A stretch of 64,000 nt of DNA, taken from positions 6,589,001 to 6,653,000 of the forward strand of contig NZ_BLPG01000001.1 in the NCBI RefSeq assembly GCF_011764445.1, given 5' to 3'. Made by a program: the position numbers and the translations under genes. Source of the DNA: Phytohabitans rumicis. GTDB lineage: Bacteria; Actinomycetota; Actinomycetes; Mycobacteriales; Micromonosporaceae. The stretch's first letter is position 1; each line of letters opens with the position of its first letter. This document shows positions 1 through 64,000 of the stretch, piece after piece. Below the pieces are notes generated by a model. The model did no database searches. It was not told the DNA's origin and saw only the letters and a program-made list of their open reading frames with translations.

Positions 1-38
1 CGCGCGCTCCTTGGCTCACCTCCTCGGCTGAGTTGCAA

Positions 39-84
39 GGAAGGGCCCCTTGTTATCGCTTTATGCATAGCAAGGGGCCCTTCC
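39..84 (-). terminator. Intrinsic-type terminator hairpin after the PhyH gene
   Basis: A perfect 14-bp inverted repeat (arms 39-52 and 71-84, arm GGAAGGGCCCCTTG) encloses an 18-base AT-rich loop. It lies 2 bp beyond the stop codon of the minus-strand oxygenase gene. No T-run follows, as is common in high-GC actinobacteria. Termination is inferred from structure and position. Confidence 0.75.
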
Positions 85-86
85 TA

Positions 87-824
87 TCAGTTCTGCACCG
101 GGTTGCCGGCGACGTTGCGGCCCCTCGCGAGCCACAGCTGGTGGCCGGCGTTCTTCGGGTGGGCCGGGTCGAAGCGCAACTCCTGGGAGAAGTAGCGGAT
201 CGTGTAGCCGGCCCGCCGGCGCGCGCTGCGGTTGGCATCGGCGCCGTGGATGATGCGGGCGTCGTGCAGCGAGCACTGGTTGGCGTCCAGTTCGAAGTCG
301 ACCGCCCGCGAGTCGTCCACCTCGCCCTTGACCACCCGGTCGAACGAGTGGGTGTCGAGGTCGGCGAACTCGTACTCGGCGCCGGCGTCCAGGTGCGTGC
401 CGGGCAGGACGCGCATGCAGCCGTTCTCCCGGTCCACCGGGTCGAGGGCGAGCCACACCGTGGCGATGCGGTCCATCCGGTCGAAGCGGTCCTGCCAGAA
501 GTAGGAGTCCTCGTGCCAGGGCGTGGCCCGGCCGCTGTACGGCTCCTTGGACAGGAACGCGCTCGCGAACAGCCCGATGTCCGGGCCGATGACCGGCTCG
601 ACGAGGTCGAGCACCTCGTCCGCGAGGAGGAAGTCGAGCAGGCGCGGATCGCGCTGGTGCGGCATGTCCAGTTCGCCGCTGTCGCCCCGGGAGGCGCCGG
701 CCAGGTGCTCCTCGAAGATCCCCTTCAGCCGCCCGAACGCCTCGGCGGGCAGCACGGGTTGGCGATGGAGGACGTATCCGTCGGCGGCGAACTGGTCGAT
801 CTGATCTGCGGTAAGTGGGCTCAT
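87..824 (-). CDS. Phytanoyl-CoA dioxygenase (PhyH) family protein
   Basis: This 245-aa protein has the hallmarks of an Fe(II)/2-oxoglutarate-dependent oxygenase of the PhyH family. The H-x-D metal motif is visible as WHED (His104, Asp106), and the distal metal histidine is probably His193 (IIHGAD). An arginine about 11 residues later (Arg204 region) would bind 2-oxoglutarate. The length fits stand-alone bacterial PhyH proteins. The substrate cannot be read from sequence. It is followed by a terminator and preceded, on the same strand, by AraC and GntR regulator genes, so it may be the regulated target of that pair. A Shine-Dalgarno sequence is not obvious upstream of the ATG. Confidence 0.85.
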   Translation of the reverse strand: MSPLTADQIDQFAADGYVLHRQPVLPAEAFGRLKGIFEEHLAGASRGDSGELDMPHQRDPRLLDFLLADEVLDLVEPVIGPDIGLFASAFLSKEPYSGRATPWHEDSYFWQDRFDRMDRIATVWLALDPVDRENGCMRVLPGTHLDAGAEYEFADLDTHSFDRVVKGEVDDSRAVDFELDANQCSLHDARIIHGADANRSARRRAGYTIRYFSQELRFDPAHPKNAGHQLWLARGRNVAGNPVQN

Positions 825-889
825 GGGAGAAAGTCTGTGACCCGCCCCCGCGAATGGTCATTGTGCGGGCCGGTCACCGGCTTGGCGAT

Positions 890-1774
890 TCAAGACACGG
901 ACAAGACCGGTTGTAGGGTCGCCGCGTGCCGGAAGCGGCCAGGTGGTGTGCCCAGCCGGCGGGAGAAGGCGCGGGTGAAGCCGGGCACGTCGCCGTACCC
1001 GACCGCGTCGGCGATCTGCTTGATGGGTAGGTCGGTGCGGACCAACAGGGCGGCCGCGTGGTCGAGCCGGGTCCGCTCCACGTACCCGGCCGGCGACTGT
1101 CCGACATGGAGGGTGAAGAGCCGGGTGAGTTGCCGTGGCGAGAGGTGGACGTGCCGGGCCAGCTCCTCCACCGACAGTGGACGGTCGAGATTGTCCTGCA
1201 CATAGCGCGTCGCTTGGCGTACCACTGCTGCCCCCGCGTCCGGTGCGACGGCGGTCTGAGGCCGCAGCGCGTCGGCGCCGGCCTGGGCGAGCGCGACGAG
1301 CAGTGCCTGGGCGACGGACGTCGCGGCCGCGTCTTGGCCCGGCAGCGCCGGACCGGCGCCGGTGGCCCGCAACGCGGTCCAGAGCGCGGCGACCCGCGCC
1401 TGCGCGTCGTGCGCCAGCGGCCGCGCGGACGTCGAGAAGGCGTCGAAGAGCGCGCCGAGGTCGCCGTCGTCCCCGGTCAGGCGCAGGTGGAACGCCACCC
1501 ACGCGAGCCGGATGCCGGGCTCGTGCCGGCTGATGATCTGATGGGGTACGCCCGGCCGCGCGAACAGCAGCGAGCCCGGCCCGATCGGGTGTGTGCGACC
1601 GTCCACGATGAACTCACCGGCGCCGTCCTCGACCCAGCACAGCTCGAAGTACGTGTGCCGGTGCGGCGGGTTGACGACGGTGTCCGCCATCTCGGCCCAG
1701 TGGTAGACGTCGACGTCGACCGGCCCGAGGCGGATGCGGCCGGGGGTCGCGTTGAGGCGGTCGGTCCACCCCAC
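890..1774 (-). CDS. AraC family transcriptional regulator
   Basis: This 294-aa protein has an N-terminal cupin-like sensor domain (about residues 20-150, with a PHRH motif and the pattern RPGVPHQI) and a C-terminal pair of AraC helix-turn-helix motifs (about residues 190-285, including SPRQLTRLF and IKQIADAVGYGDVPGFTRAF). Such proteins sense small ligands, often sugars, and activate nearby catabolic genes. The GTG start has a GGAGG sequence 8 bases upstream, inside the end of the preceding GntR gene. The two genes are only 2 bp apart and probably cotranscribed. The likely targets are the PhyH gene just downstream or the sugar operon beyond the divergent promoter; that is inference. Confidence 0.9.
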   Translation of the reverse strand: MGWTDRLNATPGRIRLGPVDVDVYHWAEMADTVVNPPHRHTYFELCWVEDGAGEFIVDGRTHPIGPGSLLFARPGVPHQIISRHEPGIRLAWVAFHLRLTGDDGDLGALFDAFSTSARPLAHDAQARVAALWTALRATGAGPALPGQDAAATSVAQALLVALAQAGADALRPQTAVAPDAGAAVVRQATRYVQDNLDRPLSVEELARHVHLSPRQLTRLFTLHVGQSPAGYVERTRLDHAAALLVRTDLPIKQIADAVGYGDVPGFTRAFSRRLGTPPGRFRHAATLQPVLSVS

Positions 1775-1776
1775 CG

Positions 1777-2478
1777 CTACGCCTCCAGCGCACGGATGAC
1801 CACGTCCCGTACGTCGCGCAGGTGCTCGGTCATGAGCCGGCGCGCCTTCACCGGCATGCGCCCGCGGACGGCCGCGAGGATCGCCAGGTGTACGTGGTGG
1901 TCGTGGTCGCGGTCGGCGTACAGGGTGAGGATGTGCCGCTGCTCCTGGTCGTGGAGGTCGATCAGCGAGTCGAGCACCTGGGCGAGGGCGCGGTTGCCGG
2001 CGAGCCGGCCGAGCGTCCGGTGGAAGTTCATGTTGGCGGTGTGCAGGGCGGCGTCCTCGTCGAGGGCGCGGCCGGCCCGGTCGAGGTTGGCGGCCAGCTC
2101 GTCGAGTTGGGCGTCGGAGGCGTTGCGGGCGGCCGCCTCGGCCAGGTGTGGCTCGATCAGCTCGCGGGCCTCCAGGAGGTCGAGGAGCGCGGCGCCGTCC
2201 AGCCGCAGCCGGTTGGGGTTGATCATGATTAGCCGGGACAAGTCGGCGCGGACGTAGACGCCGGACCCGTGGCGCATCTCGACCGCGCCGGTGGCTTCGA
2301 GGCGGCGCAGTGCCTCGCGCAGCGTGGGCGTGGCGACCAGGAAGCGTTCGGAGAGGGCCCGGTTGGACGGCAGCCGGTCACCGGGGCGCAGGCCCTGGTC
2401 GCGGATGTGGGCCAGGATCCGGTCGGTCACCTCGTCGAGCAGGCCCCGCCGCACGACGGGCTGTGGAGTGGCGGACAC
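1777..2478 (-). CDS. GntR family regulator, FadR subfamily (FCD domain)
   Basis: This 233-aa protein has an N-terminal winged helix of GntR type (about residues 8-75, with the recognition pattern ATPTLREALRRLEATGAVEMR and HGSGVYV) and a C-terminal all-helical FCD ligand-binding domain (about residues 95-225). FCD regulators usually repress genes for sugar-acid or organic-acid use until an effector binds. It starts at GTG and is transcribed away from a second FCD-type GntR gene at 2588, about 35% of whose residues look alike by eye (the HTH is nearly the same). It leads an operon with the AraC gene. Confidence 0.9.
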   Translation of the reverse strand: MSATPQPVVRRGLLDEVTDRILAHIRDQGLRPGDRLPSNRALSERFLVATPTLREALRRLEATGAVEMRHGSGVYVRADLSRLIMINPNRLRLDGAALLDLLEARELIEPHLAEAAARNASDAQLDELAANLDRAGRALDEDAALHTANMNFHRTLGRLAGNRALAQVLDSLIDLHDQEQRHILTLYADRDHDHHVHLAILAAVRGRMPVKARRLMTEHLRDVRDVVIRALEA

Positions 2479-2520
2479 AGCTCATTGTGCGTCTCGCCCG
2501 CCGCGAGGGCTAGACACCAG

Positions 2521-2549
2521 GTGAACAAGTCATCTAATCTCTTGCTCAC
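2521..2549. promoter_or_regulatory. Candidate GntR operator between divergent regulator genes
   Basis: An imperfect 9-bp inverted repeat, GTGAACAAG (2521-2529) and CTTGCTCAC (2541-2549), has one mismatch and an 11-bp AT-rich centre. It sits in the 109-bp gap between two divergently transcribed FCD-type GntR genes. Such regulators bind short palindromes in their own promoters. Assigning either protein to this site is inference. Confidence 0.5.
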
Positions 2550-2587
2550 TTTTAACCGAGCAGAAACATACCTCGGGAGGGGCGGAC

Positions 2588-3313
2588 GTGACGGTCACCG
2601 ACGACGAGCTGCTGCGACGGAGCCTGTCCGACGCGCTGATCAGCCGCGTCGTCGAGATGATCCGCAGCGAAGGGCTGGCGCCCGGCGCCCGGTTGCCGGC
2701 CGCAAGGGTGCTGGCCCAGCGGTTCGCCGTCGCGACCCCGACCATCCGCGAGGCGCTGCGCCAGTTGCAGGCCACGGGTGCGATCGACATCCGGCACGGC
2801 TCCGGCATGTATGTGAATGCCGCGCTTGACCGCGTTGTCATCGCCAACCCCAACCTGCCCACCCTGGACGCCGACCAGCTCGTCGAGCTGCTCGACGCCC
2901 GGCTGCTGGTCGAGCCGTACCTGGCCGGCCTGGCGGCACGGCACCGCAGCCCGGCCAGCACGGCGGCGCTGCGGCGCTCCCTTGATGCGGCGGAGCAGCA
3001 CCTGAACGGGGACGACGCGCGGCTGCACGAGGCCAACATGGCCTTCCACCGCGCCGTCGCGACCGCCAGCGGCCACCGCATCCTGCACGAAGTGCTCGAC
3101 TCGCTACTGTCGGTCCACGCCGGTGAGCAGCGAGAGATCCTGCAGATTTTCGACGACCGGTCCCGAGACCACGAGGAGCACCGGGCCGTCCTCGCCGCCA
3201 TCGAAGCCGGGTCCGAAGAGCGGGCCCGCCGGCTCATGCGGCGACACCTAGAGGACGTGGCGGACGTGGTCGCACGCCGCCTGTCTACCAACGAGGAAAT
3301 CAAAGAAGGGTGA
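2588..3313 (+). CDS. GntR family regulator, FadR subfamily (FCD domain)
   Basis: This 241-aa protein has a GntR winged helix (about residues 10-80, with the pattern VATPTIREALRQLQATGAI and HGSGMYV) and a C-terminal FCD domain (about residues 95-230). The GTG start is supported by GGGAGGGG ending about 3-8 bases upstream. It is the first gene of the sugar-import and catabolism operon: its stop overlaps the start of the ABC binding-protein gene by one base. Its likely job is to control that operon and perhaps itself through the inverted repeat at 2521-2549. It resembles the divergent GntR at 1777-2478, so the pair probably arose by duplication. Confidence 0.9.
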   Translation: MTVTDDELLRRSLSDALISRVVEMIRSEGLAPGARLPAARVLAQRFAVATPTIREALRQLQATGAIDIRHGSGMYVNAALDRVVIANPNLPTLDADQLVELLDARLLVEPYLAGLAARHRSPASTAALRRSLDAAEQHLNGDDARLHEANMAFHRAVATASGHRILHEVLDSLLSVHAGEQREILQIFDDRSRDHEEHRAVLAAIEAGSEERARRLMRRHLEDVADVVARRLSTNEEIKEG

Positions 3314-4578
3314 TGTTCGTGCGGGCACGCGTACTCACCGCTCTGGTCGCTGCCGCTTCGCTGGCGCTGACCGCATGCGGCGGCGACTCCGGCGACGACA
3401 GCGGCAGCAGTGGCACCAAGACGGAGCTGAAGCTCTACAACGACAAGGGCGCCTGGAGCCCGTTCTTCGAGGAACTGGGCAAGCTGAGCAAGGAGCAGAT
3501 CGGCGTGAGCATGTCGCCGGTCGGCTACACGGACGAGCCGACGTACTCGGCGTTCATCAAGGCGTCGTTCCGGACCAACAACAAGCCGGACCTCTTCACG
3601 TGGTCGACCGGCGGGCGGCTGGAGGAGATCGTCGAGGCCGGCCAGGTGGCGGAGACGACCGACCTCTGGAAGGAGGCGGTCGCGGCCGGCGACCTGTCCA
3701 AGGAACTGGAAGCGACGTACACGTACAGCGGGAAGCAGTACTGCGTGCCGCTGAACATCTCGTACTGGGTGATGTTCTACAACAAGAAGGTCCTCGACCA
3801 GAACGGCATCCAGCCCCCGACCACCTGGGCCGACCTGATGTCCGCGGCGGACAAGCTGAAGGCCAAGGGCATCAAGCCCTTCTACCACACGTCCGTCCTC
3901 TTTAGCTTCGTCTGGTTCCAGCAGCTGCTCATCGGCACGGATCCGGACCTGTACAACAAGCTCGCCACCGGTGAGGCCAAGTACACCGACCCGGGCGTCG
4001 TGGCCGTCATGGAGCGCTGGAAGAAGATGATCGACGACGGCTACTTCTCCGACGCGGGCAGCAAGGAGGACCCGGCCGTCCAGCTGAAGACCGGCAAGAC
4101 CGCGATGGGCATCTTCGGCACCTGGTTCAACACGAGCATGACCCAGCAGGGCCTCAAACCGGGCTCGGACTACGGCATGTTCGTCATCCCGAACGTCGAC
4201 CCGGCCAAGACGAAAAACACGGTGGCGTTCGAGAGCGGTCCACTGTGCTCGCTCGCCAAGGCGCCGGACGACAAGGCCAGCATGAACTACATGAAGTGGT
4301 GGGTGCAGCAGCCGGCCCAGGAGAAGTGGGCCAACAGCCGCGGCGACGTGTCGGCCAACCCCAAGGTGACCATCCCCGACCCGGGCCTGGCGACGATCGC
4401 CAAGGCGGCCGGCGGCGGCGAATACACCCTGGCGAACCGGTACTTCGAGGCCGCGCCGGCGCCGGTGCTCACCGCCGCGCTGGACGCGTTCGGGGCGTTC
4501 ATGGTGGACCCGGGCAGCTACCTGAAGCAGCTGCAGAACATCCAGAAGGCGGCCGACGAGTACTGGAAGGGTCGCTGA
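3313..4578 (+). CDS. ABC transporter substrate-binding lipoprotein, sugar type
   Basis: This protein of about 421 aa is an extracellular solute-binding protein of family 1. A lipoprotein signal peptide ends in the lipobox LTAC (Cys22), after which comes a Gly/Ser-rich linker. The mature part has family features such as FTWSTGGRLEE and VPLNISYWVMFYNKKV. It would bind an oligosaccharide outside the cell and deliver it to the two permeases encoded next. I chose the ATG at 3313, which overlaps the GntR stop (TGATG). A GTG at 3319 is an equally good alternative because AAGAAGGG lies 8 bases before it. No ATPase gene is present; such importers usually share a general MsiK-type ATPase, which is known from other actinobacteria. 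Confidence 0.92.
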   Translation: MFVRARVLTALVAAASLALTACGGDSGDDSGSSGTKTELKLYNDKGAWSPFFEELGKLSKEQIGVSMSPVGYTDEPTYSAFIKASFRTNNKPDLFTWSTGGRLEEIVEAGQVAETTDLWKEAVAAGDLSKELEATYTYSGKQYCVPLNISYWVMFYNKKVLDQNGIQPPTTWADLMSAADKLKAKGIKPFYHTSVLFSFVWFQQLLIGTDPDLYNKLATGEAKYTDPGVVAVMERWKKMIDDGYFSDAGSKEDPAVQLKTGKTAMGIFGTWFNTSMTQQGLKPGSDYGMFVIPNVDPAKTKNTVAFESGPLCSLAKAPDDKASMNYMKWWVQQPAQEKWANSRGDVSANPKVTIPDPGLATIAKAAGGGEYTLANRYFEAAPAPVLTAALDAFGAFMVDPGSYLKQLQNIQKAADEYWKGR

Positions 4579-5519
4579 TGCCGGTCGCCACGGCGACGCG
4601 TACCCGTCCTCCGGCGGCTCCGGCCGCTGGGGGGCGGGGGCGGCGCGGCGATCGCGGTGCCCGGTGGGGCGCGACGGGGTTCGTCTCCCCGGGCGCGATC
4701 CTCGTCGTGGTGCTGCTCTACGCGCCGTTCCTCTACACGGTGGTGCTCAGCTTCACCGAGTACGACGGCCTCACCTCGCCGCAGTGGGTCGGCGTGGACA
4801 ACTTCGTCCGGTTCTTCGACGACCCGGCCCTGTCCACATCGGTGCGCAACACGCTGATGTGGGTGGTCGGCACGACCGTCTTCCCGGTCGGCCTGGGCCT
4901 GCTCGTCGCGGTGCTCAGCTTCGGCATCAAGGGCGGCACCTGGCTGCGGCTGCCGTTCATGCTGCCGTACGCGCTGTCCGGCGCCGGCCTCGGCGTGATC
5001 TGGGGCTTCATCCTCCAGAGTGGAGGCGCCGCCAACGACATCCTGTCGGCCCTGCACCTGCCCGGCGCCGGCACGTCGTTCCTGCAGGAACAGCCGTGGA
5101 ACACGATCTCGATGATCGTCGCGTGGACCTGGCAGCAGACCGGCGTCAACGCGCTGTTCTTCCTCGTCGGCCTCCAGTCCATCCCGAAGGAGCCGTTGGA
5201 GGCGGCGCGGTTGGACGGCGCCAGCGGCTGGCGGCTCTTCCGGCACGTCACCTGGCCGCTGCTCGCCCCGCTCACCACCGTCGTGGTCGGGCTGGCGCTG
5301 GTGACGGGCCTCAAGACGTTCGACATCGTCTGGGTGACGACGCAGGGCGGACCCGGCCGCAACTCCGAGACGCTCGCGGTCACCATGTACCGCGACGCGT
5401 TCGTGGCCGGCGAATACGGCTACGGCTCCGCGGTCGCGCTCGTGCTCACGCTCACCACCGGGGCGATCACGCTGGCCTACATGCGCCGGCAGGTCACGAG
5501 CAGGGAGGCGCTGGAATGA
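4578..5519 (+). CDS. ABC sugar transporter permease (MalF/UgpA type)
   Basis: This 313-aa inner-membrane protein has about six membrane segments and the cytoplasmic EAA loop typical of sugar ABC permeases, EAARLDGASGWRLFRHVTWP, starting near residue 208. This loop contacts the ATPase. A basic, proline-rich N-terminal tail (about 35 residues) precedes the first membrane segment. Its ATG overlaps the stop of the binding-protein gene by one base (TGATG), and its own stop overlaps the next permease start by four bases, so the importer genes are translationally coupled. Confidence 0.92.
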   Translation: MPVATATRTRPPAAPAAGGRGRRGDRGARWGATGFVSPGAILVVVLLYAPFLYTVVLSFTEYDGLTSPQWVGVDNFVRFFDDPALSTSVRNTLMWVVGTTVFPVGLGLLVAVLSFGIKGGTWLRLPFMLPYALSGAGLGVIWGFILQSGGAANDILSALHLPGAGTSFLQEQPWNTISMIVAWTWQQTGVNALFFLVGLQSIPKEPLEAARLDGASGWRLFRHVTWPLLAPLTTVVVGLALVTGLKTFDIVWVTTQGGPGRNSETLAVTMYRDAFVAGEYGYGSAVALVLTLTTGAITLAYMRRQVTSREALE

Positions 5520-6322
5520 TCCGCCGTCTGGTGCTGGGCGCCCTCGGTCTACTGTGGCTGATCCCGATCTATCTGTTGCTGGTCAACGCGTTCCGCCCCA
5601 GCACGGAGTACGACACGTCCCGGATCTGGATCCCGGACAGCGACTTCGGGTTCATCGACAACGTGCGGTTGGCCTGGGACGCCGCCGGGCTCGGGCCGAG
5701 CCTGGCCAGCACGCTGCTCTACAGCGTCGTCTCGCCGGCCGCTGCGGTCGTGATCGGCGCGATGGCCGGATACGCCATCGTGGTGCTGCGGCTGCGCGCC
5801 GGCTTCTGGTGGTTCATGCTGCTCTTCGGCGGCACCATGTTTCCCACCCAGATGCTGCTGATCCCGCTGTTCCTCGGCTACAGCAGCGCCGACCTGTACG
5901 ACCGGCGCTTTGGGCTGGTGCTGCTCTACACCGCGATCTGCGTGCCGCTGGCCGCGCTCGTGATGCGCAGCTTCTTCACCGGCGTCGCGTACTCCATCTA
6001 CGAGGCGGCCCGGGTGGACGGTGCGTCGGTGTGGCGCATCTTCTGGCGGGTGTACCTGCCGTTGGCCGTGCCGGCCCTGAGCGCGGTGCTGATCCTGGAG
6101 TTCGCGTTCGTCTGGAACGACCTGCTCTTCGGGCTGACGCTCTCGCAGACCGACACCGTGCGGCCGGTCATGACCGCGTTGTCGTCGCTGTCCAGCGCCT
6201 ACTCCGGTAGCACCGTGCCGGTCGTGCTCGCCGCCGGACTGCTCATGTCGCTGCCCACGGTGGTCGTGTTCCTGGCCGCCCAGCGCATCTTCGCCCGGGG
6301 CTTGACCCTCGGCCAGTATTAG
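5516..6322 (+). CDS. ABC sugar transporter permease (MalG/UgpE type)
   Basis: This 268-aa protein is the second permease of the importer. It has about six hydrophobic segments and the EAA loop EAARVDGASVWRIFWRVYLP near residue 163. The pair of one longer and one shorter permease is standard for the carbohydrate-uptake CUT1 family. Its start overlaps the upstream permease gene by four bases (ATGA), and the mannosidase-like gene begins 9 bases after its stop. Confidence 0.92.
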   Translation: MIRRLVLGALGLLWLIPIYLLLVNAFRPSTEYDTSRIWIPDSDFGFIDNVRLAWDAAGLGPSLASTLLYSVVSPAAAVVIGAMAGYAIVVLRLRAGFWWFMLLFGGTMFPTQMLLIPLFLGYSSADLYDRRFGLVLLYTAICVPLAALVMRSFFTGVAYSIYEAARVDGASVWRIFWRVYLPLAVPALSAVLILEFAFVWNDLLFGLTLSQTDTVRPVMTALSSLSSAYSGSTVPVVLAAGLLMSLPTVVVFLAAQRIFARGLTLGQY

Positions 6323-6331
6323 GGAGTTGGA

Positions 6332-9300
6332 TTGACCAGTCGGTTGCTGCGGGCGAGTCTGGGTTCGCCGGGCTACGACGACATGCGCGGCACGCTCCGT
6401 GCGGCGGGCATGACGGCCATCGCCGGCGACGTCCACGCGGCTGCCCTGCCCCTGTTTCGCGGGGATCCCTTGCGGCAGGCGGTCCGGGTGACCGGCGCGC
6501 CGGACGGGGCCGCGATCGCCCTGCTGGACGGCGAGACGGTCATCGACCGGGCGAGCGCGGGCGAGGACCTGTGGCTACCCGAAGTGGACGCACCGCGCAC
6601 CGTCACCGTGTCGGTTTCCGGGATTGGTGAGGCGCCGCTCGTCGTCCACCCGCAGCGCAAGTGGACGGTCCACGTCGTACACCACTCGCACCTGGACATC
6701 GGCTACACCGACCGGCAGGGCGTGGTGCTGCGCAACCACCTGGAGTACCTGGACTCCGCGCTGGACCTGGCGGCCGCGACCGACGACTGGGCGGACGACG
6801 CCCGCTTCCGGTGGACGGTCGAGTCGGCGCTGCCGGTGCGGCGCTGGCTGGACTCGCGGGACGCGGCGGCGGTCGACCGGTTCGTGTCGCTGGCGCGGGA
6901 GGGCCGCATCGAGGTGACCGCGATGCCGTTCCAGCTGCACACCGAGGCGTGCTCGGTGGAGGAACTGCACCGGATGCTGCGCTTCACCGACGACCTGCGG
7001 GAGCGGCACGACATCCCGATCACGTCGGCGATGCACACCGACGTACCGGGCGCGGTCGTCGGGTTCGTCGACGCGCTGGCCGCGGCCGGGGTGCGCTACC
7101 TGTCCGCCGCGCACAACTGGGCCGGCCGCTCGGTGCCGTTCCTCACCGGCGGTCAGGACCTCGGGCGCCCGTTCTGGTGGCGGTCGCCGGCCGGCAACCG
7201 GCTGCTGGTCTGGTTCACCGACACGCCACACGGGATGGCGTACATGGAGGGCAACGTCGTCGGGCTGGCGGAGAGCTTCCCGGCCGCCGCGGCCCTGCTG
7301 CCGGGCTACCTGTGGTCGCTGGCCAACCGGGCGGTCCCGTACGGGCGGGAGGCGTTCGGCTGGAGCGGGCTCGACGGCGTCGCGCTGACGAAGCCGCCGT
7401 ACCCGCACGACGTACTGCACCTGCGGGTGCAGGGCGGCAACGCGGACAACGCCGGGCCGTCGATCGTGCCGCCGTCGGTGGTACGGGAGTGGAACGCCAC
7501 GTACGCATACCCACGCCTGCGCATGTCGACGAACACCGAGTTCTTCGTGGATGCCGAGCGGCGGCTGGGGGAGCGCCTCGCCGAGCACAGTGGAGACTGG
7601 ACCGACTGGTGGGCCGACGGGCTCGGCTCCGGTGCCCGCCCGCTCGGCTACGCCCGGCGGGCCCAGCACGCCGTACGGCACGCGGAGACGCTCCACACCC
7701 TCGCTGGCACGGATGCGACCGCCGAGGTGGACGCCGTCTACGACAAGCTCGGCCTCTTCGACGAGCACACCTGGGGCGCCGCCAACCCGTGGCACGACCA
7801 CGAGGACGGCTTCGACTCCGGCGGCATGCAGTGGGCCCGCAAGTGCGAGATGGCGTACTCCGGCGCCGACGACGCGGAGGATCTGCGGCACGCCGGCGCC
7901 CACCGGCTCGGCGCGCGCCTGGCTCCGGCGGCGGGCGCGCTCACGTCGTACCTGATCGCCAACCTGGGTCCGACGGACCGTACCGACCTCGCGGAGGTCT
8001 TCCTGCCGGCGAGCGTGGCCCCGCTCGACGCACCGGTGTCCATCGTGGATGCCCGCTCCGGGGCCACGCTCCCGCACCACGAGGAGGCCGTACGCCCGGA
8101 GGAGTGGCCGACCCGGCCGGCCGGGCGGCGGCTGTGGTTCGTCGTCGCGGACGTGCCCGCGGTCGGGCAGGCTCGGGTGGACGTGGTCGCCGGCTCCGGA
8201 CCCGCTCCCGTGGCGGACCTCGACGGCTGGCAGATCGAGAACGAGTACTACCGGGTGAGCGTGGATCCGCGCGACGGCAGGCTCACGTCCATCTTCGACA
8301 AGCGGGCCGGGCGCGACCTGGTCAACGGCACCGCGTACGCGGGCATGAACCAGTACGTGCACGAGCGCTACTCGACCGCGCCGCACGTCAACCACCTCTC
8401 TGGCCACATCGAGGCCCCGCACGGGGATCTGGCGCTGCTCGCCGGACGGTCGATCGGGCGGCGCGCCGGCATCGTGCGCGCGACGCGTACGGCGGTGGGG
8501 GAGACGCTGGAGGTCGAGCTGGACGGCGACGGCGTGCAGTGGCTGCGCACCACCGTCACGCTCACCGCGGGCGTGCCGCGGGTCGACGTCACCAACCGGC
8601 TCTACAAGGACGGCGCGCCCGCCAAGGAGAGCGTCTTCTTCGCGTTCCCGTTCGCGATGCCGGCGCCGGTCGCGTGGGAACTGACCGGTGGGGTAGGCGG
8701 CGGCGACGCGCCGACGGTGCCCGGCGCGGCCAGCCACATGACCCCGATCCGGCACTGGGTCGCGTTCGAGGACGGGGAGGTGACGGCGGCGTGGGCCACG
8801 CTGCACGCGCCGCTGGTGATGTTCGGCGACATCTACCTGCCGTACGCGCCGTTCCCGCCCACGCTCTCGCCCGAGCCGGCCGAGCCGGGCACCGTCTACT
8901 CCTGGGCGATGAACAACATCTGGGACACCAACTTCCCGGCGCAGCAGCAGGGCGAGACCACCTTCCGGTACGCGATCGGTTCCGAGCCCGGTGCGGAACC
9001 CCGCGCGCTCGGGCTCGGGGTCGCCGCCGGGCTCACCGACCCGTTCGTGGCCGTGCCCCTCACCGGCTCCGGCGAGCCGGCGCCGCCGTCGGACCGTTTT
9101 GCCTCTGTGGACCATCCGCTGGTACGCGTCGCCGCGATCGGTCCGTCGCGGCGCGGTCACCACCTGGTGGTGTATCTGGCCTCGGCGGCTCCTGATCCCC
9201 TGTCGACCACGCTGCGGGTGCCGGGGGTCCGGCATGCCTTCCTCGGCACCAGCTTGGAGCGCTCCCTGGTGCCACTGTCCATATCGGATGGCGCCATCGA

Positions 9301-9346
9301 GGTAACCGTGCCGGCCGGTGGCTTTGTGGCGGTGTCCGTTTCATGA
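6332..9346 (+). CDS. Glycoside hydrolase family 38-like enzyme (alpha-mannosidase-like)
   Basis: This 1004-aa protein carries the N-terminal GH38-type metal motif [10 protein letters not shown] (His118, His120, Asp122), followed by a long body that ends in beta-rich domains. GH38 enzymes are zinc-dependent retaining alpha-mannosidases. This member belongs to a divergent branch, so the exact glycosidic bond is uncertain. There is no signal peptide, and it sits directly behind a sugar importer, so it should act on imported oligosaccharides in the cytoplasm. The start is TTG with AGGGAG five bases upstream, 9 bases after the permease stop. Its stop overlaps the next gene by four bases. Confidence 0.85.
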
Positions 9347-10554
9347 AGATCGTCGACATCCGGGCCACGACCGTCACCGTCCCGCTCGAAGCGCCGCTGC
9401 GCCACTCCAACGGCGCGCACTGGGGTCGCTTCGTCCGCACCATCGTCGAGGTCGAGGCCGACAACGGGCTGGTCGGCCTCGGCGAGTTGGGCGGTGGGGG
9501 CGAGAGTGCCGAGGCGGCGGTCCGGGGCCTGCGGGAGTATCTGGTCGGCCACGACCCGTTCGCGCTGGAGGCGCTGCGGTTCGCCATCGCCAACCCGACC
9601 GCGAGTCTCTACAACAACCGCACGCAGCTGCTCGCGGCCATCGAGTTCGCCTGCCTCGACCTGATCGGCCAGCACCTCGATGTGCCCGTGTACGACCTGC
9701 TCGGCGGCAAGCTGCGCGACCGCGTGCCGTTCGCGTCGTACCTGTTCTTCCGGTTGGCCACCGACGCGGGCTTCGGGGAGGTGCGCACCCCCGAGCAGCT
9801 CGTCGCGCACGCCCGCGCGCTGCGGGACGAGCACGGCTTCACCGTCCACAAGCTCAAGGGCGGTGTCTTCCCGCCCGAGTACGAGCTGGAGTGCTACCGG
9901 GCCCTGGCGAAGGCGTTCCCGGGCGACCGGCTGCGCCACGACCCGAACGGCTCGCTGTCGGTGGCCGAGGCCCGCCGCTTCGGTGAGGCGATCCGGGACC
10001 TGCCCAACGATTACTTCGAGGACCCGACGTGGGGCCTGAACGGCATGCGCCAGCTGCGCGACCTCGGCATCCCGCTGGCCACCAACACGGTGGTCGTCAA
10101 CTTCGAGCAGCTGGCCACGAACGTACGCGATCCCGCCGTCGACGTGATCCTGCTCGACACGACGTTCTGGGGCGGCATCCGGCCGTGTGTGAAGGCGGCG
10201 GCCGTGTGCGAGACGTTCCAGCTCGGCGTCGCCGTGCACTCGTCCGGCGAGCTCGGCATCCAGCTCGCCACCATGCTGCACCTCGGCGCCGTGCTGCCCA
10301 ACCTCACGCACGCCGCCGACGCGCACTACCACCATCTCCGCGACGACGTCATCGCCGGTGGCAAGATGCCCTATGTGGCCGGCGCCATCACGGTGCCGGA
10401 CGGGCCCGGGCTCGGCGTGCGGCTCGACCCTGAGCGGGTGGCCCAGTACGCCGAGCTCTACCGCGAGCTGGGTGGCTATCCGTACGACCGGGACCCGGCC
10501 CGGCCCGGGTGGTATCCGTTGGTGCCGAACGACCGTTGGGCGGACCCGTCATGA
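9343..10554 (+). CDS. Enolase-superfamily sugar-acid dehydratase, glucarate-dehydratase-like
   Basis: This 403-aa protein is a mandelate racemase/muconate lactonizing enzyme-type member of the enolase superfamily. The catalytic set can be read directly: K170-x-K172, metal ligands Asp200 and Glu226 with Asn248 as the third, and an Asp272/His299 dyad ([15 protein letters not shown]). The spacing K172-D200-E226 is the same as K207-D235-E260 of glucarate dehydratase, and an asparagine third ligand is typical of that subgroup. It would dehydrate a sugar acid to a 2-keto-3-deoxy sugar acid. It overlaps both neighbouring genes by four bases, tying it to the mannosidase and mutarotase-like genes. The true substrate remains open. 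Confidence 0.85.
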
Positions 10555-11540
10555 GAAACCACAGTTGCCGCGTCCACTTCGCTACCTTGCGGGGCGTCCC
10601 GGCCGTAGTGCTCGAGAACGAGCTGCTGCGGATCACCGTGCTGCTGCACGGCGGTCACGTGGTCGAGTTCAACCACAAGCCGCGCGATCTGGACTACGTG
10701 TGGCTCTCGCCGCGCGGTGGCTGGCCGGTGCCACCGTCCGACGACTTCTTCGACACCTACCCGGGCGGCTGGCAAGAGGTGCTGCCCAACGGAGGCGCGC
10801 CGGCGGCCTATCGGGGTGCCGCGATGGCGCAGCACGGTGAGGCGGCCGGACTTCCGTGGGACTGTGCGGTGGTCGCGAATGACCCCGCGGAGGTCGCGGT
10901 CCGCCTCACCGTGCGTACCCGGCGCATGCCGTACCGGGTGTCCAAGGTGCTGCGCCTGCGCTCCGGCGTCGCCCGCCTCGAAGCGGCCGAGACGCTGACC
11001 AACGAGTCAGCCGTGGCGGTGCACGCCATGTGGGGGCAGCACTTCGCGTACGGTGCGCCGTTCCTCGTACCGGGCGCCCGCATCGCGCTCCCGCCGGGGA
11101 TCACGGTGATCCCGCACGAGACGACCCTCAACCCGCCGCGGCGGGCGGTCGCGGCGGGCGGGCCGTACCCGTGGCCGGTCGTGCCCACGCCCGACGGCGG
11201 GTCGGTCGACCTGTCGGTGGTTCCGGCGCCGGGGTCGCCCAGCGACGTGCTGTACCTGACCGGCTTCACCGAGGGCTGGTACGAGCTTCGCCGGCCGGAC
11301 GCCGGTCCGGGCGTACGGGTGGAGTGGGACGCGGCCGTGCTGCCGTACCTGTGGATGTGGCACGAGTTCGGCGACACGACGGACTACCCGTGGTGGGGCC
11401 AGGCGTACGTCGCCGGCCTCGAACCGTTCTCCAGCTACCCGACCAACGGCCTGCCGGACGCGGTCGCCAACGGGACCGCGCTGTCCCTGCCGCCATCCTC
11501 GTCGAAGGAGCTCACGTGGGCCGTGGAGGTGCTGCCGTGA
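10551..11540 (+). CDS. Galactose mutarotase-like (aldose 1-epimerase fold) protein
   Basis: This 329-aa protein has the layout of the galactose-mutarotase-like superfamily: a beta-rich body with [17 protein letters not shown] near the N terminus, [10 protein letters not shown] near residue 80, and [22 protein letters not shown] near the C terminus. It lacks enough recognisable motif to name it GalM. It may instead be a DUF4432-like sugar-binding protein. Its place between the dehydratase and the SDR, with four-base overlaps on both sides, indicates a role on the same sugar intermediate. Confidence 0.7.
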
Positions 11541-12285
11541 CGGAGTTCGCGGGCAAGGTCGCCGTGGTGACCGGCGGGTCGCAGGGCATCGGTGCCGCGG
11601 TGGTCTCCCGGCTGGCCGACGCTGGCGCCTCGGTCGTCTCCTGTGGACTTGACGATTCCGCTGAGGTCCACGCCGATGTAACCGTCGCGGCCGACATGGA
11701 CCGGCTCATGGCCACCGCCGTCGAACGCTTCGGCGGCATCGACGTGCTTGTCACGAGCGCCGGCATACAGCGGTACGGCACGGTCGTCGAGACGTCCGAG
11801 GCGCTGTGGGACGAGGTCCTCGACGTCAACCTCAAGGGCGTCTTCCTCGCCTGCCGGGCAGCGGTCCCGCACCTGCGCGCGCGGGGCGGCGGCGCCATCG
11901 TCGCCGTCTCCTCGGTGCAGGCGTTCGTCTCCCAGCAAGGCGTCGCCGCGTACGCCGCGAGCAAGGCCGCGATCAACGCGCTGGTCCGGTCGATGGCCCT
12001 GGACCACGCGGCCGAACGGATCCGGGTCAACGCCGTCTGCCCCGGCTCCGTGGACACACCCATGCTCCGCTGGGCCGCCGACCTGTTCCGTGGCGGCTCC
12101 ACTGTGGAAGAGACCATCGCGCAATGGGGCCGCAGCCACCCGCTTGGCCGGGTGGCACAGGCCGAAGAGGTCGCCGAGGTAGTCGCGTTCCTCGCCAGCG
12201 ACCGGGCGTCGTTCGTCACCGGCGCCGAATATCGGGTGGACGGTGGCCTGCTCGCCGTCAACCCGGCATCGCTCCCCCTGCATAG
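11537..12285 (+). CDS. SDR family oxidoreductase (C-terminal end frame-shifted)
   Basis: This classical short-chain dehydrogenase of about 248 aa has a nucleotide-binding motif TGGSQGIG (residues 12-19) and the catalytic Ser126, Tyr139 and Lys143 (AYAASKAA). It probably oxidises or reduces a sugar derivative from the upstream steps. The GTG start overlaps the previous stop by four bases. After the usual C-terminal DGGLLAV the frame has no stop until 13417, running out of frame through the next gene. Adding one C to the C5 run at 12274-12278 gives a stop at 12283-12285, the usual SDR length. I take that as the true end. Confidence 0.85.
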
Positions 12286-12303
12286 TCACTGGATAGGAGA
12301 GTC

Positions 12304-13406
12304 ATGCAACGTCGCACCCTCCTCGGCGGTGCGGCGGGCGCCGCGGCACTCACCGTGCTGTCCGCCCGCCCGGCCGCTGCCGCTGGCCCCGCCCCGTCCT
12401 CACCCCGTCGGCGTCACCCAACGCCGGGCTGAACAACCTCTTCAACACGTACGGCAACTCCGGTGTGGGCTGGACCGGGGCCGACAGCACGTACTCCACG
12501 TCGTTGCCCGGCGGAAAGCGGCTCTGGATCTACTCCGACACCTTCCTCGGCCCGGTCAACCCCGACCTCAGCCGCCCGATGGACGTTCCCTTCCTGCGCA
12601 ACTCGATGATCGTCCAAAATGGACGCAAGCTCACCACGATCCACGGCGGTACGGCGGCCGAACCGACCACGCTGCTCGCCCCCGACGACCCCACCCGGTG
12701 GTGGTGGGTGGGCGCCGGGATCACCCTTGGCGGCGTGCTGTACCAGACCGTCGTCGAGTTCGGCCGGACCGGCGACGGACCGTGGGACTTCGCCTGGATG
12801 GGCAACCACCTCGCCCGGATGTCCGTGGGCCGGCTGAACCGCGTCATCGACATCCGTCCGCTGCCGTCCTCGATCGAGGTGACCTGGGCCTCCTGGCTCC
12901 AGCCGATCGGCAACTACCTCTACATCTACGGCGTCGAGGACCTCGGCGCGAGCAAGTACCTCCATGTGGCCCGGGCGGCGGGGCGCAACCCGCTCGGGCG
13001 CTGGCAGTACTGGACCGGGTCCGGGTGGTCCACCAGCGAGGCCGACTCGGCGCGCGTGCTGGAGGGCGTCAGCAACGAGTACAGCGTGACGCCGTGGCGC
13101 GGCCAGTGGCTCCTGGTCACCCAGGACACCACCGAGCTGTTCAGCACCAAAATCGTCGGGTACCTGGGCGGCAGCCCGACCGGACCGTTCACCGGCAAGA
13201 CTTTGCTCTACAACACGCCGGAGACCGGGCTGCTGGGCAGCTACGGCAACCCAAACGTGTTCACCTACAACCCGCACGTGCACCCGGAGCTGAGCACCGA
13301 CCGCAAGCTCGTCGTGTCGTACAACGTCAACAGTTTCAACGGCCAGGACCTGTACGACGACGTCACGATCTACCGCGGCCGCTTCGTCGACGTGAACTTG
13401 GCTTGA
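12304..13406 (+). CDS. Tat-exported beta-propeller-like protein (DUF5005/DUF4185-like), frame interrupted
   Basis: The ATG at 12304, preceded by AGGAGAG, encodes a twin-arginine signal peptide (QRRTLLGG, then a hydrophobic stretch and ARPAAAA). The mature part, beginning LTPSASPNAGLNNLFNTYGN, lies in a different frame that runs to 13406. One extra base in the C/T-rich stretch near 12395 joins them into a protein of about 367 aa. The body (GGKRLWIYSDTFLGP, FLRNSMIVQ, SNEYSVTPW, TYNPHVHPEL) resembles secreted DUF5005/DUF4185 beta-propeller proteins related to glycosidases. A folded Tat substrate would act outside the cell, perhaps on the glycan whose fragments the operon imports. Exact activity is unknown. 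Confidence 0.7.
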
Positions 13407-13415
13407 CCGTGTCGT

Positions 13416-13465
13416 AGATGTTGACGACTTTGTGTCGTCCCAACGACAGGAAGTCGTCAACATCT
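13416..13465 (+). terminator. Long terminator-like hairpin ending the sugar operon
   Basis: Arms 13416-13430 and 13451-13465 (AGATGTTGACGACTT and its exact complement) form a 15-bp stem. Inside it, TGTCGT (13433-13438) pairs with ACGACA (13443-13448). The structure begins about 10 bp after the stop codon of the propeller-like gene and ends 16 bp before the next start codon, so it fits a transcription terminator. Confidence 0.7.
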
Positions 13466-13481
13466 CCGGTGAACTGGCCCA

Positions 13482-14410
13482 GTGCGCGAGTTGGACTGGG
13501 TGCTGTTCGAGCAGGGCGGTGTGCTGAGCACGAAGCAGGCTGTCGGGTTGCTGGGCGCGGGCAAGGTGCGCCACCTGATCGCCAGCGGTCGCTGGCGGCG
13601 TTGGTGCCGGGGCGTCCTGGTCAGCCATCCGGGTGAGCTGAACCATCTGCAGCAGCTGTGGGTCGCGGTGCTCTCGGTGGGCGGGGTGCGGTGCTCGCCG
13701 GGCTCGCCGCGGCCGCCGAGTCGGGCCTGCGCGGCTTTCGGGCCGAGCCCATCGATCTGCTCGTGCCGGAGGGCCGTACCACTGCGTCGGCTCGGCGGCA
13801 CCTCCCGCCTGGCATGCCGGGCGTGCGCGTACACCGCACGCGCTCGCTGCCGCAGGAACACCTACAAGTGGGTCGGCCGATGCGGACCAGCACACCCCGC
13901 TCGCTGGTCGACGCGGCCGGGTGGGCACGCGGCGACAACGAGGCGCGGTCCATCATCGCGGCCGGCTGCCAGCAGCGCATCGTCACGCCTCAAGAGATCA
14001 TCACCGTCGTGCAGCAGCTGCCACGGGCCCGGCGCCGCGCGCTCGTGGTCGAGACTGCGCAGTACGCCCACGGCGGCGCGACCGCGCTATCGGAGATCGA
14101 CTTCGTCAAGCTCTGCCGACGGCACCGCCTGCCGCCACCGGACCTGCAGGAGCCGCGCAAAGACGCCAGCGGCCGGACGCGGTACCTCGACGCGTACTGG
14201 CGGGCCTGGAAGCTGCACGTGGAGGTGGACGGCGCGCACCACATGCAGGTCCGCTACTGGGAGGCGGACATGAGTCGGCAGAACGAGGTGTGGATCGCCG
14301 GCGACCGGATCCTGCGCTTCTCCGCCTGGCAGGTCCGCCACCGCCCCAAAGAGGTGGCCGATCAGCTCCGGCGCGCCCTCATGACCGCCGGCTGGGTGCC
14401 AGTCGAGTAG
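13482..14410 (+). CDS. AbiEi-like N-terminal / DUF559 (Vsr-like) C-terminal protein, frame interrupted
   Basis: The N-terminal part (from the GTG at 13482) has the winged-helix pattern of AbiEi antitoxin-like proteins, VLSTKQAVGLLGAGKVRHLIASG. The C-terminal part (to 14410) has a DUF559/Vsr-like nuclease fold with YLDAYWRAWKLHVEVDGAHH and RQNEVWIAGDRILRFSAWQV. They lie in two frames, and one added G in the G4 run at 13683-13686 joins them into a protein of about 309 aa, the usual size for this common actinobacterial family. No AbiEii toxin gene is nearby, so a toxin-antitoxin role is unsupported. Nuclease function is inferred from the family only. Confidence 0.7.
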
Positions 14411-14421
14411 AGGTTGACGAA

Positions 14422-15222
14422 CTAAGCGGCGTCGGCCATGCGGCCGCGCAGCTTGGCTAGCGCCTTGGTCAGCAGGCGGGACACGTGCATCTGGGAGACG
14501 CCGATCTGGTCGGCGATCTGGCTCTGGGTGAGGTTGCCGTAGAAGCGCAGGAGCAGGATCTTCTGCTCGCGCGCGTCGAGGCTGGCCAGCGCCGGTCCGA
14601 GCGCGATCCGCAGCTCCGCGAGCTCGAACTCCGGGTCCGGCCCGCCCATGGTGTCGCCGAGTTCGGTGTCGCTGTCCGTGGATAGCGGTGCGGACAGCGA
14701 CGTGCTGTTGTAGGCGCGGGCGGCCTCCAGCCCTTCCAGGATCTGCTCCTCGGTGAGCCCCAGGTGGCCGGCGATGTCGGCGACGGTCGGTGAGCGGCCC
14801 AGCCGATGGGACAGGGTGCTGTTGGCCTCGGAGATGGCCAGCCGCAGCTCCTGTAGCCGGCGTGGCACGCGGATGTCCCACGTGCGATCCCGGAAGTGGC
14901 GCTTGAGCTCGCCGATGATCGTGGGGATGGCGAACCCGGCGAACTCGATGCCCCGCTGGGCGTCGAACCGGTCGACCGCCTTGATCAGCCCGACCATCGC
15001 GGTCTGGATCAGATCGTCGAGGGGTTCGCCGCGGCCGTGATAGCGGTGTGCCAGGTGCCGGGCCATGGGGGCGAACGCGGTGATCGTCCGCTCGCGCAGC
15101 GCGGGCCGGGACGGGTGGCGGGCGGGCAGCGCCGCCAGGGCGGCCAGTAGGTCGGCGCCGTCGTCGCGTGCCGCGTCTGTGCCGGCATCCGAGGTGGTCG
15201 AAGTAACGAGAGCGTGGGTCAC
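14422..15222 (-). CDS. RNA polymerase sigma factor, SigB/SigF/SigG subfamily
   Basis: This 266-aa sigma-70 factor has regions 2 (DDLIQTAMVGLIKAVDRFD and FAGFAIPTIIGELKRHFRD), 3 (ISEANSTLSHRLGRSPTVAD) and 4 (RIALGPALASLDAREQKILLLRFY and MHVSRLLTKALAKLRG). The AIPTIIGELKRHFRD pattern is diagnostic of the stress and sporulation SigB/SigF group. Such factors are usually held by an anti-sigma kinase, but none is encoded next door. The start follows GGGGAGACC. It lies convergent with the AbiEi/DUF559-like gene, 11 bp away. Confidence 0.93.
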   Translation of the reverse strand: MTHALVTSTTSDAGTDAARDDGADLLAALAALPARHPSRPALRERTITAFAPMARHLAHRYHGRGEPLDDLIQTAMVGLIKAVDRFDAQRGIEFAGFAIPTIIGELKRHFRDRTWDIRVPRRLQELRLAISEANSTLSHRLGRSPTVADIAGHLGLTEEQILEGLEAARAYNSTSLSAPLSTDSDTELGDTMGGPDPEFELAELRIALGPALASLDAREQKILLLRFYGNLTQSQIADQIGVSQMHVSRLLTKALAKLRGRMADAA

Positions 15223-15363
15223 GGTGGTCTCCCCTTGGTGGCGTCCCAGCGCCTCGGCAATATCGACTTACCTCACCGTAGCCCATTCGGCCGGCAGGGG
15301 ATAGCCGAAAGGATGAGTGCCTTAACGGTCAAAGTCGATGAAACCAGTACAGAACAACAAGGG

Positions 15364-17847
15364 CTACTCGTCGCCGACCGAGATGATCCTGACCGCGGCG
15401 GCGCCCAACTCGTCGGAGGCGGCCAGGTCCACCTCGGCGGTGATCGCCCAGTCGTGGTGGCCGGCGGGGTCGTCGAGGATCTGGCGCACGCGCCAGCGGT
15501 CCGGGCCCTGATCGATCATCAGGAGGGCGGGGCCGCGCGCGTTCGGGCCGGTGCCGATCTCGTCGTGCTCGTCGTAGTACGGCTCCAGGGCGTCGGCCCA
15601 GGCGTCGGCGTCCCAGCCGGACTCGGCGTCGAGGGTGCCCAACTCGTCGTACCGGCGCAGGGCGGCAAGCTCGACGCGGCGGAAGAGCGCGTTGCGGACG
15701 AGCACCCGGAAGGCGCGGACGTTGCGGGTGACCGCGGGCGGCTGATCGGCCATCGCGGCCCGCTCGTCGGCGGTGGAAGCACCGGAGCGCAGCCGCTCCC
15801 ACTCGTCGAGCAGGCTGGAGTCGACCTGGCGGACCAGTTCGCCGAGCCACTCGATGAGGTCGATGAGCTCCTCGGTCTTGGCGTCGTCGGGCACGGTCTG
15901 CCGGACCGCCTTGTACGCGTCGGCGAGGTAGCGCAGCACCAGCCCTTCGGAGCGGGACAGGCCGTAGAAGCTGACATATTCGGTGAACGTCATCGCGCGC
16001 TCGTACATGTCGCGCGCCACCGACTTGGGAGACAGCTCGTGGTCGGCCACCCACGGGTGCCCCTTGCGGTACGCCTCGAAGCCGACCTCCAGCAGGTCGG
16101 CGAGCGGCTTCGGGTGGGTCACCTGGTCGAGCAGCTCCAGGCGGGCCTCGTACTCGATGCCCTCGGCCTTCATCGCGGCCACCGCCTCGCCGCGCGCCTT
16201 GAACTGCTGCGCCGACAGCACCTGGCGCGGATTGTCCAAGGTGGACTCGATGACGGAGAGCACGTCGAGGGCGTACGTGGGGGACTCGCGGTCGAGCAGG
16301 TCGATGGCGGCGAGCGCGAACGGCGACAGCGGCTGGTTGAGCGCGAAGTCGAACTGTAGGTCCAGGGTCAGGTGCGGGACCGGTGTGGAGGAGACGACGC
16401 CCGCCGCCAGCAGGGCCCGGTAGATGGCGATCGCCCGCCGGATGTGCTTGCGCCGGGTGGCGGGGTCGTCGTGGTTCTCGGTGAGCAGGTGGCGCATCGC
16501 GGCGAACGCGTCACCGGGGCGGCCGATGACGTTGAGCAGCATGGAGTGGCTCACCGCGAAGCTCGACGTGAGCGGCTCGGGCTCGGCCTCCACCAGCCGA
16601 TCGAACGTCGGCCTGCCCCAGCCGATGGAGCCCTCGGGTGGCTTCTTCCGCACCACCTTGCGGCGCTTCTTCGGGTCGTCGCCAGCCTTGGCGAGGGCCT
16701 TCTCGTTGTCGATGACGTGCTCGGGGGCCTGGACGACGACGTTGCCGACGGTGTCGTACCCGGCCCGCCCGGCCCGGCCGGCGATCTGGTGGAACTCGCG
16801 GGCCTTGAGAAGTCGGGTGCGCACCCCGTCGTACTTGCTCAGCCCGGTGAACAGGACCGTCCGGATAGGAACGTTGATGCCCACGCCGAGCGTGTCGGTG
16901 CCGCAGATCACCTTCAGCAGGCCGGCCTGGGCGAGGGTCTCCACGAGCCGGCGGTACTTCGGCAGCATGCCGGCGTGGTGCACGCCGATGCCGTGCCGCA
17001 CGAGCCGCGACAGCGTACGCCCGAAGCCGGCGGTGAACCGGAAGTCACCGATGGCGGCGGCGATGGCGTCCTTCTCCGCCCGGGTGCTGAGGTTGACGCT
17101 CATCAGCGCCTGCGCCCGCTCGAGCGCGGCCGCCTGGGTGAAGTGGACAATGTAGACAGGCGCCTGGTGGGTGCTCAGCAGCTCCTCGATGGTCTCGTGC
17201 AACGGCGTCGTGACGTACGAGAAGAAGAGCGGGACCGGCCGTGCGGCCGTGCGGACCGCGGCGGTGGGCCGGCCGGTGCGCCGGGTCAGGTCCTTCTCGA
17301 AGAACGACACGTCGCCGAGCGTCGCGGACATGAGGACGAACTGCGCCTGCGGCAGCTCCAGCAACGGCACCTGCCACGCCCAGCCCCGGTCGGGCTCGGA
17401 GTAGAAGTGGAACTCGTCCATCACGACCAGGCCGACGTCCGCCTCGGCGCCCTCGCGCAGGGCGATGTTGGCGAGGATCTCGGCGGTGCAGCAGATGATG
17501 GGCGCGTCCTCGTTGACGCTGGCGTCGCCGGTGAGCATGCCCACGTTGGCCGCGCCGAACGCCTCGCAGAGGGCGAAGAACTTTTCCGAGACGAGCGCCT
17601 TGATGGGTGCGGTATAGAAGGTGGTGCGGCCGGTCGCGAGGGCGGCGAAGTGGGCGCCGAGCGCGACGAGGCTCTTGCCGGAGCCGGTCGGTGTGCTCAG
17701 GATCACGTTGGCGCCCGACACGATCTCGATAAGCGCCTCTTCCTGATGGGGATAGAGGGTGAGCCCCTGATCCGCGGCCCAGGATGAGAACGCGTCGAAG
17801 AGCGCGTCGGGGCCGGCGTCGGCCGGGCGGAGGTCGGTGAGCGTCAT
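15364..17847 (-). CDS. DEAD/DEAH-box helicase with DUF3516 domain
   Basis: This 827-aa superfamily 2 helicase has Walker A STPTGSGKS (residues 51-59), the DEFH box (144-147), SAT (174-176) and the motif VI pattern HQIAGRAGRAGYD in the middle. The C-terminal half matches the actinobacterial DUF3516 domain. The family is related to Ski2/HelY-like RNA helicases and is widespread in actinobacteria. An RNA-processing role is inferred from the family and is not shown here. It is complete, on the minus strand, between the sigma factor and a LuxR-type regulator. Confidence 0.9.
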   Translation of the reverse strand: MTLTDLRPADAGPDALFDAFSSWAADQGLTLYPHQEEALIEIVSGANVILSTPTGSGKSLVALGAHFAALATGRTTFYTAPIKALVSEKFFALCEAFGAANVGMLTGDASVNEDAPIICCTAEILANIALREGAEADVGLVVMDEFHFYSEPDRGWAWQVPLLELPQAQFVLMSATLGDVSFFEKDLTRRTGRPTAAVRTAARPVPLFFSYVTTPLHETIEELLSTHQAPVYIVHFTQAAALERAQALMSVNLSTRAEKDAIAAAIGDFRFTAGFGRTLSRLVRHGIGVHHAGMLPKYRRLVETLAQAGLLKVICGTDTLGVGINVPIRTVLFTGLSKYDGVRTRLLKAREFHQIAGRAGRAGYDTVGNVVVQAPEHVIDNEKALAKAGDDPKKRRKVVRKKPPEGSIGWGRPTFDRLVEAEPEPLTSSFAVSHSMLLNVIGRPGDAFAAMRHLLTENHDDPATRRKHIRRAIAIYRALLAAGVVSSTPVPHLTLDLQFDFALNQPLSPFALAAIDLLDRESPTYALDVLSVIESTLDNPRQVLSAQQFKARGEAVAAMKAEGIEYEARLELLDQVTHPKPLADLLEVGFEAYRKGHPWVADHELSPKSVARDMYERAMTFTEYVSFYGLSRSEGLVLRYLADAYKAVRQTVPDDAKTEELIDLIEWLGELVRQVDSSLLDEWERLRSGASTADERAAMADQPPAVTRNVRAFRVLVRNALFRRVELAALRRYDELGTLDAESGWDADAWADALEPYYDEHDEIGTGPNARGPALLMIDQGPDRWRVRQILDDPAGHHDWAITAEVDLAASDELGAAAVRIISVGDE

Positions 17848-17869
17848 AACCGCTCAATAGTGCCAGGTA

Positions 17870-18847
17870 TTACAACCAGCCACGCTCCCGCGCCTGCCAG
17901 CCGAGCTGAAGTCGGGACCGCGCGTTGGTCAACTCCATGAGGTGCTGCACCCGGCGCACGACGGTCCGCCGGCTTACCCCCAGGCGGGCGGCGGCTGCCT
18001 CGTCGGTCAGTCCCGCGACGAGCAGCGACAGGAGCTGGCGGTCGCTGCCGGAGATGGCCGAGTCGGCCCGCGGCGTGTCGGCGTCCGCCAGCGACAGCGG
18101 GGTGGCGAGCGTCCAGACCGTCTCGAAGAGCGCGATCAGCGCGTCGAGGAGGCCGCACGGATGCACCAGCAGCGCCGCGTCGTGCGCCGCCGTGGCGTAC
18201 GCCAGCGGCAGCAGCGCCAGCTCCTGGTCGGCGATGGCGAGCTTGGTCGGCAGCACGTCGATGAGGCGGGCCTGCTCGCCGGCGCGCAGGTGGGTCGCGG
18301 CGGCGGCCGCCATGTCGCGGTCGGCGAGGGCGGCCGCGTCGTACACCGCCCGGTAGCTGACGCCGGCGGCCTCCCGGTCGAGCTGGGTGCGGTTGACCTC
18401 GGTCGGCTTCGCGTACGGCGGGGCCACCAGCACCCGCATCTCCCGCCGGGCGGTCCGCTGGATCCGGTCGAACGCCCGTCCCACGGCGGCCCGGCCGGAC
18501 ACGATCTCGATCAGCTCCTCGGTACGCCGGTTGGCGACCAGGTGCTGCGCCTCGTCGGCGAGCTGGTGCGCGGCCTCCCGGGTGCGTTCGAGCTCCTCCA
18601 TGCGCCGGCGGACCAGCTGCTCCACCGCCAGGTCCGGCGGCACCGGGACGACCCGTTCGTGCGGTGGCGGCGTGCGGTGCACCAGTCCCTTGCGCTGCAA
18701 ACCGGCGACCGCGCGGCGGACGCCGGCCGCGGTCAGGCCGACGCGGTCGGCGAGCTGGGGGAGCGGCGCGCCGCCCTGGCGTACCAGCGAGAGGTACGTG
18801 GTCTCCTCCGCGGCGCTGAGCCCGGCGGCCTGGAGCACGGTGGACAC
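17870..18847 (-). CDS. TrmB/LuxR-type transcriptional regulator
   Basis: This 325-aa protein has an N-terminal TrmB-like winged helix (about residues 5-75, LSAAEETTYLSLVRQGG and GVRRAVAGLQRKGLV), a middle domain of phospholipase-D/sensor type, and a C-terminal LuxR HTH (about residues 262-318, LVAGLTDEAAAARLGVSRRTVVRRVQ). This arrangement is common in streptomycete and related regulators often placed beside secreted protease genes. Here it is divergent from a large subtilase gene, with a shared 114-bp promoter region, so control of that protease is likely but unproven. Confidence 0.85.
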   Translation of the reverse strand: MSTVLQAAGLSAAEETTYLSLVRQGGAPLPQLADRVGLTAAGVRRAVAGLQRKGLVHRTPPPHERVVPVPPDLAVEQLVRRRMEELERTREAAHQLADEAQHLVANRRTEELIEIVSGRAAVGRAFDRIQRTARREMRVLVAPPYAKPTEVNRTQLDREAAGVSYRAVYDAAALADRDMAAAAATHLRAGEQARLIDVLPTKLAIADQELALLPLAYATAAHDAALLVHPCGLLDALIALFETVWTLATPLSLADADTPRADSAISGSDRQLLSLLVAGLTDEAAAARLGVSRRTVVRRVQHLMELTNARSRLQLGWQARERGWL

Positions 18848-18961
18848 CCCCGTTGACGCATCTGCGACATGGCGCGACTGCGCTGACCGTAGATCCTTTA
18901 CCGCCTTGATGACAAGGTGTGACGCTGCTCGCTGTTAGAGCCGCCACATGACGGGGAAGTC

Positions 18962-21900
18962 GTGGTCAGGTCATTACGCTCTGTAATTGCAGCGATCGCC
19001 TCTCTCGCCGCCGTGACGGCGGCCGCCGGACCAGCCGGGGCCGAGCCCCCCTCTGGCGCACTCGCGCCATCCTCGGCCTCGGCCGCCGGCGGCCAGCTGG
19101 ACACCCTGACGCTCGTCACCGGGCACGTCGTGCAACTGTCCACATTGGCCGACGGCAAGCATGTGGTCACAGTGGATGGTGCCCACCAAGGCTTCCAGTT
19201 CGAGGAGCGCGACGGCGACGTCTACGTGATCCCGGACGAGGCCCGGCCCTACCTGCGGTCCGGTCGGATCGACCCGGCGCTCTTCAACGTGACCGACCTG
19301 GTCGCCGAGGGCTTTCACGACGCGGCACGGACCACGCTGCCGCTGCTCATCACCGGAGACCGCACGGCCCTGCGGGCCGCGCGGGCGGGCGTGACGCCGC
19401 GCCGCGAGCTGCCCAGCATCGGCGCCGTCGCGGTGACGGAGGACAAGGCGCGGGCGGACGAGTTCTGGGCGTCGATCGTCGCCGGCCCGGCGACGCTGTC
19501 CACCGGCGTACGAAAGATCTGGCTGGACCGCAAGGTCCGCGCTGATCTGGCCGACAGCGTGCCGCACATCGGCGCGCCCGAGGCATGGCGATCCGGGTAC
19601 GACGGCCGCGGCGTCAAAGTGGCCGTGCTGGACAGCGGCTACGACCCGGCGCATCCGGCGCTCGCCGGCCGGGTGACCGCCGCGGCCAACTTCACCGAGG
19701 ACGCCGACGCGGTCGACGGGTTCGGGCACGGCACCCACGTCGCGGCGACCATCGCGGGCCGGGACCGGGCCGGCAAGGGCGTCGCACCCGGCGCGGACCT
19801 GTTGGTCGGGAAGGTACTGGGCAGCGGCGGGTCGGGCGACCTGTCCTGGGTGATCGCCGGGATGGAGTGGGCGGTCGCGCAGGGCGCCCGGGTGGTCAAC
19901 GTCAGCCTCGGCGCGCAGGCGTTCGAGGGCCCGGATCCGGTCGCGGACGCCGTCGACGCGCTGACCGCCAGCTCAGGAGCGCTCTTCGTGGTGAGCGCCG
20001 GGAACGCCGGGCCGGGCATGCAGACGGTCGGCACCCCGGGCACCGCGGCCTCGGCGCTGACCGTGGGCGCCGTGTCCAAGGTGGACGCCCTCGCGAGCTT
20101 CTCCAGCCGCGGTCCGCGCCTCGGCGACGCGGCCGTCAAGCCGGAGATCACCGCACCGGGGGTCGACATCGTGGCCGCCCGCGCCGCCGGCACCACGCTC
20201 GGCGAGGTCGTCGACGCCGGGCACACGTCGATGTCCGGCACCTCGATGGCGGCGCCGCACGTGGCGGGCGCCGCGGCCCTCCTCGCCCAGCGGCACCCGC
20301 ACTGGCGGGCGGACCAGCTCAAGGCGGCGCTGGTCACGAGCGCACGCCCAGGGCAGGACATCCCGGTGTGGGCGCAGGGCGCCGGCCGGGTCGACGTGCC
20401 GGCCGCCCTCGGCCAGCGGGTCCGCGCCGACGCGGCGACAGTGTCCTTCAGCGCGGTGGCTGCGGGTTCCGGCACACGTATCGCACCGGTCGTCTATCGC
20501 AACACCGGCGACCGCCCCGTCACGCTGGCGCTGTCGGCGGGCGCCACCGACGCGGGCGCGACCGGAAAGCCGGCCGCGCTGAGCGTGTCGCCGGCCCGGC
20601 TGACCGTCCCGGCCCGGGGCCAGGCGACGGCCACGGTACGGCTGGACGCCTCGTCCACCGCGCCGAACCCGTACGCCGGGCTGCTGACCGCGCGCGGTGG
20701 CGGCCAAGAGCTACGCATCCCGATCGGCGCGATGGTCACCCCGCCCATCCGGACGCTGACCGTCGCCGCGGTGGACCGTGACGGCAAGCCGGCGCTCGGC
20801 TACCCCAACGTTGTCGAGCTGTGGAACCTCGACAGTGGACAGATGGCGTACGGGCACTTCGTCGACGGCGCGGCCACCATAGAGCTGCCCGCCGGGCGGT
20901 ACGCGATGGCCACGTACGTGCACAGCCTGGACGCGGCCGGGTTCCCGCGCGACATGACGATGATCGCCGAGCCGGAACTGGTGCTCACCGGCGACCGCAC
21001 CCTGCGGTACGACGCTCGGGCCGGCACCGAGCTGCGCGTGGACACCGCGCACCGGACCGCGGTGACCCGGGTCGGCTTGGCCTGGCAGCGCGCGACCGCG
21101 ACCCGATCGGTCGTGCTCGGCTACTCGCCCAACCCGGACTACGCCCAGCGGCTGTACGCCACGCCGACCCGGCCGGTGTCGGTCGGCTCCTTCACGTTCG
21201 CCAGCCGGTGGGAGCTGGCGGCGCCCGAACTCACCGCCGAGGTGACCGGCGCGGGCGGGTTCCGGCTGGTCGATCCGCGGCCGTTGCCGAACTCGCCGTT
21301 GCTGGACGGCCCGGCCGCGCTCCGGCTGGTCGACGGCGGCGACGGGACGACGGGCGAGTTGGGTGCCGCGCGCGGTGCGGCGGTGCTGATCCGGGCGGCC
21401 GACACCGACGAGGGGACGGAGGCGCGGCTGCGGGCGGCCAGCGCGGCCGGTGCCCGGGTGGTGTTCCTGACCGCGGCGCAGCCCGGCTACTTCTACGCGA
21501 ACGGGTACGGCAGCGCGGTCCCGGTGTACGCGCTGGACCATGCCGACGCGCAGCGGCTGCGCACCGGCATGCGACTCGCCCTGACTGGCACGCCGGTCAG
21601 CCCGTACCGCTACGACCTGCTGCTGCCCGAGCCCGGACGGGTGCCGGCCGACCTGCACTACACCGGACGGGAACTGAAACTGGCCACCGTGGACACCGAG
21701 TTTCACGGGCACGGCACGCAGATGCGCGCGTTGTCGTCGCGGGCCGGGTTCACCGCCGGCATCGACGTCGCGCTCGCGTTCACCCGCCCGGTGACCCAGG
21801 CGTTGCGGCGCACCGACTACGTCAGCGCGCAAGGCGTGACGTGGCGGCACCAGGCCAGCGCCGAGGCGTACCAGCTCGGCCGGCCGCAGGGGACGATGTT

Positions 21901-22651
21901 CGGGCCGCTGCGCGGATACCGGCAAGGCGAGCGGGTGCACGAGGTGTGGTTTCCCGCGCTGACCCGGCCGGCCATGCCGCAGGCGCTGGTCGACTACGCG
22001 TACGGCGTACCGGTCAACCGGGCCCGGGACGCGATCCGGGTGGCGGTCCCGGCGTACGCGGACGGGCTGGCCGGCGCGTACGGGTGGGCCGACCGCGTCT
22101 CGGACCGGACGCGGCTCACGCTGCGCCGCGGCGACACGGTCGTGGGGGAGAGCGCGGCGTCCAGTGCCCAGTTCACCGTGCCCGCGCGGGACGCCCGGTA
22201 CCGGCTGACCCTGGACGTCGTGCGGGACAGGTTCGACGAACGGGTGTGGTGGACGACCTCGACCGCGACGTCGACGACCTGGACGTTCCGGTCCGGGCGG
22301 CCGGCAAAGGGCGGGCCGGAGGTGCTTCCGCTGCTCCAGATTGGATACGACATCGCAACCGACGTGTCCAATGTGGTCCGTGCCGACCGGCCGTATCCGC
22401 TGGTGCTGCGGCCGGGCTATCAGCCGGGTGCGCGTGGCCGCGGCCCGATCGTGCTCGCGGTCCGGGTGTCCTACGACGACGGAGCGCACTGGCAAGCGAT
22501 CCCCACGTCGCGTGGTCGGGCGATTACCGCGATGCTGCCCGCGGCGCCGGCCGGTGCGCGGTTCGCCACGCTGCGCGTCACCGCCGCCGACGCGGCGGGG
22601 AACGAGATCGAGCAGACGATCATCCGGGCCTGGAAAGTGAGGCGTAGCTAA
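18962..22651 (+). CDS. Secreted S8 family serine peptidase (subtilase), large multidomain
   Basis: This 1229-aa protein starts at GTG with GGGGAAG just upstream and has a cleavable signal peptide (to about residue 28, ending AGPAGAE). A propeptide region follows, then the subtilase domain with catalytic Asp224 (VLDSGYDP), His256 (GHGTH) and Ser428 (GTSMAAPHVAG). The remaining 750 residues are beta-rich accessory domains, as in other large actinobacterial extracellular subtilases. It would digest protein outside the cell. The divergent TrmB/LuxR-type regulator shares its promoter region. No sorting or membrane anchor is seen at the C terminus. Confidence 0.93.
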   Translation: MVRSLRSVIAAIASLAAVTAAAGPAGAEPPSGALAPSSASAAGGQLDTLTLVTGHVVQLSTLADGKHVVTVDGAHQGFQFEERDGDVYVIPDEARPYLRSGRIDPALFNVTDLVAEGFHDAARTTLPLLITGDRTALRAARAGVTPRRELPSIGAVAVTEDKARADEFWASIVAGPATLSTGVRKIWLDRKVRADLADSVPHIGAPEAWRSGYDGRGVKVAVLDSGYDPAHPALAGRVTAAANFTEDADAVDGFGHGTHVAATIAGRDRAGKGVAPGADLLVGKVLGSGGSGDLSWVIAGMEWAVAQGARVVNVSLGAQAFEGPDPVADAVDALTASSGALFVVSAGNAGPGMQTVGTPGTAASALTVGAVSKVDALASFSSRGPRLGDAAVKPEITAPGVDIVAARAAGTTLGEVVDAGHTSMSGTSMAAPHVAGAAALLAQRHPHWRADQLKAALVTSARPGQDIPVWAQGAGRVDVPAALGQRVRADAATVSFSAVAAGSGTRIAPVVYRNTGDRPVTLALSAGATDAGATGKPAALSVSPARLTVPARGQATATVRLDASSTAPNPYAGLLTARGGGQELRIPIGAMVTPPIRTLTVAAVDRDGKPALGYPNVVELWNLDSGQMAYGHFVDGAATIELPAGRYAMATYVHSLDAAGFPRDMTMIAEPELVLTGDRTLRYDARAGTELRVDTAHRTAVTRVGLAWQRATATRSVVLGYSPNPDYAQRLYATPTRPVSVGSFTFASRWELAAPELTAEVTGAGGFRLVDPRPLPNSPLLDGPAALRLVDGGDGTTGELGAARGAAVLIRAADTDEGTEARLRAASAAGARVVFLTAAQPGYFYANGYGSAVPVYALDHADAQRLRTGMRLALTGTPVSPYRYDLLLPEPGRVPADLHYTGRELKLATVDTEFHGHGTQMRALSSRAGFTAGIDVALAFTRPVTQALRRTDYVSAQGVTWRHQASAEAYQLGRPQGTMFGPLRGYRQGERVHEVWFPALTRPAMPQALVDYAYGVPVNRARDAIRVAVPAYADGLAGAYGWADRVSDRTRLTLRRGDTVVGESAASSAQFTVPARDARYRLTLDVVRDRFDERVWWTTSTATSTTWTFRSGRPAKGGPEVLPLLQIGYDIATDVSNVVRADRPYPLVLRPGYQPGARGRGPIVLAVRVSYDDGAHWQAIPTSRGRAITAMLPAAPAGARFATLRVTAADAAGNEIEQTIIRAWKVRRS

Positions 22652-22675
22652 GTCGCGGCACAGCGAGTATGCTGC

Positions 22676-22730
22676 CCCCAATAAATCCATATCTATTAAT
22701 GGTTATTGTGCTCGTGCTCCTTTTAGGGGG
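22676..22730 (+). promoter_or_regulatory. AT-rich promoter region and strong RBS of the two-HTH regulator
   Basis: The 85-bp gap after the subtilase gene holds an unusually AT-rich patch (about 22680-22710, AATAAATCCATATCTATTAA) containing an imperfect dyad around CCATATCTATTAATGG. AGGGGG at 22725-22730 lies 6 bases before the ATG. This is a likely promoter and operator, but the -35 and -10 boxes cannot be fixed by eye. Confidence 0.45.
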
Positions 22731-22736
22731 CGCCCC

Positions 22737-24059
22737 ATGGGCAGCGGAAGCGCACCAGGCGCGAGCCGGATAGCCGTATGCTCCGCTGACCAGCTCCGTC
22801 GAGAGGCGCTGGCCGCCTATCTTGGCAGCCTGCCCGACTTTACGCTGGTTGGGCGGGTAGCCGACGGGCACAACCTGGTCCCGTTGGCGGAGCTGCAGCG
22901 TCCGGACATCGCATTGATCGATGGGGGGCACCGCCCAGGCGAAGCGGTGCCGACCCTCCGGCAACTCCGTGACCGGTTCGCGCTCATGCGGCTCGTCCTC
23001 GTCTACGAGCGGCTTTCCACCGAGGAGTTCACGGCGGTCCGCGAGTCGGGCGTCGCGGCGGTGGTGCCGTACGCGCACGGCCTCGGCGGCCTGCTGTCGG
23101 TGCTCCGGGCGCTCGCGACCGGCGTGCAGCCCAACGTGAACGGCCGCGGGCTCACCACCCGCCAGCGGGAGATCCTCCTGCTCGTCGCGTCCGGACACCA
23201 CGTCAGCGAGATCGCCGAGATGCTCGACATCAGCCCCGGCACGGTGGAAAACCACAAGCGTCGCGTGTACGCGAAGCTGAGCGCGACCAGCGCCGCGCAC
23301 GCCGTGGCGCGCGCCGCCTCGCTGGGCATCATCGACAGCTCCCCACCGGCCCGCGTGGCCCGCCCGAGCGAGGAGACGGCCGAGCCGGCCGGGCGATCGG
23401 TGCTCGCGGTGGCCGTGGGCCATCCCGGCCCCGTACTCGACCGCGTCGTTACCACGCTGATCGCGCACCGGCTCGCGGTCGTGCGCGAACACTGCCCGCA
23501 GGCGGTCGCTCAGGTGCACTGGCTGCGCTCGCACCGCGGGCCGGTGGTCCGCGTGCTTGTCAACCCGACCACCGACCAGTGGTGGATCGGCGCGACGCTG
23601 GGCTGGGCGGCCATCATGGTGCACGACGGCGTCGTCGACCAGCGCGGCATGGAGCAGGCGTTGACCCACGGGGTCCTCGCGGTCGTCCACGCCGAGCACG
23701 TCGAGCGGCAGCTCGTACCCGTGCTCAACCTGGCCGCCGCCGGTTACATGGTGATGGACCCGTCCGCCACCGGGCACTTCACCGACGCGATGTGGGCCAG
23801 GTCCGCGGAGCTGCCGTCGGTGGGGCCGAGCCTTACCGCCCGCGAGCACGACATCCTGCGGTCGATCGGCCACAACCACACGGTGCGGCAGACGGCGCGG
23901 ACGCTGGGCATCGCGATGAAGACGGTGGAGAACGCGCAGGGCCACCTCTTCCGCAAGCTCGGCGTGCACAACCGCGCCGCGGCACTGGCCAAGGCGTACG
24001 CCCTGGGCCTGCTGCAGCCGAACGACGCCCGCGCGGACGTGGTGCCGCGGCCGATCTGA
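22737..24059 (+). CDS. LuxR-type regulator with two receiver-like/HTH halves
   Basis: This 440-aa protein appears to be a head-to-tail double of a NarL/FixJ-type regulator. Half one has a receiver-like domain (residues about 10-130, RIAVCSADQLRREALAAYLG and PDIALIDGG) and a LuxR HTH starting near residue 139 (LTTRQREILLLVASG, TVENHKRRVYAKL). Half two has a degraded receiver-like domain (about 220-350) and another HTH starting near residue 366 (LTAREHDILRSIGHN, TVENAQGHLFRKL). Typical phospho-acceptor clusters are not obvious, so activation may not use phosphorylation. It precedes the putative biosynthetic island and ends at a strong bidirectional terminator. Confidence 0.8.
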   Translation: MGSGSAPGASRIAVCSADQLRREALAAYLGSLPDFTLVGRVADGHNLVPLAELQRPDIALIDGGHRPGEAVPTLRQLRDRFALMRLVLVYERLSTEEFTAVRESGVAAVVPYAHGLGGLLSVLRALATGVQPNVNGRGLTTRQREILLLVASGHHVSEIAEMLDISPGTVENHKRRVYAKLSATSAAHAVARAASLGIIDSSPPARVARPSEETAEPAGRSVLAVAVGHPGPVLDRVVTTLIAHRLAVVREHCPQAVAQVHWLRSHRGPVVRVLVNPTTDQWWIGATLGWAAIMVHDGVVDQRGMEQALTHGVLAVVHAEHVERQLVPVLNLAAAGYMVMDPSATGHFTDAMWARSAELPSVGPSLTAREHDILRSIGHNHTVRQTARTLGIAMKTVENAQGHLFRKLGVHNRAAALAKAYALGLLQPNDARADVVPRPI

Positions 24060-24060
24060 G

Positions 24061-24096
24061 CGGTCCGGGTCGCGGCGCTCACCGCGACCCGGACCG
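24061..24096. terminator. Bidirectional terminator hairpin
   Basis: A perfect 15-bp inverted repeat (24061-24075 and 24082-24096, arm CGGTCCGGGTCGCGG) with a 6-base loop sits between the convergent regulator and methyltransferase genes. It starts 2 bp after one stop and ends 11 bp before the other. Confidence 0.85.
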
Positions 24097-24107
24097 AGCC
24101 ACCGTCC

Positions 24108-24782
24108 TTAGTGGATTCGGGAGCAAACGCGCGCGGTCACCACGACACGGTCGCGGGGGCCGGACAGCGGACGGGTGTAGGTGTACGTCGTAAACGCCAC
24201 GTCGTCGAAGCCGGCCTCCCGGCACTGCTCCAGCAGATAGCCGGCGGAGAGCCAGTGCACCGGCACGCCCGGCGCCGGCTGCGTGTCCCGCCCCTCGCGG
24301 GTGCTGTCGTTGGAGATCACCAAGATGCCGTCCCGAGAGAGCCAATCGTGGATGTGTTTCAGGATCGGCACGAGACCCTCGTCCGGGTGGTAGATGTGGC
24401 CCAGCAGGCCGTCGGCGTACACGACGCCCCACTCGCCCGGCCGTGGCGCCCAGGTGCGGATGTCGGCGAGCTCGGCGCGTAGCCCCTTGCGCCGCGCGAT
24501 CTCCACCGCCCGGTCCAGGACGTCCACCGCGAGCACGTCGTACCCGGCGCGGGCGATCTCCGATTCCACCGCGGCATTGCCGCAGCCGACGCTGATCAGC
24601 CGCGGTGTTTCGGCCTGCTCCAGGACTCCGCGCAGGAATTCAATCATCCATTGCCGGTAAGGTGTGCTGTACGTCGATGGGGTTACGGAGTCGCCATTGG
24701 CTGCGCCGCCCTCCCAGATGTCGAACAGGCTCAGCTCATTGTCGCATAGGTAAAACGTACGCAACTGTGCGATGCTGGTCAT
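24108..24782 (-). CDS. Class I SAM-dependent methyltransferase
   Basis: This 224-aa protein has a Rossmann-fold methyltransferase core with motif I LISVGCGNAAVE (residues 62-73), the acidic end of beta-2 at LAVDVLD, and DIRTW further on. The family methylates small molecules; the acceptor is unknown. The N-terminal 50 residues (FYLCDNELSLFDIWEGG) form a cap that could bind substrate. It is transcribed towards the regulator gene, away from the transporter-phosphatase gene, across a 328-bp promoter region. Its setting beside redox and shikimate-type enzymes suggests tailoring of a secondary metabolite. Confidence 0.85.
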   Translation of the reverse strand: MTSIAQLRTFYLCDNELSLFDIWEGGAANGDSVTPSTYSTPYRQWMIEFLRGVLEQAETPRLISVGCGNAAVESEIARAGYDVLAVDVLDRAVEIARRKGLRAELADIRTWAPRPGEWGVVYADGLLGHIYHPDEGLVPILKHIHDWLSRDGILVISNDSTREGRDTQPAPGVPVHWLSAGYLLEQCREAGFDDVAFTTYTYTRPLSGPRDRVVVTARVCSRIH

Positions 24783-25110
24783 TTTTTCGCGCCTTTCCCC
24801 AGGATTTCTTTACTGAAACTAAGACGTCTGCAAACGAGACTGCCCCGGTCACCTCCAGGTGCGGAGCAGCGCGGATGGTCAGGGGTTATGCGGCAGGAGG
24901 CGAAGCGTAATTCGGCTCTCCGCACCTGCCAATCCCCCGGGGAACCGCCTAGTACGAAACCTCCCGGGGGTGGGGAAGGAGTACATGTGTGTGGCGCTGA
25001 GCGATTTTTTTTGCCGCTCAAGTTGCGGCCGATTGGGGCCCATGATAGGCCGGTCGAGTGCGGCAGGCGGCAATTGTTGTTCGCTATTCGTTCCTGGGGA
25101 GGCAACGGTT
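24783..25110. other. Divergent promoter region with hairpins
   Basis: No gene is evident in these 328 bp between divergent genes. I see an inverted repeat CCCCCGGG (24934-24941) and CCCGGGGG (24963-24970), and a short hairpin TGAGCG...CGCTCA around a run of eight T (about 24999-25021). GGGGAGG at 25096-25102 is placed 8 bases before a GTG at 25111. Promoters for both flanking genes must lie here. Confidence 0.5.
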
Positions 25111-26619
25111 GTGTTCATGACCCGCAAAGCTCAGATCGGCTCCGGCATGCTGGGGCTCGCTCTCGGCTATTTCCTCTGGTACACGCCCTACGCCGGGCTC
25201 ACGAAGGCGCTGTCCAGCGGGCTGCTGCCCGGGATGGACGACCGGGTCGGCGGCCTCGTGCTGCTGCCCGCGGCGGCGCTCGGCACGCTCGTCGGGTCGC
25301 TGGCCTTCCTGAGCGTGTCCGGCTGGTGGCGGTACGCCGGTCGCCGGACGGTCCGCGGCAGATCCCTGCCCTGGCCCGGCCGTACGACGGTGACGGCCGG
25401 CTTCTTCATGGCCCTTATCATCGCCACCACCACGCTGAACTACACGTTCGCCGGGGTGTCGATCCTCTTCATGCTGCTGATGATGCGTGGCGGCGTGCTC
25501 GTCCTCTCGCCGATCGTCGACGCGCTGCGCCGGCGCCGGGTCCGCGTCTACTCGTGGGCCGCCCTTGGGCTGAGCCTGCTGGCCGTCGTCACGGCGCTGG
25601 CCGACGTCAACAGCTACCACCTGACGGTCGCGGCGGTCCTGAGCCTGGCCATCTACCTGACCGGCTACATCGGACGGTTCGAGACCATGAGTCGGGTCGC
25701 GAAGACCGGCGATATCGAGGTGGACCGGCGCTATCTGGTGGAGGAGCAGATGTCCGCCGCGGTCTGGCAGGTCGGCCTCTGCGCGGTCCTCGCACTCATC
25801 GGCATCGGACCGTTCCTCGGCGCGCTGCGTGAGGGGTTCACGTCGTTCCTGCTCACCCCGGCGGTGCTGGGGGCGTTCGCGGTCGGCCTGCTCTACGAGG
25901 CGCTGTTCATCTACGGCACGCTGATCTACCTGGATCCGCGCGAGTACACATGGTGCGTACCCGCGAACCGGTGCGCCAGCCTGCTGTCCGGCCTCGTGGC
26001 GTCGTACGGGCTGGCCTGGCTGACCGGCATCGCCACGCCGGGTGCGGGGCAGTTGCTGGCTACCGCATTCATCGGCCTGGCCATACTCGCGCTGAGCTAT
26101 CCCGCGTTGCGCGCGGCCGTCCGCCGGCCGGCGGTGGTGGTGAGCCCGCGCCGGATCCTGTTCGTCTGCGGCGGCAACACCGGCCGTTCGGCGATGGCGG
26201 AGGCGATCGTCCGGGCCGAGGCGGCCAGCACGCTGGTGGCGCGCAGCGCCGGCCTGTCCGCCCGATCAGCCGGCGCGCCCATGGCCGAGCCGGCCGTCGA
26301 CGCGCTGCGCGAGCTCGGCGTGCCCGCCCATCGGCACCGGGCCCGGCAGCTCACCTGGGAGATGTGTCGGGACAGCGACGCCGTCTACTGCATGACGCAG
26401 GCGCAGCGGTCGGCCGTCGAACAGCTCGCCCCGGAGGCCAGCGGGCGGACGTACTGCCTGGACCCCGGGCAGGACATTCCCGATCCGGCGGCGTCGCCCG
26501 ATCCGCCCGTCGCCTACCAGCGGACCGCGCGCCTGATCCGTGGGCACGTGCGGACCCGGCTGCGGGAGCACCTCGTCGGGGTCGGCGCCGTCCAGGCTCA
26601 GCCGCAGGGCGGTGGCTGA
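25111..26619 (+). CDS. Multi-span DMT/EamA-like membrane protein fused to a low-molecular-weight protein tyrosine phosphatase
   Basis: Residues 1 to about 340 form about ten hydrophobic segments of the kind seen in DMT/EamA-like transporters (LMMRGGVLVLSPIVDALRRR). Residues from about 347 form a phosphatase domain with the P-loop VCGGNTGRSAMAE (Cys353, Arg359, Ser360) and the general-acid region DIPDP (Asp455, Asp458). The two parts are in one frame with no break. I chose the GTG at 25111, which has GGGGAGG 8 bases upstream; an ATG at 25117 is the alternative. The phosphatase would face the cytoplasm if the count of spans is even. The 3' end overlaps the convergent nitroreductase gene by 22 bp. 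Substrates are unknown. Confidence 0.8.
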   Translation: MFMTRKAQIGSGMLGLALGYFLWYTPYAGLTKALSSGLLPGMDDRVGGLVLLPAAALGTLVGSLAFLSVSGWWRYAGRRTVRGRSLPWPGRTTVTAGFFMALIIATTTLNYTFAGVSILFMLLMMRGGVLVLSPIVDALRRRRVRVYSWAALGLSLLAVVTALADVNSYHLTVAAVLSLAIYLTGYIGRFETMSRVAKTGDIEVDRRYLVEEQMSAAVWQVGLCAVLALIGIGPFLGALREGFTSFLLTPAVLGAFAVGLLYEALFIYGTLIYLDPREYTWCVPANRCASLLSGLVASYGLAWLTGIATPGAGQLLATAFIGLAILALSYPALRAAVRRPAVVVSPRRILFVCGGNTGRSAMAEAIVRAEAASTLVARSAGLSARSAGAPMAEPAVDALRELGVPAHRHRARQLTWEMCRDSDAVYCMTQAQRSAVEQLAPEASGRTYCLDPGQDIPDPAASPDPPVAYQRTARLIRGHVRTRLREHLVGVGAVQAQPQGGG

Positions 26620-27293
26620 TCGTGCCATTCGACGTACTCCGCCAGCACCGCACGCTCCGGCGCGAATCCGTTGACGCTGGCGGTCGGGTCCGGGTAGCCG
26701 ACCGCCAGCCCGCAGGCCACCAACCGGTCGCCGAGGCCCAACGCCCCGCGCAGCACGTCCGGATAGCCGGCGACACTATACTGTGGACAGCTGCCCAGGC
26801 CGCAGGCCACCAGGCCGAGCATGGTGTTCTGCAGGAAGAAGCCCAGCTCCAGAAACGTGCCGGCCGCCGCGTCGGCCGGCAGGTGGAAGATGAGCGCCGC
26901 GGGCGCGCCGTGGAAGTCGAGGTTGGCCCGCAGGTGCTCGCGGCGGCCCGCCTCGTCGTCGCGAGCGATGCCCAGCGCCCGCAGCAGGCCGGTGCCGGCG
27001 ATCCGGGCCCGTTCCCCGGTCACCGCGTCGATGGTGTCCGGCCGGTTGCGATAGTCCGGCCGCGGCGGCGCGCCCCGGTCGAACTCGGCCCGCAGCCGGC
27101 AAGCCAGGGCATCCCGCGCCGCGCCGGTCACCACCGCCACCCGCCACGGCTGCGCGTTGCGGGTCGAGGGCGCGTGCCCGGCGACCGCAAGCACCTGTTC
27201 CAGCACCTCGCGCGGCACCGGCCGGTCGAGGAAGGCGCGCTTGCAGTGGCGTGCGGTCGCGATCGCGGCGAACTGCGTCCAGATACGGTCCAC
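26598..27293 (-). CDS. Nitroreductase family flavoprotein
   Basis: This 231-aa protein has nitroreductase-family landmarks: an N-terminal arginine-rich FMN-contact region (ARHCKRAFLDRPVPREVLEQVL), APSTRNAQPWRVAVVTG near residue 40, and FFLQNTMLGLVACGLGSCPQYSVAG near residue 155. Such FMN enzymes reduce nitro groups or quinones with NAD(P)H, and some oxidise or dehydrogenate. It starts at GTG and runs opposite to its neighbours: it overlaps the transporter-phosphatase gene at its 3' end and is divergent from the dehydroquinase-fusion gene. Confidence 0.88.
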   Translation of the reverse strand: MDRIWTQFAAIATARHCKRAFLDRPVPREVLEQVLAVAGHAPSTRNAQPWRVAVVTGAARDALACRLRAEFDRGAPPRPDYRNRPDTIDAVTGERARIAGTGLLRALGIARDDEAGRREHLRANLDFHGAPAALIFHLPADAAAGTFLELGFFLQNTMLGLVACGLGSCPQYSVAGYPDVLRGALGLGDRLVACGLAVGYPDPTASVNGFAPERAVLAEYVEWHDQPPPCG

Positions 27294-27361
27294 AGCCTGC
27301 CAAGTCTTCGGGCACGGCGGCCGGCTGTCCAGTGGCTGATAACCCCCGGGGTGGTGCCGGC

Positions 27362-28785
27362 ATGACCGACGTGATCGCGACCCTGGCGGCGTGGCCAGCC
27401 GATCTGTCCACAGTGCCCGCCGGCGTCACCCACCTACAGGTACGCGCGGACCTGACCGGCGACCTCGCACCTGGGCCGCTGCGCCGCGGTGGCGTCCGCG
27501 GGCTGATCTACACGCTGCGCAGCCGCGCGTACGGGGGGCGCGCCGCCGACCCGCCGGAGGTGCGCCGGGCCCGGCTGGCCGCCGCCGTCGCCGCCGGATA
27601 CGACGTGGTCGACCTCGAGGCCGACCACGACCTCGATCCGGACCTGCTGGCCGCGGTGCCGGCGTCACGCCGGCGGATCTGCTGGCACGGCGGCGCGCTG
27701 CCGCTCGCCGGGCTGCGGGCGACGTTCGCGGCGATGGCGGCGGTGCCGGCCGCGAGTTACCTGCTGGCGTCGGCGGTGACGTCCGCCGAGGGCGCGCTCG
27801 TGCCGCTCCGGTTGCTCGGCGCACTGCGCCGCCGCGACGTCACCGCATACGGCGCCGGCTCAGCGGGTACGTGGAGCCGGCTACTCGCGCCGTGGTTGGG
27901 CGCCCCGGCGGTCACCGGCCAGCTGACCACAGTGGACGACGATGCCCCGGACGTCGCGCGACTCTGTGGCGACTACCCGTTTCCGCTGCTGTCCCCGCTA
28001 CGGGAGCTGTACGGCCTGGTCGGCCCGGTGGCGCGGACCTCCAACCTGATGCGCCAGCACAACCGCGCGTACGCCGAGCGCGGTGTGCCTGGACTGCTGC
28101 TCCCGTTCTACCTGCCGGGGCTCGGCGAGTTCCTCAGCGGGTTCTGGCCGGGCGTACCGGCGGGGCTCCGCGACCTGGGCCTGCCGGTACGTGGCCTGTG
28201 CGTCAGCGGGCCCTTGAAGGAGGCGGCACTGCACGTCGCGGAGGTGGCCAGCCCGGCGGCGCGGGCGGCCGGCGCCGCCAACGCCCTGGTCCGGCGCCGG
28301 GGCGGTGGCGGGCGGAGACGACGGACACGTCCGCCGTCGCGGCGGTGCTCCGGCGGGCTGACATCCCGCTGGCGCACCGCCCCGCCGCGGTGGTCGGCTG
28401 CGGCGGTGCCGGCCGGGCCGCCGCCGTGGCGCTCCGGGACGCCGGCGCCGACGTCACGATGGTGAACCGCACCGAGACCCGGGGCCGGCTGGCGGCCGAG
28501 CTGCTCGGCCTGCCGTTCGCGCCGCTGGACGGCTTCCGGCCCGCCGGCCCGGCGCTGGTCGTGCATGCCACCACCGTCCACAAGGGCCTGCCGTTCGCCC
28601 TCGACGACCTCGACGACGGGGCCGCCGTGCTGGACATGGTGTGCCCGGCGGACGGGCCGAGCGCGCTCGTCACGGCGGCCCGGCGGCGCGGCCTGCGCAC
28701 CGTCGACGGCCACCAGGTGCTCGCGGAGGAGTCGGAGCAGCAGTTCCGGCTGATGACCGGCCGGACGATGCCGGGGGTGAACTGA
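27362..28785 (+). CDS. Type I 3-dehydroquinate dehydratase-like / shikimate dehydrogenase fusion, frame interrupted
   Basis: The N-terminal ~230 residues align with type I dehydroquinase (HLQVRADL, LIYTLRSRAYGG, DVVDLE, WHGG with catalytic-type His109), but the Schiff-base lysine position is leucine (SYLLA, Leu134). The C-terminal half is shikimate dehydrogenase: SGPLKEA with the catalytic-type lysine, a TTD with the catalytic-type aspartate, and VVGCGGAGRA with VNRT for NADP(H). One G added to the G4 run at 28299-28302 joins the frames (…ALVRRRGRWRAE…), giving about 474 aa. Fusion of these domains is known from plants and some bacteria. Here the first domain may be inactive or repurposed. 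The next gene starts within its stop codon. Confidence 0.8.
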
Positions 28786-29581
28786 TGCGGACATCAGCGG
28801 TCCATGACCGGTGCCTGGACCACGCGGCGCTGCTCGGCTCCTGGCGCAACACGGACGGCTCCGGGGCGTGCGGCGCCTGGTGCTGACCGAGCGCGACGGG
28901 GCCTTGCGGCTGCGGGTCTTCGGCGCGGGCCGGCCCCGGCCGTACGACTGGGGCGAGATCGCGGCGGACGGCTACGCGACGGCGCCGACGTCCGCCGCCG
29001 CTTGGGCGTTCACCGCGGTCCATGACACCGGGCAGCGCAGCATGAAGCTCTTCGGGTACACGAAGGGCGGGTTGCTGGCGCTGACCTCGTACCACGCGTT
29101 CAACGGGGCGGGCTGGCCGCCGCCCTACTGGGCGCGGGAGTTCTTCCACCGCGACCTGGAGATGCCGGCGGACACGGCGACCGGAGGCCCTCGGGCCACG
29201 GGCCGGACCACGGCGCCGCTGGGGCCGTGGCAGCTCGACCCCTCGGCACTGGTCGGGATGTGGCGCAACGTCGATCCGGCCGCCACCCGGCTGGCCCGGG
29301 TACGGATCACCGAGCGCGCCGGCTATCTGGTGGTGCGCCCGCACGGTGTGTGGACGCCCCGCCGGCACGACTGGCACGAGACGGTCGGCAGCGCGTACGC
29401 CCATGACGTCCGCACCAGCGTGGCGGTCGCGTTCACAGCCTTCTTCGAGCTGTCCGTCGGCCGGGTGGACATGGTCGGGTACCTCGACCGGCGGCTGCTC
29501 ACCATCGAGACCGCGAGCGTTTTCGGGGACGGCAGCGGCCGGTATCCCTTCTACGTCCGCGAACACTTCTACCCGAGTTGA
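28785..29581 (+). CDS. Two-repeat 'WRN-DWGE-REFF' protein of unknown function (copy 1), frame interrupted
   Basis: I do not recognise this family. The protein (about 265 aa after correction) has two similar domains of about 110 residues. Each begins with a short helix and WRN (LLGSWRNTDG; LVGMWRNVDP), continues with beta-strand-like stretches and a D-W-[GH]-E motif (YDWGEI; HDWHET), and ends in R-E-F/H-F (WAREFFHRD; YVREHFYPS). It is a paralogue of the gene at 31337. The start ATG shares a base with the previous stop. One base added in the G4 run at 28863-28866 restores the frame. The pattern suggests a small beta-barrel; an enzyme or binding role in the island's pathway is inference. Confidence 0.75.
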
Positions 29582-29591
29582 GGGCTTCGCC

Positions 29592-30770
29592 ATGACAGTC
29601 GACATCGATAAGGCGGTGACCCAGGTCGCCGAGCTGGCCCGGGACCGCTTCGCCGACCGGGCCGGCGAGTACGACCGCGATGCCACCTTCCCCGCCGCCG
29701 ATCTGGACGACCTCTTCGCCGCCGGCCTCAACGCCCCGACCGTCCCGGTCGAGCACGGCGGGCTGGGACTGGGGCCACTGCGCGGCGACGCGTACCCGCT
29801 CTGGCTGATGACGACGGAGTTGGCCAAGGCCGACCTGTCGCTGGCCCGCTGCTGGGAAGGCCACACGAACTCGCTCGTGCTCCTCGACGCGTTCGCCACC
29901 GGCGAGCAGCGGGAGCGCTGGTTCGAGGGCGTGGTGCGGCGCGGCGAGAAGTGGGTGGCGTGGAGCGGTGAGCCGCAGGCGCCCAAGCCCGGCGAGGCGC
30001 GCCGCTTCGGGACGGCGGTGGCGCGCACCGCGGACGGGTGGGTGGTCGACGGGAGCAAGGCGTTCGCCACCAGCGCCACCGGCGCGGACTGGGCCATCCT
30101 GCTGGTGAGCCTGGCCGGCCCCGGCGGTGCGCGGCACGCGGCCGCCGGCGACAGCGTGCTGCTGCTCGCCTGCGACCTGCGGCACCCGTCGGTCACCGTG
30201 GACACCTCGTGGTGGGACCCGGTCGGCATGCGGGCGACGGCCAGCCACGTCGTCCACTTCGACCACACGCCGATCGAAGGCGCGTGGCAGCTCGGCGAGC
30301 CCGGTGACTACATCCGGCAGGGCTGGCAGTCGGCGTTCATCCCGCACTACGCGGCGAGCTTCCTCGGCGCGGCGCAGGCGGCATACGACTACGCCCTGCG
30401 GTACGTCGAACGGCAGGACAAGGGCGGGGACCCGTACGTCCAGCAGCGGGTCGGCGGCATGCTCGTCGCTCTGGACACCGCCCGGCTGTGGCTGGCGCAC
30501 GTGGCCCGGCTGTGGGACGAGGGGCACGCCGAGGAGGCGCGCCTCGCCGGCACCCGGGCCCGCCACGTCGTCGAGCACCTCGCGCTGTCCACCGTGGACC
30601 ACTGCATCCGTACGTGCGGCGCGCGCAGCCTGGTACGACCCAGCCCGGTCGAGCGGATCCTGCGCGACCTGACCTTCTACGTCCGGCACGACAACGACGA
30701 CCACATCCTGGCCACGATCGGGCGTGGAGCCCTGGGACGTCACCATGACGCGTCGTTCTTCAAGCCCTGA
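29592..30770 (+). CDS. Acyl-CoA dehydrogenase-fold flavoprotein (possible flavin-dependent monooxygenase)
   Basis: This 392-aa protein has the acyl-CoA dehydrogenase fold: a helical N-terminal part (LAKADLSLARCWEGHTNSL), a beta domain (WVVDGSKAFATSATGADWAILLV), and a C-terminal helical domain (YALRYVERQDKGGDPYVQQRVG). In specialised metabolism, relatives with this fold act as two-component flavin monooxygenases fed by a separate reductase, and the next gene encodes such a reductase, overlapping by 26 bp. The final segment (YVRHDNDDHILATIGRGALGR) resembles the C terminus of those oxygenases rather than of beta-oxidation enzymes. The choice of monooxygenase over dehydrogenase is inference. Confidence 0.8.
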   Translation: MTVDIDKAVTQVAELARDRFADRAGEYDRDATFPAADLDDLFAAGLNAPTVPVEHGGLGLGPLRGDAYPLWLMTTELAKADLSLARCWEGHTNSLVLLDAFATGEQRERWFEGVVRRGEKWVAWSGEPQAPKPGEARRFGTAVARTADGWVVDGSKAFATSATGADWAILLVSLAGPGGARHAAAGDSVLLLACDLRHPSVTVDTSWWDPVGMRATASHVVHFDHTPIEGAWQLGEPGDYIRQGWQSAFIPHYAASFLGAAQAAYDYALRYVERQDKGGDPYVQQRVGGMLVALDTARLWLAHVARLWDEGHAEEARLAGTRARHVVEHLALSTVDHCIRTCGARSLVRPSPVERILRDLTFYVRHDNDDHILATIGRGALGRHHDASFFKP

Positions 30771-31280
30771 GCTGCTGGCGGAGGCGGCCCGCTTCCGCGA
30801 CCTGATGGCCGGCTGGCCGACCGGGGTGGCCGTGGTGACCGGTACCGCGGCCGGACACCCGGTCGGCTGCACGGTGACCGCCGTCGCCTCGGTCTCGGCC
30901 GATCCTCCGCTGCTGCTGGTGTCACTGGCCGCCCGAAGCCGCACGCTGGAGGCGATCGAGCACGCCGGCCAGTTCGGGATATGCGTGCTGTCGGCGGCGC
31001 AACGTCGATTGGCCCAGACGTTCGCGACGGGTGAGCCGGCGCGGCGCTTCGCGGGTGTGCCGTTCCGATGGGTCCTCGGCGTGCCCGTGCTGCACGGCGC
31101 GATGACCGTGGCGGTGTGCGCCGTTCAGGAGGCGCTTCCGGTCGCCGACCACGTGATCGTCATGGGCGGGCCGCTCTGGCAGGCGGAGGATCACGCCGCC
31201 GCGCCGTTCATCTGGTTTCGGCGCGGCTACTGGGATCTGTGTCCCGCCGGGCCACCCCCGGGGGTTCTGGACGGTCCTAA
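30745..31280 (+). CDS. Flavin reductase family protein (C-terminal end frame-shifted)
   Basis: This protein of about 178 aa has the FMN-binding split-barrel pattern of flavin reductases: FRDLMAGWPTGVAVVTG, TVTAVASVSADPPLLLVSLA, and GQFGICVLSAAQ. It would supply reduced flavin to the acyl-CoA-dehydrogenase-fold partner whose gene it overlaps. After FIWFRRGYWDLCPAG the frame stays open into the next gene (to 31497). Adding one base at the C5-G5 run (31255-31264) gives a stop at 31278-31280 and a normal family length, so I place the end there. Confidence 0.82.
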
Positions 31281-31336
31281 GTCGACGCTTAACCGAATAA
31301 GATTCACATTGAAACACAACGATTTCAGGGGGCGGC
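31281..31336 (+). promoter_or_regulatory. AT-rich gap, probable promoter of the second repeat protein
   Basis: This 56-bp gap is far more AT-rich than its surroundings (ACCGAATAAGATTCACATTG and more) and ends in AGGGGG about 4-9 bases before the ATG at 31337. It probably starts a new transcript covering the second WRN-repeat gene and the oxidase. Box positions are not assigned. Confidence 0.4.
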
Positions 31337-32275
31337 ATGGCCACCACGCACACCACCGCAAAGTACCTCCGCGAAGTCGATCGGCTCCCCGACGGGGGGT
31401 CGGTCCGCATCGGACCGATCGATCTGAAGCCCCTCCTTGGCCTCTGGCGCAACGCCAACAGCCGCACCTGGGGAATCTCCACAGTGGAACTCGTTGAGCG
31501 CGACGGGCAGGTGCGGGCGCACGCCTGGGCCACCGACCCGCACGCTGGCGTGATCCGGGACTGGGGCGAGGTGCCCCTCGACGGCCTGTACGCCGACGGG
31601 CCGACGTCCAACAACGTGTGCGGCTACCGGGCGACGTTCGACCTCGGCCACGCCCGTACCCAGATCCAGGCCAACATGCTCCACAGCGTCATGGTGTGCG
31701 CCGCGTTCACCACGTTCACCGACGGCAGCGGGCGGGTGAACTACCTGTCCCGCGAGTTCCTGCACCGGCGCGGAGCGCAGTCGACGGACGATCTGCCGCC
31801 ACCGTCCGCATCGGACGACGACCCCGCGTGCGCCCGGGGCGACGACCGGCTGCCCATGCTCGCGGCCCCGATCGTGCCGGATCGGCTGCTGACCCGGTGG
31901 CGCAACACCGACGCGGCCACCAAGGGGATACCCGAGGTGAGCATCTCGCTCCGCGACGGACAGCCGTGCCTGCGGGTCACCGCCGCGGGACCGGATGGCC
32001 CCATCGACTGGGGTGAGGTGCCCATCACCCTCTACACCGACATCAGCGTCACCGGCGGCGGCCGCTCCGCGGCGGAGCCCGGGGCGCCGCACTACGCCGA
32101 CATCCGCGCCACCGACGGCGGACCCGCCTTCTTCGCCTCCTTCGACCACGGCTTCATGCGGGTGCACGTGCAGGCCCGGTTCAACATCGGCATCCTGCCG
32201 TTCGTGATTTTCAACGAGTTCCTCGACGACAGCGGACGGGCGGACTACTTCCAGCGCGAGGTGTTCGTCCGCTAG
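31337..32275 (+). CDS. Two-repeat 'WRN-DWGE-REFF' protein of unknown function (copy 2)
   Basis: This complete 312-aa paralogue of the protein at 28785 is not in any family I can name. Repeat one has WRN at 37-39, DWGEV at 75-79, and DGSGRVNYLSREFL at 129-142. Repeat two has WRN at 188-190, DWGEV at 224-228 and DDSGRADYFQREVF at 297-310. Between the landmarks are alternating hydrophobic strands, compatible with a beta-barrel per repeat. There is no signal peptide, so it should be cytoplasmic. A linker rich in Asp and Pro (about 148-172) separates the repeats. Position between the flavin reductase and the multicopper oxidase ties it to the island's chemistry. Confidence 0.8.
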   Translation: MATTHTTAKYLREVDRLPDGGSVRIGPIDLKPLLGLWRNANSRTWGISTVELVERDGQVRAHAWATDPHAGVIRDWGEVPLDGLYADGPTSNNVCGYRATFDLGHARTQIQANMLHSVMVCAAFTTFTDGSGRVNYLSREFLHRRGAQSTDDLPPPSASDDDPACARGDDRLPMLAAPIVPDRLLTRWRNTDAATKGIPEVSISLRDGQPCLRVTAAGPDGPIDWGEVPITLYTDISVTGGGRSAAEPGAPHYADIRATDGGPAFFASFDHGFMRVHVQARFNIGILPFVIFNEFLDDSGRADYFQREVFVR

Positions 32276-32359
32276 CACGGATCCACTGTGGACCCGGCGC
32301 GGTCGCCGGGCGATCGATGCTGCCCGAAAACCCCGACGAGGGAGAAGGAGTTGAGGCCC

Positions 32360-34536
32360 GTGACAACGAGGACCGCAAAGAGACCCGCGGTCGGCAGGGT
32401 GCGCGACGCGCTGGGCGTCGCGCTGCTGCTGACCGTGGGAGTGACCCTCTGGTGGTGGATCCTGCCACCGGACGTCCTGGCCGGCGGTGGCCGGACCGGA
32501 CCACGACAGATGTTGGTGACCGCGCTGCTGGCGCTGCCGCTGGCACTGCTGGCCGTCGGCGGCGCCGCCTGGCTGGCCCGCCGGCGCTGCTGGCACAACG
32601 GCGGATCCTGGCGCGTGCCGGCGCAGGCCGGCGCCACCGTCGGGCTCCTCGCCGTGCTCCTGCTGGCGACCGCACCGGTCCAGGGGGCCGCGCTCGACCG
32701 CTGGGCGCCCCGGCGATCGAGCCGAACCTGGCGGCGATCCAGTACAGCGACGCGTGCCCGGCCATCTACACCGCGGCGGAGTGCCGCGACCTCGAAGTCC
32801 AGATGGGCACGTTCGACGCCGACGCGGTCGCACAGGCCCACCACAAGATGATGAACACCACCGGCCATTCCGCGGAGGCGAGCGCGGCGATGAACGCGCC
32901 GTTCGACCCCAACGAGAAGGCCAGCCTGGGCGCGGACACTGTCGCCTACGCCGTGCAGGACGCGTTCATCGTGCTGCTGGTCGGTGCGCCGATCGCGTTC
33001 CTCGGCCTGTTCCTCGCGTCCCGGGCGCCCGTGCCGGTGCCGCGGCGCCGAATCAGGCCGGTCGGGGCCCGATCCCGCTGGGCCGCCGCGGGCAGCGCCC
33101 TCCTGCTGATCACCGTCGGCAACTTCGTCCTCTCGTCGGCGGCCCGCGCAGCCGTCGTGCCGTACAGCGTGCCGCTGCGGATCCCGCCCGTTCTGCAGGG
33201 TGCGGAGGTCACGCTCCAGATGCGGGAGGCCGACGTCCAGATCATGCCGACCGGGCCGCCCACCCGCATGTGGACGTACAACGGCATCTACCCGGGCCCG
33301 ACCATCCGGCGGCCGAGCGGCCAGACGAGCCGGATCAGCTTCCGCAACGACCTACCCGTCACCTTCGACAGGGCGACGATCCACCACCACGGCAGCCACT
33401 CCCGGCCCAGTGAGGACGGGCAGCCGAATGACTTCCTGATTCCGCGCGGCAGCGTGCGGACGTACACGTACGAGCACCTGGAGCGCGGCGAGCCGGAGTG
33501 GGCCGTCACGCAGTGGTACCACGACCACCGGATGGACGTCACCGGCCGGAACGTGTGGAACGGCCTGGCGGGCATGTTCATTCTCGATGACGCCTTCGAC
33601 TCCGCCCTGCCCCTGCCGAAGGGCGAATTCGACGTCCCGCTGGTCATCGCCGACAAGACCTTCGACGCCAACAACCAGATCCCCTACACGTTCAGCATCG
33701 TCGGCACGCTCGGCGACACGTGGCTGGTCAACGGCCGGCCGCAGCCGTACTTCGACGTCGGCGACCGCAAGTACCGGGTCCGGATCCTGAACGCCGCCAA
33801 CCGGCGCCCGCTCGTCCTGGCGCTCAGCAACGGGGCGCCGATGACCCAGATCGGCACCGACGCCGGATTGCTGCCGGCCCCGATCCAGCGCACGTCCATC
33901 ATCTTGCAGCCGGCCGAGCGGGTCGAGGTGGTCCTGGACTTCGCCGGTCTCCTCGGCCAGAACGTGGTCCTGATGGACACCAACACCCCCGCCACCCCCG
34001 GCAACCCGCCCAAGGAGCTCATGCAGTTCCGCGTCAACCGGGACCTCACCGAGACCAGTTCGGTACCGGCGACGCTGCGACCGGCTCCGACGTTCCCCAC
34101 TCCCACGAAGGACCGCCAGTTCGTCCTGCGGGCGGTGACCAACGCCGCCGGAACGCCGACACAGTGGACGATCAACAACCAGGCGTTCGACCCTAACCGG
34201 ATCGACGCTGACCCGGTGCTCAACTCCACCGAGCGCTGGACGTTCATGAACGTCTCGCCCCAGCCACACTCCATCCACCTGCACGACGTCGACTGGCAGT
34301 TGGTGAGCCGCTTCCAAGTGGTACTCGACGCCAGCGGGAACCCGACACAAGGGGCCGCGATCCCGGTCCAGCCCTACGAGTCCGCGCTGAAGGAGACCTT
34401 CTTCATCCCGGCGAACACGGGATTCTCGGTCCTCACCACGTTCACCGACCACCTCGGGCCGTACATGCTGCACTGCCACATGCTCGAGCATGAGGACATG
34501 GCCATGATGGCGCGCTTTGTAGTGAAGGCTTCCTGA
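32360..34536 (+). CDS. Membrane-anchored multicopper oxidase (bilirubin oxidase/CotA-like), frame interrupted
   Basis: After frame repair (one C in the C4 run at 32708-32711) this is about 725 aa. The N-terminal third has membrane segments (LGVALLLTVGVTLWWWI; MLVTALLALPLALLAVGGAA; a third and fourth near 32950-33150) and a Met/His-bearing stretch (AQAHHKMMNTTGHSAEASAAM). The rest is a three-domain multicopper oxidase with all four copper motifs: TIHHHG, WYHDHRMD, HSIHLHDVDW and HCHMLEHEDMAMM. Such enzymes couple phenols or aminophenols, or oxidise bilirubin-like compounds, outside the membrane. The GTG start has GGAGAAGGAG 9 bases upstream. A terminator follows the stop. Confidence 0.85.
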
Positions 34537-34546
34537 CCCTCCGCAA

Positions 34547-34580
34547 TGAAGAAGGGCACCTAGCCGGGTGCCCTTCTTCA
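34547..34580 (+). terminator. Terminator hairpin after the multicopper oxidase
   Basis: A perfect stem (34547-34560 with 34567-34580, arm TGAAGAAGGGCACC) has a 6-base loop and starts 10 bp after the oxidase stop. It separates the island from the AfsR-type regulator gene 18 bp further on, whose transcript must therefore start inside or after it. Confidence 0.85.
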
Positions 34581-34597
34581 CCCTACGATCAAGTCTC

Positions 34598-37447
34598 GTG
34601 CCGGACCTTTCGTACCGGGTCCTGGGCCCGCTGGAGGTGCTGGCGGGCGGTCACATGCTGCCCCTGGGCGGGCGGATGCCGCGCATCCTCCTCGGCACGC
34701 TCCTGCTCCAGCCCGGCCGGGTGGTCTCCACCGACGTGCTCGTCGACGTCCTCTGGCCGGCCGAGCCGCCGGCGTCCGCCGTGGCCAATCTCCGCACCTA
34801 CGTGCGCGGCCTCCGCAGCCGCCTGTCCGGCGACGCCATCATGACAAAACCGCACGGGTACGCCGTACGCGTCGACCCGGATGCGCTGGATCTGACCCTG
34901 TTCGAGGACCGGGCGGCGCGGGCGCGCCAGGCATGGCAGGGCGGCGACGCGGCCGGCGCGCTGCGGCTCCTGGAGGAGGCGATCGGCCTCTGGCGCGGGC
35001 GGCTGCTGGAAGACCTGCCGGGCAGCTCTGCGTGGGAGGCGGTGGCCAGCCGGCTGACCGCGCAAAAGACGTCGCTCGTCGAGCTGGCGATGGAGATTCG
35101 CATCGGGCTGGGCCAGCCCGACGTCGCCGCTGCCGAGCTGCGCGGGCTGCTGGCGGCAGACCCGCTACACGAGGGGTTCTGGCGCCGGCTGATGCTGGCC
35201 CTGCACGCGAGCGGGCGTACGGCCGAGGCGCTGCGGGCGTACGCGGACGCGCGGCAGGTCCTGGCCGACGAGTTGGGCGTGGAGCCCGGCCCACAGCTGC
35301 GCGCGGCGTTCGACACGGTCCTCGGCGCCACCCCGCCCGCCGCCGGGCCGATCTGCCAGCTGCCGTTGAATCCGCCCGACTTCACCGGCCGGTCCGCGCT
35401 GGTCGACAGCGTGGTGGCACACCTGACCGGCGGCCCGCAGCCGGCCCTGGTCGCCATCTCGGGCGCGCCGGGCGTGGGCAAGTCCGCGCTCGCCGTCCAC
35501 GCCGGACACGCCGTGCGCGGCTCGTTTCCGGACGGCCAGCTCTACGTCGACATGCGCGGCACCACCGAGGCGCCACGCGATCCGCGCGAAGTGCTGGCCG
35601 AGCTCCTGCGCGCGCTCGGTGTGTCCAATGTGGTCATTCCCGACGGTGTCGAGGCCCGTGCCGCGCTCCTGCGGTCCCGGCTGGCCGACGCCCGCATGCT
35701 GCTGGTGCTCGACGACGTCGCGCACGCCGGGCAGGTGCGGCCCCTGCTGCCCGGCGCCGGCGCCTGCGCGGTAGTGGCGACCAGTCGCCAGCGGCTGCCG
35801 GAGCTGACCGGCGCGCTCCAGGTCAATGTGGACGTCCTGACCGAGCAGGAGGCGCAGGAGCTATTCGGGCGGGTCGCCGGCCGGCGGCGGGTGGTCGAGC
35901 AGCCGGAGAGCGCCCGGGAAATCCTGCGTGCCTGCGGGCACCTGCCGCTCGCCGTCCGGATCGCCGGTGCCAAGCTGGCCCAGCGGCCGGGCTGGTCGCT
36001 GTCCGTGCTCGCCGACCGGCTCCGCCTCGAACGGCACCGCCTCGACGAGCTGCGCGCGGGCGACCTGGCCGTACGCGCCAGCGTCGAGTTGAGCTACCGG
36101 CTACTGCCGCCAGCAGCCGCTCGCGCGTTCCGGCTGCTCGGCACGCTCGGTCCTGGCCCGGTGCCGGCGTGGGTGGTGTCCGCGCTCATCGGGTCCGACT
36201 CGGAGGACACCGTGGACGTCCTCGTGGACGCCAACCTGCTGCAGCTCGTCGGGATGGACGTCGCCGGCCAGGCCCGCTACCGGCTGCACGATCTGCTGCG
36301 CTGTTACGGGGTCGAACGCGCCGACGAGGAAGGATCGCTCGAACGGCGGGCCGCCACGGTCCGCGTACTCGATGGGTGGTTGGCTCTGGCGGCGCAGGCC
36401 CGGGACCGGATGCCGGTGCATTTCTTCGGTGCGTCCTTCGCGCCGCCGCAGGCGGCGTTCGACGGCGCGGAGCGGCTGGTGGCCGATCCGATGGCCTGGT
36501 TCGAGGCGGAGCGGGCCGCGCTGGTGTCGGCGGTTGAGTTGGCCTCACTGTCCGGCTTGGACGGTCACGCGTGGCGGATCGCAGCGGCGCTGGCGCCGTT
36601 CTTCGACCTGCGTTCGCATCGCGACGTGTGGTGGCGCACCCACCAGATTGGACTGTCGTGCGCCCGTCGGGTGGGCGACGCGCACGGCGAGGCGATCCTG
36701 CTGCGCGACATCGGGCAGCTGCATCTTTACCACGACCGGTACGACGAGGCGGCCGCCGCGTTCGACGCTTCGCGGGAGCTCTTCGTGCGGGCCGGCGACG
36801 AGGCAGGGGAGGCGCTGGCGCTGTGCGGGCAGGGCACCGTGCACCGGGTCAAGGGGCGGCATCACCGGGCACTGCGGCTGTACCGGCGCGGGCTGGACGC
36901 GTTCACGCGCGGCGGTGACCGGGCCAACCAGGCCGTGGTGTCCGGCTCGATCGGGCTGGTCCACCTGGCGCTGCGCCGGCGCGACGAGGCGCAGCGTTGG
37001 CTGACCACGGCCTACGAGATGGCCGTCGAGATCGGCGACCGGCACCGCGAGGCCAATGCGCTGCACCACCTGGCGATGCTGCGGCAGGAGTGGGGGCGGC
37101 CGGATCGCGCGCAGGTGGAGCTGGATCGGGCGCTGGCCCTGCTGGAGGAGTTGGGCGACGACGCGTGTGCGGCGTACGTGCGGCAGAGCATCGGCGAGCT
37201 GCACCTGCGGTTCGGGGATCCGCGGCGGGCCGGGGCGTTTCTGACCGACTCGCTCAGCGTGTTGCAGCGCATGGGCGACCGGCGCGCCGAGGCCACGATC
37301 GCGGCGTTGCTGGGGGAGTGGCACGACGCGGCCGGCCGCACCCGCCCGGCGCAGGAGTACCTGACGCGGGCGCTGGACACGTGGCGCGAGTTGGAGGCGC
37401 CCGGCCCGGCGGCCGCGGTCGCCGCCCGCCTGCGCGCGCTCGGCTAG
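34598..37447 (+). CDS. AfsR/SARP family transcriptional regulator with NB-ARC and TPR domains
   Basis: This 949-aa protein has an OmpR-type DNA-binding domain (about residues 1-95, YRVLGPLEVLAGG), a BTAD domain (about 100-245), an NB-ARC ATPase domain with Walker A GAPGVGKSA (residues 289-297) and Walker B-like LLVLDDVA, and C-terminal TPR repeats (about 650-930). AfsR-type SARPs activate secondary-metabolite genes by binding direct repeats of 7 bp at 11-bp spacing. I chose the GTG at 34598 because a longer frame would begin inside the terminator stem. No Shine-Dalgarno is clear, so it may be leaderless. It is a natural candidate regulator of the 24-34 kb island. Confidence 0.92.
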   Translation: MPDLSYRVLGPLEVLAGGHMLPLGGRMPRILLGTLLLQPGRVVSTDVLVDVLWPAEPPASAVANLRTYVRGLRSRLSGDAIMTKPHGYAVRVDPDALDLTLFEDRAARARQAWQGGDAAGALRLLEEAIGLWRGRLLEDLPGSSAWEAVASRLTAQKTSLVELAMEIRIGLGQPDVAAAELRGLLAADPLHEGFWRRLMLALHASGRTAEALRAYADARQVLADELGVEPGPQLRAAFDTVLGATPPAAGPICQLPLNPPDFTGRSALVDSVVAHLTGGPQPALVAISGAPGVGKSALAVHAGHAVRGSFPDGQLYVDMRGTTEAPRDPREVLAELLRALGVSNVVIPDGVEARAALLRSRLADARMLLVLDDVAHAGQVRPLLPGAGACAVVATSRQRLPELTGALQVNVDVLTEQEAQELFGRVAGRRRVVEQPESAREILRACGHLPLAVRIAGAKLAQRPGWSLSVLADRLRLERHRLDELRAGDLAVRASVELSYRLLPPAAARAFRLLGTLGPGPVPAWVVSALIGSDSEDTVDVLVDANLLQLVGMDVAGQARYRLHDLLRCYGVERADEEGSLERRAATVRVLDGWLALAAQARDRMPVHFFGASFAPPQAAFDGAERLVADPMAWFEAERAALVSAVELASLSGLDGHAWRIAAALAPFFDLRSHRDVWWRTHQIGLSCARRVGDAHGEAILLRDIGQLHLYHDRYDEAAAAFDASRELFVRAGDEAGEALALCGQGTVHRVKGRHHRALRLYRRGLDAFTRGGDRANQAVVSGSIGLVHLALRRRDEAQRWLTTAYEMAVEIGDRHREANALHHLAMLRQEWGRPDRAQVELDRALALLEELGDDACAAYVRQSIGELHLRFGDPRRAGAFLTDSLSVLQRMGDRRAEATIAALLGEWHDAAGRTRPAQEYLTRALDTWRELEAPGPAAAVAARLRALG

Positions 37448-37501
37448 TCCTTTGATCATGCGTTGTATGTGTCATGTATCGACGGCGATGAGACTGCGGG
37501 C

Positions 37502-38233
37502 ATGCGTTCGCTTGCGCCGAGGCGGTTCCTACGAGGAACCGCCGTCACCGCGACAGCGGTGACAGCCGTACTCCTGGGGACATCCGGGCCCGCCCTCGCG
37601 GCGACCGGAACCGTCAACACCGCCGGCTCAGCACTGACCGTGCGGGCCGCGCCGGGTACCTCGTACGACGCGTGGACCACGGTCGCCGACGGGGCCACCG
37701 TCACGATCGTGTGCCAGACCGAGGGCACCGCGGTCACCGGCACCTACGGCACCAGCACGGTCTGGGACATGCTGTCGAACGGCGGCTTCGTCTCCGACGC
37801 GTACGTCAACACCGGGTCGGACGGGTACGTCGAAAACGCGTGCGCCTACGTCGGCAGCCCGGCCCGGGCCAACCCGCGCGGCGCCAACGCGGCCATCTCG
37901 TGGGCGTTCGCGCGGCTCGGCTCGGCGTCGTACGAGAACCTGTGCCTCGCGTTCACCGCGCAGGCGTACGGCTGGTCGTACTCGGGATGGAACACGGCCG
38001 AGATCGGTGGAGATTGGATCCAGGCTAATGGCTACTTGCACACGAGCGGGATCCCGCCGCGTGGGGCACTGGTCTGGTACCACAACTCCGCCGGCACCGG
38101 GCATGTCGCGATCAGCCTCGGTGAGGGCAAGGTGATCGGCACCTCGGTCAACGGCGGGGTGGGCGTCGCGAGCTACACCGCACACGTCAGCTACCGCGGC
38201 TGGAGCGTGGCCCAGTACCCGGTAGCCGGCTGA
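37502..38233 (+). CDS. Secreted SH3-domain protein with CHAP/NlpC-like amidase domain
   Basis: This 243-aa protein has a signal peptide (RRFLRGTAVTATAVTAVLLG, ending PALAATG), a bacterial SH3-like domain (about residues 45-115, LTVRAAPGTSYDAWTTVADG), and a C-terminal papain-like fold with the pattern ENLCLAF for a nucleophile cysteine and GTGHVAISLG for the histidine. Such proteins cleave peptidoglycan peptides or bind cell wall. I chose the ATG at 37502 because it opens the signal peptide directly. It converges with a C40 peptidase gene across palindromic element copy 1. Confidence 0.78.
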   Translation: MRSLAPRRFLRGTAVTATAVTAVLLGTSGPALAATGTVNTAGSALTVRAAPGTSYDAWTTVADGATVTIVCQTEGTAVTGTYGTSTVWDMLSNGGFVSDAYVNTGSDGYVENACAYVGSPARANPRGANAAISWAFARLGSASYENLCLAFTAQAYGWSYSGWNTAEIGGDWIQANGYLHTSGIPPRGALVWYHNSAGTGHVAISLGEGKVIGTSVNGGVGVASYTAHVSYRGWSVAQYPVAG

Positions 38234-38244
38234 GGGCTTTTCCC

Positions 38245-38345
38245 GTCGATCAAGGCTTTTCTCGTCGATCAAGGGCAAACGGTCGTGGAATGGAGATCGA
38301 ACCACGACCGTTTGCCCTTGATCGGCGGAGAAGTCCTTGATCGAC
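38245..38345 (+). repeat. Palindromic intergenic element, copy 1
   Basis: The core is a perfect 22-bp inverted repeat (38267-38288 and 38302-38323, containing ATCAAGGGCAAACGGTCGTG) around a 13-base loop with GGAGATC. Outer arms repeat GTCGATCAAGG on the left (38245 onward) and CCTTGATCGAC on the right (to 38345), so the whole 101 bp is nearly palindromic. Three more copies lie at 46864, 47787 and 59921. Judged by its loop, this copy is in the same orientation as copy 3. It lies between two convergent genes. Confidence 0.88.
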
Positions 38346-38355
38346 GGAGAAGTCC

Positions 38356-39342
38356 TTAGCCGCGGCGGAAGCGGCGGGCGCCGCAGAGGTCGTCGCGGCG
38401 GGCGGCGGGGAGCGGCTCGTCGAGGACCTGCCAGGCGCCCTGGGAGGCGTGCAGCACCTCGTCACCGCCCAGGCAGATGGCCACGTGGTCGAAGCGGGCG
38501 GCGCCAGCGGAGGCGAAGAACAGCAGGTCGCCGGGCTCGGCGTCGGCGGGGTCGATCGGCTCGCCGAGGGCGTACTGCTCGTCGGCGTCGCGTGGCACGG
38601 TCACCCCGAACCGGCGGTAGACCAGGTGGACCAGCCCGGAGCAGTCGACCGCCAGCCCGCTCGTACCGCCCACGAAGTACGCCGTACCCAGGAGTTGGCG
38701 AGCGGCCACGATGATCTGCGTGGCCGTCGGCGGCCGGCCACCGACCGGCCGGCGCCGGGTGTGCGCGGCGGACAGCCAGCCGCGGCCGCCGCCCGGCACG
38801 GACACCTCCTGCCAGCCGGGGGTCTCGTCGAGGAGCGGCAGCACGGTCCCGAAGCTCACGTCGGGCACGGTCACCCGGCCGGCCGGGGCGTCGCGCAGGC
38901 TGGTGGTCGGGGCGACGACCACCACCGCCAGGCCGCCGGTGGCCGGTGGCGCGGGCTCGGCGAGCTGGCGTTCGGGCAGCCAGCCCGGGTAGCCGCGCGG
39001 GTCCGCGGCCGAGGGCTGCCAGGGCGCGGTCACCCGCACCCAGCCGTCGACCCGTTCGTGTACGGCCACCGGCTCGCCGAGCAGCAGCTGGCTGTTGACC
39101 CGCCCCCACAGCGCCCGGCGCTCCTCGACGTCGTGCGCACCGGCCCAGCGCCGCAGGTCAGGGTGGGTGGACACGGCAGAGGCATCGAGCGGGCGTACCG
39201 CGTCGGGGGAGGTCCAGAGGTTGGCGCCGGCGACAGCCACGGCGCGGACGTCGGTCAGCGAGGAGGCCGTGGCGTGGCCGTTGACGCGCGAGCGCGGCGA
39301 GGTGTCCAACATGTCCATGGAGTCTGGGTGGCGGACATACAC
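38356..39342 (-). CDS. C40 family NlpC/P60 peptidase with SH3-like domains
   Basis: This 328-aa protein has two SH3-like regions (about residues 30-130 and 140-200, LWTSPDAVRPLD and TSLRDAPAGRVTV) and a C-terminal NlpC/P60 domain with catalytic-type Cys in VDCSGLVHLVYRRF, His in FDHVAICLG, and a third polar residue in LHASQGAWQV. These enzymes cut gamma-D-glutamyl-diamino acid bonds in cell-wall peptides. No signal peptide is evident at the N terminus, as in related cytoplasmic recycling enzymes such as the Bacillus YkfC type. It lies just upstream of trmB on the same strand, in the order trmB then peptidase. Confidence 0.88.
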   Translation of the reverse strand: MYVRHPDSMDMLDTSPRSRVNGHATASSLTDVRAVAVAGANLWTSPDAVRPLDASAVSTHPDLRRWAGAHDVEERRALWGRVNSQLLLGEPVAVHERVDGWVRVTAPWQPSAADPRGYPGWLPERQLAEPAPPATGGLAVVVVAPTTSLRDAPAGRVTVPDVSFGTVLPLLDETPGWQEVSVPGGGRGWLSAAHTRRRPVGGRPPTATQIIVAARQLLGTAYFVGGTSGLAVDCSGLVHLVYRRFGVTVPRDADEQYALGEPIDPADAEPGDLLFFASAGAARFDHVAICLGGDEVLHASQGAWQVLDEPLPAARRDDLCGARRFRRG

Positions 39343-39368
39343 GGCGGATACATCAACGCCGGGATACC

Positions 39369-40061
39369 TCAGTGCCGGCGGCGGAACGCCAGGTCGAAGA
39401 TCTCCCGACCAGCCTCGACGCCGCGCTGCTCGAACTTGGTCAGCGGCCGGTCGGCCAGCCGCGGCGCGAAGCCGTCATGCTCGTTGACCAGCTCCGGGTC
39501 GGCGCGCAGCGTCTCGAGCATGGCCTCGGCGTACTCCGCCCAGTCGGTCGCGCACCGCAGCGCGCCGCCGGGCACCAGCCGGGACCGCAGCAGCGCGACG
39601 TGCGCCGGCTGGATCAGCCGCCGCTTGTGATGCCGGGACTTCGGCCACGGATCCGGGAAGAACGCGTGTACGGCGTCCAGGCTCGCCGCGGGCAGCATGT
39701 GCCGCAGCAGCTCCACGGCGTCGCCGAGGCCGACCCGGACGTTGGTGAGCCCGCGCTCCTCGACGACGGCCAGCAGGTTGGCGATGCCGGGGGTGTGCAC
39801 GTCGACGGCGAGGTAGTCGCGGCCCGGGTCGGCGGCGGCCATGGCAACGGTGGCCTCGCCCATCCCCGAGCCGATCTCCAGCACCAGCGGTGCCCGGCGG
39901 CCGAAGAGCGCGGCCGGGTCGAGCCGGGTGGTGGGCGACTCGGGGATGGGCACCCCGTACACGGGCCAGAGCCTGGTGAGCGCGTCGGCGTGGCGGCCGG
40001 TCATCCGGCCGCGGCGCGGGTGGAAGGTCCGGACGCGGGCCGGGTGTGCGACTGAAGTCAT
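39369..40061 (-). CDS. trmB: tRNA (guanine-N7-)-methyltransferase
   Basis: This 230-aa protein has the TrmB signature: motif I LEIGSGMGEATVAMA, the acidic beta-2 end LAVDVHTPG, the post-motif GDAVELL, and FFPDPWPKSRHHKRR, which binds the tRNA guanine. It methylates G46 in the tRNA variable loop. I chose the ATG at 40061. GGGAGG is only 2 bases before it, and the upstream frame (40721-40062) runs straight into it with no stop, so as written the two read as one fusion. See the next entry for why I think they are separate genes. Confidence 0.88.
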   Translation of the reverse strand: MTSVAHPARVRTFHPRRGRMTGRHADALTRLWPVYGVPIPESPTTRLDPAALFGRRAPLVLEIGSGMGEATVAMAAADPGRDYLAVDVHTPGIANLLAVVEERGLTNVRVGLGDAVELLRHMLPAASLDAVHAFFPDPWPKSRHHKRRLIQPAHVALLRSRLVPGGALRCATDWAEYAEAMLETLRADPELVNEHDGFAPRLADRPLTKFEQRGVEAGREIFDLAFRRRH

Positions 40062-40077
40062 GACCTCCCGAGCATAC

Positions 40078-40721
40078 TTAGCTGGCTGCCGCCGTGGCCG
40101 GGCCCACATCGCGGCGAACGCCGCCGCCTCGCCGGCCAGCCAGCGCTCCACATCGCCGGACCGGATGGCCGGGTCGGGCCGGTGCACCGTCCCGCGCCGC
40201 ACGTCGACCAGGACGGGCGTCGCGCGCGGCAACATCTGGCGCATGTGGCGGGACATCAGGTGCAGCGTCGCCACCACGGCCTCGTCGGACGGCGGCTCGG
40301 GGTCGAAGTGCAGCCGCACCGCCTCGGCGTTGCCGTCGTCGTAGCGCAGGCCGAGGTGGGGGTTGACCTTCAGGGAGAGCCCGCCGAGGACGCCGAGCGC
40401 GTCGTGGGTCTGTGCGAGCCCCACCTTGGCCGGGTCGCCGAGGGACTTCAGGTACGAGATCGCGCCGGGGACCAGCGCCTCGTAGAGCGGCCGCCAGCGG
40501 GGCCGGACGACGTCGATGACGGCGGTCAGGTGGGCGCCCTCGGTGCGGAACTGGATGTCCGCCTTGAGTGCTTTGACCAGGGAGCCGTGCGGGTTGAAGC
40601 CGGAGCCGGACTCGCGCTGGCGGCGCAGCCCGGAGACGAAGGTGGCCTTGCTTGGGCCGGTGCGCCCGACATAGCGGGTGAAGGCGAGCAGCGTGGCGTA
40701 CGGGGGTGGGGCGCCGATCAC
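40078..40721 (-). CDS. Uncharacterised protein upstream of trmB
   Basis: This protein of about 214 aa is of unknown family. It starts at a GTG (VIGAPPPYATLLAFTRYVG) with GAGGAG 6 bases upstream, in preference to the more distant ATG at 40778. It has no membrane segments. It shows a basic N-terminal half (FVSGLRRQRESGSGFNPHG) and strand-like segments such as LGLRYDDGNAEAVRLHFDP. As written it reads without a stop into TrmB. One added base near the end would give a TAA at 40078-40080, just before the trmB RBS. I favour two genes with a sequence error; a genuine fusion cannot be excluded. Confidence 0.55.
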
Positions 40722-40848
40722 AGCAATCTCCTCACTCGGCCTAGTTGTGACTAGGCGTGATCGCTTGCTTTCGTACATACATACTAATCCGCGGGTACGA
40801 CAAAGTCCGCCCCTGAACCGGTTGAGTTAGCTACATCTACATGTTTCA

Positions 40849-41946
40849 ATGCAGCACATGTTGAGAAGGTCTCTCCTGGGCGCGGCTCTTGCCGGGCTGC
40901 TCGGTGCGTTGGCGTTCGCCGTCTCCGCACCGCCGGCGGCCGCCGCGGCTCCGGTCCGCATCATGCCGCTCGGCGACTCGATCACGGGTTCACCGGGCTG
41001 CTGGCGTTCCCTGCTCTGGAACCGGCTACAGAGCACCGGGTTCACCGACGTCGACTTCGTCGGCACGCTCCCGCCGCAGGGCTGCGGGCAGGCCCACGAC
41101 GGCGACAACGAGGGGCACGGCGGCGCCCTGGTCACCGCCGTCGCCGACCAGAACCAACTCGTGGGCTGGCTGTCGGCGACCCGTCCGGACATCGTGCTGA
41201 TGCACTTCGGCACGAACGACGTGTGGAGCAATCGGGACCCGGCCACGATCCTGGCCGCGTACAGCAAGCTGGTCGACCAGATGCGGGCCAGCAACCCCGG
41301 CATGAGGGTCCTGGTCGCCAAGATCATCCCGATGAATCCGAGTTCCTGCGCCGAGTGCGCACAGCGGACGGTGGCACTCAACAACGCGATCCCCGGCTGG
41401 GCCGCCGGCAAGACCACGACCGCGTCGCCGATCACCGTGGTCGACCAGTGGACCGGATTCAGCACCGCCAGCGACACGTACGACGGGGTGCACCCCAACG
41501 CCGCGGGCGACCAGAAGATGTCGGACAAGTGGTACCCGGCGCTGACCGCCGCCCTGCGCGGGGTCACGCCCACCACGCAGCCGACCACCGCGCCACCCAC
41601 GACGACCCCGCCCACGAGCGCGCCGCCGACCACCGCGCCGCCGGGTGGCTGCGCCGCGACGTACCGGATCGTCGGGCAGTGGCAGGGCGGCTTCCAGGGC
41701 GAGGTGACCGTGCGCAACACCGGCACCGCCGCGACCCGGGGTTGGACGGTGCGCTTCACGTTCGCCAACGGCCAGCAGATCACCCAGATCTGGGGCGGCA
41801 CGCACACCCAGAGCGGCGCGAACGTGACCGTGACCAACGCCGCCTACAACGGCGCGGTCGGCCCGAGCGCCTCGGTCAACTTCGGCTTCATCGGCAGCTG
41901 GACCGGCACAAACACCGCACCCACACCAACCTGCACCGCGACCTAG
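40849..41946 (+). CDS. Secreted SGNH-type carbohydrate esterase (CE3-like) with C-terminal CBM2
   Basis: This 365-aa protein has a signal peptide (to about residue 35, ending PPAAAAAP), an SGNH hydrolase domain with block I MPLGDSITG (nucleophile Ser), HFGTNDVW, and DGVHPNAAGD with the Asp/His pair. A Thr/Pro linker (about 242-265) leads to a CBM2 cellulose-binding module (GCAATYRIVGQWQGGFQGE and GWTVRFTFANGQQI). The form fits acetyl xylan esterases of CE3, acting on plant cell-wall polysaccharide. The start is the ATG at 40849 or 40858. It is divergent from the gene at 40078-40721. Confidence 0.9.
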   Translation: MQHMLRRSLLGAALAGLLGALAFAVSAPPAAAAAPVRIMPLGDSITGSPGCWRSLLWNRLQSTGFTDVDFVGTLPPQGCGQAHDGDNEGHGGALVTAVADQNQLVGWLSATRPDIVLMHFGTNDVWSNRDPATILAAYSKLVDQMRASNPGMRVLVAKIIPMNPSSCAECAQRTVALNNAIPGWAAGKTTTASPITVVDQWTGFSTASDTYDGVHPNAAGDQKMSDKWYPALTAALRGVTPTTQPTTAPPTTTPPTSAPPTTAPPGGCAATYRIVGQWQGGFQGEVTVRNTGTAATRGWTVRFTFANGQQITQIWGGTHTQSGANVTVTNAAYNGAVGPSASVNFGFIGSWTGTNTAPTPTCTAT

Positions 41947-41953
41947 CCTGCTC

Positions 41954-42000
41954 GTGGAGCGTGCGCAGCGGCACCTTTAGGCGCGCTGTGCACGCTCCAC
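41954..42000 (+). terminator. Terminator hairpin after the CE3-CBM2 gene
   Basis: Arms 41954-41970 and 41984-42000 (GTGGAGCGTGCGCAGCG with one mismatch) form a 17-bp stem with a 13-base loop, 7 bp after the stop codon. Confidence 0.8.
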
Positions 42001-42008
42001 TTAGCACA

Positions 42009-42065
42009 CCGTGATCACGGTCGCTATCGAGCGTTAGCGCGACTTGAAGGCGGCCGTGATCACGA
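42009..42065 (+). promoter_or_regulatory. Pair of CCGTGATCACGG palindromes upstream of the sortase operon
   Basis: The self-complementary 12-mer CCGTGATCACGG occurs at 42009-42020, and again with one change (CCGTGATCACGA) at 42054-42065, ending 13 bp before the ATG at 42079. The 45-bp spacing puts both on one face of the helix every 4.3 turns or so. They may be operator sites or arms of a larger hairpin; no regulator is encoded nearby. Confidence 0.45.
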
Positions 42066-42078
42066 GGAGAATCTGGGC

Positions 42079-42560
42079 ATGGGCGGACGCGGCACCATCT
42101 GGGCGGCCCTGCTGGCCGTGGCCGCGGTGCTGTTCGTGGCGGCTCCCGCGCGGGCGGCCGCGATCTACGTCGAGCTCAGCCCCGAGACCGTGCAGGCCGG
42201 TTACCTGGTCGGCATCCGGGCCAGCTGCGACGACAACAGCCAGCCGGCCACCGTCGAGTCCGACGCGTTCGGCGAGGTCAAGGTCTATCCGCAGTTCGAG
42301 GTGCTCACCGCCGCGGTGACCGTGCCGGCCGACAAGGACGCGCGCCGGTACACCGTTCGGCTGCGGTGCGCCGGCGGGGAGACCGCGACGGCCCGGCTCA
42401 ACGTCCTGGCCAGCGGGCAGCCGAGCGAGGGCCGGCCACCGGCTTCGGTGGCATGGCCGATGACGGCTCCCGCGGCCTGCTGGTCGGCGGCGGGCTCGTC
42501 GCCATCGCGGTCGCGGCCGTACTCGGGGTGGTGACCCTGCGCCGGCGGCGGGCGGCGTGA
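42079..42560 (+). CDS. Secreted surface protein, probable sortase substrate, frame interrupted
   Basis: A signal peptide (TIWAALLAVAAVLFVAAPARA) is followed by a beta-rich domain of about 100 residues (IYVELSPETVQAGYLVGIRASC). In the frame reached by adding one G to the GGG at 42429-42431, the C terminus reads GPATGFGG, then a hydrophobic segment (LLVGGGLVAIAVAAVLGVV) and a basic tail LRRRRAA. That is the layout of a cell-wall sorting signal, with PATG in place of LPXTG. The gene overlaps the class F sortase start by four bases. The strong RBS GAGGAGA lies 8 bases before the ATG. Confidence 0.7.
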
Positions 42561-43174
42561 AGAGACCGAAGTCGCTGACCGGGCCGATCGCCATCGTGGT
42601 GGGGCTCGCCGGTGTCCTCGCGGTCGGCGCCGGGCTGAGCGAGCACGGCGGCTTGTGGGACCGGCCGGCGAGCGGGTCCAAGCCGCCGCCGCGGGAGTTT
42701 CCGGTGCTGGAGCCGAGCCAGCCGATCCGCATCGCCATCCCGTCGATCGACGTGCGCGCCCCCGTGCACGGGGTGGGGCTGGCCGACGACGGCTCGATCT
42801 CGGTGCCGTCGGTGCACCGGCACAACGAAGCCGGCTGGTTCGACCGCGGCCCCACGCCGGGCGAGTTCGGGCCGGCCATCATCGTCGGCCACGCCGACAC
42901 CAAGGATGGGCCGTCCATCTTCTACTCGCTGCCGAAGCTCAAGGCCGGCGACCGGATCGAGGTCACCCGGCGGGACCGGTCGGTGGCGATCTTCGAGGTC
43001 AACTCGGTCGAGCGCTTCGGCAAGGCCAAACTGCCCGCCGACCGGGTGTACAGCGACTACACCCGTCCCGCCCTCCGCCTGATCACCTGCGGTGGCCGGT
43101 GGGTCGGCGGGAGCATCGGGTACGCCGACAACATCGTCGCGTTCGCGTCGCTCGTGGAGACCAAAGACGCGTGA
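42557..43174 (+). CDS. Class F sortase
   Basis: This 205-aa protein has an N-terminal membrane anchor ([17 protein letters not shown]) and a sortase domain with catalytic His112 (IIVGHADT) and Cys178 (LRLITCGG). Class F sortases are the stand-alone actinobacterial group that link surface proteins to the wall. The GTG start overlaps the substrate-like gene by four bases. The region after the cysteine ([14 protein letters not shown]) has Arg181 but no arginine in the later YxDN position, so which arginine is catalytic is unclear. Confidence 0.88.
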
Positions 43175-43211
43175 TACATTGACGACGATCGCTCTCTGGA
43201 GGGAGCTCGTC

Positions 43212-44690
43212 GTGCGTACACGAATCGTCCTTGCCCTTGTCGCGTTGGGTGCCACGGTCGGCGGCGCCGGCCTGGCGGCGGCGGCCACCGTGCCCGCGGC
43301 CGGTCCCATCACCACCCTGGCGAACGGCAACTTCGATTGGACCCGGCCCCAGACGGCCGCGACCGGGCTGACGGTGCCGTGGGGGCTGGCGTTCCTGCCC
43401 GACGGCAGCGCGCTGGTCAGCGAGCGCAACAGCGCCCGGGTGCTGCGGATCCCACCCGGCCAGCAGCCGCAGCAGGTCGCGACCATCAACGGCGTCTCGG
43501 CGACCGGTGAGGCGGGGCTGCTCGGGCTCGCGGTCTCCCCGACGTACGGGCAGGACGGGTTCGTCTACGCGTACTTCACGTCGGCCTCGGACAACCGGAT
43601 CGTGCGGTTCACGCTGGCCGCGCCGCAGACCCAGACGCCGATCCTGACCGGACTGGCGCGGGCGAGCATCCACGACGGCGGGCGGATCGCGTTCGGGCCG
43701 GACGGCATGCTGTACGCGGGCGTCGGCGACGCCGGCAACACCGCCAACGCGCAAAACCCGCAGAGCCGCAACGGCAAGATCCTGCGCATGCGGCCGGACG
43801 GCAGCACGCCGCCGGACAACCCGACCGCGGGCTCGCTCGTCTACAGCCTCGGCCACCGCAACGTGCAGGGGCTGGCCTGGGACTCGTCCGGTCGGCTGTA
43901 CGCCAGTGAGTTCGGGCAGAACACCTGGGACGAGGTCAACTACATCGTGCCGGGCGGCAACTACGGCTGGCCGACGGTGGAGGGCCGGGCCGGCGATTCG
44001 CGCTTCCGGGACCCGATCGTGCAGTGGACCACCGCCGAGGCGTCCCCGAGCGGTGCGGCCGTGGACGGCAACACGCTGCTGGTCGCGGCGCTGCGCGGGA
44101 CCCGGCTGTGGCAGGTCCCGCTGAACGGCAGCGGCGGCGCCGGCACCCCGACCGCCCAGCTCACCGGGCAGTACGGGCGGCTGCGCACGGTCGCCGTGGG
44201 CCCGGACGGCTACCTGTGGGTGATGACGAGCAACCGGGACGGCCGCGGCACGCCCGCCGCCACCGACGACCGGATCCTGCGCTTCCCGCCGGTCGGCACG
44301 GTGCCCACCAGCACGGCGTCGCCCGTGCCCACGGTCATCACGACGTCGCCGCCGGTCACCACGCCGCCGCCGGCCGGTGCGTGCAGCGTGTCGTACCAGC
44401 TGAACCAGTGGAGCAACGGCTTCACGGCCAACGTGACCGTCACCAACAACGGCGGGGCGATCAACGGCTGGGCGCTCACCTGGAGCTTCGCCGGCAACCA
44501 GCAGATCACCAACGCGTGGAACTCCACGGTCACCCAGAGCGGGACGGCCGTGACCGCGCGCAACGCGAGCTGGAACGCGTCGATCCCGGCGGGCGGCACG
44601 GCGAACTTCGGCTTCCAAGCGACGTACAGCGGCACCAATGCGCGGCCGGCTGAGTTCCGGCTCAACAACACGGTCTGCACGGCCACCTAG
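43212..44690 (+). CDS. PQQ-dependent sugar dehydrogenase-like protein with C-terminal CBM2
   Basis: This 492-aa secreted protein has a signal peptide (to about residue 25), a six-bladed beta-propeller of the soluble glucose/aldose sugar dehydrogenase type ([57 protein letters not shown]), a Thr/Pro linker and a CBM2 ([20 protein letters not shown]). It would oxidise sugars while bound to cellulose, possibly using PQQ and feeding electrons to other enzymes. The GTG start at 43212 has GGAGGGA 7 bases upstream. Propeller plus CBM2 is an uncommon pairing. Confidence 0.85.
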
Positions 44691-44701
44691 ACTGGGCGCT
44701 C

Positions 44702-46773
44702 GTGACTGCTGCTGTTGCCTTTGATGCCGCCACGAGCACCTGGACCCTGACCACCCCATCGACCTCGTACGCGTTCCGACGCAGTGAGGGCTCACTCTGG
44801 CACGTGCACTGGGGGCCGCGGCTGGCGCCGGAGCAACTCGCCGGGCTTCCGCTGCGCTCGCGCAGCCACGGCGACGTGTTCGGCGAGGAGTTGCCAGGCG
44901 AGGGCGGCGAGCGGTTCGGGCCGCCGTCGCTGCGGGTCGCCTTCGCCGACGGGGTGCGCGCGGTCGAGTGGGACTACGTCGACCACACGATCGACGGCGG
45001 CCACCTGACCGTGCGGCTCGCCGACCGGCACTACCCGCTCGAGGTCGAGCTGCACTACCGGGTGTACGACGACTCGGACGTCATCGAGCGGTGGAGCGCG
45101 TTGCGGCACACGGGTGACGCCGACCCCATCGTGGTCGACATCGCCGACTCGGCGTCCTGGACGCTGCCCGCCCGGCCTGACTACCGGCTCAGCTACGTGG
45201 CGGGGAGTGGAGCGCCGAGTTCCAGCTGCGGCGGGTGCCCCTCGTGCCCGGCGGGGAGACCGTGCTCACCAGCCGGCGTGGCATCACCCGGCACCAGAGC
45301 AACCCGTGGCTGACCGTGGACTCAGGTGACGCCACCGAGGAGCACGGCGAGACGTGGACCGCCGCCCTGGCGTGGAGCGGCACGTGGCGGATCGCGGCAC
45401 TGCGTACCCTCGGCGGGCACGTCACGGTGAGCGGCGGGTCAGGACACGACGGCGCACCGCGGACGCTGGCCCCCGGCGCGCGGTGGGAAACCCCGGTGTT
45501 CGCGGGACTCTATGCCGCGGACGGCTTCGGTGGCGCGAGCCGCCGGTGGCACGAGCACGCCCGCCGCCACGTGCTGCCCACACCCGACGAGGTACGGCCG
45601 GTGCTCTACAACTCGTGGGAGGGCACCTGGTTCGACGTCAACGAGGACAACCAGCGGGAGATCGCCGCGCTGGCCGCCGAGATGGGCGTCGAGCTCTTCG
45701 TGATGGACGACGGATGGTTCGGCGGTCGGACGAGCGAGCGAGCCGGCCTCGGCGACTGGTGGCCCAACCCGGACCGCTTCCCGAACGGCCTCACCCCGCT
45801 CATCCAGGAGGTGCACAAGCTGGGCATGCGGTTCGGGCTGTGGGTGGAGCCGGAGATGGTGAACCCGGACAGCGACCTCTACCGGGCACACCCGGACTGG
45901 GTGCTGCACATGCCCAACCGCGGTCGTACCGAGATCCGCAACCAACTGGTGCTCGACTTTGGACGGTCCGAAGTGGCCGAATGGGCGTACGGCTGGCTGG
46001 ACCGGCTGCTCGCCGAGCACGAGATCGACTTCATCAAGTGGGACATGAACCGTCCCTTCACCGAGACGCCGCCGGACGCGTTCACCGCACACACCGAGGC
46101 GGTCTACTCCATCTTGGACAGACTGCGGGCCGCCCATCCGCAGGTCCGCATCGAGAGCTGCGCCAGCGGCGGCGGACGGGTGGACCTGGGCGTACTGGCC
46201 CGCACCGACCAGGTCTGGACCTCCGACAACACCGACCCGGTTGATCGGATCCACATCCAACATGGGTACAGCCAGGTTTACCCGGCGCAGGCGATGGGCG
46301 CCTGGGCCAGCGATCCGGTCAACCCGCTGACCCGGCGGCTGGCCCCGGTGCGGTTCCGCTTCCATGTCGCGATGGCGGGCGCGCTCGGCATCAGCGGCAG
46401 CCTGCACGAGTGGCCCGCCGCGGAACGCCAGGAGGCGGCCGCCCTGGTGGCCCAGTACAAGGACATTCGGCACGTGGTCCAGCACGGTGCGCTGTACCGA
46501 CTCACACCGCCCACAGTGGAGGGTACGACGGTCGTGCAGTACGTGTCGGCCGACCGCTCGGAAGCGGTGGTGCTCGCGTGGCGGCCGGCCGTTCGGCACG
46601 GTCAAGCGGACCCGCCGGTGCGCCTCGCCGGGCTGGACCCGTCGGCCCGCTACCAGGACCCGTCGACCGGCACCACGTACGACGGCGCCGTCCTGATGGC
46701 GTACGGCCTGGAGCCGGCCTTCCCCAAGGGCGACTACGCCAGCACACTGATCCACCTCCGCACCGTCCCGTAA
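44702..46773 (+). CDS. Alpha-galactosidase, glycoside hydrolase family 36, frame interrupted
   Basis: The protein of about 690 aa carries an N-terminal beta-supersandwich domain and a TIM barrel with GH36 signatures: FVMDDGWFGGR, GLWVEPEMVNPDS, FIKWDMNRPFTE (nucleophile Asp), and VWTSDNTDPVDR (acid/base Asp). It removes terminal alpha-galactose from raffinose-type sugars or galactomannan. No signal peptide is seen, so it is cytoplasmic. The frame breaks at the G4 run 45202-45205; one added G joins ...YVAGEWSAEFQLRRVP.... It starts at GTG 11 bp after the sugar dehydrogenase stop. Confidence 0.88.
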
Positions 46774-46800
46774 CGCCCGCCGCGTTCCCCGCGCCGCCTC

Positions 46801-46850
46801 GCGCCGCGTCGCCGCGCGCCGCCGCGCGCCGCGTCGCCGCGCGCCGCCGC
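46801..46850 (+). repeat. Perfect 25-bp tandem duplication
   Basis: The 25-mer starting GCGCCGCGTCGCCGCGCGCC occurs twice head to tail (46801-46825, 46826-46850), within a GC-only stretch from about 46785 to 46863. It lies 27 bp after the alpha-galactosidase stop and 13 bp before palindromic element copy 2. Confidence 0.85.
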
Positions 46851-46863
46851 GCCGCCGCGCGCC

Positions 46864-46962
46864 GATCAAGGCCCTGCGCGTCGATCAAGGGCGAACGGTC
46901 GTGCTTTGATCTCCGATCCACGACCGTTTGTCCTTGATCGACGGGAAAGTCCTTGATCGACG
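46864..46962 (-). repeat. Palindromic intergenic element, copy 2
   Basis: The core arms are 46883-46903 and 46919-46939. The two differences between the arms are both G-T type, so an RNA stem would still pair. The 15-base loop contains GATCTCC, the reverse of copies 1 and 3. Outer GATCAAGG/CCTTGATC pairs flank it on both sides. It lies downstream of the alpha-galactosidase gene and upstream of the ROK kinase gene. Confidence 0.88.
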
Positions 46963-47029
46963 CGGGGCGGCGGAGGGTGGAGGGCGAGCCGCTCTGCGGG
47001 CGCGGGGCGCGGAAGGCACACTGGCAGGC

Positions 47030-47781
47030 GTGACGACGACGCTGGCTATCGACTGTGGGGCGGGGGGATCAAGGCATCCGTGCTGGACGAGGCGGGCACC
47101 ATGCGCGCCCAGCCGGTGCGGGTGCCCACGCCGTACCCGTTGCCGCCGTCCCTGTTCGTGCAGACCCTCGCCGACCTGGCCGCCAAGCTGCCGACCGCGG
47201 ACCGGGCGACGGTGGGCATGCCGGGGATGATCAGGCATGGGGTGGTGGTCGCGACGCCGCACTATGTGACGCGCAACGGTCCCCGTACCAAGGTGGATCC
47301 GGACCTGGTCCAGGAGTGGGCGGGGTTTGACGCCCGGTCCGCGCTCGGCGACGCCTTCGGGGTGCCCACGCTGGTGCTGAACGACGCGGAGGTGCACGGC
47401 GCCGGGGTGGTCGCCGGCACCGGGCTGGAGCTGGTCCTGACCCTGGGTACGGGGCTGGGCTGCGCGCTCTTCGACGGCGGGATCCTGGCACCGCACCTGG
47501 AGTTTTCGCAGGCGCCGGTGCGCTGGGGGCTGAGCTACGACACGTACATCGGCGAGCACGAGCGGCGGCGGCTGGGGGACACGTTCTGGTCCCGGCGGAT
47601 CCGCACGATCGTGGAGGGCCTGCGGCCGGTGTTTCTGTGGGACCGGCTCTACCTGGGTGGCGGCAACTCCCGGCGGATCCGGCCCGAGCAGCTCGTGCGG
47701 ATGGGCGACGACGTGGTCGTGGTGCCCAACACCGCCGGCATCATCGGCGGCGTGCGAGCGTGGTCACTCACGAGGCCGTAG
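47030..47781 (+). CDS. ROK-type sugar kinase (glucokinase-like), frame interrupted
   Basis: The protein of about 250 aa has the ROK/ASKHA phosphate-binding layout: N-terminal TLAIDCGGGGIKASVLDE (after adding one G in the runs at 47057-47067), the adenosine motif LVLTLGTGLGCALFDGG, and DRLYLGGGNSRRI near the C terminus. The zinc motif CxCGxxGC of classic ROK glucokinases is absent, and the size is nearer to polyphosphate glucokinases. It would phosphorylate a hexose after glycoside cleavage by the neighbouring enzymes. The GTG start at 47030 is inferred from the motif position. Confidence 0.78.
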
Positions 47782-47786
47782 CCGCC

Positions 47787-47869
47787 GATCAAGGACTTCT
47801 GCGTCGATCAAGGGCAAATGGTCGCGGTTTGGAGATCAAAGCACGGCCATTTGCCCTTGATCGACGCGA
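47787..47869 (+). repeat. Palindromic intergenic element, copy 3
   Basis: The core arms are 47806-47826 and 47842-47862, with one mismatch and one G-T pair. The loop GTTTGGAGATCAAAG has the GGAGATC orientation of copy 1. The left outer GATCAAGG is kept (47787 onward); the right outer arm has decayed. It lies between the convergent ROK kinase and PAC2 genes. Confidence 0.85.
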
Positions 47870-47921
47870 AAGGGCGGGAAGGGCGACGCGAAGAAGGGGC
47901 GGGAAGGGCACGCAAGAGCGG

Positions 47922-48836
47922 CTAAGAGGGGCCGGGGTCGCGGCCTTGCTCGGCTAGGAAGCGTTCCAGCTCGGCGCCTAGCTCCTCGGCGGTGGGCAGG
48001 GGGCCGCTGTCGGCGAGCAGGTTGGCGCCGAGGGTGCGCCCCCGGGTGAACGCGTCGTACTGCTCTTCCAGGGCCCGGACCAGCTCGGCGGCCTCGGCGG
48101 TCTGGGCGATCTGCTGGTCGACGTCGGCGCGTACCAGCTCGGCGGCCTGGCGCAGGCCGTCGGTGGGCAGGAGCAGCCCGGTGGACTTGGACACCGAGGT
48201 CAGCAGCACCTCGGCGGCCGCCGGGTACTCGGCCTGGGCGAGGTAGTGCGGGACGTGGGCGGCGAAGCCCATCGCGTCGTGGCTCTGCTGCCCGAGCCGG
48301 AACTCCAGCAGGTGGCCGGCGCTGCCCGGCACCTGGACCCGCTGCAGCCAGGGCTCGTAGCCGGCGACCAGCTCCCGTCGACTGCCGTGAGCGGTGATGC
48401 CGGTGGGGCGGGTGTGGGGCACGGCCATCGGGATGGAGTTGAGCCCGACGGACAGGCGTACGCCGAGCCGGTCGACCAGGGCGATGAGCGCGGCCACGAA
48501 CCGCTCCCACTGCAGGTCCGGCTCCGGGCCGGTGAGCAGCAGGAACGGCGTACCGGCGTCGTCGCCCAGCAGGTGCAGCTCCACCCGCGGGTCCTCGTAC
48601 GACTCCCAGTGGTCCTCGACGAAGATCATCGGGGGCCGCCGGGATCGGTAGTCGATGAGCTGGTCGACGTCGAACCGGGCCACCGCGCGGGACTCGAGCG
48701 TCTCCAGGAGGTGCTCGCGGGCCAGGCGGGTCGCGTTGCCCGCGTCGACGAAGCCGCTCAGCGCCTGCACCAGCACCGGCCTGCCCAGCTCGGGCAGGTC
48801 CTCGGCCAGCTCGTACAGGCCATGCGGATCGAGCAC
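47922..48836 (-). CDS. PAC2 family protein
   Basis: This 304-aa protein belongs to the PAC2 (proteasome assembly chaperone 2-like) family, seen in VLDPHGLYELAEDLPELGRP, QALSGFVDAGNATRLAREHLL, and GLNSIPMAVPHTRP. In actinobacteria this family is conserved, but its function is not settled. I chose the GTG at 48836 because GGAGGAGG lies just upstream. The frame stays open further upstream into the adenosine deaminase gene, so a longer reading is possible but would be artefactual. Confidence 0.85.
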   Translation of the reverse strand: MLDPHGLYELAEDLPELGRPVLVQALSGFVDAGNATRLAREHLLETLESRAVARFDVDQLIDYRSRRPPMIFVEDHWESYEDPRVELHLLGDDAGTPFLLLTGPEPDLQWERFVAALIALVDRLGVRLSVGLNSIPMAVPHTRPTGITAHGSRRELVAGYEPWLQRVQVPGSAGHLLEFRLGQQSHDAMGFAAHVPHYLAQAEYPAAAEVLLTSVSKSTGLLLPTDGLRQAAELVRADVDQQIAQTAEAAELVRALEEQYDAFTRGRTLGANLLADSGPLPTAEELGAELERFLAEQGRDPGPS

Positions 48837-48858
48837 CGGTCCTCCTCCGTACAAACAC

Positions 48859-49838
48859 CTACTCGTCATTAAACCCGCGGGCCCAGCCGTCGATTCCCGC
48901 CAAGAGCCGACTCCGGACCTCCGGCGGCGCCGCCGACGCCTCGACCGAGTGCCGGGCCAGTACCGCCAGCTCGGCGTCCGAGCAGCCCAGGTCGTGCCGG
49001 GCGATCTCGTACTGCCGGTGCAGCCCGCCGGGAACAGCAGCGGGTCGTCGCTGCCGAGCGCGACCCGTACACCGGCCCCGAGCAGGGTACGCACGGGTAC
49101 GGCGGCCAGGTTCGCGATCACGCCGAGCGGTGGGTATGACGTGGGGCACACCTCCAGTGTCACGCCCTCGTTCGCCAGCAGGTCGAGCGTGGCCGGGTCG
49201 GCGCAGGCGGTCAGCCCGTGCCCGATCCGGCGGGCGCCGAGCAGCGTGACGCAGTCGCGCACGTGCCGGGCCGGCTCGTAGAACCCACCGTGCGGCACCG
49301 CGAGCAGCCCCGCGCCGGCCGCGATCCGAAACGCGGGCGCGAAGTCGGCCACCCTCCCGAGGCGTTCATCGTTGGACAGTCCAAAGCCGACGACGCCGGC
49401 ACCGGCATAGCGGGCGGCCAGGCGCGCGACGCGTTCCGCCTCGTCGGGGGAGCGGGCCCAGCTCGCGGCCAGGACCACGCCGGTGGCACCGCCGCCGGCG
49501 CCGGCCAGCACCGCCTCCACGACCGGCTCCAGGCCGCCCAGCCGCGCGGCGTACGAGGTGGGGTCGACCTGGATCTCCACCCACCCCGCGCCGTCCGCCG
49601 CGTCGTCCGCTGTGGCCTCGGCTACCACGCGGGCGATGTCCTCCGGGGTACGCAGTGCGGCGCGCGCCGCGTCGTACCTGCTCTGGAACGCGGGCCACGC
49701 GTGCGCGCCGCCCGAGTCCAGCGGCGGCGGCAGGGGTACGCCATAGCGGTCGGCCAGTTCGGCGAGGGTGGCCGGGCGCATGGAGCCGGTGAGGTGGAGA
49801 TGGAGGTTCGCCTTCGGCAGGAGACGCGGGTCACGCAC
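48859..49838 (-). CDS. Adenosine deaminase family protein, frame interrupted
   Basis: This protein of about 327 aa carries the adenosine deaminase zinc and catalytic motifs: NLHLHLTG near the N terminus, VPHGGFYEP, RIGHGLTAC, and VALGSDDPLLF. It hydrolyses the amino group of adenosine or a related purine. The frame breaks after DDPLLFPAG; one added base at the triple C (plus strand) at 49024-49026 continues it as LHRQYEIARHDLGCSDAEL to a TAG at 48859-48861. The PAC2 gene begins 22 bp downstream on the same strand. Confidence 0.85.
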
Positions 49839-50165
49839 GGCTCGACCCTAACCGCGACTATGACTACTATGGGTCCACAGGCGACTACGTTGAGTTTCAA
49901 GGCTTCTGTTGCGTGGACGGCGGTCCAAGGACCCCTCTCAGCCGAACGGATGAGGTAGTCACACGCCCTCGGGCGCGCATCTACTTGTGGACATATCTAA
50001 CCTCATGTCATGACTTCATGGGCATACCCGACATGCCGGTCTAGCGAGGTTCGCGCCTCGGCTCAACCGCCTGTCGTGGAGTGCCCGAATAGTTAGCCTG
50101 GCAAAGTGGTGAGCGTCACAAAATCACTGTGGGTAATCGCCCGTGAAGCTGCCTAGCCTCGCTGG
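49839..50165. other. Divergent intergenic region with small palindromes
   Basis: These 327 bp separate the adenosine deaminase gene and a cell-wall protein gene. I see no gene or RNA. Short dyads are GTCATGAC near 50008-50015, GGCAT/ATGCC at 50021-50025 and 50033-50037, and GTGA-GCG-TCAC at 50109-50119, about 47 bp before the ATG. The last resembles half-sites of CRP-type regulators and may be a binding site. Confidence 0.4.
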
Positions 50166-51140
50166 ATGCGTGACGACGACAAGAAAATCCCCCAGAACGC
50201 CGCCACAGCTACCCCTAACCGTTCGGCTGATGGCACATCCACCGGAAAGCATCGCCTTCACACTCAGTCATGGCACACCGTCGCCCGCGAGCGTGCGACG
50301 CAGTGGGCCACTGAGCTCCCGGCCTGGCTCCGCACCCGGAGTTGGCCGTCGTTCAGCGACCAGTTCAGCGGTCGCCGGCTGCGGCTCGCCGTGGCCACCA
50401 GCGTGATCGGTGCGCTCGGCTTCGCCGCGGTCGCCGAGAACGTGGCCACCACCGACGCCGTCACCTCGGTGTCGCCGGCCGCTGCCGCGCAGGCGCAGGT
50501 GGCGGAGCGGGCCCAGGCCCAGCAGGCGGCGTCCCGGTCGCAGCGGGTCCAGGCCGAGGCGGCCGCCAAGGCCAAGAAGGACGCTGCCGCCAAGGCCGCC
50601 GCGGCCAAGGCCGCGGCCGACAAGAAGGCGGCGGCGCAGAAGGCCGCCGCCGCCGCTGCCGCCGCCGCGAAGTCGCCGGCGCACGTGGCCCCGGTCGGCA
50701 GCCTTACGCAGGTCCAGATGGACAACGCGCAGGCCATCGTCCAGACCGGACTGAACCTCGGCGTGCCGCAGCGTGGCCTGGTCATCGCGGTGGCCACCGC
50801 CATGCAGGAGAGCACGCTGCTCAACCGGGCCAGCGAGGTGCTGCCCGAGTCCTACCAGTACACGCACCAGGGCACCGGCTCCGACCACGACTCGGTGGGC
50901 CTGTTCCAGCAGCGGCCGAGCAGCGGCTGGGGCTCCGTGGCCAACCTGATGAAGCCCGAGTACGCGGCGACGGCGTTCTACCGGGTGCTGCTGCAGGTGC
51001 CGGGCTGGCAGGGCATGGCGCTGACGTACGCCGCGCAGGCCGTCCAGGTCTCGGCGTACCCGGAGGCGTACGCCAAGCACGAGGGCGGCGCCGCGTGGAT
51101 CGTCAGCACGTTGCTGAAGGCCGGCGTCAAGGCACAGTAG
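50166..51140 (+). CDS. Cell-envelope protein, peptidoglycan lytic/resuscitation-like domain with coiled coil
   Basis: This 324-aa protein has a polar N-terminal region (about 70 residues), one membrane segment or signal anchor (LAVATSVIGALGFAAVAENV), a long Ala/Lys/Gln-rich helical stretch (about residues 105-175, of the type AAKAAAAKAAADKKAAAQKA), and a C-terminal lysozyme-like domain (QMDNAQAIVQTGLNLGVPQRG, VATAMQESTLLN, DSVGLFQQRPSSGWGSV). The E in MQES could be the catalytic glutamate of a lytic transglycosylase-like fold. It would act on peptidoglycan outside the membrane. Family annotations for such proteins are usually 'hypothetical'. Confidence 0.7.
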   Translation: MRDDDKKIPQNAATATPNRSADGTSTGKHRLHTQSWHTVARERATQWATELPAWLRTRSWPSFSDQFSGRRLRLAVATSVIGALGFAAVAENVATTDAVTSVSPAAAAQAQVAERAQAQQAASRSQRVQAEAAAKAKKDAAAKAAAAKAAADKKAAAQKAAAAAAAAAKSPAHVAPVGSLTQVQMDNAQAIVQTGLNLGVPQRGLVIAVATAMQESTLLNRASEVLPESYQYTHQGTGSDHDSVGLFQQRPSSGWGSVANLMKPEYAATAFYRVLLQVPGWQGMALTYAAQAVQVSAYPEAYAKHEGGAAWIVSTLLKAGVKAQ

Positions 51141-51194
51141 GTAGTGGCGACTCCGGGGCACTATGGAGTAACCCCCTCTCCCCCGGAGCCCGCT

Positions 51195-51902
51195 ATGAAC
51201 GATCCGTTACCAGAAGCTGACTCCATCGAGGACGACGCGCCCGCCGGGCCCCCGGCCGGCCTGTGGGAACGCATGAAGGGCGACCCGCAGTACGCCCCGG
51301 AACACCTTGCCCTGGAGGCGGTGCGCCGGCTGGGGCCGGAGGCGCGTCAGTGGGCCGAGCAATCGCGGACGCGGCAACCCGACGTACACCCGGACGAGCT
51401 GGCCCGGCGCGCCACCAAGAGGTTCGTCAACCTGGCCCGGCTGTCCGGGGCCGTGTCGGGGGCCGCCGGCCTGCCCGGCGCCGTCGCCGACGTCGGCGTG
51501 CTGGCCTGGACCCAGGCCCGGATGGTGTTGCACATCGCGGCGGCGTACGGCGTCGACCCGGCGCACAGCGGCCGCGCCACGGACCTGCTCGTGCTGCAGA
51601 AGGTGCACAAGGTCGCCGAGGCGGCCCGGCTCGCGCTCGGCGTGGCCGCCGGCCGGGAACGCGCCGGCGCGCTCTTCGGCCAGCCGGCGGCGGCCGGGCG
51701 GGCGTTCGTCCGGCTGGGCGTCAAGCTGGCGCAGATGGCCGGCATCGGCGCGGCCAAGAAGATCGTGGCGAAGGCCGTGCCGGGCGCCGGGATCGTGTTC
51801 GGCACCTGGGCGAACTCATCGGCCACAAAGGACCTCGGCCGCCGTACCCAGGCTCTTTACCGGCCGGCGATCCCGCATCAGCGCCCGCCGTCGGAGTCCT
51901 GA
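51195..51902 (+). CDS. EcsC family protein
   Basis: This 235-aa protein has the features of the EcsC family: a helical body with Ala/Gly-rich segments (SGAVSGAAGLPGAVADVGVLAWTQARMVLHIAAAYG and KIVAKAVPGAGIVFGTWANS taken in parts). I start at the ATG at 51195, which has GGAG about 11 bases upstream; an ATG at 51144 would add 17 residues with no clear RBS. The biochemical role is unknown. The 3' end overlaps the convergent AfsR-type gene by 25 bp. Confidence 0.7.
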   Translation: MNDPLPEADSIEDDAPAGPPAGLWERMKGDPQYAPEHLALEAVRRLGPEARQWAEQSRTRQPDVHPDELARRATKRFVNLARLSGAVSGAAGLPGAVADVGVLAWTQARMVLHIAAAYGVDPAHSGRATDLLVLQKVHKVAEAARLALGVAAGRERAGALFGQPAAAGRAFVRLGVKLAQMAGIGAAKKIVAKAVPGAGIVFGTWANSSATKDLGRRTQALYRPAIPHQRPPSES

Positions 51903-54610
51903 CTCAGCCGCGCGCGGATCTCGCCGGCCTCCGCGTGGCCCAGCTCGTCGAGGATGTCGACGGCCCGCTGCCAGGCGCGCCGCGCGGCATCCGGGCGGCC
52001 GGCGGCGCGGTGGGTGTCGCCGAGGTTGTCCAGCGTCTTGGCCTCGTTGGACCGGTCGCCGACCTCGCGGAACAGGGCGAGCGACCGCTCGTACGCGTCG
52101 ACCGCCCGCACGTGGTCACCCCGGGCGTGGTGGATGTACCCGAGGCTGTCCCAGGTGACCGCCTCGCCGAACCGGTCATCGAGCGCCTGCAGCAGGGTCA
52201 GCGCCTGCTCGCAGTGCCGCAGGGCCTCGTCGTGGTCGCCCCGCAGCGCGCACAGCCAGCCGACGGTGTTGCGGGCGTTGGCCTGCATGGCCTTGTCGCC
52301 GGTCTCCTGGTAGAGGCGGAGTGCCTCCCGGGCGTGGCCGAGCGCCTCGGCGTGGTGGCTCTGCCGCTCCAGCACCCAGGACAGGTTGCCGTGGACGTGG
52401 GCCATGCCAACCGGGTCGCCCGCCGCGGCGTACCCGTCGAGCGCCTCGCCAAGGTGAAACCGCGCGTCGGCGAGGCGGCCCAGCCGGCCGTACGCGCGGG
52501 CGAGGTTGCGGTGGGTGTGCGCCTGCGCGGCCGGGTCGGCCAGCCGGCGGGCGGCGTCCAGCGCGGCCCGGTGCGAAGTCTTGTAGTCGTCCCAGTGCCC
52601 CTGCCGGTCGAAGAACGTGGCGAGCGTCCAGGAGAGCTGCCACACGTGCGTGTCGAACTCCGCGGGTGCCCGCTGCACCAGCTCCACCAGAACGGGGTGT
52701 TCGGCGCCGAACCAGTCCAGCGCGTGCCGCGCGTCGGTCAGGACCTCCGGGGTCACACCCGGCCGCGGGTCGGCCAGCTCGATCGCGTCGCGCTGCGGGA
52801 TGAGCAGCCGGTCCGCGGCCCGCGCGGTGTGCAGGTAGTGGTCGAGGGCGCGGTGCAGGGCGGCCCGCCGCTCGAGGTCCCGGTCGTGCCGTTCGGCCAG
52901 CTCGGCGGCGTACCCGCGCAGCAGGTCGTGCAGCGCGTACCGGCCGGGGGTGTGCTCGGTGACCAGGTGCGCGCGGCTCAGCTCGGTCAGCGCGCGGCGG
53001 GCCTGGGCGGCCGGCAGGCCGGCGAGGCTGGCTGTCGCGGCGGCGGTGATGTCCGGGCCGCGGTGCACGCCCAGCAGCCGGAACACGCGCGCCGTCGCGG
53101 TCCCGAGGACGCGGTACGAGGCCGCGAAGATGGACCGTACGTCGGTGGCCGGCGCGCCGCCGTCGAAGGCGTCCAGTTCGGACAGTTCGGCGGCGATGGC
53201 GCGCAGTGGGAAGGCCGGATGGGCGGCGGCGCGGGCGGCGACCACGGCCAGCGCCAGCGGTAGCCGCGCGGACCTGGCGACGATCTCGTCCACGGCGTCG
53301 GGCTCACGGGCCAGCCGGTCCGCGCCCAGCCGCCGGGCCAGCATCTCCCGCGCCTCCTCGGCGGTGAGCAGGTCCAGCGGCAGCGGCTGCGCGCTCTCCG
53401 CGGCCACCAGGCTGGTCAGGTCGGCCCGGCTGGTCACGACCGCGAGGCAGCCGGGCGTGCCGGGCAGCAGCGGGCGGACCTGGTCGGCGTCCCGCGCGTT
53501 GTCGAGCACGACCAGGATGCGCCGGTCGGCCAGCGTGCTGCGGTACAGCCCGATCTGCGCGTCGTGGCTGGCCGGGATCCGGTCGGCCGGCACCGCGAGC
53601 GCGTCGAGCAGCGCGCGGACCGCGTCCGCGGTCGTCATCGCCGCGCCGCCGGGGTCGAAGCCGCGCAGGTTGACGTACAGCTGGCCGTCCGGGAAGCGGC
53701 CGCGGACCCGGTGCGCCCAGCGCACGGCCAGGGTGGTCTTGCCCACCCCGGCGGTGCCCACGATCGCGGCGATCCGGGCGCCGTCCGCGCGGCTCAGCAG
53801 CTCGTCCAACATGGACAGTTCGGGTGCGCGGCCGGCGAACGTGGGCAGGTCCGTCGGCAGCTGGCGGGGCACCGTGCGGCCGTCGCCCGTGTCGCGCAGC
53901 ACCTGCGCGTGCGCCCGCCGGAGCACCGGGCCGGGCTCGGTGCCCAGCTCGGCGGCGAGCCGCTCGCGGACGTCCGCGTACACGTCGAGCGCCTCGGCCG
54001 TCCGCCCGGACCGGAACAGGGCCAGCATGAGCTGGGCGTGCAGCCGTTCCCGGAACGGGTTGTCCCGCGCCGCGGTGCGCAGCTCGCCGGTCACCTCGTC
54101 GTGCCGGCCGGCGGCCAGCTCCGCGTCGTACAGGTCCTCCAGCAGGCTCACCCGCCGCTCCCGCAGGCCGGGGCCCTCGTGCGCGAGCAGCGGCTCGGTC
54201 GCGCCACCCAGGGCCGGCCCGGGCCACAGCGCCAGCGCCGCGCGCAGGCGGGCCGCCGCCGCGTCCGGCCGATCCGCGGCCGCGTCGATCCGGGCCTGCG
54301 CGACCGCGGCGTCGACGTCGTCGAGGTCCAGCTCTGTTGGGTGTACGCCGATGAGGTACCCGGGCGGGCGACGCTCGATGACCGTGGCGCCGAGGACCTT
54401 GCGCAGCCCGGAGATGTGTACCTGGAGCTGGCCCCGGACCGACGACGGCGGGTCGTCGCCCCACACCAGCGCGATGAGACGGTCCTCCGAGACGACCCGG
54501 TTGGCGCTCAGCAGCAGCACGGCCAGGACGGCGCGCGGCTTGGGCCCGCCCAGTGGCAGTTCGTCTCCCGCGCGGTGGACCGTGATCGGTCCCAGGACCT
54601 GATAGCGCAA
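51878..54610 (-). CDS. AfsR/SARP family transcriptional regulator with NB-ARC and TPR domains
   Basis: This 910-aa protein has an OmpR-type DNA-binding domain (YQVLGPITVHRAGDELPLGG), a BTAD domain (DLYDAELAAGRHDEVTGEL), an NB-ARC domain with GTAGVGKTT (residues 285-293) and LVVLDNARDADQV, and a C-terminal array of TPR repeats. I chose the TTG at 54610 because GGGGAGGA lies 6 bases upstream; an ATG at 54640 would add 10 residues before the conserved domain. It is the second AfsR-type regulator in the window. The plausible target is the repeat element upstream of the metalloprotease gene at 55988, on the same strand. Confidence 0.9.
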   Translation of the reverse strand: MRYQVLGPITVHRAGDELPLGGPKPRAVLAVLLLSANRVVSEDRLIALVWGDDPPSSVRGQLQVHISGLRKVLGATVIERRPPGYLIGVHPTELDLDDVDAAVAQARIDAAADRPDAAAARLRAALALWPGPALGGATEPLLAHEGPGLRERRVSLLEDLYDAELAAGRHDEVTGELRTAARDNPFRERLHAQLMLALFRSGRTAEALDVYADVRERLAAELGTEPGPVLRRAHAQVLRDTGDGRTVPRQLPTDLPTFAGRAPELSMLDELLSRADGARIAAIVGTAGVGKTTLAVRWAHRVRGRFPDGQLYVNLRGFDPGGAAMTTADAVRALLDALAVPADRIPASHDAQIGLYRSTLADRRILVVLDNARDADQVRPLLPGTPGCLAVVTSRADLTSLVAAESAQPLPLDLLTAEEAREMLARRLGADRLAREPDAVDEIVARSARLPLALAVVAARAAAHPAFPLRAIAAELSELDAFDGGAPATDVRSIFAASYRVLGTATARVFRLLGVHRGPDITAAATASLAGLPAAQARRALTELSRAHLVTEHTPGRYALHDLLRGYAAELAERHDRDLERRAALHRALDHYLHTARAADRLLIPQRDAIELADPRPGVTPEVLTDARHALDWFGAEHPVLVELVQRAPAEFDTHVWQLSWTLATFFDRQGHWDDYKTSHRAALDAARRLADPAAQAHTHRNLARAYGRLGRLADARFHLGEALDGYAAAGDPVGMAHVHGNLSWVLERQSHHAEALGHAREALRLYQETGDKAMQANARNTVGWLCALRGDHDEALRHCEQALTLLQALDDRFGEAVTWDSLGYIHHARGDHVRAVDAYERSLALFREVGDRSNEAKTLDNLGDTHRAAGRPDAARRAWQRAVDILDELGHAEAGEIRARLSQDSDGGR

Positions 54611-54680
54611 CCGGATTCCTCCCCAGGTTCCGGCCATCATGCCAGGAATGGGTTACATCCGCCGGTCGCGCGAGATGGAA

Positions 54681-54714
54681 CGCGGCTCCCCGGGGGCGCG
54701 CCTGGGGAGCCGCG
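54681..54714 (-). terminator. Terminator hairpin after the lipoprotein gene
   Basis: Arms 54681-54691 and 54704-54714 (CGCGGCTCCCC and its complement) make an 11-bp stem with a 12-base loop, 16 bp beyond the stop of the minus-strand lipoprotein gene and upstream of the AfsR-type gene. Confidence 0.75.
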
Positions 54715-54729
54715 GCTCGTGGATGCGGC

Positions 54730-55401
54730 TCAGCCGGTGGCGGCCGCCTTCTCCAGGGTGGTGGCGAGGTCCTCGACCTCGCGCACGCCGCCCCAGGCGG
54801 GAGTGAGCTCCTCGTGCTCGACGTCGATGCCGTACATCTGGTCGTCCTGGGTGCCCTGCAACCACAGGCCGTCGTGGTAGGCGTAGTACAGCGGGCCCGC
54901 CGCCGGGATGCCGGCCGGCCGGACCACGGTCGCCTCCGGAACGGGCCGCCAGGTGGTGATGTCGTCCAGCACCGCGACGACACTGGCCCGCGGGTTCAGC
55001 GCGGAGAGCTGCTCGGGGGTGGTCGCCACGCCCTTGCGCACCGCGACGTAGACCTTGCCGTCGACGACCCGGCTGGCGTCGCCGTCGAGCACCTTGTCGA
55101 CGGCGATGACGAACGTCGCGTACCCGTCCGACTCCTGCTTGGTCTGCGCGGCGTCGGGGTAGCTGACCTGGATCCCGGCGCCCACCTCGACCAGCGTGCC
55201 CTGGACGATCAGGTCGGCCTCGCCCACGGCCTCCTTCGGCGACGCGAGCGGCGAGTAGTCGCCGTCGACGCCGCGACCGGCCACCTCGGCCAGCTCACGG
55301 GCCGAACCCGTGCTGGCCTTCTCGTTGGCGTTCGCGCTGGCGCAGCCGGTGGCCAGCGCCGCGAGGGCGGCGGCGACCACGAGGTTCACTGCCTTGTTCA
55401 T
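54730..55401 (-). CDS. Secreted lipoprotein of unknown function
   Basis: This 223-aa protein has a lipoprotein signal peptide with the lipobox ATGC (Cys20), followed by SANANEKASTG. The rest (ADLIVQGTLVEVGAG, FVIAVDKVLDGDASRVVDGKVYVAV) is beta-rich and matches no family I recognise. It follows the metalloprotease gene by 15 bp with a GGAGG RBS, so the two are very likely one transcript. A role as partner or inhibitor of the protease is a guess. Confidence 0.75.
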   Translation of the reverse strand: MNKAVNLVVAAALAALATGCASANANEKASTGSARELAEVAGRGVDGDYSPLASPKEAVGEADLIVQGTLVEVGAGIQVSYPDAAQTKQESDGYATFVIAVDKVLDGDASRVVDGKVYVAVRKGVATTPEQLSALNPRASVVAVLDDITTWRPVPEATVVRPAGIPAAGPLYYAYHDGLWLQGTQDDQMYGIDVEHEELTPAWGGVREVEDLATTLEKAAATG

Positions 55402-55416
55402 CTCGGGTGCCTCCGC

Positions 55417-55988
55417 TCAGTACTGCGCGTTGATGTGGCCGACGTCGTGCGAGTGGTACGAGCGCCACTGCAGGTCATTGCTCGGGATCTCGCCGACGTA
55501 CATGGCGCAGTTGTGCGCGGAGGGCGAGTGGTGCCCGAGGCCGATCGAGTGGCCGATCTCGTGGACCACCGTCTTCTGCTGGTCCTCGACGTCCCACGAG
55601 CCCTCGTTGATCTCGATGAAGTCGATCCAGATGACGGCGGAGTCGCACTTCTCGCCGGCGAGCCACCGCTGGCAACTGGTCTGCCCGCGGTCGTTGCCGG
55701 GCAGGTCGACGCGGGAGAACCAGATGTCCGTGCCGGGGCGCAGCTCTCGAAGATGTCGGTCATCTGGGTCTGGTCGTCCAGCCGGTCCATCCCCCAGTGC
55801 ACCCGCGACCGGTGCTCCGGGTAGTTGTCGAAGTTGGCCACGAAGCAGTACGCGTGGCCCGCGCTGTCCGCCAGCCAGAGCTCCGGGAACGGGGTCGCGT
55901 GCGCCGCCGGCTGGGCGACCAGCGTGCCGCCGAGCGCGATGACGCCGATGGCGAGGATCTGGCGCAGGAGCCTGAGTGTCTTCTGCAT
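55417..55988 (-). CDS. Secreted metzincin-type (matrixin-like) metalloprotease, frame interrupted
   Basis: The protein of about 190 aa has a signal peptide (LRQILAIGVIALGGTLVAQP, ending AAHAT) and a catalytic domain with the zinc motif HEIGHSIGLGHH and a downstream methionine (NCAMYVG), as in metzincins. The frame breaks at the G4 run 55735-55738 (plus strand); one added base joins DIFESCAPGTDIWFSRVDLP. The small size fits short actinobacterial secreted zinc proteases. It heads an operon with the lipoprotein gene and lies just behind a SARP-box-like repeat. Confidence 0.82.
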
Positions 55989-55995
55989 GGCGGCG

Positions 55996-56039
55996 ACGGT
56001 AGGAGGGCGCGCTTCGATTCCGCTTCGATTCCGCTTCGA
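55996..56039 (-). promoter_or_regulatory. Triple SARP-box-like direct repeat with -10 element
   Basis: On the minus strand TCGAAGC occurs three times at exact 11-bp spacing (56033-56039, 56022-56028, 56011-56017), each followed by GGAA or GCGC. Nine bases after the last heptamer lies TACCGT (56001-55996), a TANNNT-type -10 box, followed closely by the metalloprotease ATG at 55988. SARP activators are known to bind heptamer direct repeats at 11-bp spacing about 8 bases from the -10. The match in unit, spacing and position is good; binding is inferred. Confidence 0.6.
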
Positions 56040-56042
56040 CCG

Positions 56043-56888
56043 TCAGCTTTGGAACTGGCCCGGGTACGTGACCTCGGCGAGCTTCTTCTGGCCGTCCGAG
56101 TCGGGGTGGAACCAGTCCAGCCGGTTGACCATGTCGAGGGTGAACTTCACCTTGTGGGCCGCGCCCTTGTCGTACTCGCAGCGCGACCCGTACGCCTTGC
56201 ACGCGGCCGCGAGCTGGCTGTTGTACGCGTCGACCCGCTTGCCGACGGCCGAGCGCCGGCTGGCGTCGGGGCCGGCGGTCGAGGTGGGGTTGGCGAGCAG
56301 AGCCGGGCAGATGCCGTTCGACCAGGCACGCACCGCACGTGCCTCGGTGTGCCCGATCTCCCAGAGCCGGTTGAGGTCGGGGATGCTGACCACCAGCACG
56401 CGCGCCTTGGGCAGGCCCTTCTTCAGCGTCCCGAGCGCCTTATCCAGGTCCTGCCGGAAGTCGTCCACCGGCGTCATGTTCTCGACCCGGTCGCGGCACA
56501 CGTCGTTGGCGCCGATCAGCACCGTGACGTACTCGACCTTGGCCCGGACCGCCTTGTTGGCCTGCGCCTGCAGGCCGGAGACCCGCGCGCCCGGCACCGA
56601 GTAGTTGTACGCCTTGTCGTCGATCGCCTTGTTGGCCTTGCGCAGCCGGCGGTAGTGGCTGTTGACCTGGAGGCTCTCGCCGGTGGACCACGAGTGGCGG
56701 GTGCACGCGATCAGCGTGAGGCAGGCGCCGAATCCGGAGGTGATCGAGTCGCCCAGAGCCGCCATGGACGACGGCAGGTCGCCGCGCGGTGTGGGGTCCG
56801 GGTCGCCGATCGCGCCGCCGCCCTCCTCGCAGGCCAGGGCCGCGATCGCGGCGAGGGCGAGTAGCACGGTCGTCCAGCGTCGGCGCAT
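56043..56888 (-). CDS. Secreted SGNH/GDSL hydrolase
   Basis: This 281-aa protein has a signal peptide or lipoprotein-like N terminus (LLALAAIAALACEEGG, a possible lipobox Cys) and an SGNH hydrolase domain: block I MAALGDSITSGFG (nucleophile Ser), LIGANDVC (Asn), and LDWFHPDSDGQ with the Asp/His pair. It should hydrolyse esters such as lipids or acetylated sugars. It ends 3 bp before the heptamer repeat array that precedes the metalloprotease gene, and is divergent from the antiporter gene. Confidence 0.85.
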   Translation of the reverse strand: MRRRWTTVLLALAAIAALACEEGGGAIGDPDPTPRGDLPSSMAALGDSITSGFGACLTLIACTRHSWSTGESLQVNSHYRRLRKANKAIDDKAYNYSVPGARVSGLQAQANKAVRAKVEYVTVLIGANDVCRDRVENMTPVDDFRQDLDKALGTLKKGLPKARVLVVSIPDLNRLWEIGHTEARAVRAWSNGICPALLANPTSTAGPDASRRSAVGKRVDAYNSQLAAACKAYGSRCEYDKGAAHKVKFTLDMVNRLDWFHPDSDGQKKLAEVTYPGQFQS

Positions 56889-56987
56889 CGTCGTCCCCGA
56901 TGGTCGATACGTTCTGCAACGGCTCAGCTACTGTACTAGCTCCCCTAACCGCGGGGGCCCGGAGTCCGACAGCTTAAGCTTCACCGC

Positions 56988-58553
56988 ATGGATGGGCTGG
57001 GGGAGATCGTCGCGCTCGTGGCGATCGCGGTGATCGGTACGGCGCTGGCCCGGAAGTTTGGGCTGCTCGCGCCGATCCTGCTGGTGGTGGCGGGTCTCGG
57101 GCTGTCGTTCGTGCCCGGCTTCCCGGAAATCCATCTGGAGCCGGAGCTGGTGCTCGTCGGCATCCTCCCGCCCCTGCTGTATGTGGCGGCGATCGAGACT
57201 TCGGTGCCGGCGTTCCGGTTCAACCTGCGGCCGATTCTGCTGCTCGCCGTCGGGCTGGTGATCTTCACGGCGTTCGCGGTGGGGATCGTCCTGCACATGC
57301 TGCTGCCGGAGGTGCCGTTCGCGCTGTGCGTCGCCCTGGGCGCGGTCGTCGCCCCGCCGGACGCGGTCGCGGCCACCGCCGTCGCCCGCCGCATCGGGCT
57401 GCCCCGCCGGATCGTGACGATCCTCGAAGGGGAGAGCCTGATCAACGACGCGACCGCCCTCGTACTCCTGCGGGTAACGGTCGGAGCCGCGACCGGCGCC
57501 GCGGTCGGCGCGCTCGACGTGGTCGGCGATGTGGTGCTCGCCGCCGGCGGCGGCGTGGCGATCGGCGCGGCCGGTGCCGTGGCGATCAGCTTCCTGCACA
57601 AGCGGATCCAGGATCCCCTGCTCGACACCGCGCTCTCCCTGCTCACCCCCTGGCTGATCGTGCTGCCCGCCGAGGCGGTGCACTCGTCCGGCGTCGTGGC
57701 CGTCGTGGTCGCCGGCCTGTACATCGGGCACCGGATGCCGATGATGATGTCGGCCGCCTCCCGGCTGCAGACCGACGCGTTCTGGCGGATCACCCAGTTC
57801 CTGCTGGAGGGCATGGTCTTCCTGCTGGTCGGGCTGCAACTTCGCGACATTGTGCGGGATCTGGAAACGCCGTGGGGCGAGGTGCTCGGGATCACCGCCG
57901 CGGTGGTGGTGACCCTGATCGTGGCGCGGTTCGTATGGGTCTTCCCGGCCACGTACATTCCGCGGCTCATCCCCAGCATCCGGCGCCGCGACCCGTTCCC
58001 GCCGATCAGCCACCCGTCGGTGATCGGCTTCGCGGGGATGCGGGGCGTGGTGACGCTCGCCGCCGCGCTGGCGCTGCCGACGACGGACGAGGTGGCGTAC
58101 CCGCGCGACCTGTTCATCTGGCTGGCGTTCGCGGTGATCGTGGTGACACTGGTGGCGCAGGGCGCGACGCTGCCGGCGTTCGCGCGCATGATGCGGTTGT
58201 CGCCGGACGACCCGGCCAAGGACACGCTCGCCGAGGCCGCCGTGCAGAACGCGGCCAGCCGGGCCGCCCGCGAACGGCTGGACGCGCTGGCCCACAGCGC
58301 GCCGACGGCCGCCGTCCAGCGGCTGCGCGACCTGGCGGACCACCGCAGCAACAAGGTATGGGAGCGCCTCGGCGGCGGTGGAGAAACGCCGTCCCGTGCG
58401 TACGGGCGGCTGCGGCGCGAGATGATCGACGCCGAGCGCGAGGTGTTCCGCGCCGCTCGCGACGAAGGGCGCATCGCCGAGGAGGTGCTTCGCCGGGCCC
58501 AGCGCGACCTGGACCTGGAGGAGTCGTTGCTACAGCGCACGATTGAGGGGTGA
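56988..58553 (+). CDS. Na+/H+ antiporter, CPA1 (NhaP-like) family
   Basis: This 521-aa protein has about 12 membrane segments in its first 410 residues and CPA1 hallmarks, PPDAVAATAVARRIGLP and ILEGESLINDATALVLL, which include the ion-binding Asp residues. A cytoplasmic helical tail of about 110 residues follows (LADHRSNKVWERLGGG). It exchanges Na+ or K+ for protons and supports pH and salt homeostasis. It is divergent from the SGNH gene; the 99-bp gap between them holds a shared promoter region. Confidence 0.92.
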   Translation: MDGLGEIVALVAIAVIGTALARKFGLLAPILLVVAGLGLSFVPGFPEIHLEPELVLVGILPPLLYVAAIETSVPAFRFNLRPILLLAVGLVIFTAFAVGIVLHMLLPEVPFALCVALGAVVAPPDAVAATAVARRIGLPRRIVTILEGESLINDATALVLLRVTVGAATGAAVGALDVVGDVVLAAGGGVAIGAAGAVAISFLHKRIQDPLLDTALSLLTPWLIVLPAEAVHSSGVVAVVVAGLYIGHRMPMMMSAASRLQTDAFWRITQFLLEGMVFLLVGLQLRDIVRDLETPWGEVLGITAAVVVTLIVARFVWVFPATYIPRLIPSIRRRDPFPPISHPSVIGFAGMRGVVTLAAALALPTTDEVAYPRDLFIWLAFAVIVVTLVAQGATLPAFARMMRLSPDDPAKDTLAEAAVQNAASRAARERLDALAHSAPTAAVQRLRDLADHRSNKVWERLGGGGETPSRAYGRLRREMIDAEREVFRAARDEGRIAEEVLRRAQRDLDLEESLLQRTIEG

Positions 58554-58557
58554 GTCC

Positions 58558-58815
58558 GTGATTTGTATGCATCTCAACGCGGCCGACAAGCCGGAGCCGC
58601 AGACCCGGGAGGGGTGCCAGGACTGTCTGGCGGCCGGTTCGCGGGATTGGGTGCACCTGCGGCTGTGCCTGACCTGCGGGCACGTCGGCTGCTGCGACTC
58701 CTCGCCGATGAGGCACGCCAGCGCCCACTTCCGGGCGGCCGGGCATCCGGTGATCCAGTCGTTCCAGCCGGGCGAGGACTGGCGCTGGTGCTACGTCGAC
58801 GAGATGGTCGGCTGA
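58558..58815 (+). CDS. UBP-type zinc finger protein
   Basis: This 85-aa protein has the UBP zinc-finger pattern: CMHLN, CQDCLAAG, LCLTCGHVGCCDSS, and HASAHFRAAGHPV, giving the expected Cys/His ligand set. Eukaryotic members bind ubiquitin tails; the bacterial role is unknown. GAGGGG lies 7 bases before the GTG start at 58558, 4 bp after the antiporter stop, so it is probably cotranscribed with it. The 3' end overlaps the convergent gene by 25 bp. Confidence 0.85.
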   Translation: MICMHLNAADKPEPQTREGCQDCLAAGSRDWVHLRLCLTCGHVGCCDSSPMRHASAHFRAAGHPVIQSFQPGEDWRWCYVDEMVG

Positions 58816-59855
58816 GGCGTCGGCGTCGGCGACGGCGTCTCGGACGGCGCCCCTGTCTCGGACGGCTCCGGGCACGGCTGCACCGATCCGTAGCCGGTGG
58901 GGTCCGAATAGTAGATCCGGCGGTCCTCGCCGACGAAGGTGAGGTCGTACGAGTCGCGGGCGAACGTGCCGCCCTCCACCGCGGCGGTGCCCGGCCCGTC
59001 GAACCGACCCTGCCAGCGCGGCGCGCGGGCGATCACGTCGCGGACGTACGCGTCGCCGCGCAGCGACGGGTCGCCGGCCTCGTACACCCAGAGGCGCTCG
59101 TGGTCCAGCACCATCAGCCGGGTGCGGTCGTCGGAGACGCTGCTCGCCGAGATGTTGTCGACGCCGCGGCCCAGCTGGCCGATGCGTACCAGGGTCGCGG
59201 TGTCTTCGCCCAGGTCCACGCGGTAGACCGGCGAGCCCTCGGTCTTGGCGAAGACGTACAGGTGGCCGTCGAGCCAGAACATGGCCTCCGAGTTGTACGT
59301 CCGGCACCCGTCGCGCGGGTTGTCCGGAAACCGCAGGGCGTACTCGGCGGCCACCTCGACCGACGTGGCGGTGGTCGGGTCCGGCTCGACCACCCGCAGC
59401 AGGCGCTGGCGGCTGCGGCAGTCGTTGGCGCCCAGCTCGCCGATCCAGAGGTTGTTCGTGTCGTCGATCGCGAGGGCTTCCCAGTCGCGGTTGCCCACCC
59501 CGACCACCTCGTACGACGGGAAGACCTCCTCGCCGCGTACGGTGCGCGGCTCGCCGGCCCGGTCCAGCCGCAGTCCCCACAGGGCGGAACGCGGCTGGCC
59601 CGGCTTGACCGGACCACCGTCGCGCAGCCAGTAGTACACGCCCGGATGGCGGCGGCTGGCGATCACCCCGGACGCTTCGTTGGCGGGCAGCTCGGTGGCG
59701 AGGGCGGGCAGCAGGTCGGGCGCGGTGGGAGTGTCGGGCGCAGGGCTCTGCGCGGCGATGGGTACGGGTGTTTCGCGGTCAGGGGTGATGGCGTACGCCC
59801 CGGCCGCGGTCACCAAGACCCCCGCGAGAAACCCCCAGAACGCCGCTTTAACCAC
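58791..59855 (-). CDS. Secreted or membrane-anchored beta-propeller protein of unknown function
   Basis: This protein of about 354 aa starts at a GTG (VVKAAFWGFLAGVLVTAAG), whose hydrophobic N terminus is a signal anchor. The rest contains repeated blade-like segments (NDWEALAIDDTNNLWIGELG, YNSEAMFWLDGHLYVFAKTEG, DNISASSVSDDRTRLMVLDHERLWVYE), typical of a beta-propeller, and ends in a Ser/Pro/Thr-rich tail. I recognise no catalytic motif. Confidence 0.75.
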   Translation of the reverse strand: MVKAAFWGFLAGVLVTAAGAYAITPDRETPVPIAAQSPAPDTPTAPDLLPALATELPANEASGVIASRRHPGVYYWLRDGGPVKPGQPRSALWGLRLDRAGEPRTVRGEEVFPSYEVVGVGNRDWEALAIDDTNNLWIGELGANDCRSRQRLLRVVEPDPTTATSVEVAAEYALRFPDNPRDGCRTYNSEAMFWLDGHLYVFAKTEGSPVYRVDLGEDTATLVRIGQLGRGVDNISASSVSDDRTRLMVLDHERLWVYEAGDPSLRGDAYVRDVIARAPRWQGRFDGPGTAAVEGGTFARDSYDLTFVGEDRRIYYSDPTGYGSVQPCPEPSETGAPSETPSPTPTPQPTISST

Positions 59856-59920
59856 AAAGATGTCATAACACGCCCCACGCCCCCTTTCTCCCCCGCCGCG
59901 CCGCACACCCCCCTTTCCCC

Positions 59921-60000
59921 GTCGATCAAGGGCATACGGCCGTGCTTTGATCTCCGATCCACGACCCTTTGCCCTTGATCGGCGCGGAAGTCCTTGATCG
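59921..60000 (-). repeat. Palindromic intergenic element, copy 4
   Basis: The core arms are 59924-59944 and 59960-59980, with three mismatched pairs, and the 15-base loop is identical to copy 2. The right outer CCTTGATC is kept (59992-59999); the left outer copy is missing. It lies upstream of the beta-propeller gene and downstream of the F420-type oxidoreductase gene. Confidence 0.85.
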
Positions 60001-60032
60001 GCGCGGGGCGCGGGTGGAGGGGGACGGAGGGC

Positions 60033-60908
60033 TTAGGGGAGCAGGGGGCGGACCTTTTCGGCGACGAAGCGGATGAAGCCTTCCGGGTCGGGGTCGTCCG
60101 GGGTCGGCTGGAGGACCACGGTGTCGGCGCCGGCGTCGGCCCAGCCCTGGATGGCCTCGGCCATCGCCTCGGCGGGGCCGGTGAGCCCGATGCCCGCCAT
60201 CGACGGGTACTTCCACGTCTGGCGCTCGCGCTCCAGGCGTTCCGCCGCGTCGGGGCCGGTCGCGGCGTGCACGTAGACGACGACGGGATGCGCCTCGCCG
60301 GTACGGCCGGCAGCCGCCCGGCCTTCGTCGATGTGGCCGCGCAGCTCCCGTACCCGGTCGGGGGAGTTGCCGCCGGTGAGGATCGTGCCGTCCGCGATCT
60401 CGCCGCACAGCCGTAGCGTGCGGGGGCGCTCGCCGCCGGCGTAGATGGCGGGCGGCGACGGTGGGGGCCAGTCGAGCGCGACGTCGTCGAGCGACACGTA
60501 CCGGCCGCGGGCGGTGACCCGTTCGCCGGAAAGGAGGGCGCGGAGCGCGTCGGCGTACTCCCGAAGGAGAGTGAGTGGCGAGTCCACCCGCGCCCCGACC
60601 TGGCCCATCCAGCTCTGGACGCCGTGGCCCAGGGCGGGCCGGAAGCGGCCCGGGAAGAGCCGATCCAGCGTGGCGATCTCCATCGCGGTGAGCGCGACGT
60701 TGCGCAGGGGCACCGGGAGCAGGCCGACGCCGACGCGCACCCGTGATGTCGAGGCCAGCAGCGCGGCGGTGCTGGCGATGCCGCTCTCTTTGAAGCAGTC
60801 CTCCCACAGCCACAGCTCGTCCAGGCCGGCGTCGTCGGCGGCGCGGGCCACGTCGCGGAAGCGCTCGGGCGGCAGCTGGGGCAGGAGTACGGCGCCGAGG
60901 GTCGTCAT
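60033..60908 (-). CDS. LLM class flavin/F420-dependent oxidoreductase
   Basis: This 291-aa protein has the luciferase-like monooxygenase TIM-barrel pattern: [63 protein letters not shown], and [11 protein letters not shown] near the end. In actinobacteria this subgroup mostly uses cofactor F420. The substrate is unknown. Its ATG overlaps the stop of the epimerase-like gene by four bases (ATGA), so they form an operon. Confidence 0.88.
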
Positions 60909-61906
60909 GACGATGATCCTGTCAGCGCGGCGATCAGTTCGCGTTCCTCTTCCGCGGTGAGCCCGGCGCGTCGTTCCCGGTCCAAGCCTTCCGCGCGCTC
61001 CCAGGTCAGCGTGTCGGCGAGCAGTTCCGCGCGCGGGCGGTGGCGGAGGCCGGCGGCCTGGGCAGCGGCGCCACTGCGCGCCAGGAACCCCTCCCAGCCC
61101 GGCTCGACGATCCACATCGCCAGCGACTGCGGTCCCATCCACTGCTTGACCTCGTGCTCAACCAGCCACCGCGGGTCGGCGGCGTGCACCGGGCCGGTGT
61201 GCCCGCCGACCGTACGGGATAGCTCGATCCACTCGCCGAGCGGCAGGACCGGGCCGACCGCGTCGTACGTCCCGGTGGTGCCGGCCTCGGCCGCGTCGAG
61301 CAGCCAGGTGGTCAGGTCGCGTACGTCCACGACCTGCGTCGCCTGGTCCGCCGCGTCGGGTACGAGCAGGGGCGCGGCCGGCTCGCGGGCGGCGCGGGCC
61401 ACCCAGTAGCCGGAGCGCCCGGTGTGGTCGCCGGGGCCGCCGATCAGGCCGGACCGCGCGATGAGCAGCCGGTCGCCGACGGCCGCCACCGAAGCCTGTT
61501 CGCAGGCCACCTTCGCCTCGCCGTAACCGCCCTCGCGCTCGATCGTGTCGCGGTCGGTCGGCGGGAGCAGCGGGTCGGACTCGTCGGCTCCCAGGGTCGC
61601 GTGGGAGGCGTACACGCTGCTGGACGAGACGTACGTCCAGTGCCGCGTCCGGCCGCCCAGCGCGTCGAGCGCGCCGCGCACGAAGCCCGGCTGCCACGAC
61701 ACCTCGAAGACCGCGTCCCACTCGCGGCCGGCCAGCTGCTCGTACGCCCCCGGCTCGCCCCGGTCCGCCAAGACCAGCACCGATCCCTCGGCCACCTCGC
61801 CGCTCTCGCCGCGCGCCAGGCACGTGACCTGGTGCCCGCGTGCCATCGCCTCTCGGGAAAGCTCCCGACCCAACCATGCCGTTCCACCCAGGACCAAGAT
61901 CTCCAT
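60905..61906 (-). CDS. NAD-dependent epimerase/dehydratase (extended SDR) family protein
   Basis: This 333-aa protein begins at an ATG ([21 protein letters not shown]), with the extended-SDR nucleotide-binding motif GGTAWLG. It has the catalytic-type YGEAK (Tyr-x-x-x-Lys) in [13 protein letters not shown] and a C-terminal substrate domain. It acts on an unknown, probably sugar- or isoflavone-like, substrate. The gene is coupled to the F420-type oxidoreductase downstream. Confidence 0.85.
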
Positions 61907-61977
61907 GCGCCCAGCCAACCACTGGGATGGCGCGCTCCCAAGCGCGTTCGCGATGAGCTAAAGCGGGTTTGTGGCGG

Positions 61978-62418
61978 TCATAGCCGGGCGATCAGGAGGG
62001 CGGACACCAGCAGCGCCAGCCAGTGCAGGGCCTGATCGGCCACGTACATGCCGCACACCGGCGAGGTCTGCTCGACGAACGCGGGCGAGCGGGTCAGGCG
62101 AAGCAGCCGCGCGACTGGTCTTCGCCGGTCGAGGATCGCGTGGGTGACCACGCTGAAACCAAACCCGGCGGCCAGGCCCGTCGCGGACAGCGGCAGCGCC
62201 AAGGTGTACGCCGTGCCGGCGAGCACCACGGCGGCGGTCACGTGGTACCCGATGAGGTGGCCGGCCATGGCTTTGGCCCCGGTCCAGCCCGCGCCCGCCT
62301 TGTGCTCGGCCTGCCGGTCGGTCTGTGCGATGTGGTCGCCGAGCTGATGCCCGATCAGCAGCGCGAGGAGAGCCACCCCGAAGGTCGCCTGTACGGTCAA
62401 TTGCTCGGCGGTCATCAT
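61978..62418 (-). CDS. DUF3307-like membrane protein
   Basis: This 146-aa protein has about four hydrophobic segments and the pattern LLIGHQLGDHIAQTDRQAEHK near the N terminus, as in the DUF3307 family, which is often linked to SatD-like genes. Function is unknown. I used the ATG at 62418 (MMTAEQL); a longer frame reaches a TTG at 62508, but a hairpin (62439-62488) lies in that stretch and suggests it is untranslated leader. Confidence 0.65.
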   Translation of the reverse strand: MMTAEQLTVQATFGVALLALLIGHQLGDHIAQTDRQAEHKAGAGWTGAKAMAGHLIGYHVTAAVVLAGTAYTLALPLSATGLAAGFGFSVVTHAILDRRRPVARLLRLTRSPAFVEQTSPVCGMYVADQALHWLALLVSALLIARL

Positions 62419-62438
62419 GGCATCGTGCGCGAAGGCAC

Positions 62439-62488
62439 GATCTTCGACAGCGTGGTAGCTGACAGTTTTGCTGATTGTGTCGAAGGTC
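62439..62488 (-). promoter_or_regulatory. Leader hairpin or operator upstream of the DUF3307-like gene
   Basis: GATCTTCGACA (62439-62449) and TGTCGAAGGTC (62478-62488) form an 11-bp stem with one G-T pair around a 28-base loop. It starts 21 bp upstream of the chosen ATG and could be a regulator site or a 5' leader structure. Confidence 0.4.
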
Positions 62489-62587
62489 GCGCGGGTTTCA
62501 TGTATCAAACGGCCAGGGTGAGGGTGCGCGCGGCCACAGAGATCGTCGCCGATCGCGGAGACCGTGCTGGCCGGGCTGGTACGGGGG

Positions 62588-62872
62588 CTAGTACTGCTCG
62601 TCTGCGCGGGGCTTACGCACCACTTCGCGGTACTTGGGGTGGCTGGCGCCGTATAGGGCGTAGTTGAGCCGGGCCTCGGTCAGCGTCAGCTCCCCGTTCG
62701 GCCCGCCGACCGCGACGAAGGCCCCGGGATCGGCCTGCGCCGGGTCTGTCCAAAAGCAGACCGGGCACGTGACACACCCGGTTCGATAGCCGCAACAAGG
62801 ACACTTGCTCACCACAGACGCCTGACCATGACCACCCACGCGCGCTAGCTTTTCACGCCAACCGCCTACCAC
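62588..62872 (-). CDS. Cysteine-rich CPCC family protein
   Basis: This protein of up to 94 aa has the pattern CPCCGYRTGCVTCPVCFW, six cysteines in 16 residues, followed by GAFVAVGGPNGELTLTEARLNY. It matches the small cysteine-rich CPCC family, whose function is unknown and which probably binds zinc. The start is uncertain: the GTG at 62872 gives 94 aa, while a downstream GTG just before SKCPCC (about residue 20) is also possible. No clear RBS is seen for either. Confidence 0.75.
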   Translation of the reverse strand: MVGGWREKLARVGGHGQASVVSKCPCCGYRTGCVTCPVCFWTDPAQADPGAFVAVGGPNGELTLTEARLNYALYGASHPKYREVVRKPRADEQY

Positions 62873-62908
62873 GTAACCCGGGACGTCGCCTTTGTGGACA
62901 CTTAATTT

Positions 62909-64000
62909 TCAGCCACACGCGGCGCCGTTGACGGTGAAGAGCCCGGGCACCGGGTTCGGCCCATGTGACGTGCCGTTGAAGCCGAAAGTCTTGGTCGAAC
63001 CGGGCTGGATGACGCGGTTGTGCGACTGGTTCCGGGCGGTCACGGTCGCGCCGGACTGGGTGGTGTCGGCAAGCCAGGACTGGGTCACCTGCTGCCCGCC
63101 GAGGAACGCCCAGCGTACGGCCCAGCCATTGATCGCCGTGGTCCCGGTGTTGGTCAGCGTCACCTGCGCGGTGAAGCCGCCGGACCAGGAGCCGTGGATC
63201 ACGTAGTCGACCTTGCAGCGAACGGCCGGTGGGGCGGCCGCGCCCTGGTCGGCGAGGAAGGAGGCGACCCAGGCGAGCGCCGAGTTCCAGTTGACCGCCA
63301 CCTCGTTGGTCGCGTACGACTCGATGTGGTCGACGTAGCAGAACATCGGTTGGCAGCCCTCCAGCAGCTGCTTGGCGTACGGGTCGTCGAGGCCCGCGTT
63401 CGCCCCGCCCGCGATCGAGCCGGCCGGCGGGTTGGGCAGCGACGCGTCGAGCTGGTTGCCGAAGATCCGGCTGTGCTGGTTCTTCGACGCCTTCTCGCCC
63501 CAGCCGGTGACGTACGAGTGGTTCAGCGCGTTCCGGCCGAGGATGTAGTCCATGCCCTGGATCGCGCCGTCCCGGTACCTGGCGTCCCCGGACAGGTCGT
63601 ACGCGGTGGCCAGCACCGCCATGTTGTTGAGGACATTGCTGTTGGCGCCCCAGAAGTAGGCGCCCCGGTGACCCGGCATCGGCAGGCCGTACGCCTGGCC
63701 GGCCTGGGTCGTGAGGTACGCGTCGGCGGCGGCCAGCACGGACGTACGCAGGCGCTGCCGCTCGGCGGCCGGCAGTCCACTCGGGACGGTGGCCAGGTCG
63801 AGCCGGCCGAGCGCGGCGGTGCTGCCCCAGCCGAAGCCGACCGGGCCGAAGACGTCCGCGCTGGTGTGGTGCGCCGACGCGGTCACGTCGGCCAGGTACG
63901 GCGCCTCCCCGGTGGTCAGGTAAAGCTCGGCGGCCGCCCAGTAGAACTCGTCGCTCACGTCGTTGTCGCTGTACGTACCACCACCGGTGCCGTCGTTCGG
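62909..64000 (-). CDS. Glycoside hydrolase family 9 cellulase with C-terminal CBM2 (5' end outside window)
   Basis: The visible 363 C-terminal residues hold the end of a GH9 catalytic domain ([37 protein letters not shown], and the acid/base region [19 protein letters not shown]) and a CBM2 ([20 protein letters not shown]). GH9 enzymes cleave beta-1,4-glucan. The reading frame is open to the window edge, so the N terminus, including signal peptide and any further modules, is missing. A TGA at 62909-62911 ends it. Confidence 0.9.

Follow-up and report, generated by a model that had tools for sequence, protein, structure and literature searches.

Paired WRN domains with a predicted calycin-like fold accompany a putative flavin monooxygenase in a rare gene cluster of Phytohabitans rumicis

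The window analyzed here, a stretch of 64,000 nucleotides from the Phytohabitans rumicis genome (G000), contains a cluster at positions 27362-34536 in which two paralogous proteins, WRN1 and WRN2, are each composed of two copies of a domain of ~115 residues. With a probability of about 0.6, we interpret the WRN proteins as paired, cytoplasmic, calycin-type beta-barrels that serve a flavin monooxygenase of the acyl-CoA-dehydrogenase (ACAD) fold in a rare small-molecule pathway. This reading draws on an eight-stranded structural model, a Trp/Arg signature, the pairing of the domains, their presence alongside the flavoprotein in two phyla, the core gene set of the cluster, and the absence of the Schiff-base Lys from the AroDE-like protein. 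A homology search delimited the block common to the window and the sister species G103 to about 22737-34536, with the following features.

22737..24059, + strand: LuxR-type regulator with two HTH regions (Pfam GerE, two stretches); accessory; homologues within the G103 and G054 clusters
24108..24782, - strand: SAM methyltransferase (Pfam Methyltransf_23, E 3e-12); accessory; homologues in the clusters of G103, G054 and Gloeothece
24859..26619, + strand: membrane-phosphatase, a multi-pass membrane region fused to a low-molecular-weight phosphotyrosine phosphatase domain (Pfam LMWPc, E 2e-18)
26598..27293, - strand: nitroreductase-fold flavoprotein (Pfam Nitroreductase, E 2e-23; nearest solved structure NfnB, 2wzv, E 2e-35)
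27362..28785, + strand: AroDE-like fusion of a dehydroquinase-like and a shikimate-dehydrogenase-like half; frameshifted
28785..29581, + strand: WRN1, two predicted calycin-like domains; domain 1 frameshifted near 28857-28864
29234..29578, + strand: WRN1 domain 2 (from domain alignments)
29592..30770, + strand: ACAD-fold flavoprotein (Pfam Acyl-CoA_dh domains, PDB alignments); core
30745..31497, + strand: flavin reductase (Pfam Flavin_Reduct, E 4e-31)
31337..32275, + strand: WRN2, two predicted calycin-like domains, intact, 312 aa (ORF and profile)
31421..31789, + strand: WRN2 domain 1 (subwindow 31409-31771 modelled by AlphaFold2, eight strands)
31880..32272, + strand: WRN2 domain 2, with an insert mid-domain
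32351..34536, + strand: multicopper oxidase (Pfam Cu-oxidase_2/3) with N-terminal hydrophobic segments; frameshifted; accessory

The WRN domain is rare, being found in five actinomycete genomes (G000, G103, G054, G660 and G1042) and two cyanobacterial plasmids (Nostoc and Gloeothece); the genome searches scored part of the first-look candidates in overlapping samples, and cyanobacteria were covered via plasmids. All seven carriers have the domain in pairs, which are fused in G000, G103 and G054 and encoded by neighboring genes in G660 and G1042 as well as in Nostoc and Gloeothece. Gloeothece has two such pairs, and a cluster contains at most four copies of the domain. The ACAD-fold flavoprotein is present in 7/7 carriers and lies at the same locus in six; in Nostoc, the WRN pair is about 242 kb from it. 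In a 300-genome sample of the family, WRN and the flavoprotein occurred in the same 3 genomes, and among 72,556 plasmids they occurred in exactly the same 2 (chance 4e-10). WRN homologues that never co-occur with the enzymes of this locus would have told against the preliminary description; with respect to the flavoprotein, the opposite was found. G665 carries an AroDE-like/flavoprotein pair with no WRN domain, indicating that the flavoprotein can do without WRN. Searches of the Gloeothece and Nostoc stretches detected no homologues of the AroDE-like, nitroreductase or membrane-phosphatase genes, and what surrounds the shared part of the pathway may therefore differ in cyanobacteria. A weak hit that made G005 a candidate fourth carrier in the family (E 2e-4 over 93 query residues, with two stops) was discarded after a profile search of that genome gave no match. 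One Gloeothece WRN used as a query matched none of 50,697 phage records, and a genome-contig scan with two narrow peptide patterns, which says little, returned one locus on the same MAG contig as G054. Among the papers listed by searches of an open-access library, none described this cluster by its title or abstract opening.

Judged by homology, the core actinomycete set is the membrane-phosphatase, the nitroreductase, the AroDE-like fusion, the WRN pair and the flavoprotein; in G1042, the genes from membrane-phosphatase to flavoprotein span about 6 kb. The membrane-phosphatase is present in all five actinomycete WRN clusters, with 51-77% identity (E <1e-130) in G103, G054, G660 and G1042, and was not found in the G665 stretch. 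Its homology to G103 begins at about 25108, and the G103 protein displays 9 hydrophobic segments in a 19-residue hydropathy scan. The nitroreductase has clear homologues in G103, G054 and G1042 and a 185-residue match of 36-37% identity in G660. The oxidase, methyltransferase, flavin reductase and LuxR-type genes, by the same comparison, are non-core, as the G660 and G1042 stretches hold no homologues of them except for a 55-residue HTH match in G1042. Pfam searches bore out the neighbors that had been proposed at the outset, namely the fusion, the ACAD fold, the flavin reductase, the multicopper oxidase, the nitroreductase and the methyltransferase. The AfsR and LuxR regulators named alongside them are both encoded here, but no AfsR homologue was present in the searched stretches of relatives; AfsR was rejected as a cluster member and is probably a mere neighbor outside the cluster. 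Pfam revealed no polyketide or peptide synthase domains among the scanned cluster proteins, nor among 20 additional ORFs taken from the 53 listed for the window.

The duplicated unit with its landmarks, first noticed from the sequence alone, proved to be real. Against a WRN profile of 12 domain rows from genera other than that of the window, WRN2 scored 200 bits (E 5e-61) and the uninterrupted portion of WRN1 scored 167.5 bits (E 6e-51), and none of 1000 shuffles of WRN2 reached E 10 or better. All 19 WRN domains aligned have the W, the N and the R; 17 keep the D and 17 the W of the D-W pair, 16 have G-x-W and 15 have the E. The preliminary description had not recognized the domain, and it is indeed absent from every library searched (Pfam, NCBIfam, PHROGs and PADLOC). 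At E 5, Pfam returned no family for any of 17 WRN domains, the avidin profile thus being unmatched, and PDB sequence profiles gave no match (best E 0.87). Within the scope of these five resources, WRN is probably a sequence family that has not been described before.

Modelling of one repeat, which had been suggested as a check, yielded a confident all-beta fold. The AlphaFold2 model of WRN2 domain 1, built on a 5-sequence alignment, has eight strands and no helix (pLDDT 91.7, pTM 0.83), with W13 within strand 11-15 and R115 within strand 112-120; full-length WRN2, modelled on a two-row alignment, reached a pLDDT of 43. The top Foldseek matches were calycins, namely streptavidin, fatty-acid-binding proteins (FABPs) and lipocalins, and were weak: one match fell below E 0.001 (UnaG was found at E 5e-4), and among the matches listed TM scores were mostly 0.4-0.6 with rmsd values of 4 to 14 A, most at 0.4-0.5 and above 6 A, and 13.5 A for the top match. 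The best superposition among the matches listed was that of a streptavidin monomer (4jnj_A, TM 0.59/0.61, rmsd 4.0). Of the best 50 of 1289 matches, 48 were FABP-, avidin- or lipocalin-type by title, the exceptions being a viral spike complex and one putative monosaccharide-binding protein of unchecked class.

Calycins are antiparallel up-and-down barrels of 8-10 strands and about 110-160 residues, with a G-x-W signature in the first strand and an Arg in the last. The WRN and REF landmarks fit this Trp/Arg signature (W and R in 19/19 and G in 16/19 domains), and the G-x-W-x-N of WRN presumably resembles that of the avidin family. WRN thus shares eight strands, G-x-W and a last-strand Arg with streptavidin/avidin, FABPs including UnaG, and lipocalins, but differs in having no Pfam or PDB sequence match, in its paired domains and in being encoded in a biosynthetic operon. 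We consider the WRN domain to be probably calycin-like, a ligand-binding-type fold whose barrel closure is suggested by the model. The earlier proposal of a binding or cyclase-type partner agrees with this predicted fold. The 19-residue hydropathy scan found no hydrophobic segment in any of four WRN proteins (WRN2, G103 WRN1, and the first WRN from each of the two cyanobacteria, Gloeothece and Nostoc); the same scan missed the probable signal of the Gloeothece oxidase, which weakens the cytoplasmic assignment of WRN.

The flavoprotein matches the N, middle and C domains of the ACAD family (Pfam E 1e-13 to 3e-9), and its nearest solved relative was found at E 5e-29 (about 105 bits). The catalytic Glu of acyl-CoA dehydrogenases is absent in ACAD-fold flavin monooxygenases, and in the window protein an Asp stands opposite the Glu of 1ukw that we take to be the catalytic residue of the dehydrogenases. 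We read the protein as a putative oxygenase of the two-component flavin monooxygenase type. It shares with DszC and the KijD3/DnmZ nitrososynthases, and by fold with 5gj7/5z8t, the fold, the Glu-to-Asp change and, in the window, an adjoining flavin reductase, but constitutes a distant, rare subfamily that travels with WRN. A Flavin_Reduct homologue is present in G000, G103 and G054, and Gloeothece has an annotated NADPH-FMN reductase; none was detected in the G660, G1042, G665 or Nostoc stretches. Homology of the flavin reductase to G103 stops near 31224, and the tail of its ORF overlaps the start of WRN2 in a different frame.

The AroDE-like protein of G103 aligns with the plant-type bifunctional dehydroquinase/shikimate dehydrogenase 2gpt over 450 residues (E 2e-25). 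The two share domain order and, by eye, the Lys/Asn/Asp of the shikimate dehydrogenase (SDH) half, but the AroDE-like fusion lacks the Schiff-base Lys in its dehydroquinase half: this position of type I dehydroquinase is Pro in the G103 protein, and no Lys was seen by eye at this stretch in G054, G660, G665 or the window. The catalytic residues of SDH are Lys and Asp; by eye, both are kept in G000, G103, G054 and G660, and G665 keeps the Lys and has Asn for Asp. Three further aroE-like genes occur in the genome.

These features would fit a pathway whose substrate is a cyclohexane-type keto acid: with the dehydroquinase half of the fusion dead, this acid would escape dehydration and be reduced by the dehydrogenase half. 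Either the flavin reductase or the nitroreductase would supply reduced flavin to the flavoprotein, which may then oxygenate the compound, and the two WRN barrels may bind the reactive product, shielding it or steering its next, non-redox step. The membrane-phosphatase might export or dephosphorylate the product, and in some species a methyltransferase, oxidase, P450 or sulfotransferase might decorate it. The aromatic nature first proposed for the product is conjectural. Most likely, a reactive product that the flavin monooxygenase would form is held or steered by the WRN barrels; both this step and the product are inferred.

Alternatively, the barrels might only bind a finished toxic product, thereby shielding the producer's own targets. 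The predicted calycin-type fold, the four domain copies of some clusters and the ability of G665 to manage without WRN are consistent with such self-protection, but toxicity of the product is purely hypothetical, and the two WRN2 domains are just 37% identical to each other, a divergence more in keeping with two roles than with a single binder. This makes self-protection possible but doubtful.

It is unlikely that the WRN barrel itself catalyzes ring closure or rearrangement, as do PyrI4 and AbyU, which we take to have a barrel fold. Such cyclases are known from actinomycete biosynthesis (PyrI4, AbyU and AbnU), WRN would likewise be a barrel encoded among the biosynthetic genes of an actinomycete, and the invariant N and R, together with the widely kept D (17/19) and E (15/19), could serve catalysis. 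However, WRN pairs with a flavin monooxygenase, the scanned ORFs offer no polyketide or peptide synthase domain to supply a substrate, and none of the best 50 of 1289 Foldseek matches is named as such a cyclase.

A further alternative concerns the locus itself, which might be decaying in P. rumicis. Half of the six genes named at the outset are frameshifted here, all within one 7-kb stretch: the AroDE-like gene between about 28247 and 28299, WRN1 at about 28857-28864 and the oxidase gene between about 32708 and 32715. Consequently, of the two WRN genes originally delineated, 31337-32275 holds as one intact ORF, whereas 28785-29581 is not one frame, its first WRN lying in the frame that starts at 28785 and the remainder in the frame of 28808-29578. 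Yet in G103 these three genes are intact and the breaks fall elsewhere, in ACAD and LuxR, a pattern suggestive of assembly errors; moreover, WRN2 here is conserved and uninterrupted, and the frameshifts sit in G/C-rich stretches, where sequencing errors are frequent. Genuine frameshifts are therefore improbable.

Another alternative is a metallophore pathway. If an opine-type imino acid were N-hydroxylated to an amavadin-like vanadium or iron ligand, the WRN barrels could bind the ligand or its complex. In Nostoc, the WRN pair lies in a vanadium-nitrogenase locus of plasmid pn1, behind a gene of the octopine-dehydrogenase family, and is followed 1 kb later by a 56-residue TonB receptor remnant, and the Nostoc flavoprotein adjoins genes for a TonB receptor and a ferric-siderophore-type transporter. 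Nevertheless, only this one of 3 vnfD plasmids carries WRN, homologues of the octopine dehydrogenase, receptor and transporter are lacking in the window, G103, G054, G660, G1042, G665 and Gloeothece stretches, and Gloeothece shows phosphate-type ABC genes only. The vanadium-nitrogenase link was accordingly lowered (see PMC6645180 and PMC4284476), and a metallophore role is very improbable. By title and abstract opening, none of the open-access papers listed for amavadin dealt with its biosynthesis.

Dirigent barrels act with laccases, and the oxidase gene adjoins the WRN genes in G000 and G103 and lies near them in Gloeothece, but WRN barrels steering radical coupling by this oxidase are hardly credible: the oxidase is non-core, without a homologue in the G054, G660 or G1042 stretches, and the hydrophobic segments of the G103 oxidase and the twin-arginine-like start of the Gloeothece oxidase (by eye), set against neither feature in the four WRN proteins scanned, mean that the two should occupy different compartments.

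Returning to the preferred reading, in which the WRN barrels serve the flavin monooxygenase, we tentatively propose that the WRN pair may represent a new class of cofactor-free partner that sets the fate of a monooxygenase's unstable product. It would mark a pathway that lacks polyketide and peptide synthases and that, in actinomycetes, centers on a shikimate-type dehydrogenase whose dehydroquinase half is dead; the WRN/monooxygenase part of this pathway would be common to actinomycetes and cyanobacteria, with horizontal transfer as the probable cause. What had been unreadable sequence thus becomes a testable object, a predicted ligand-binding-type barrel tied to one monooxygenase in two phyla. 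The WRN profile provides a sequence handle for a cluster type that, to go by its gene content, is likely overlooked by synthase-keyed tools, and the G1042 set is small enough for expression as a whole in laboratory Streptomyces.

Two paralogous genes of the window, WRN1 and WRN2, had been described as each carrying a duplicated unit, here termed the WRN domain (approximately 115 residues, with WRN, D-W-[GH]-E and R-E-[FHV]-F landmarks). Both genes exist, WRN2 as an intact ORF and WRN1 (28785-29581) with the same two units, the first of which proved to be interrupted by a frameshift: its first WRN is read in the frame that starts at 28785, everything after it in that of 28808-29578. A search of the organism's own genome with WRN2 (E 1) returned, besides itself, only the two halves of WRN1.

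31337-32275: WRN2, intact ORF of 312 residues
27362-34536: frameshifts in three genes of the window
L009 (sister species G103) 3444-4744 and 10275-11470: frameshifts in two other genes

The AroDE-like gene (a dehydroquinase/shikimate dehydrogenase fusion) and the multicopper oxidase gene of the window are likewise split by frameshifts. Because WRN1 and these two genes are intact in G103, where the flavoprotein and LuxR genes are split instead, the breaks were read as assembly errors in both assemblies; true frameshifts reflecting decay of the locus are less likely. Both assemblies appear error-prone in G/C-rich stretches. The flavin reductase ORF (30745-31497) extends approximately 270 bases beyond its homology and overlaps WRN2 in a different frame; the real terminus of this gene may be affected too.

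The preliminary description had not recognized the WRN domain, and our searches agreed, with no model match in Pfam, NCBIfam, PHROGs or PADLOC and no match among PDB sequences. A single-domain model, built from an alignment of five rows drawn from the window and stretch L012 only, was all-beta with eight strands (mean pLDDT 91.7, pTM 0.83); the full-length protein model reached a pLDDT of 43. Among the 50 rows listed by Foldseek against the PDB were UnaG, myelin P2 and further fatty-acid-binding proteins, a streptavidin monomer (4jnj_A; TM 0.59/0.61, rmsd 4.0), agroavidin and lipocalins, lending modest support to a predicted calycin-type fold: one match fell below E 0.001, and most rows had TM 0.4-0.5 and rmsd 6 to 14 Å. 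In the viral library no match fell below E 0.001; an "avidin family protein" from Pithovirus ranked seventh. W, N and R are invariant across 19 domain copies, and G-x-W occurs in 16 of them. Since the calycin signature consists of G-x-W in the first strand and Arg in the last, the landmarks WRN and REF probably have a structural role. While such a fold is already known, the libraries and literature searched gave no description of the sequence family, of its pairing or of its coupling to the probable flavin monooxygenase treated below.

WRN domains occur in twos in every carrier found, as fused pairs (WRN1 and WRN2 of the window genome and G103, and WRN2 of G054) or as two adjoining single-domain genes (G660, G1042 and Nostoc, with two such pairs in Gloeothece). 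In the domain tree, whose deeper branches are weakly supported, the second cyanobacterial members group at 100/99 and the first separately at 84/95, while WRN2 domains 1 and 2 form groups at 96/95 and 100/99, respectively.

Counted as lower bounds in overlapping samples that include the window's own genome where the group contains it, carriers numbered at least 3 among 300 genomes sampled from the family (one weak match discarded), 1 among 397 from the order, 2 among 394 from the class, 2 among 140 from the family to which G660 belongs and 2 among 72,556 plasmids; none was found among the matches scored from 50,697 phages. Homologues that never co-occur with these enzymes would have spoken against the earlier interpretation, and the opposite was seen: the acyl-CoA-dehydrogenase-fold flavoprotein (29592-30770) or an orthologue is present in all seven carriers found, at the WRN locus in six and approximately 242 kb away in Nostoc. 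At E 1e-60 it marked, in the family sample of 300, exactly the three WRN carriers and, in the class sample, 3 of 394 (the two WRN carriers and G665); at E 1e-40 it marked precisely the two carrier plasmids. The probability of such overlap by chance, with the window's own genome excluded and relatedness ignored, was 2e-5, 0.005 and 4e-10, respectively. G665 holds an AroDE-like/flavoprotein pair (L032 8361-11018) but gave no WRN match, and the 20 kb read there contains no homologue of the membrane-phosphatase or of the nitroreductase.

Pfam and NCBIfam confirmed the six enzyme types previously named as neighbours: the type I dehydroquinase/shikimate dehydrogenase fusion, acyl-CoA-dehydrogenase fold, flavin reductase, multicopper oxidase, nitroreductase and methyltransferase. 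The gene between the last two combines a multi-pass membrane region with a low-molecular-weight phosphatase domain. Regarding the flanking regulators, the LuxR-type gene, with two GerE stretches, belongs to the block shared with G103 (about 22737-34536), whereas the AfsR-type gene (34568-37447) lies 3' of it, with no match in the searched stretches of relatives. A second AfsR-type regulator (51881-54652) is 35% identical to the first, and a single open frame at 47925-49847 encodes an adenosine-deaminase-family half followed or preceded by a PAC2-family half, either as a fused gene or because two genes have been merged. Neither the scanned cluster proteins nor 20 further ORFs of the 53 listed for the window contained a polyketide or peptide synthase domain.

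The core actinomycete set is seen in G1042, where the gene order is membrane-phosphatase (8646-10079), nitroreductase, AroDE-like, WRN, WRN, flavoprotein, with no other cluster homologue in the 29 kb read besides a 55-residue HTH match. G660 has the same order, its nitroreductase match being only partial. G054 carries these genes in a different order, with WRN as one fused pair, plus flavin reductase, methyltransferase, LuxR, sulfotransferase and P450 genes. Gloeothece combines four WRN genes with an SDR, an FMN reductase, an LLM-type oxidoreductase and homologues of the cluster methyltransferase (40% identity), flavoprotein (54%) and multicopper oxidase (33%). Methyltransferase homologues also occur on a Yersinia frederiksenii plasmid (L030 8163-15368), near a second methyltransferase, an ATP-grasp protein, diaminopimelate decarboxylase and an aminotransferase, and in Nonomuraea (L031); no WRN domain was present in either stretch read.

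The closest solved structures to the flavoprotein were 5z8t/5gj7, followed by true dehydrogenases, with DszC and nitrososynthases lower. It aligns with acyl-CoA dehydrogenases but has Asp opposite the Glu that is catalytic in those enzymes. Because a flavin reductase gene adjoins it in the window, the natural reading would be a two-component oxygenase. No flavin reductase homologue was found in the stretches read of G660, G1042 and G665, where a nitroreductase, if present, might replace it. An alignment of 450 residues relates the AroDE-like protein to 2gpt, the bifunctional enzyme of plants, yet Pro stands where 2gpt has its Schiff-base lysine. Four of five AroDE-like sequences retain Lys and Asp of the dehydrogenase, whereas G665 has Asn in place of Asp. 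As the window genome has three further aroE-like genes, none reaching the curated cut-off, the fusion is probably not a housekeeping enzyme.

Our best reading is a pathway in which a cyclohexane-type acid would be reduced and then oxygenated with flavin, after which two WRN barrels would capture the reactive product, shielding it or steering its next step, before export and decoration. The predicted fold agrees with the binding or cyclase-type roles suggested earlier; tight binding for self-protection and a true cyclase are rival readings. A dirigent-like partnership with the multicopper oxidase is unlikely, since the two are probably in separate compartments and the oxidase lies outside the core gene set. 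A further alternative, an N-hydroxylated opine-type metallophore pathway, was suggested by Nostoc alone.

L022 (Nostoc sp. UHCC 0926 plasmid pn1) 13489-16951: octopine-dehydrogenase-family gene, WRN pair, TonB-receptor remnant (56 residues, 16784-16951)
L024 (Nostoc) 14995-16215: flavoprotein orthologue, within 4795-30692

The pn1 genes belong to a vanadium-nitrogenase locus, with tungstate/vanadate-type transporter genes on one side of them and a nifE-like gene on the other, but WRN genes occur on only one of three vnfD plasmids and the octopine-dehydrogenase and TonB-receptor genes have no homologue in the stretches searched of the other clusters, so we give the metallophore little weight. 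The vnfDG fusion (L022 3596-5905) joins its D and G parts by a long linker of KEAAPQVQ-type repeats. In L024, the flavoprotein orthologue comes after a TonB receptor gene and transporter genes of the ferric-siderophore type, and O-methyltransferase-like, TauD-family and peptide-synthetase-like genes lie further along (transporter, methyltransferase and synthetase genes assigned by eye). Across the clusters compared, the WRN domains and the flavoprotein are the part most firmly common to actinomycetes and cyanobacteria.
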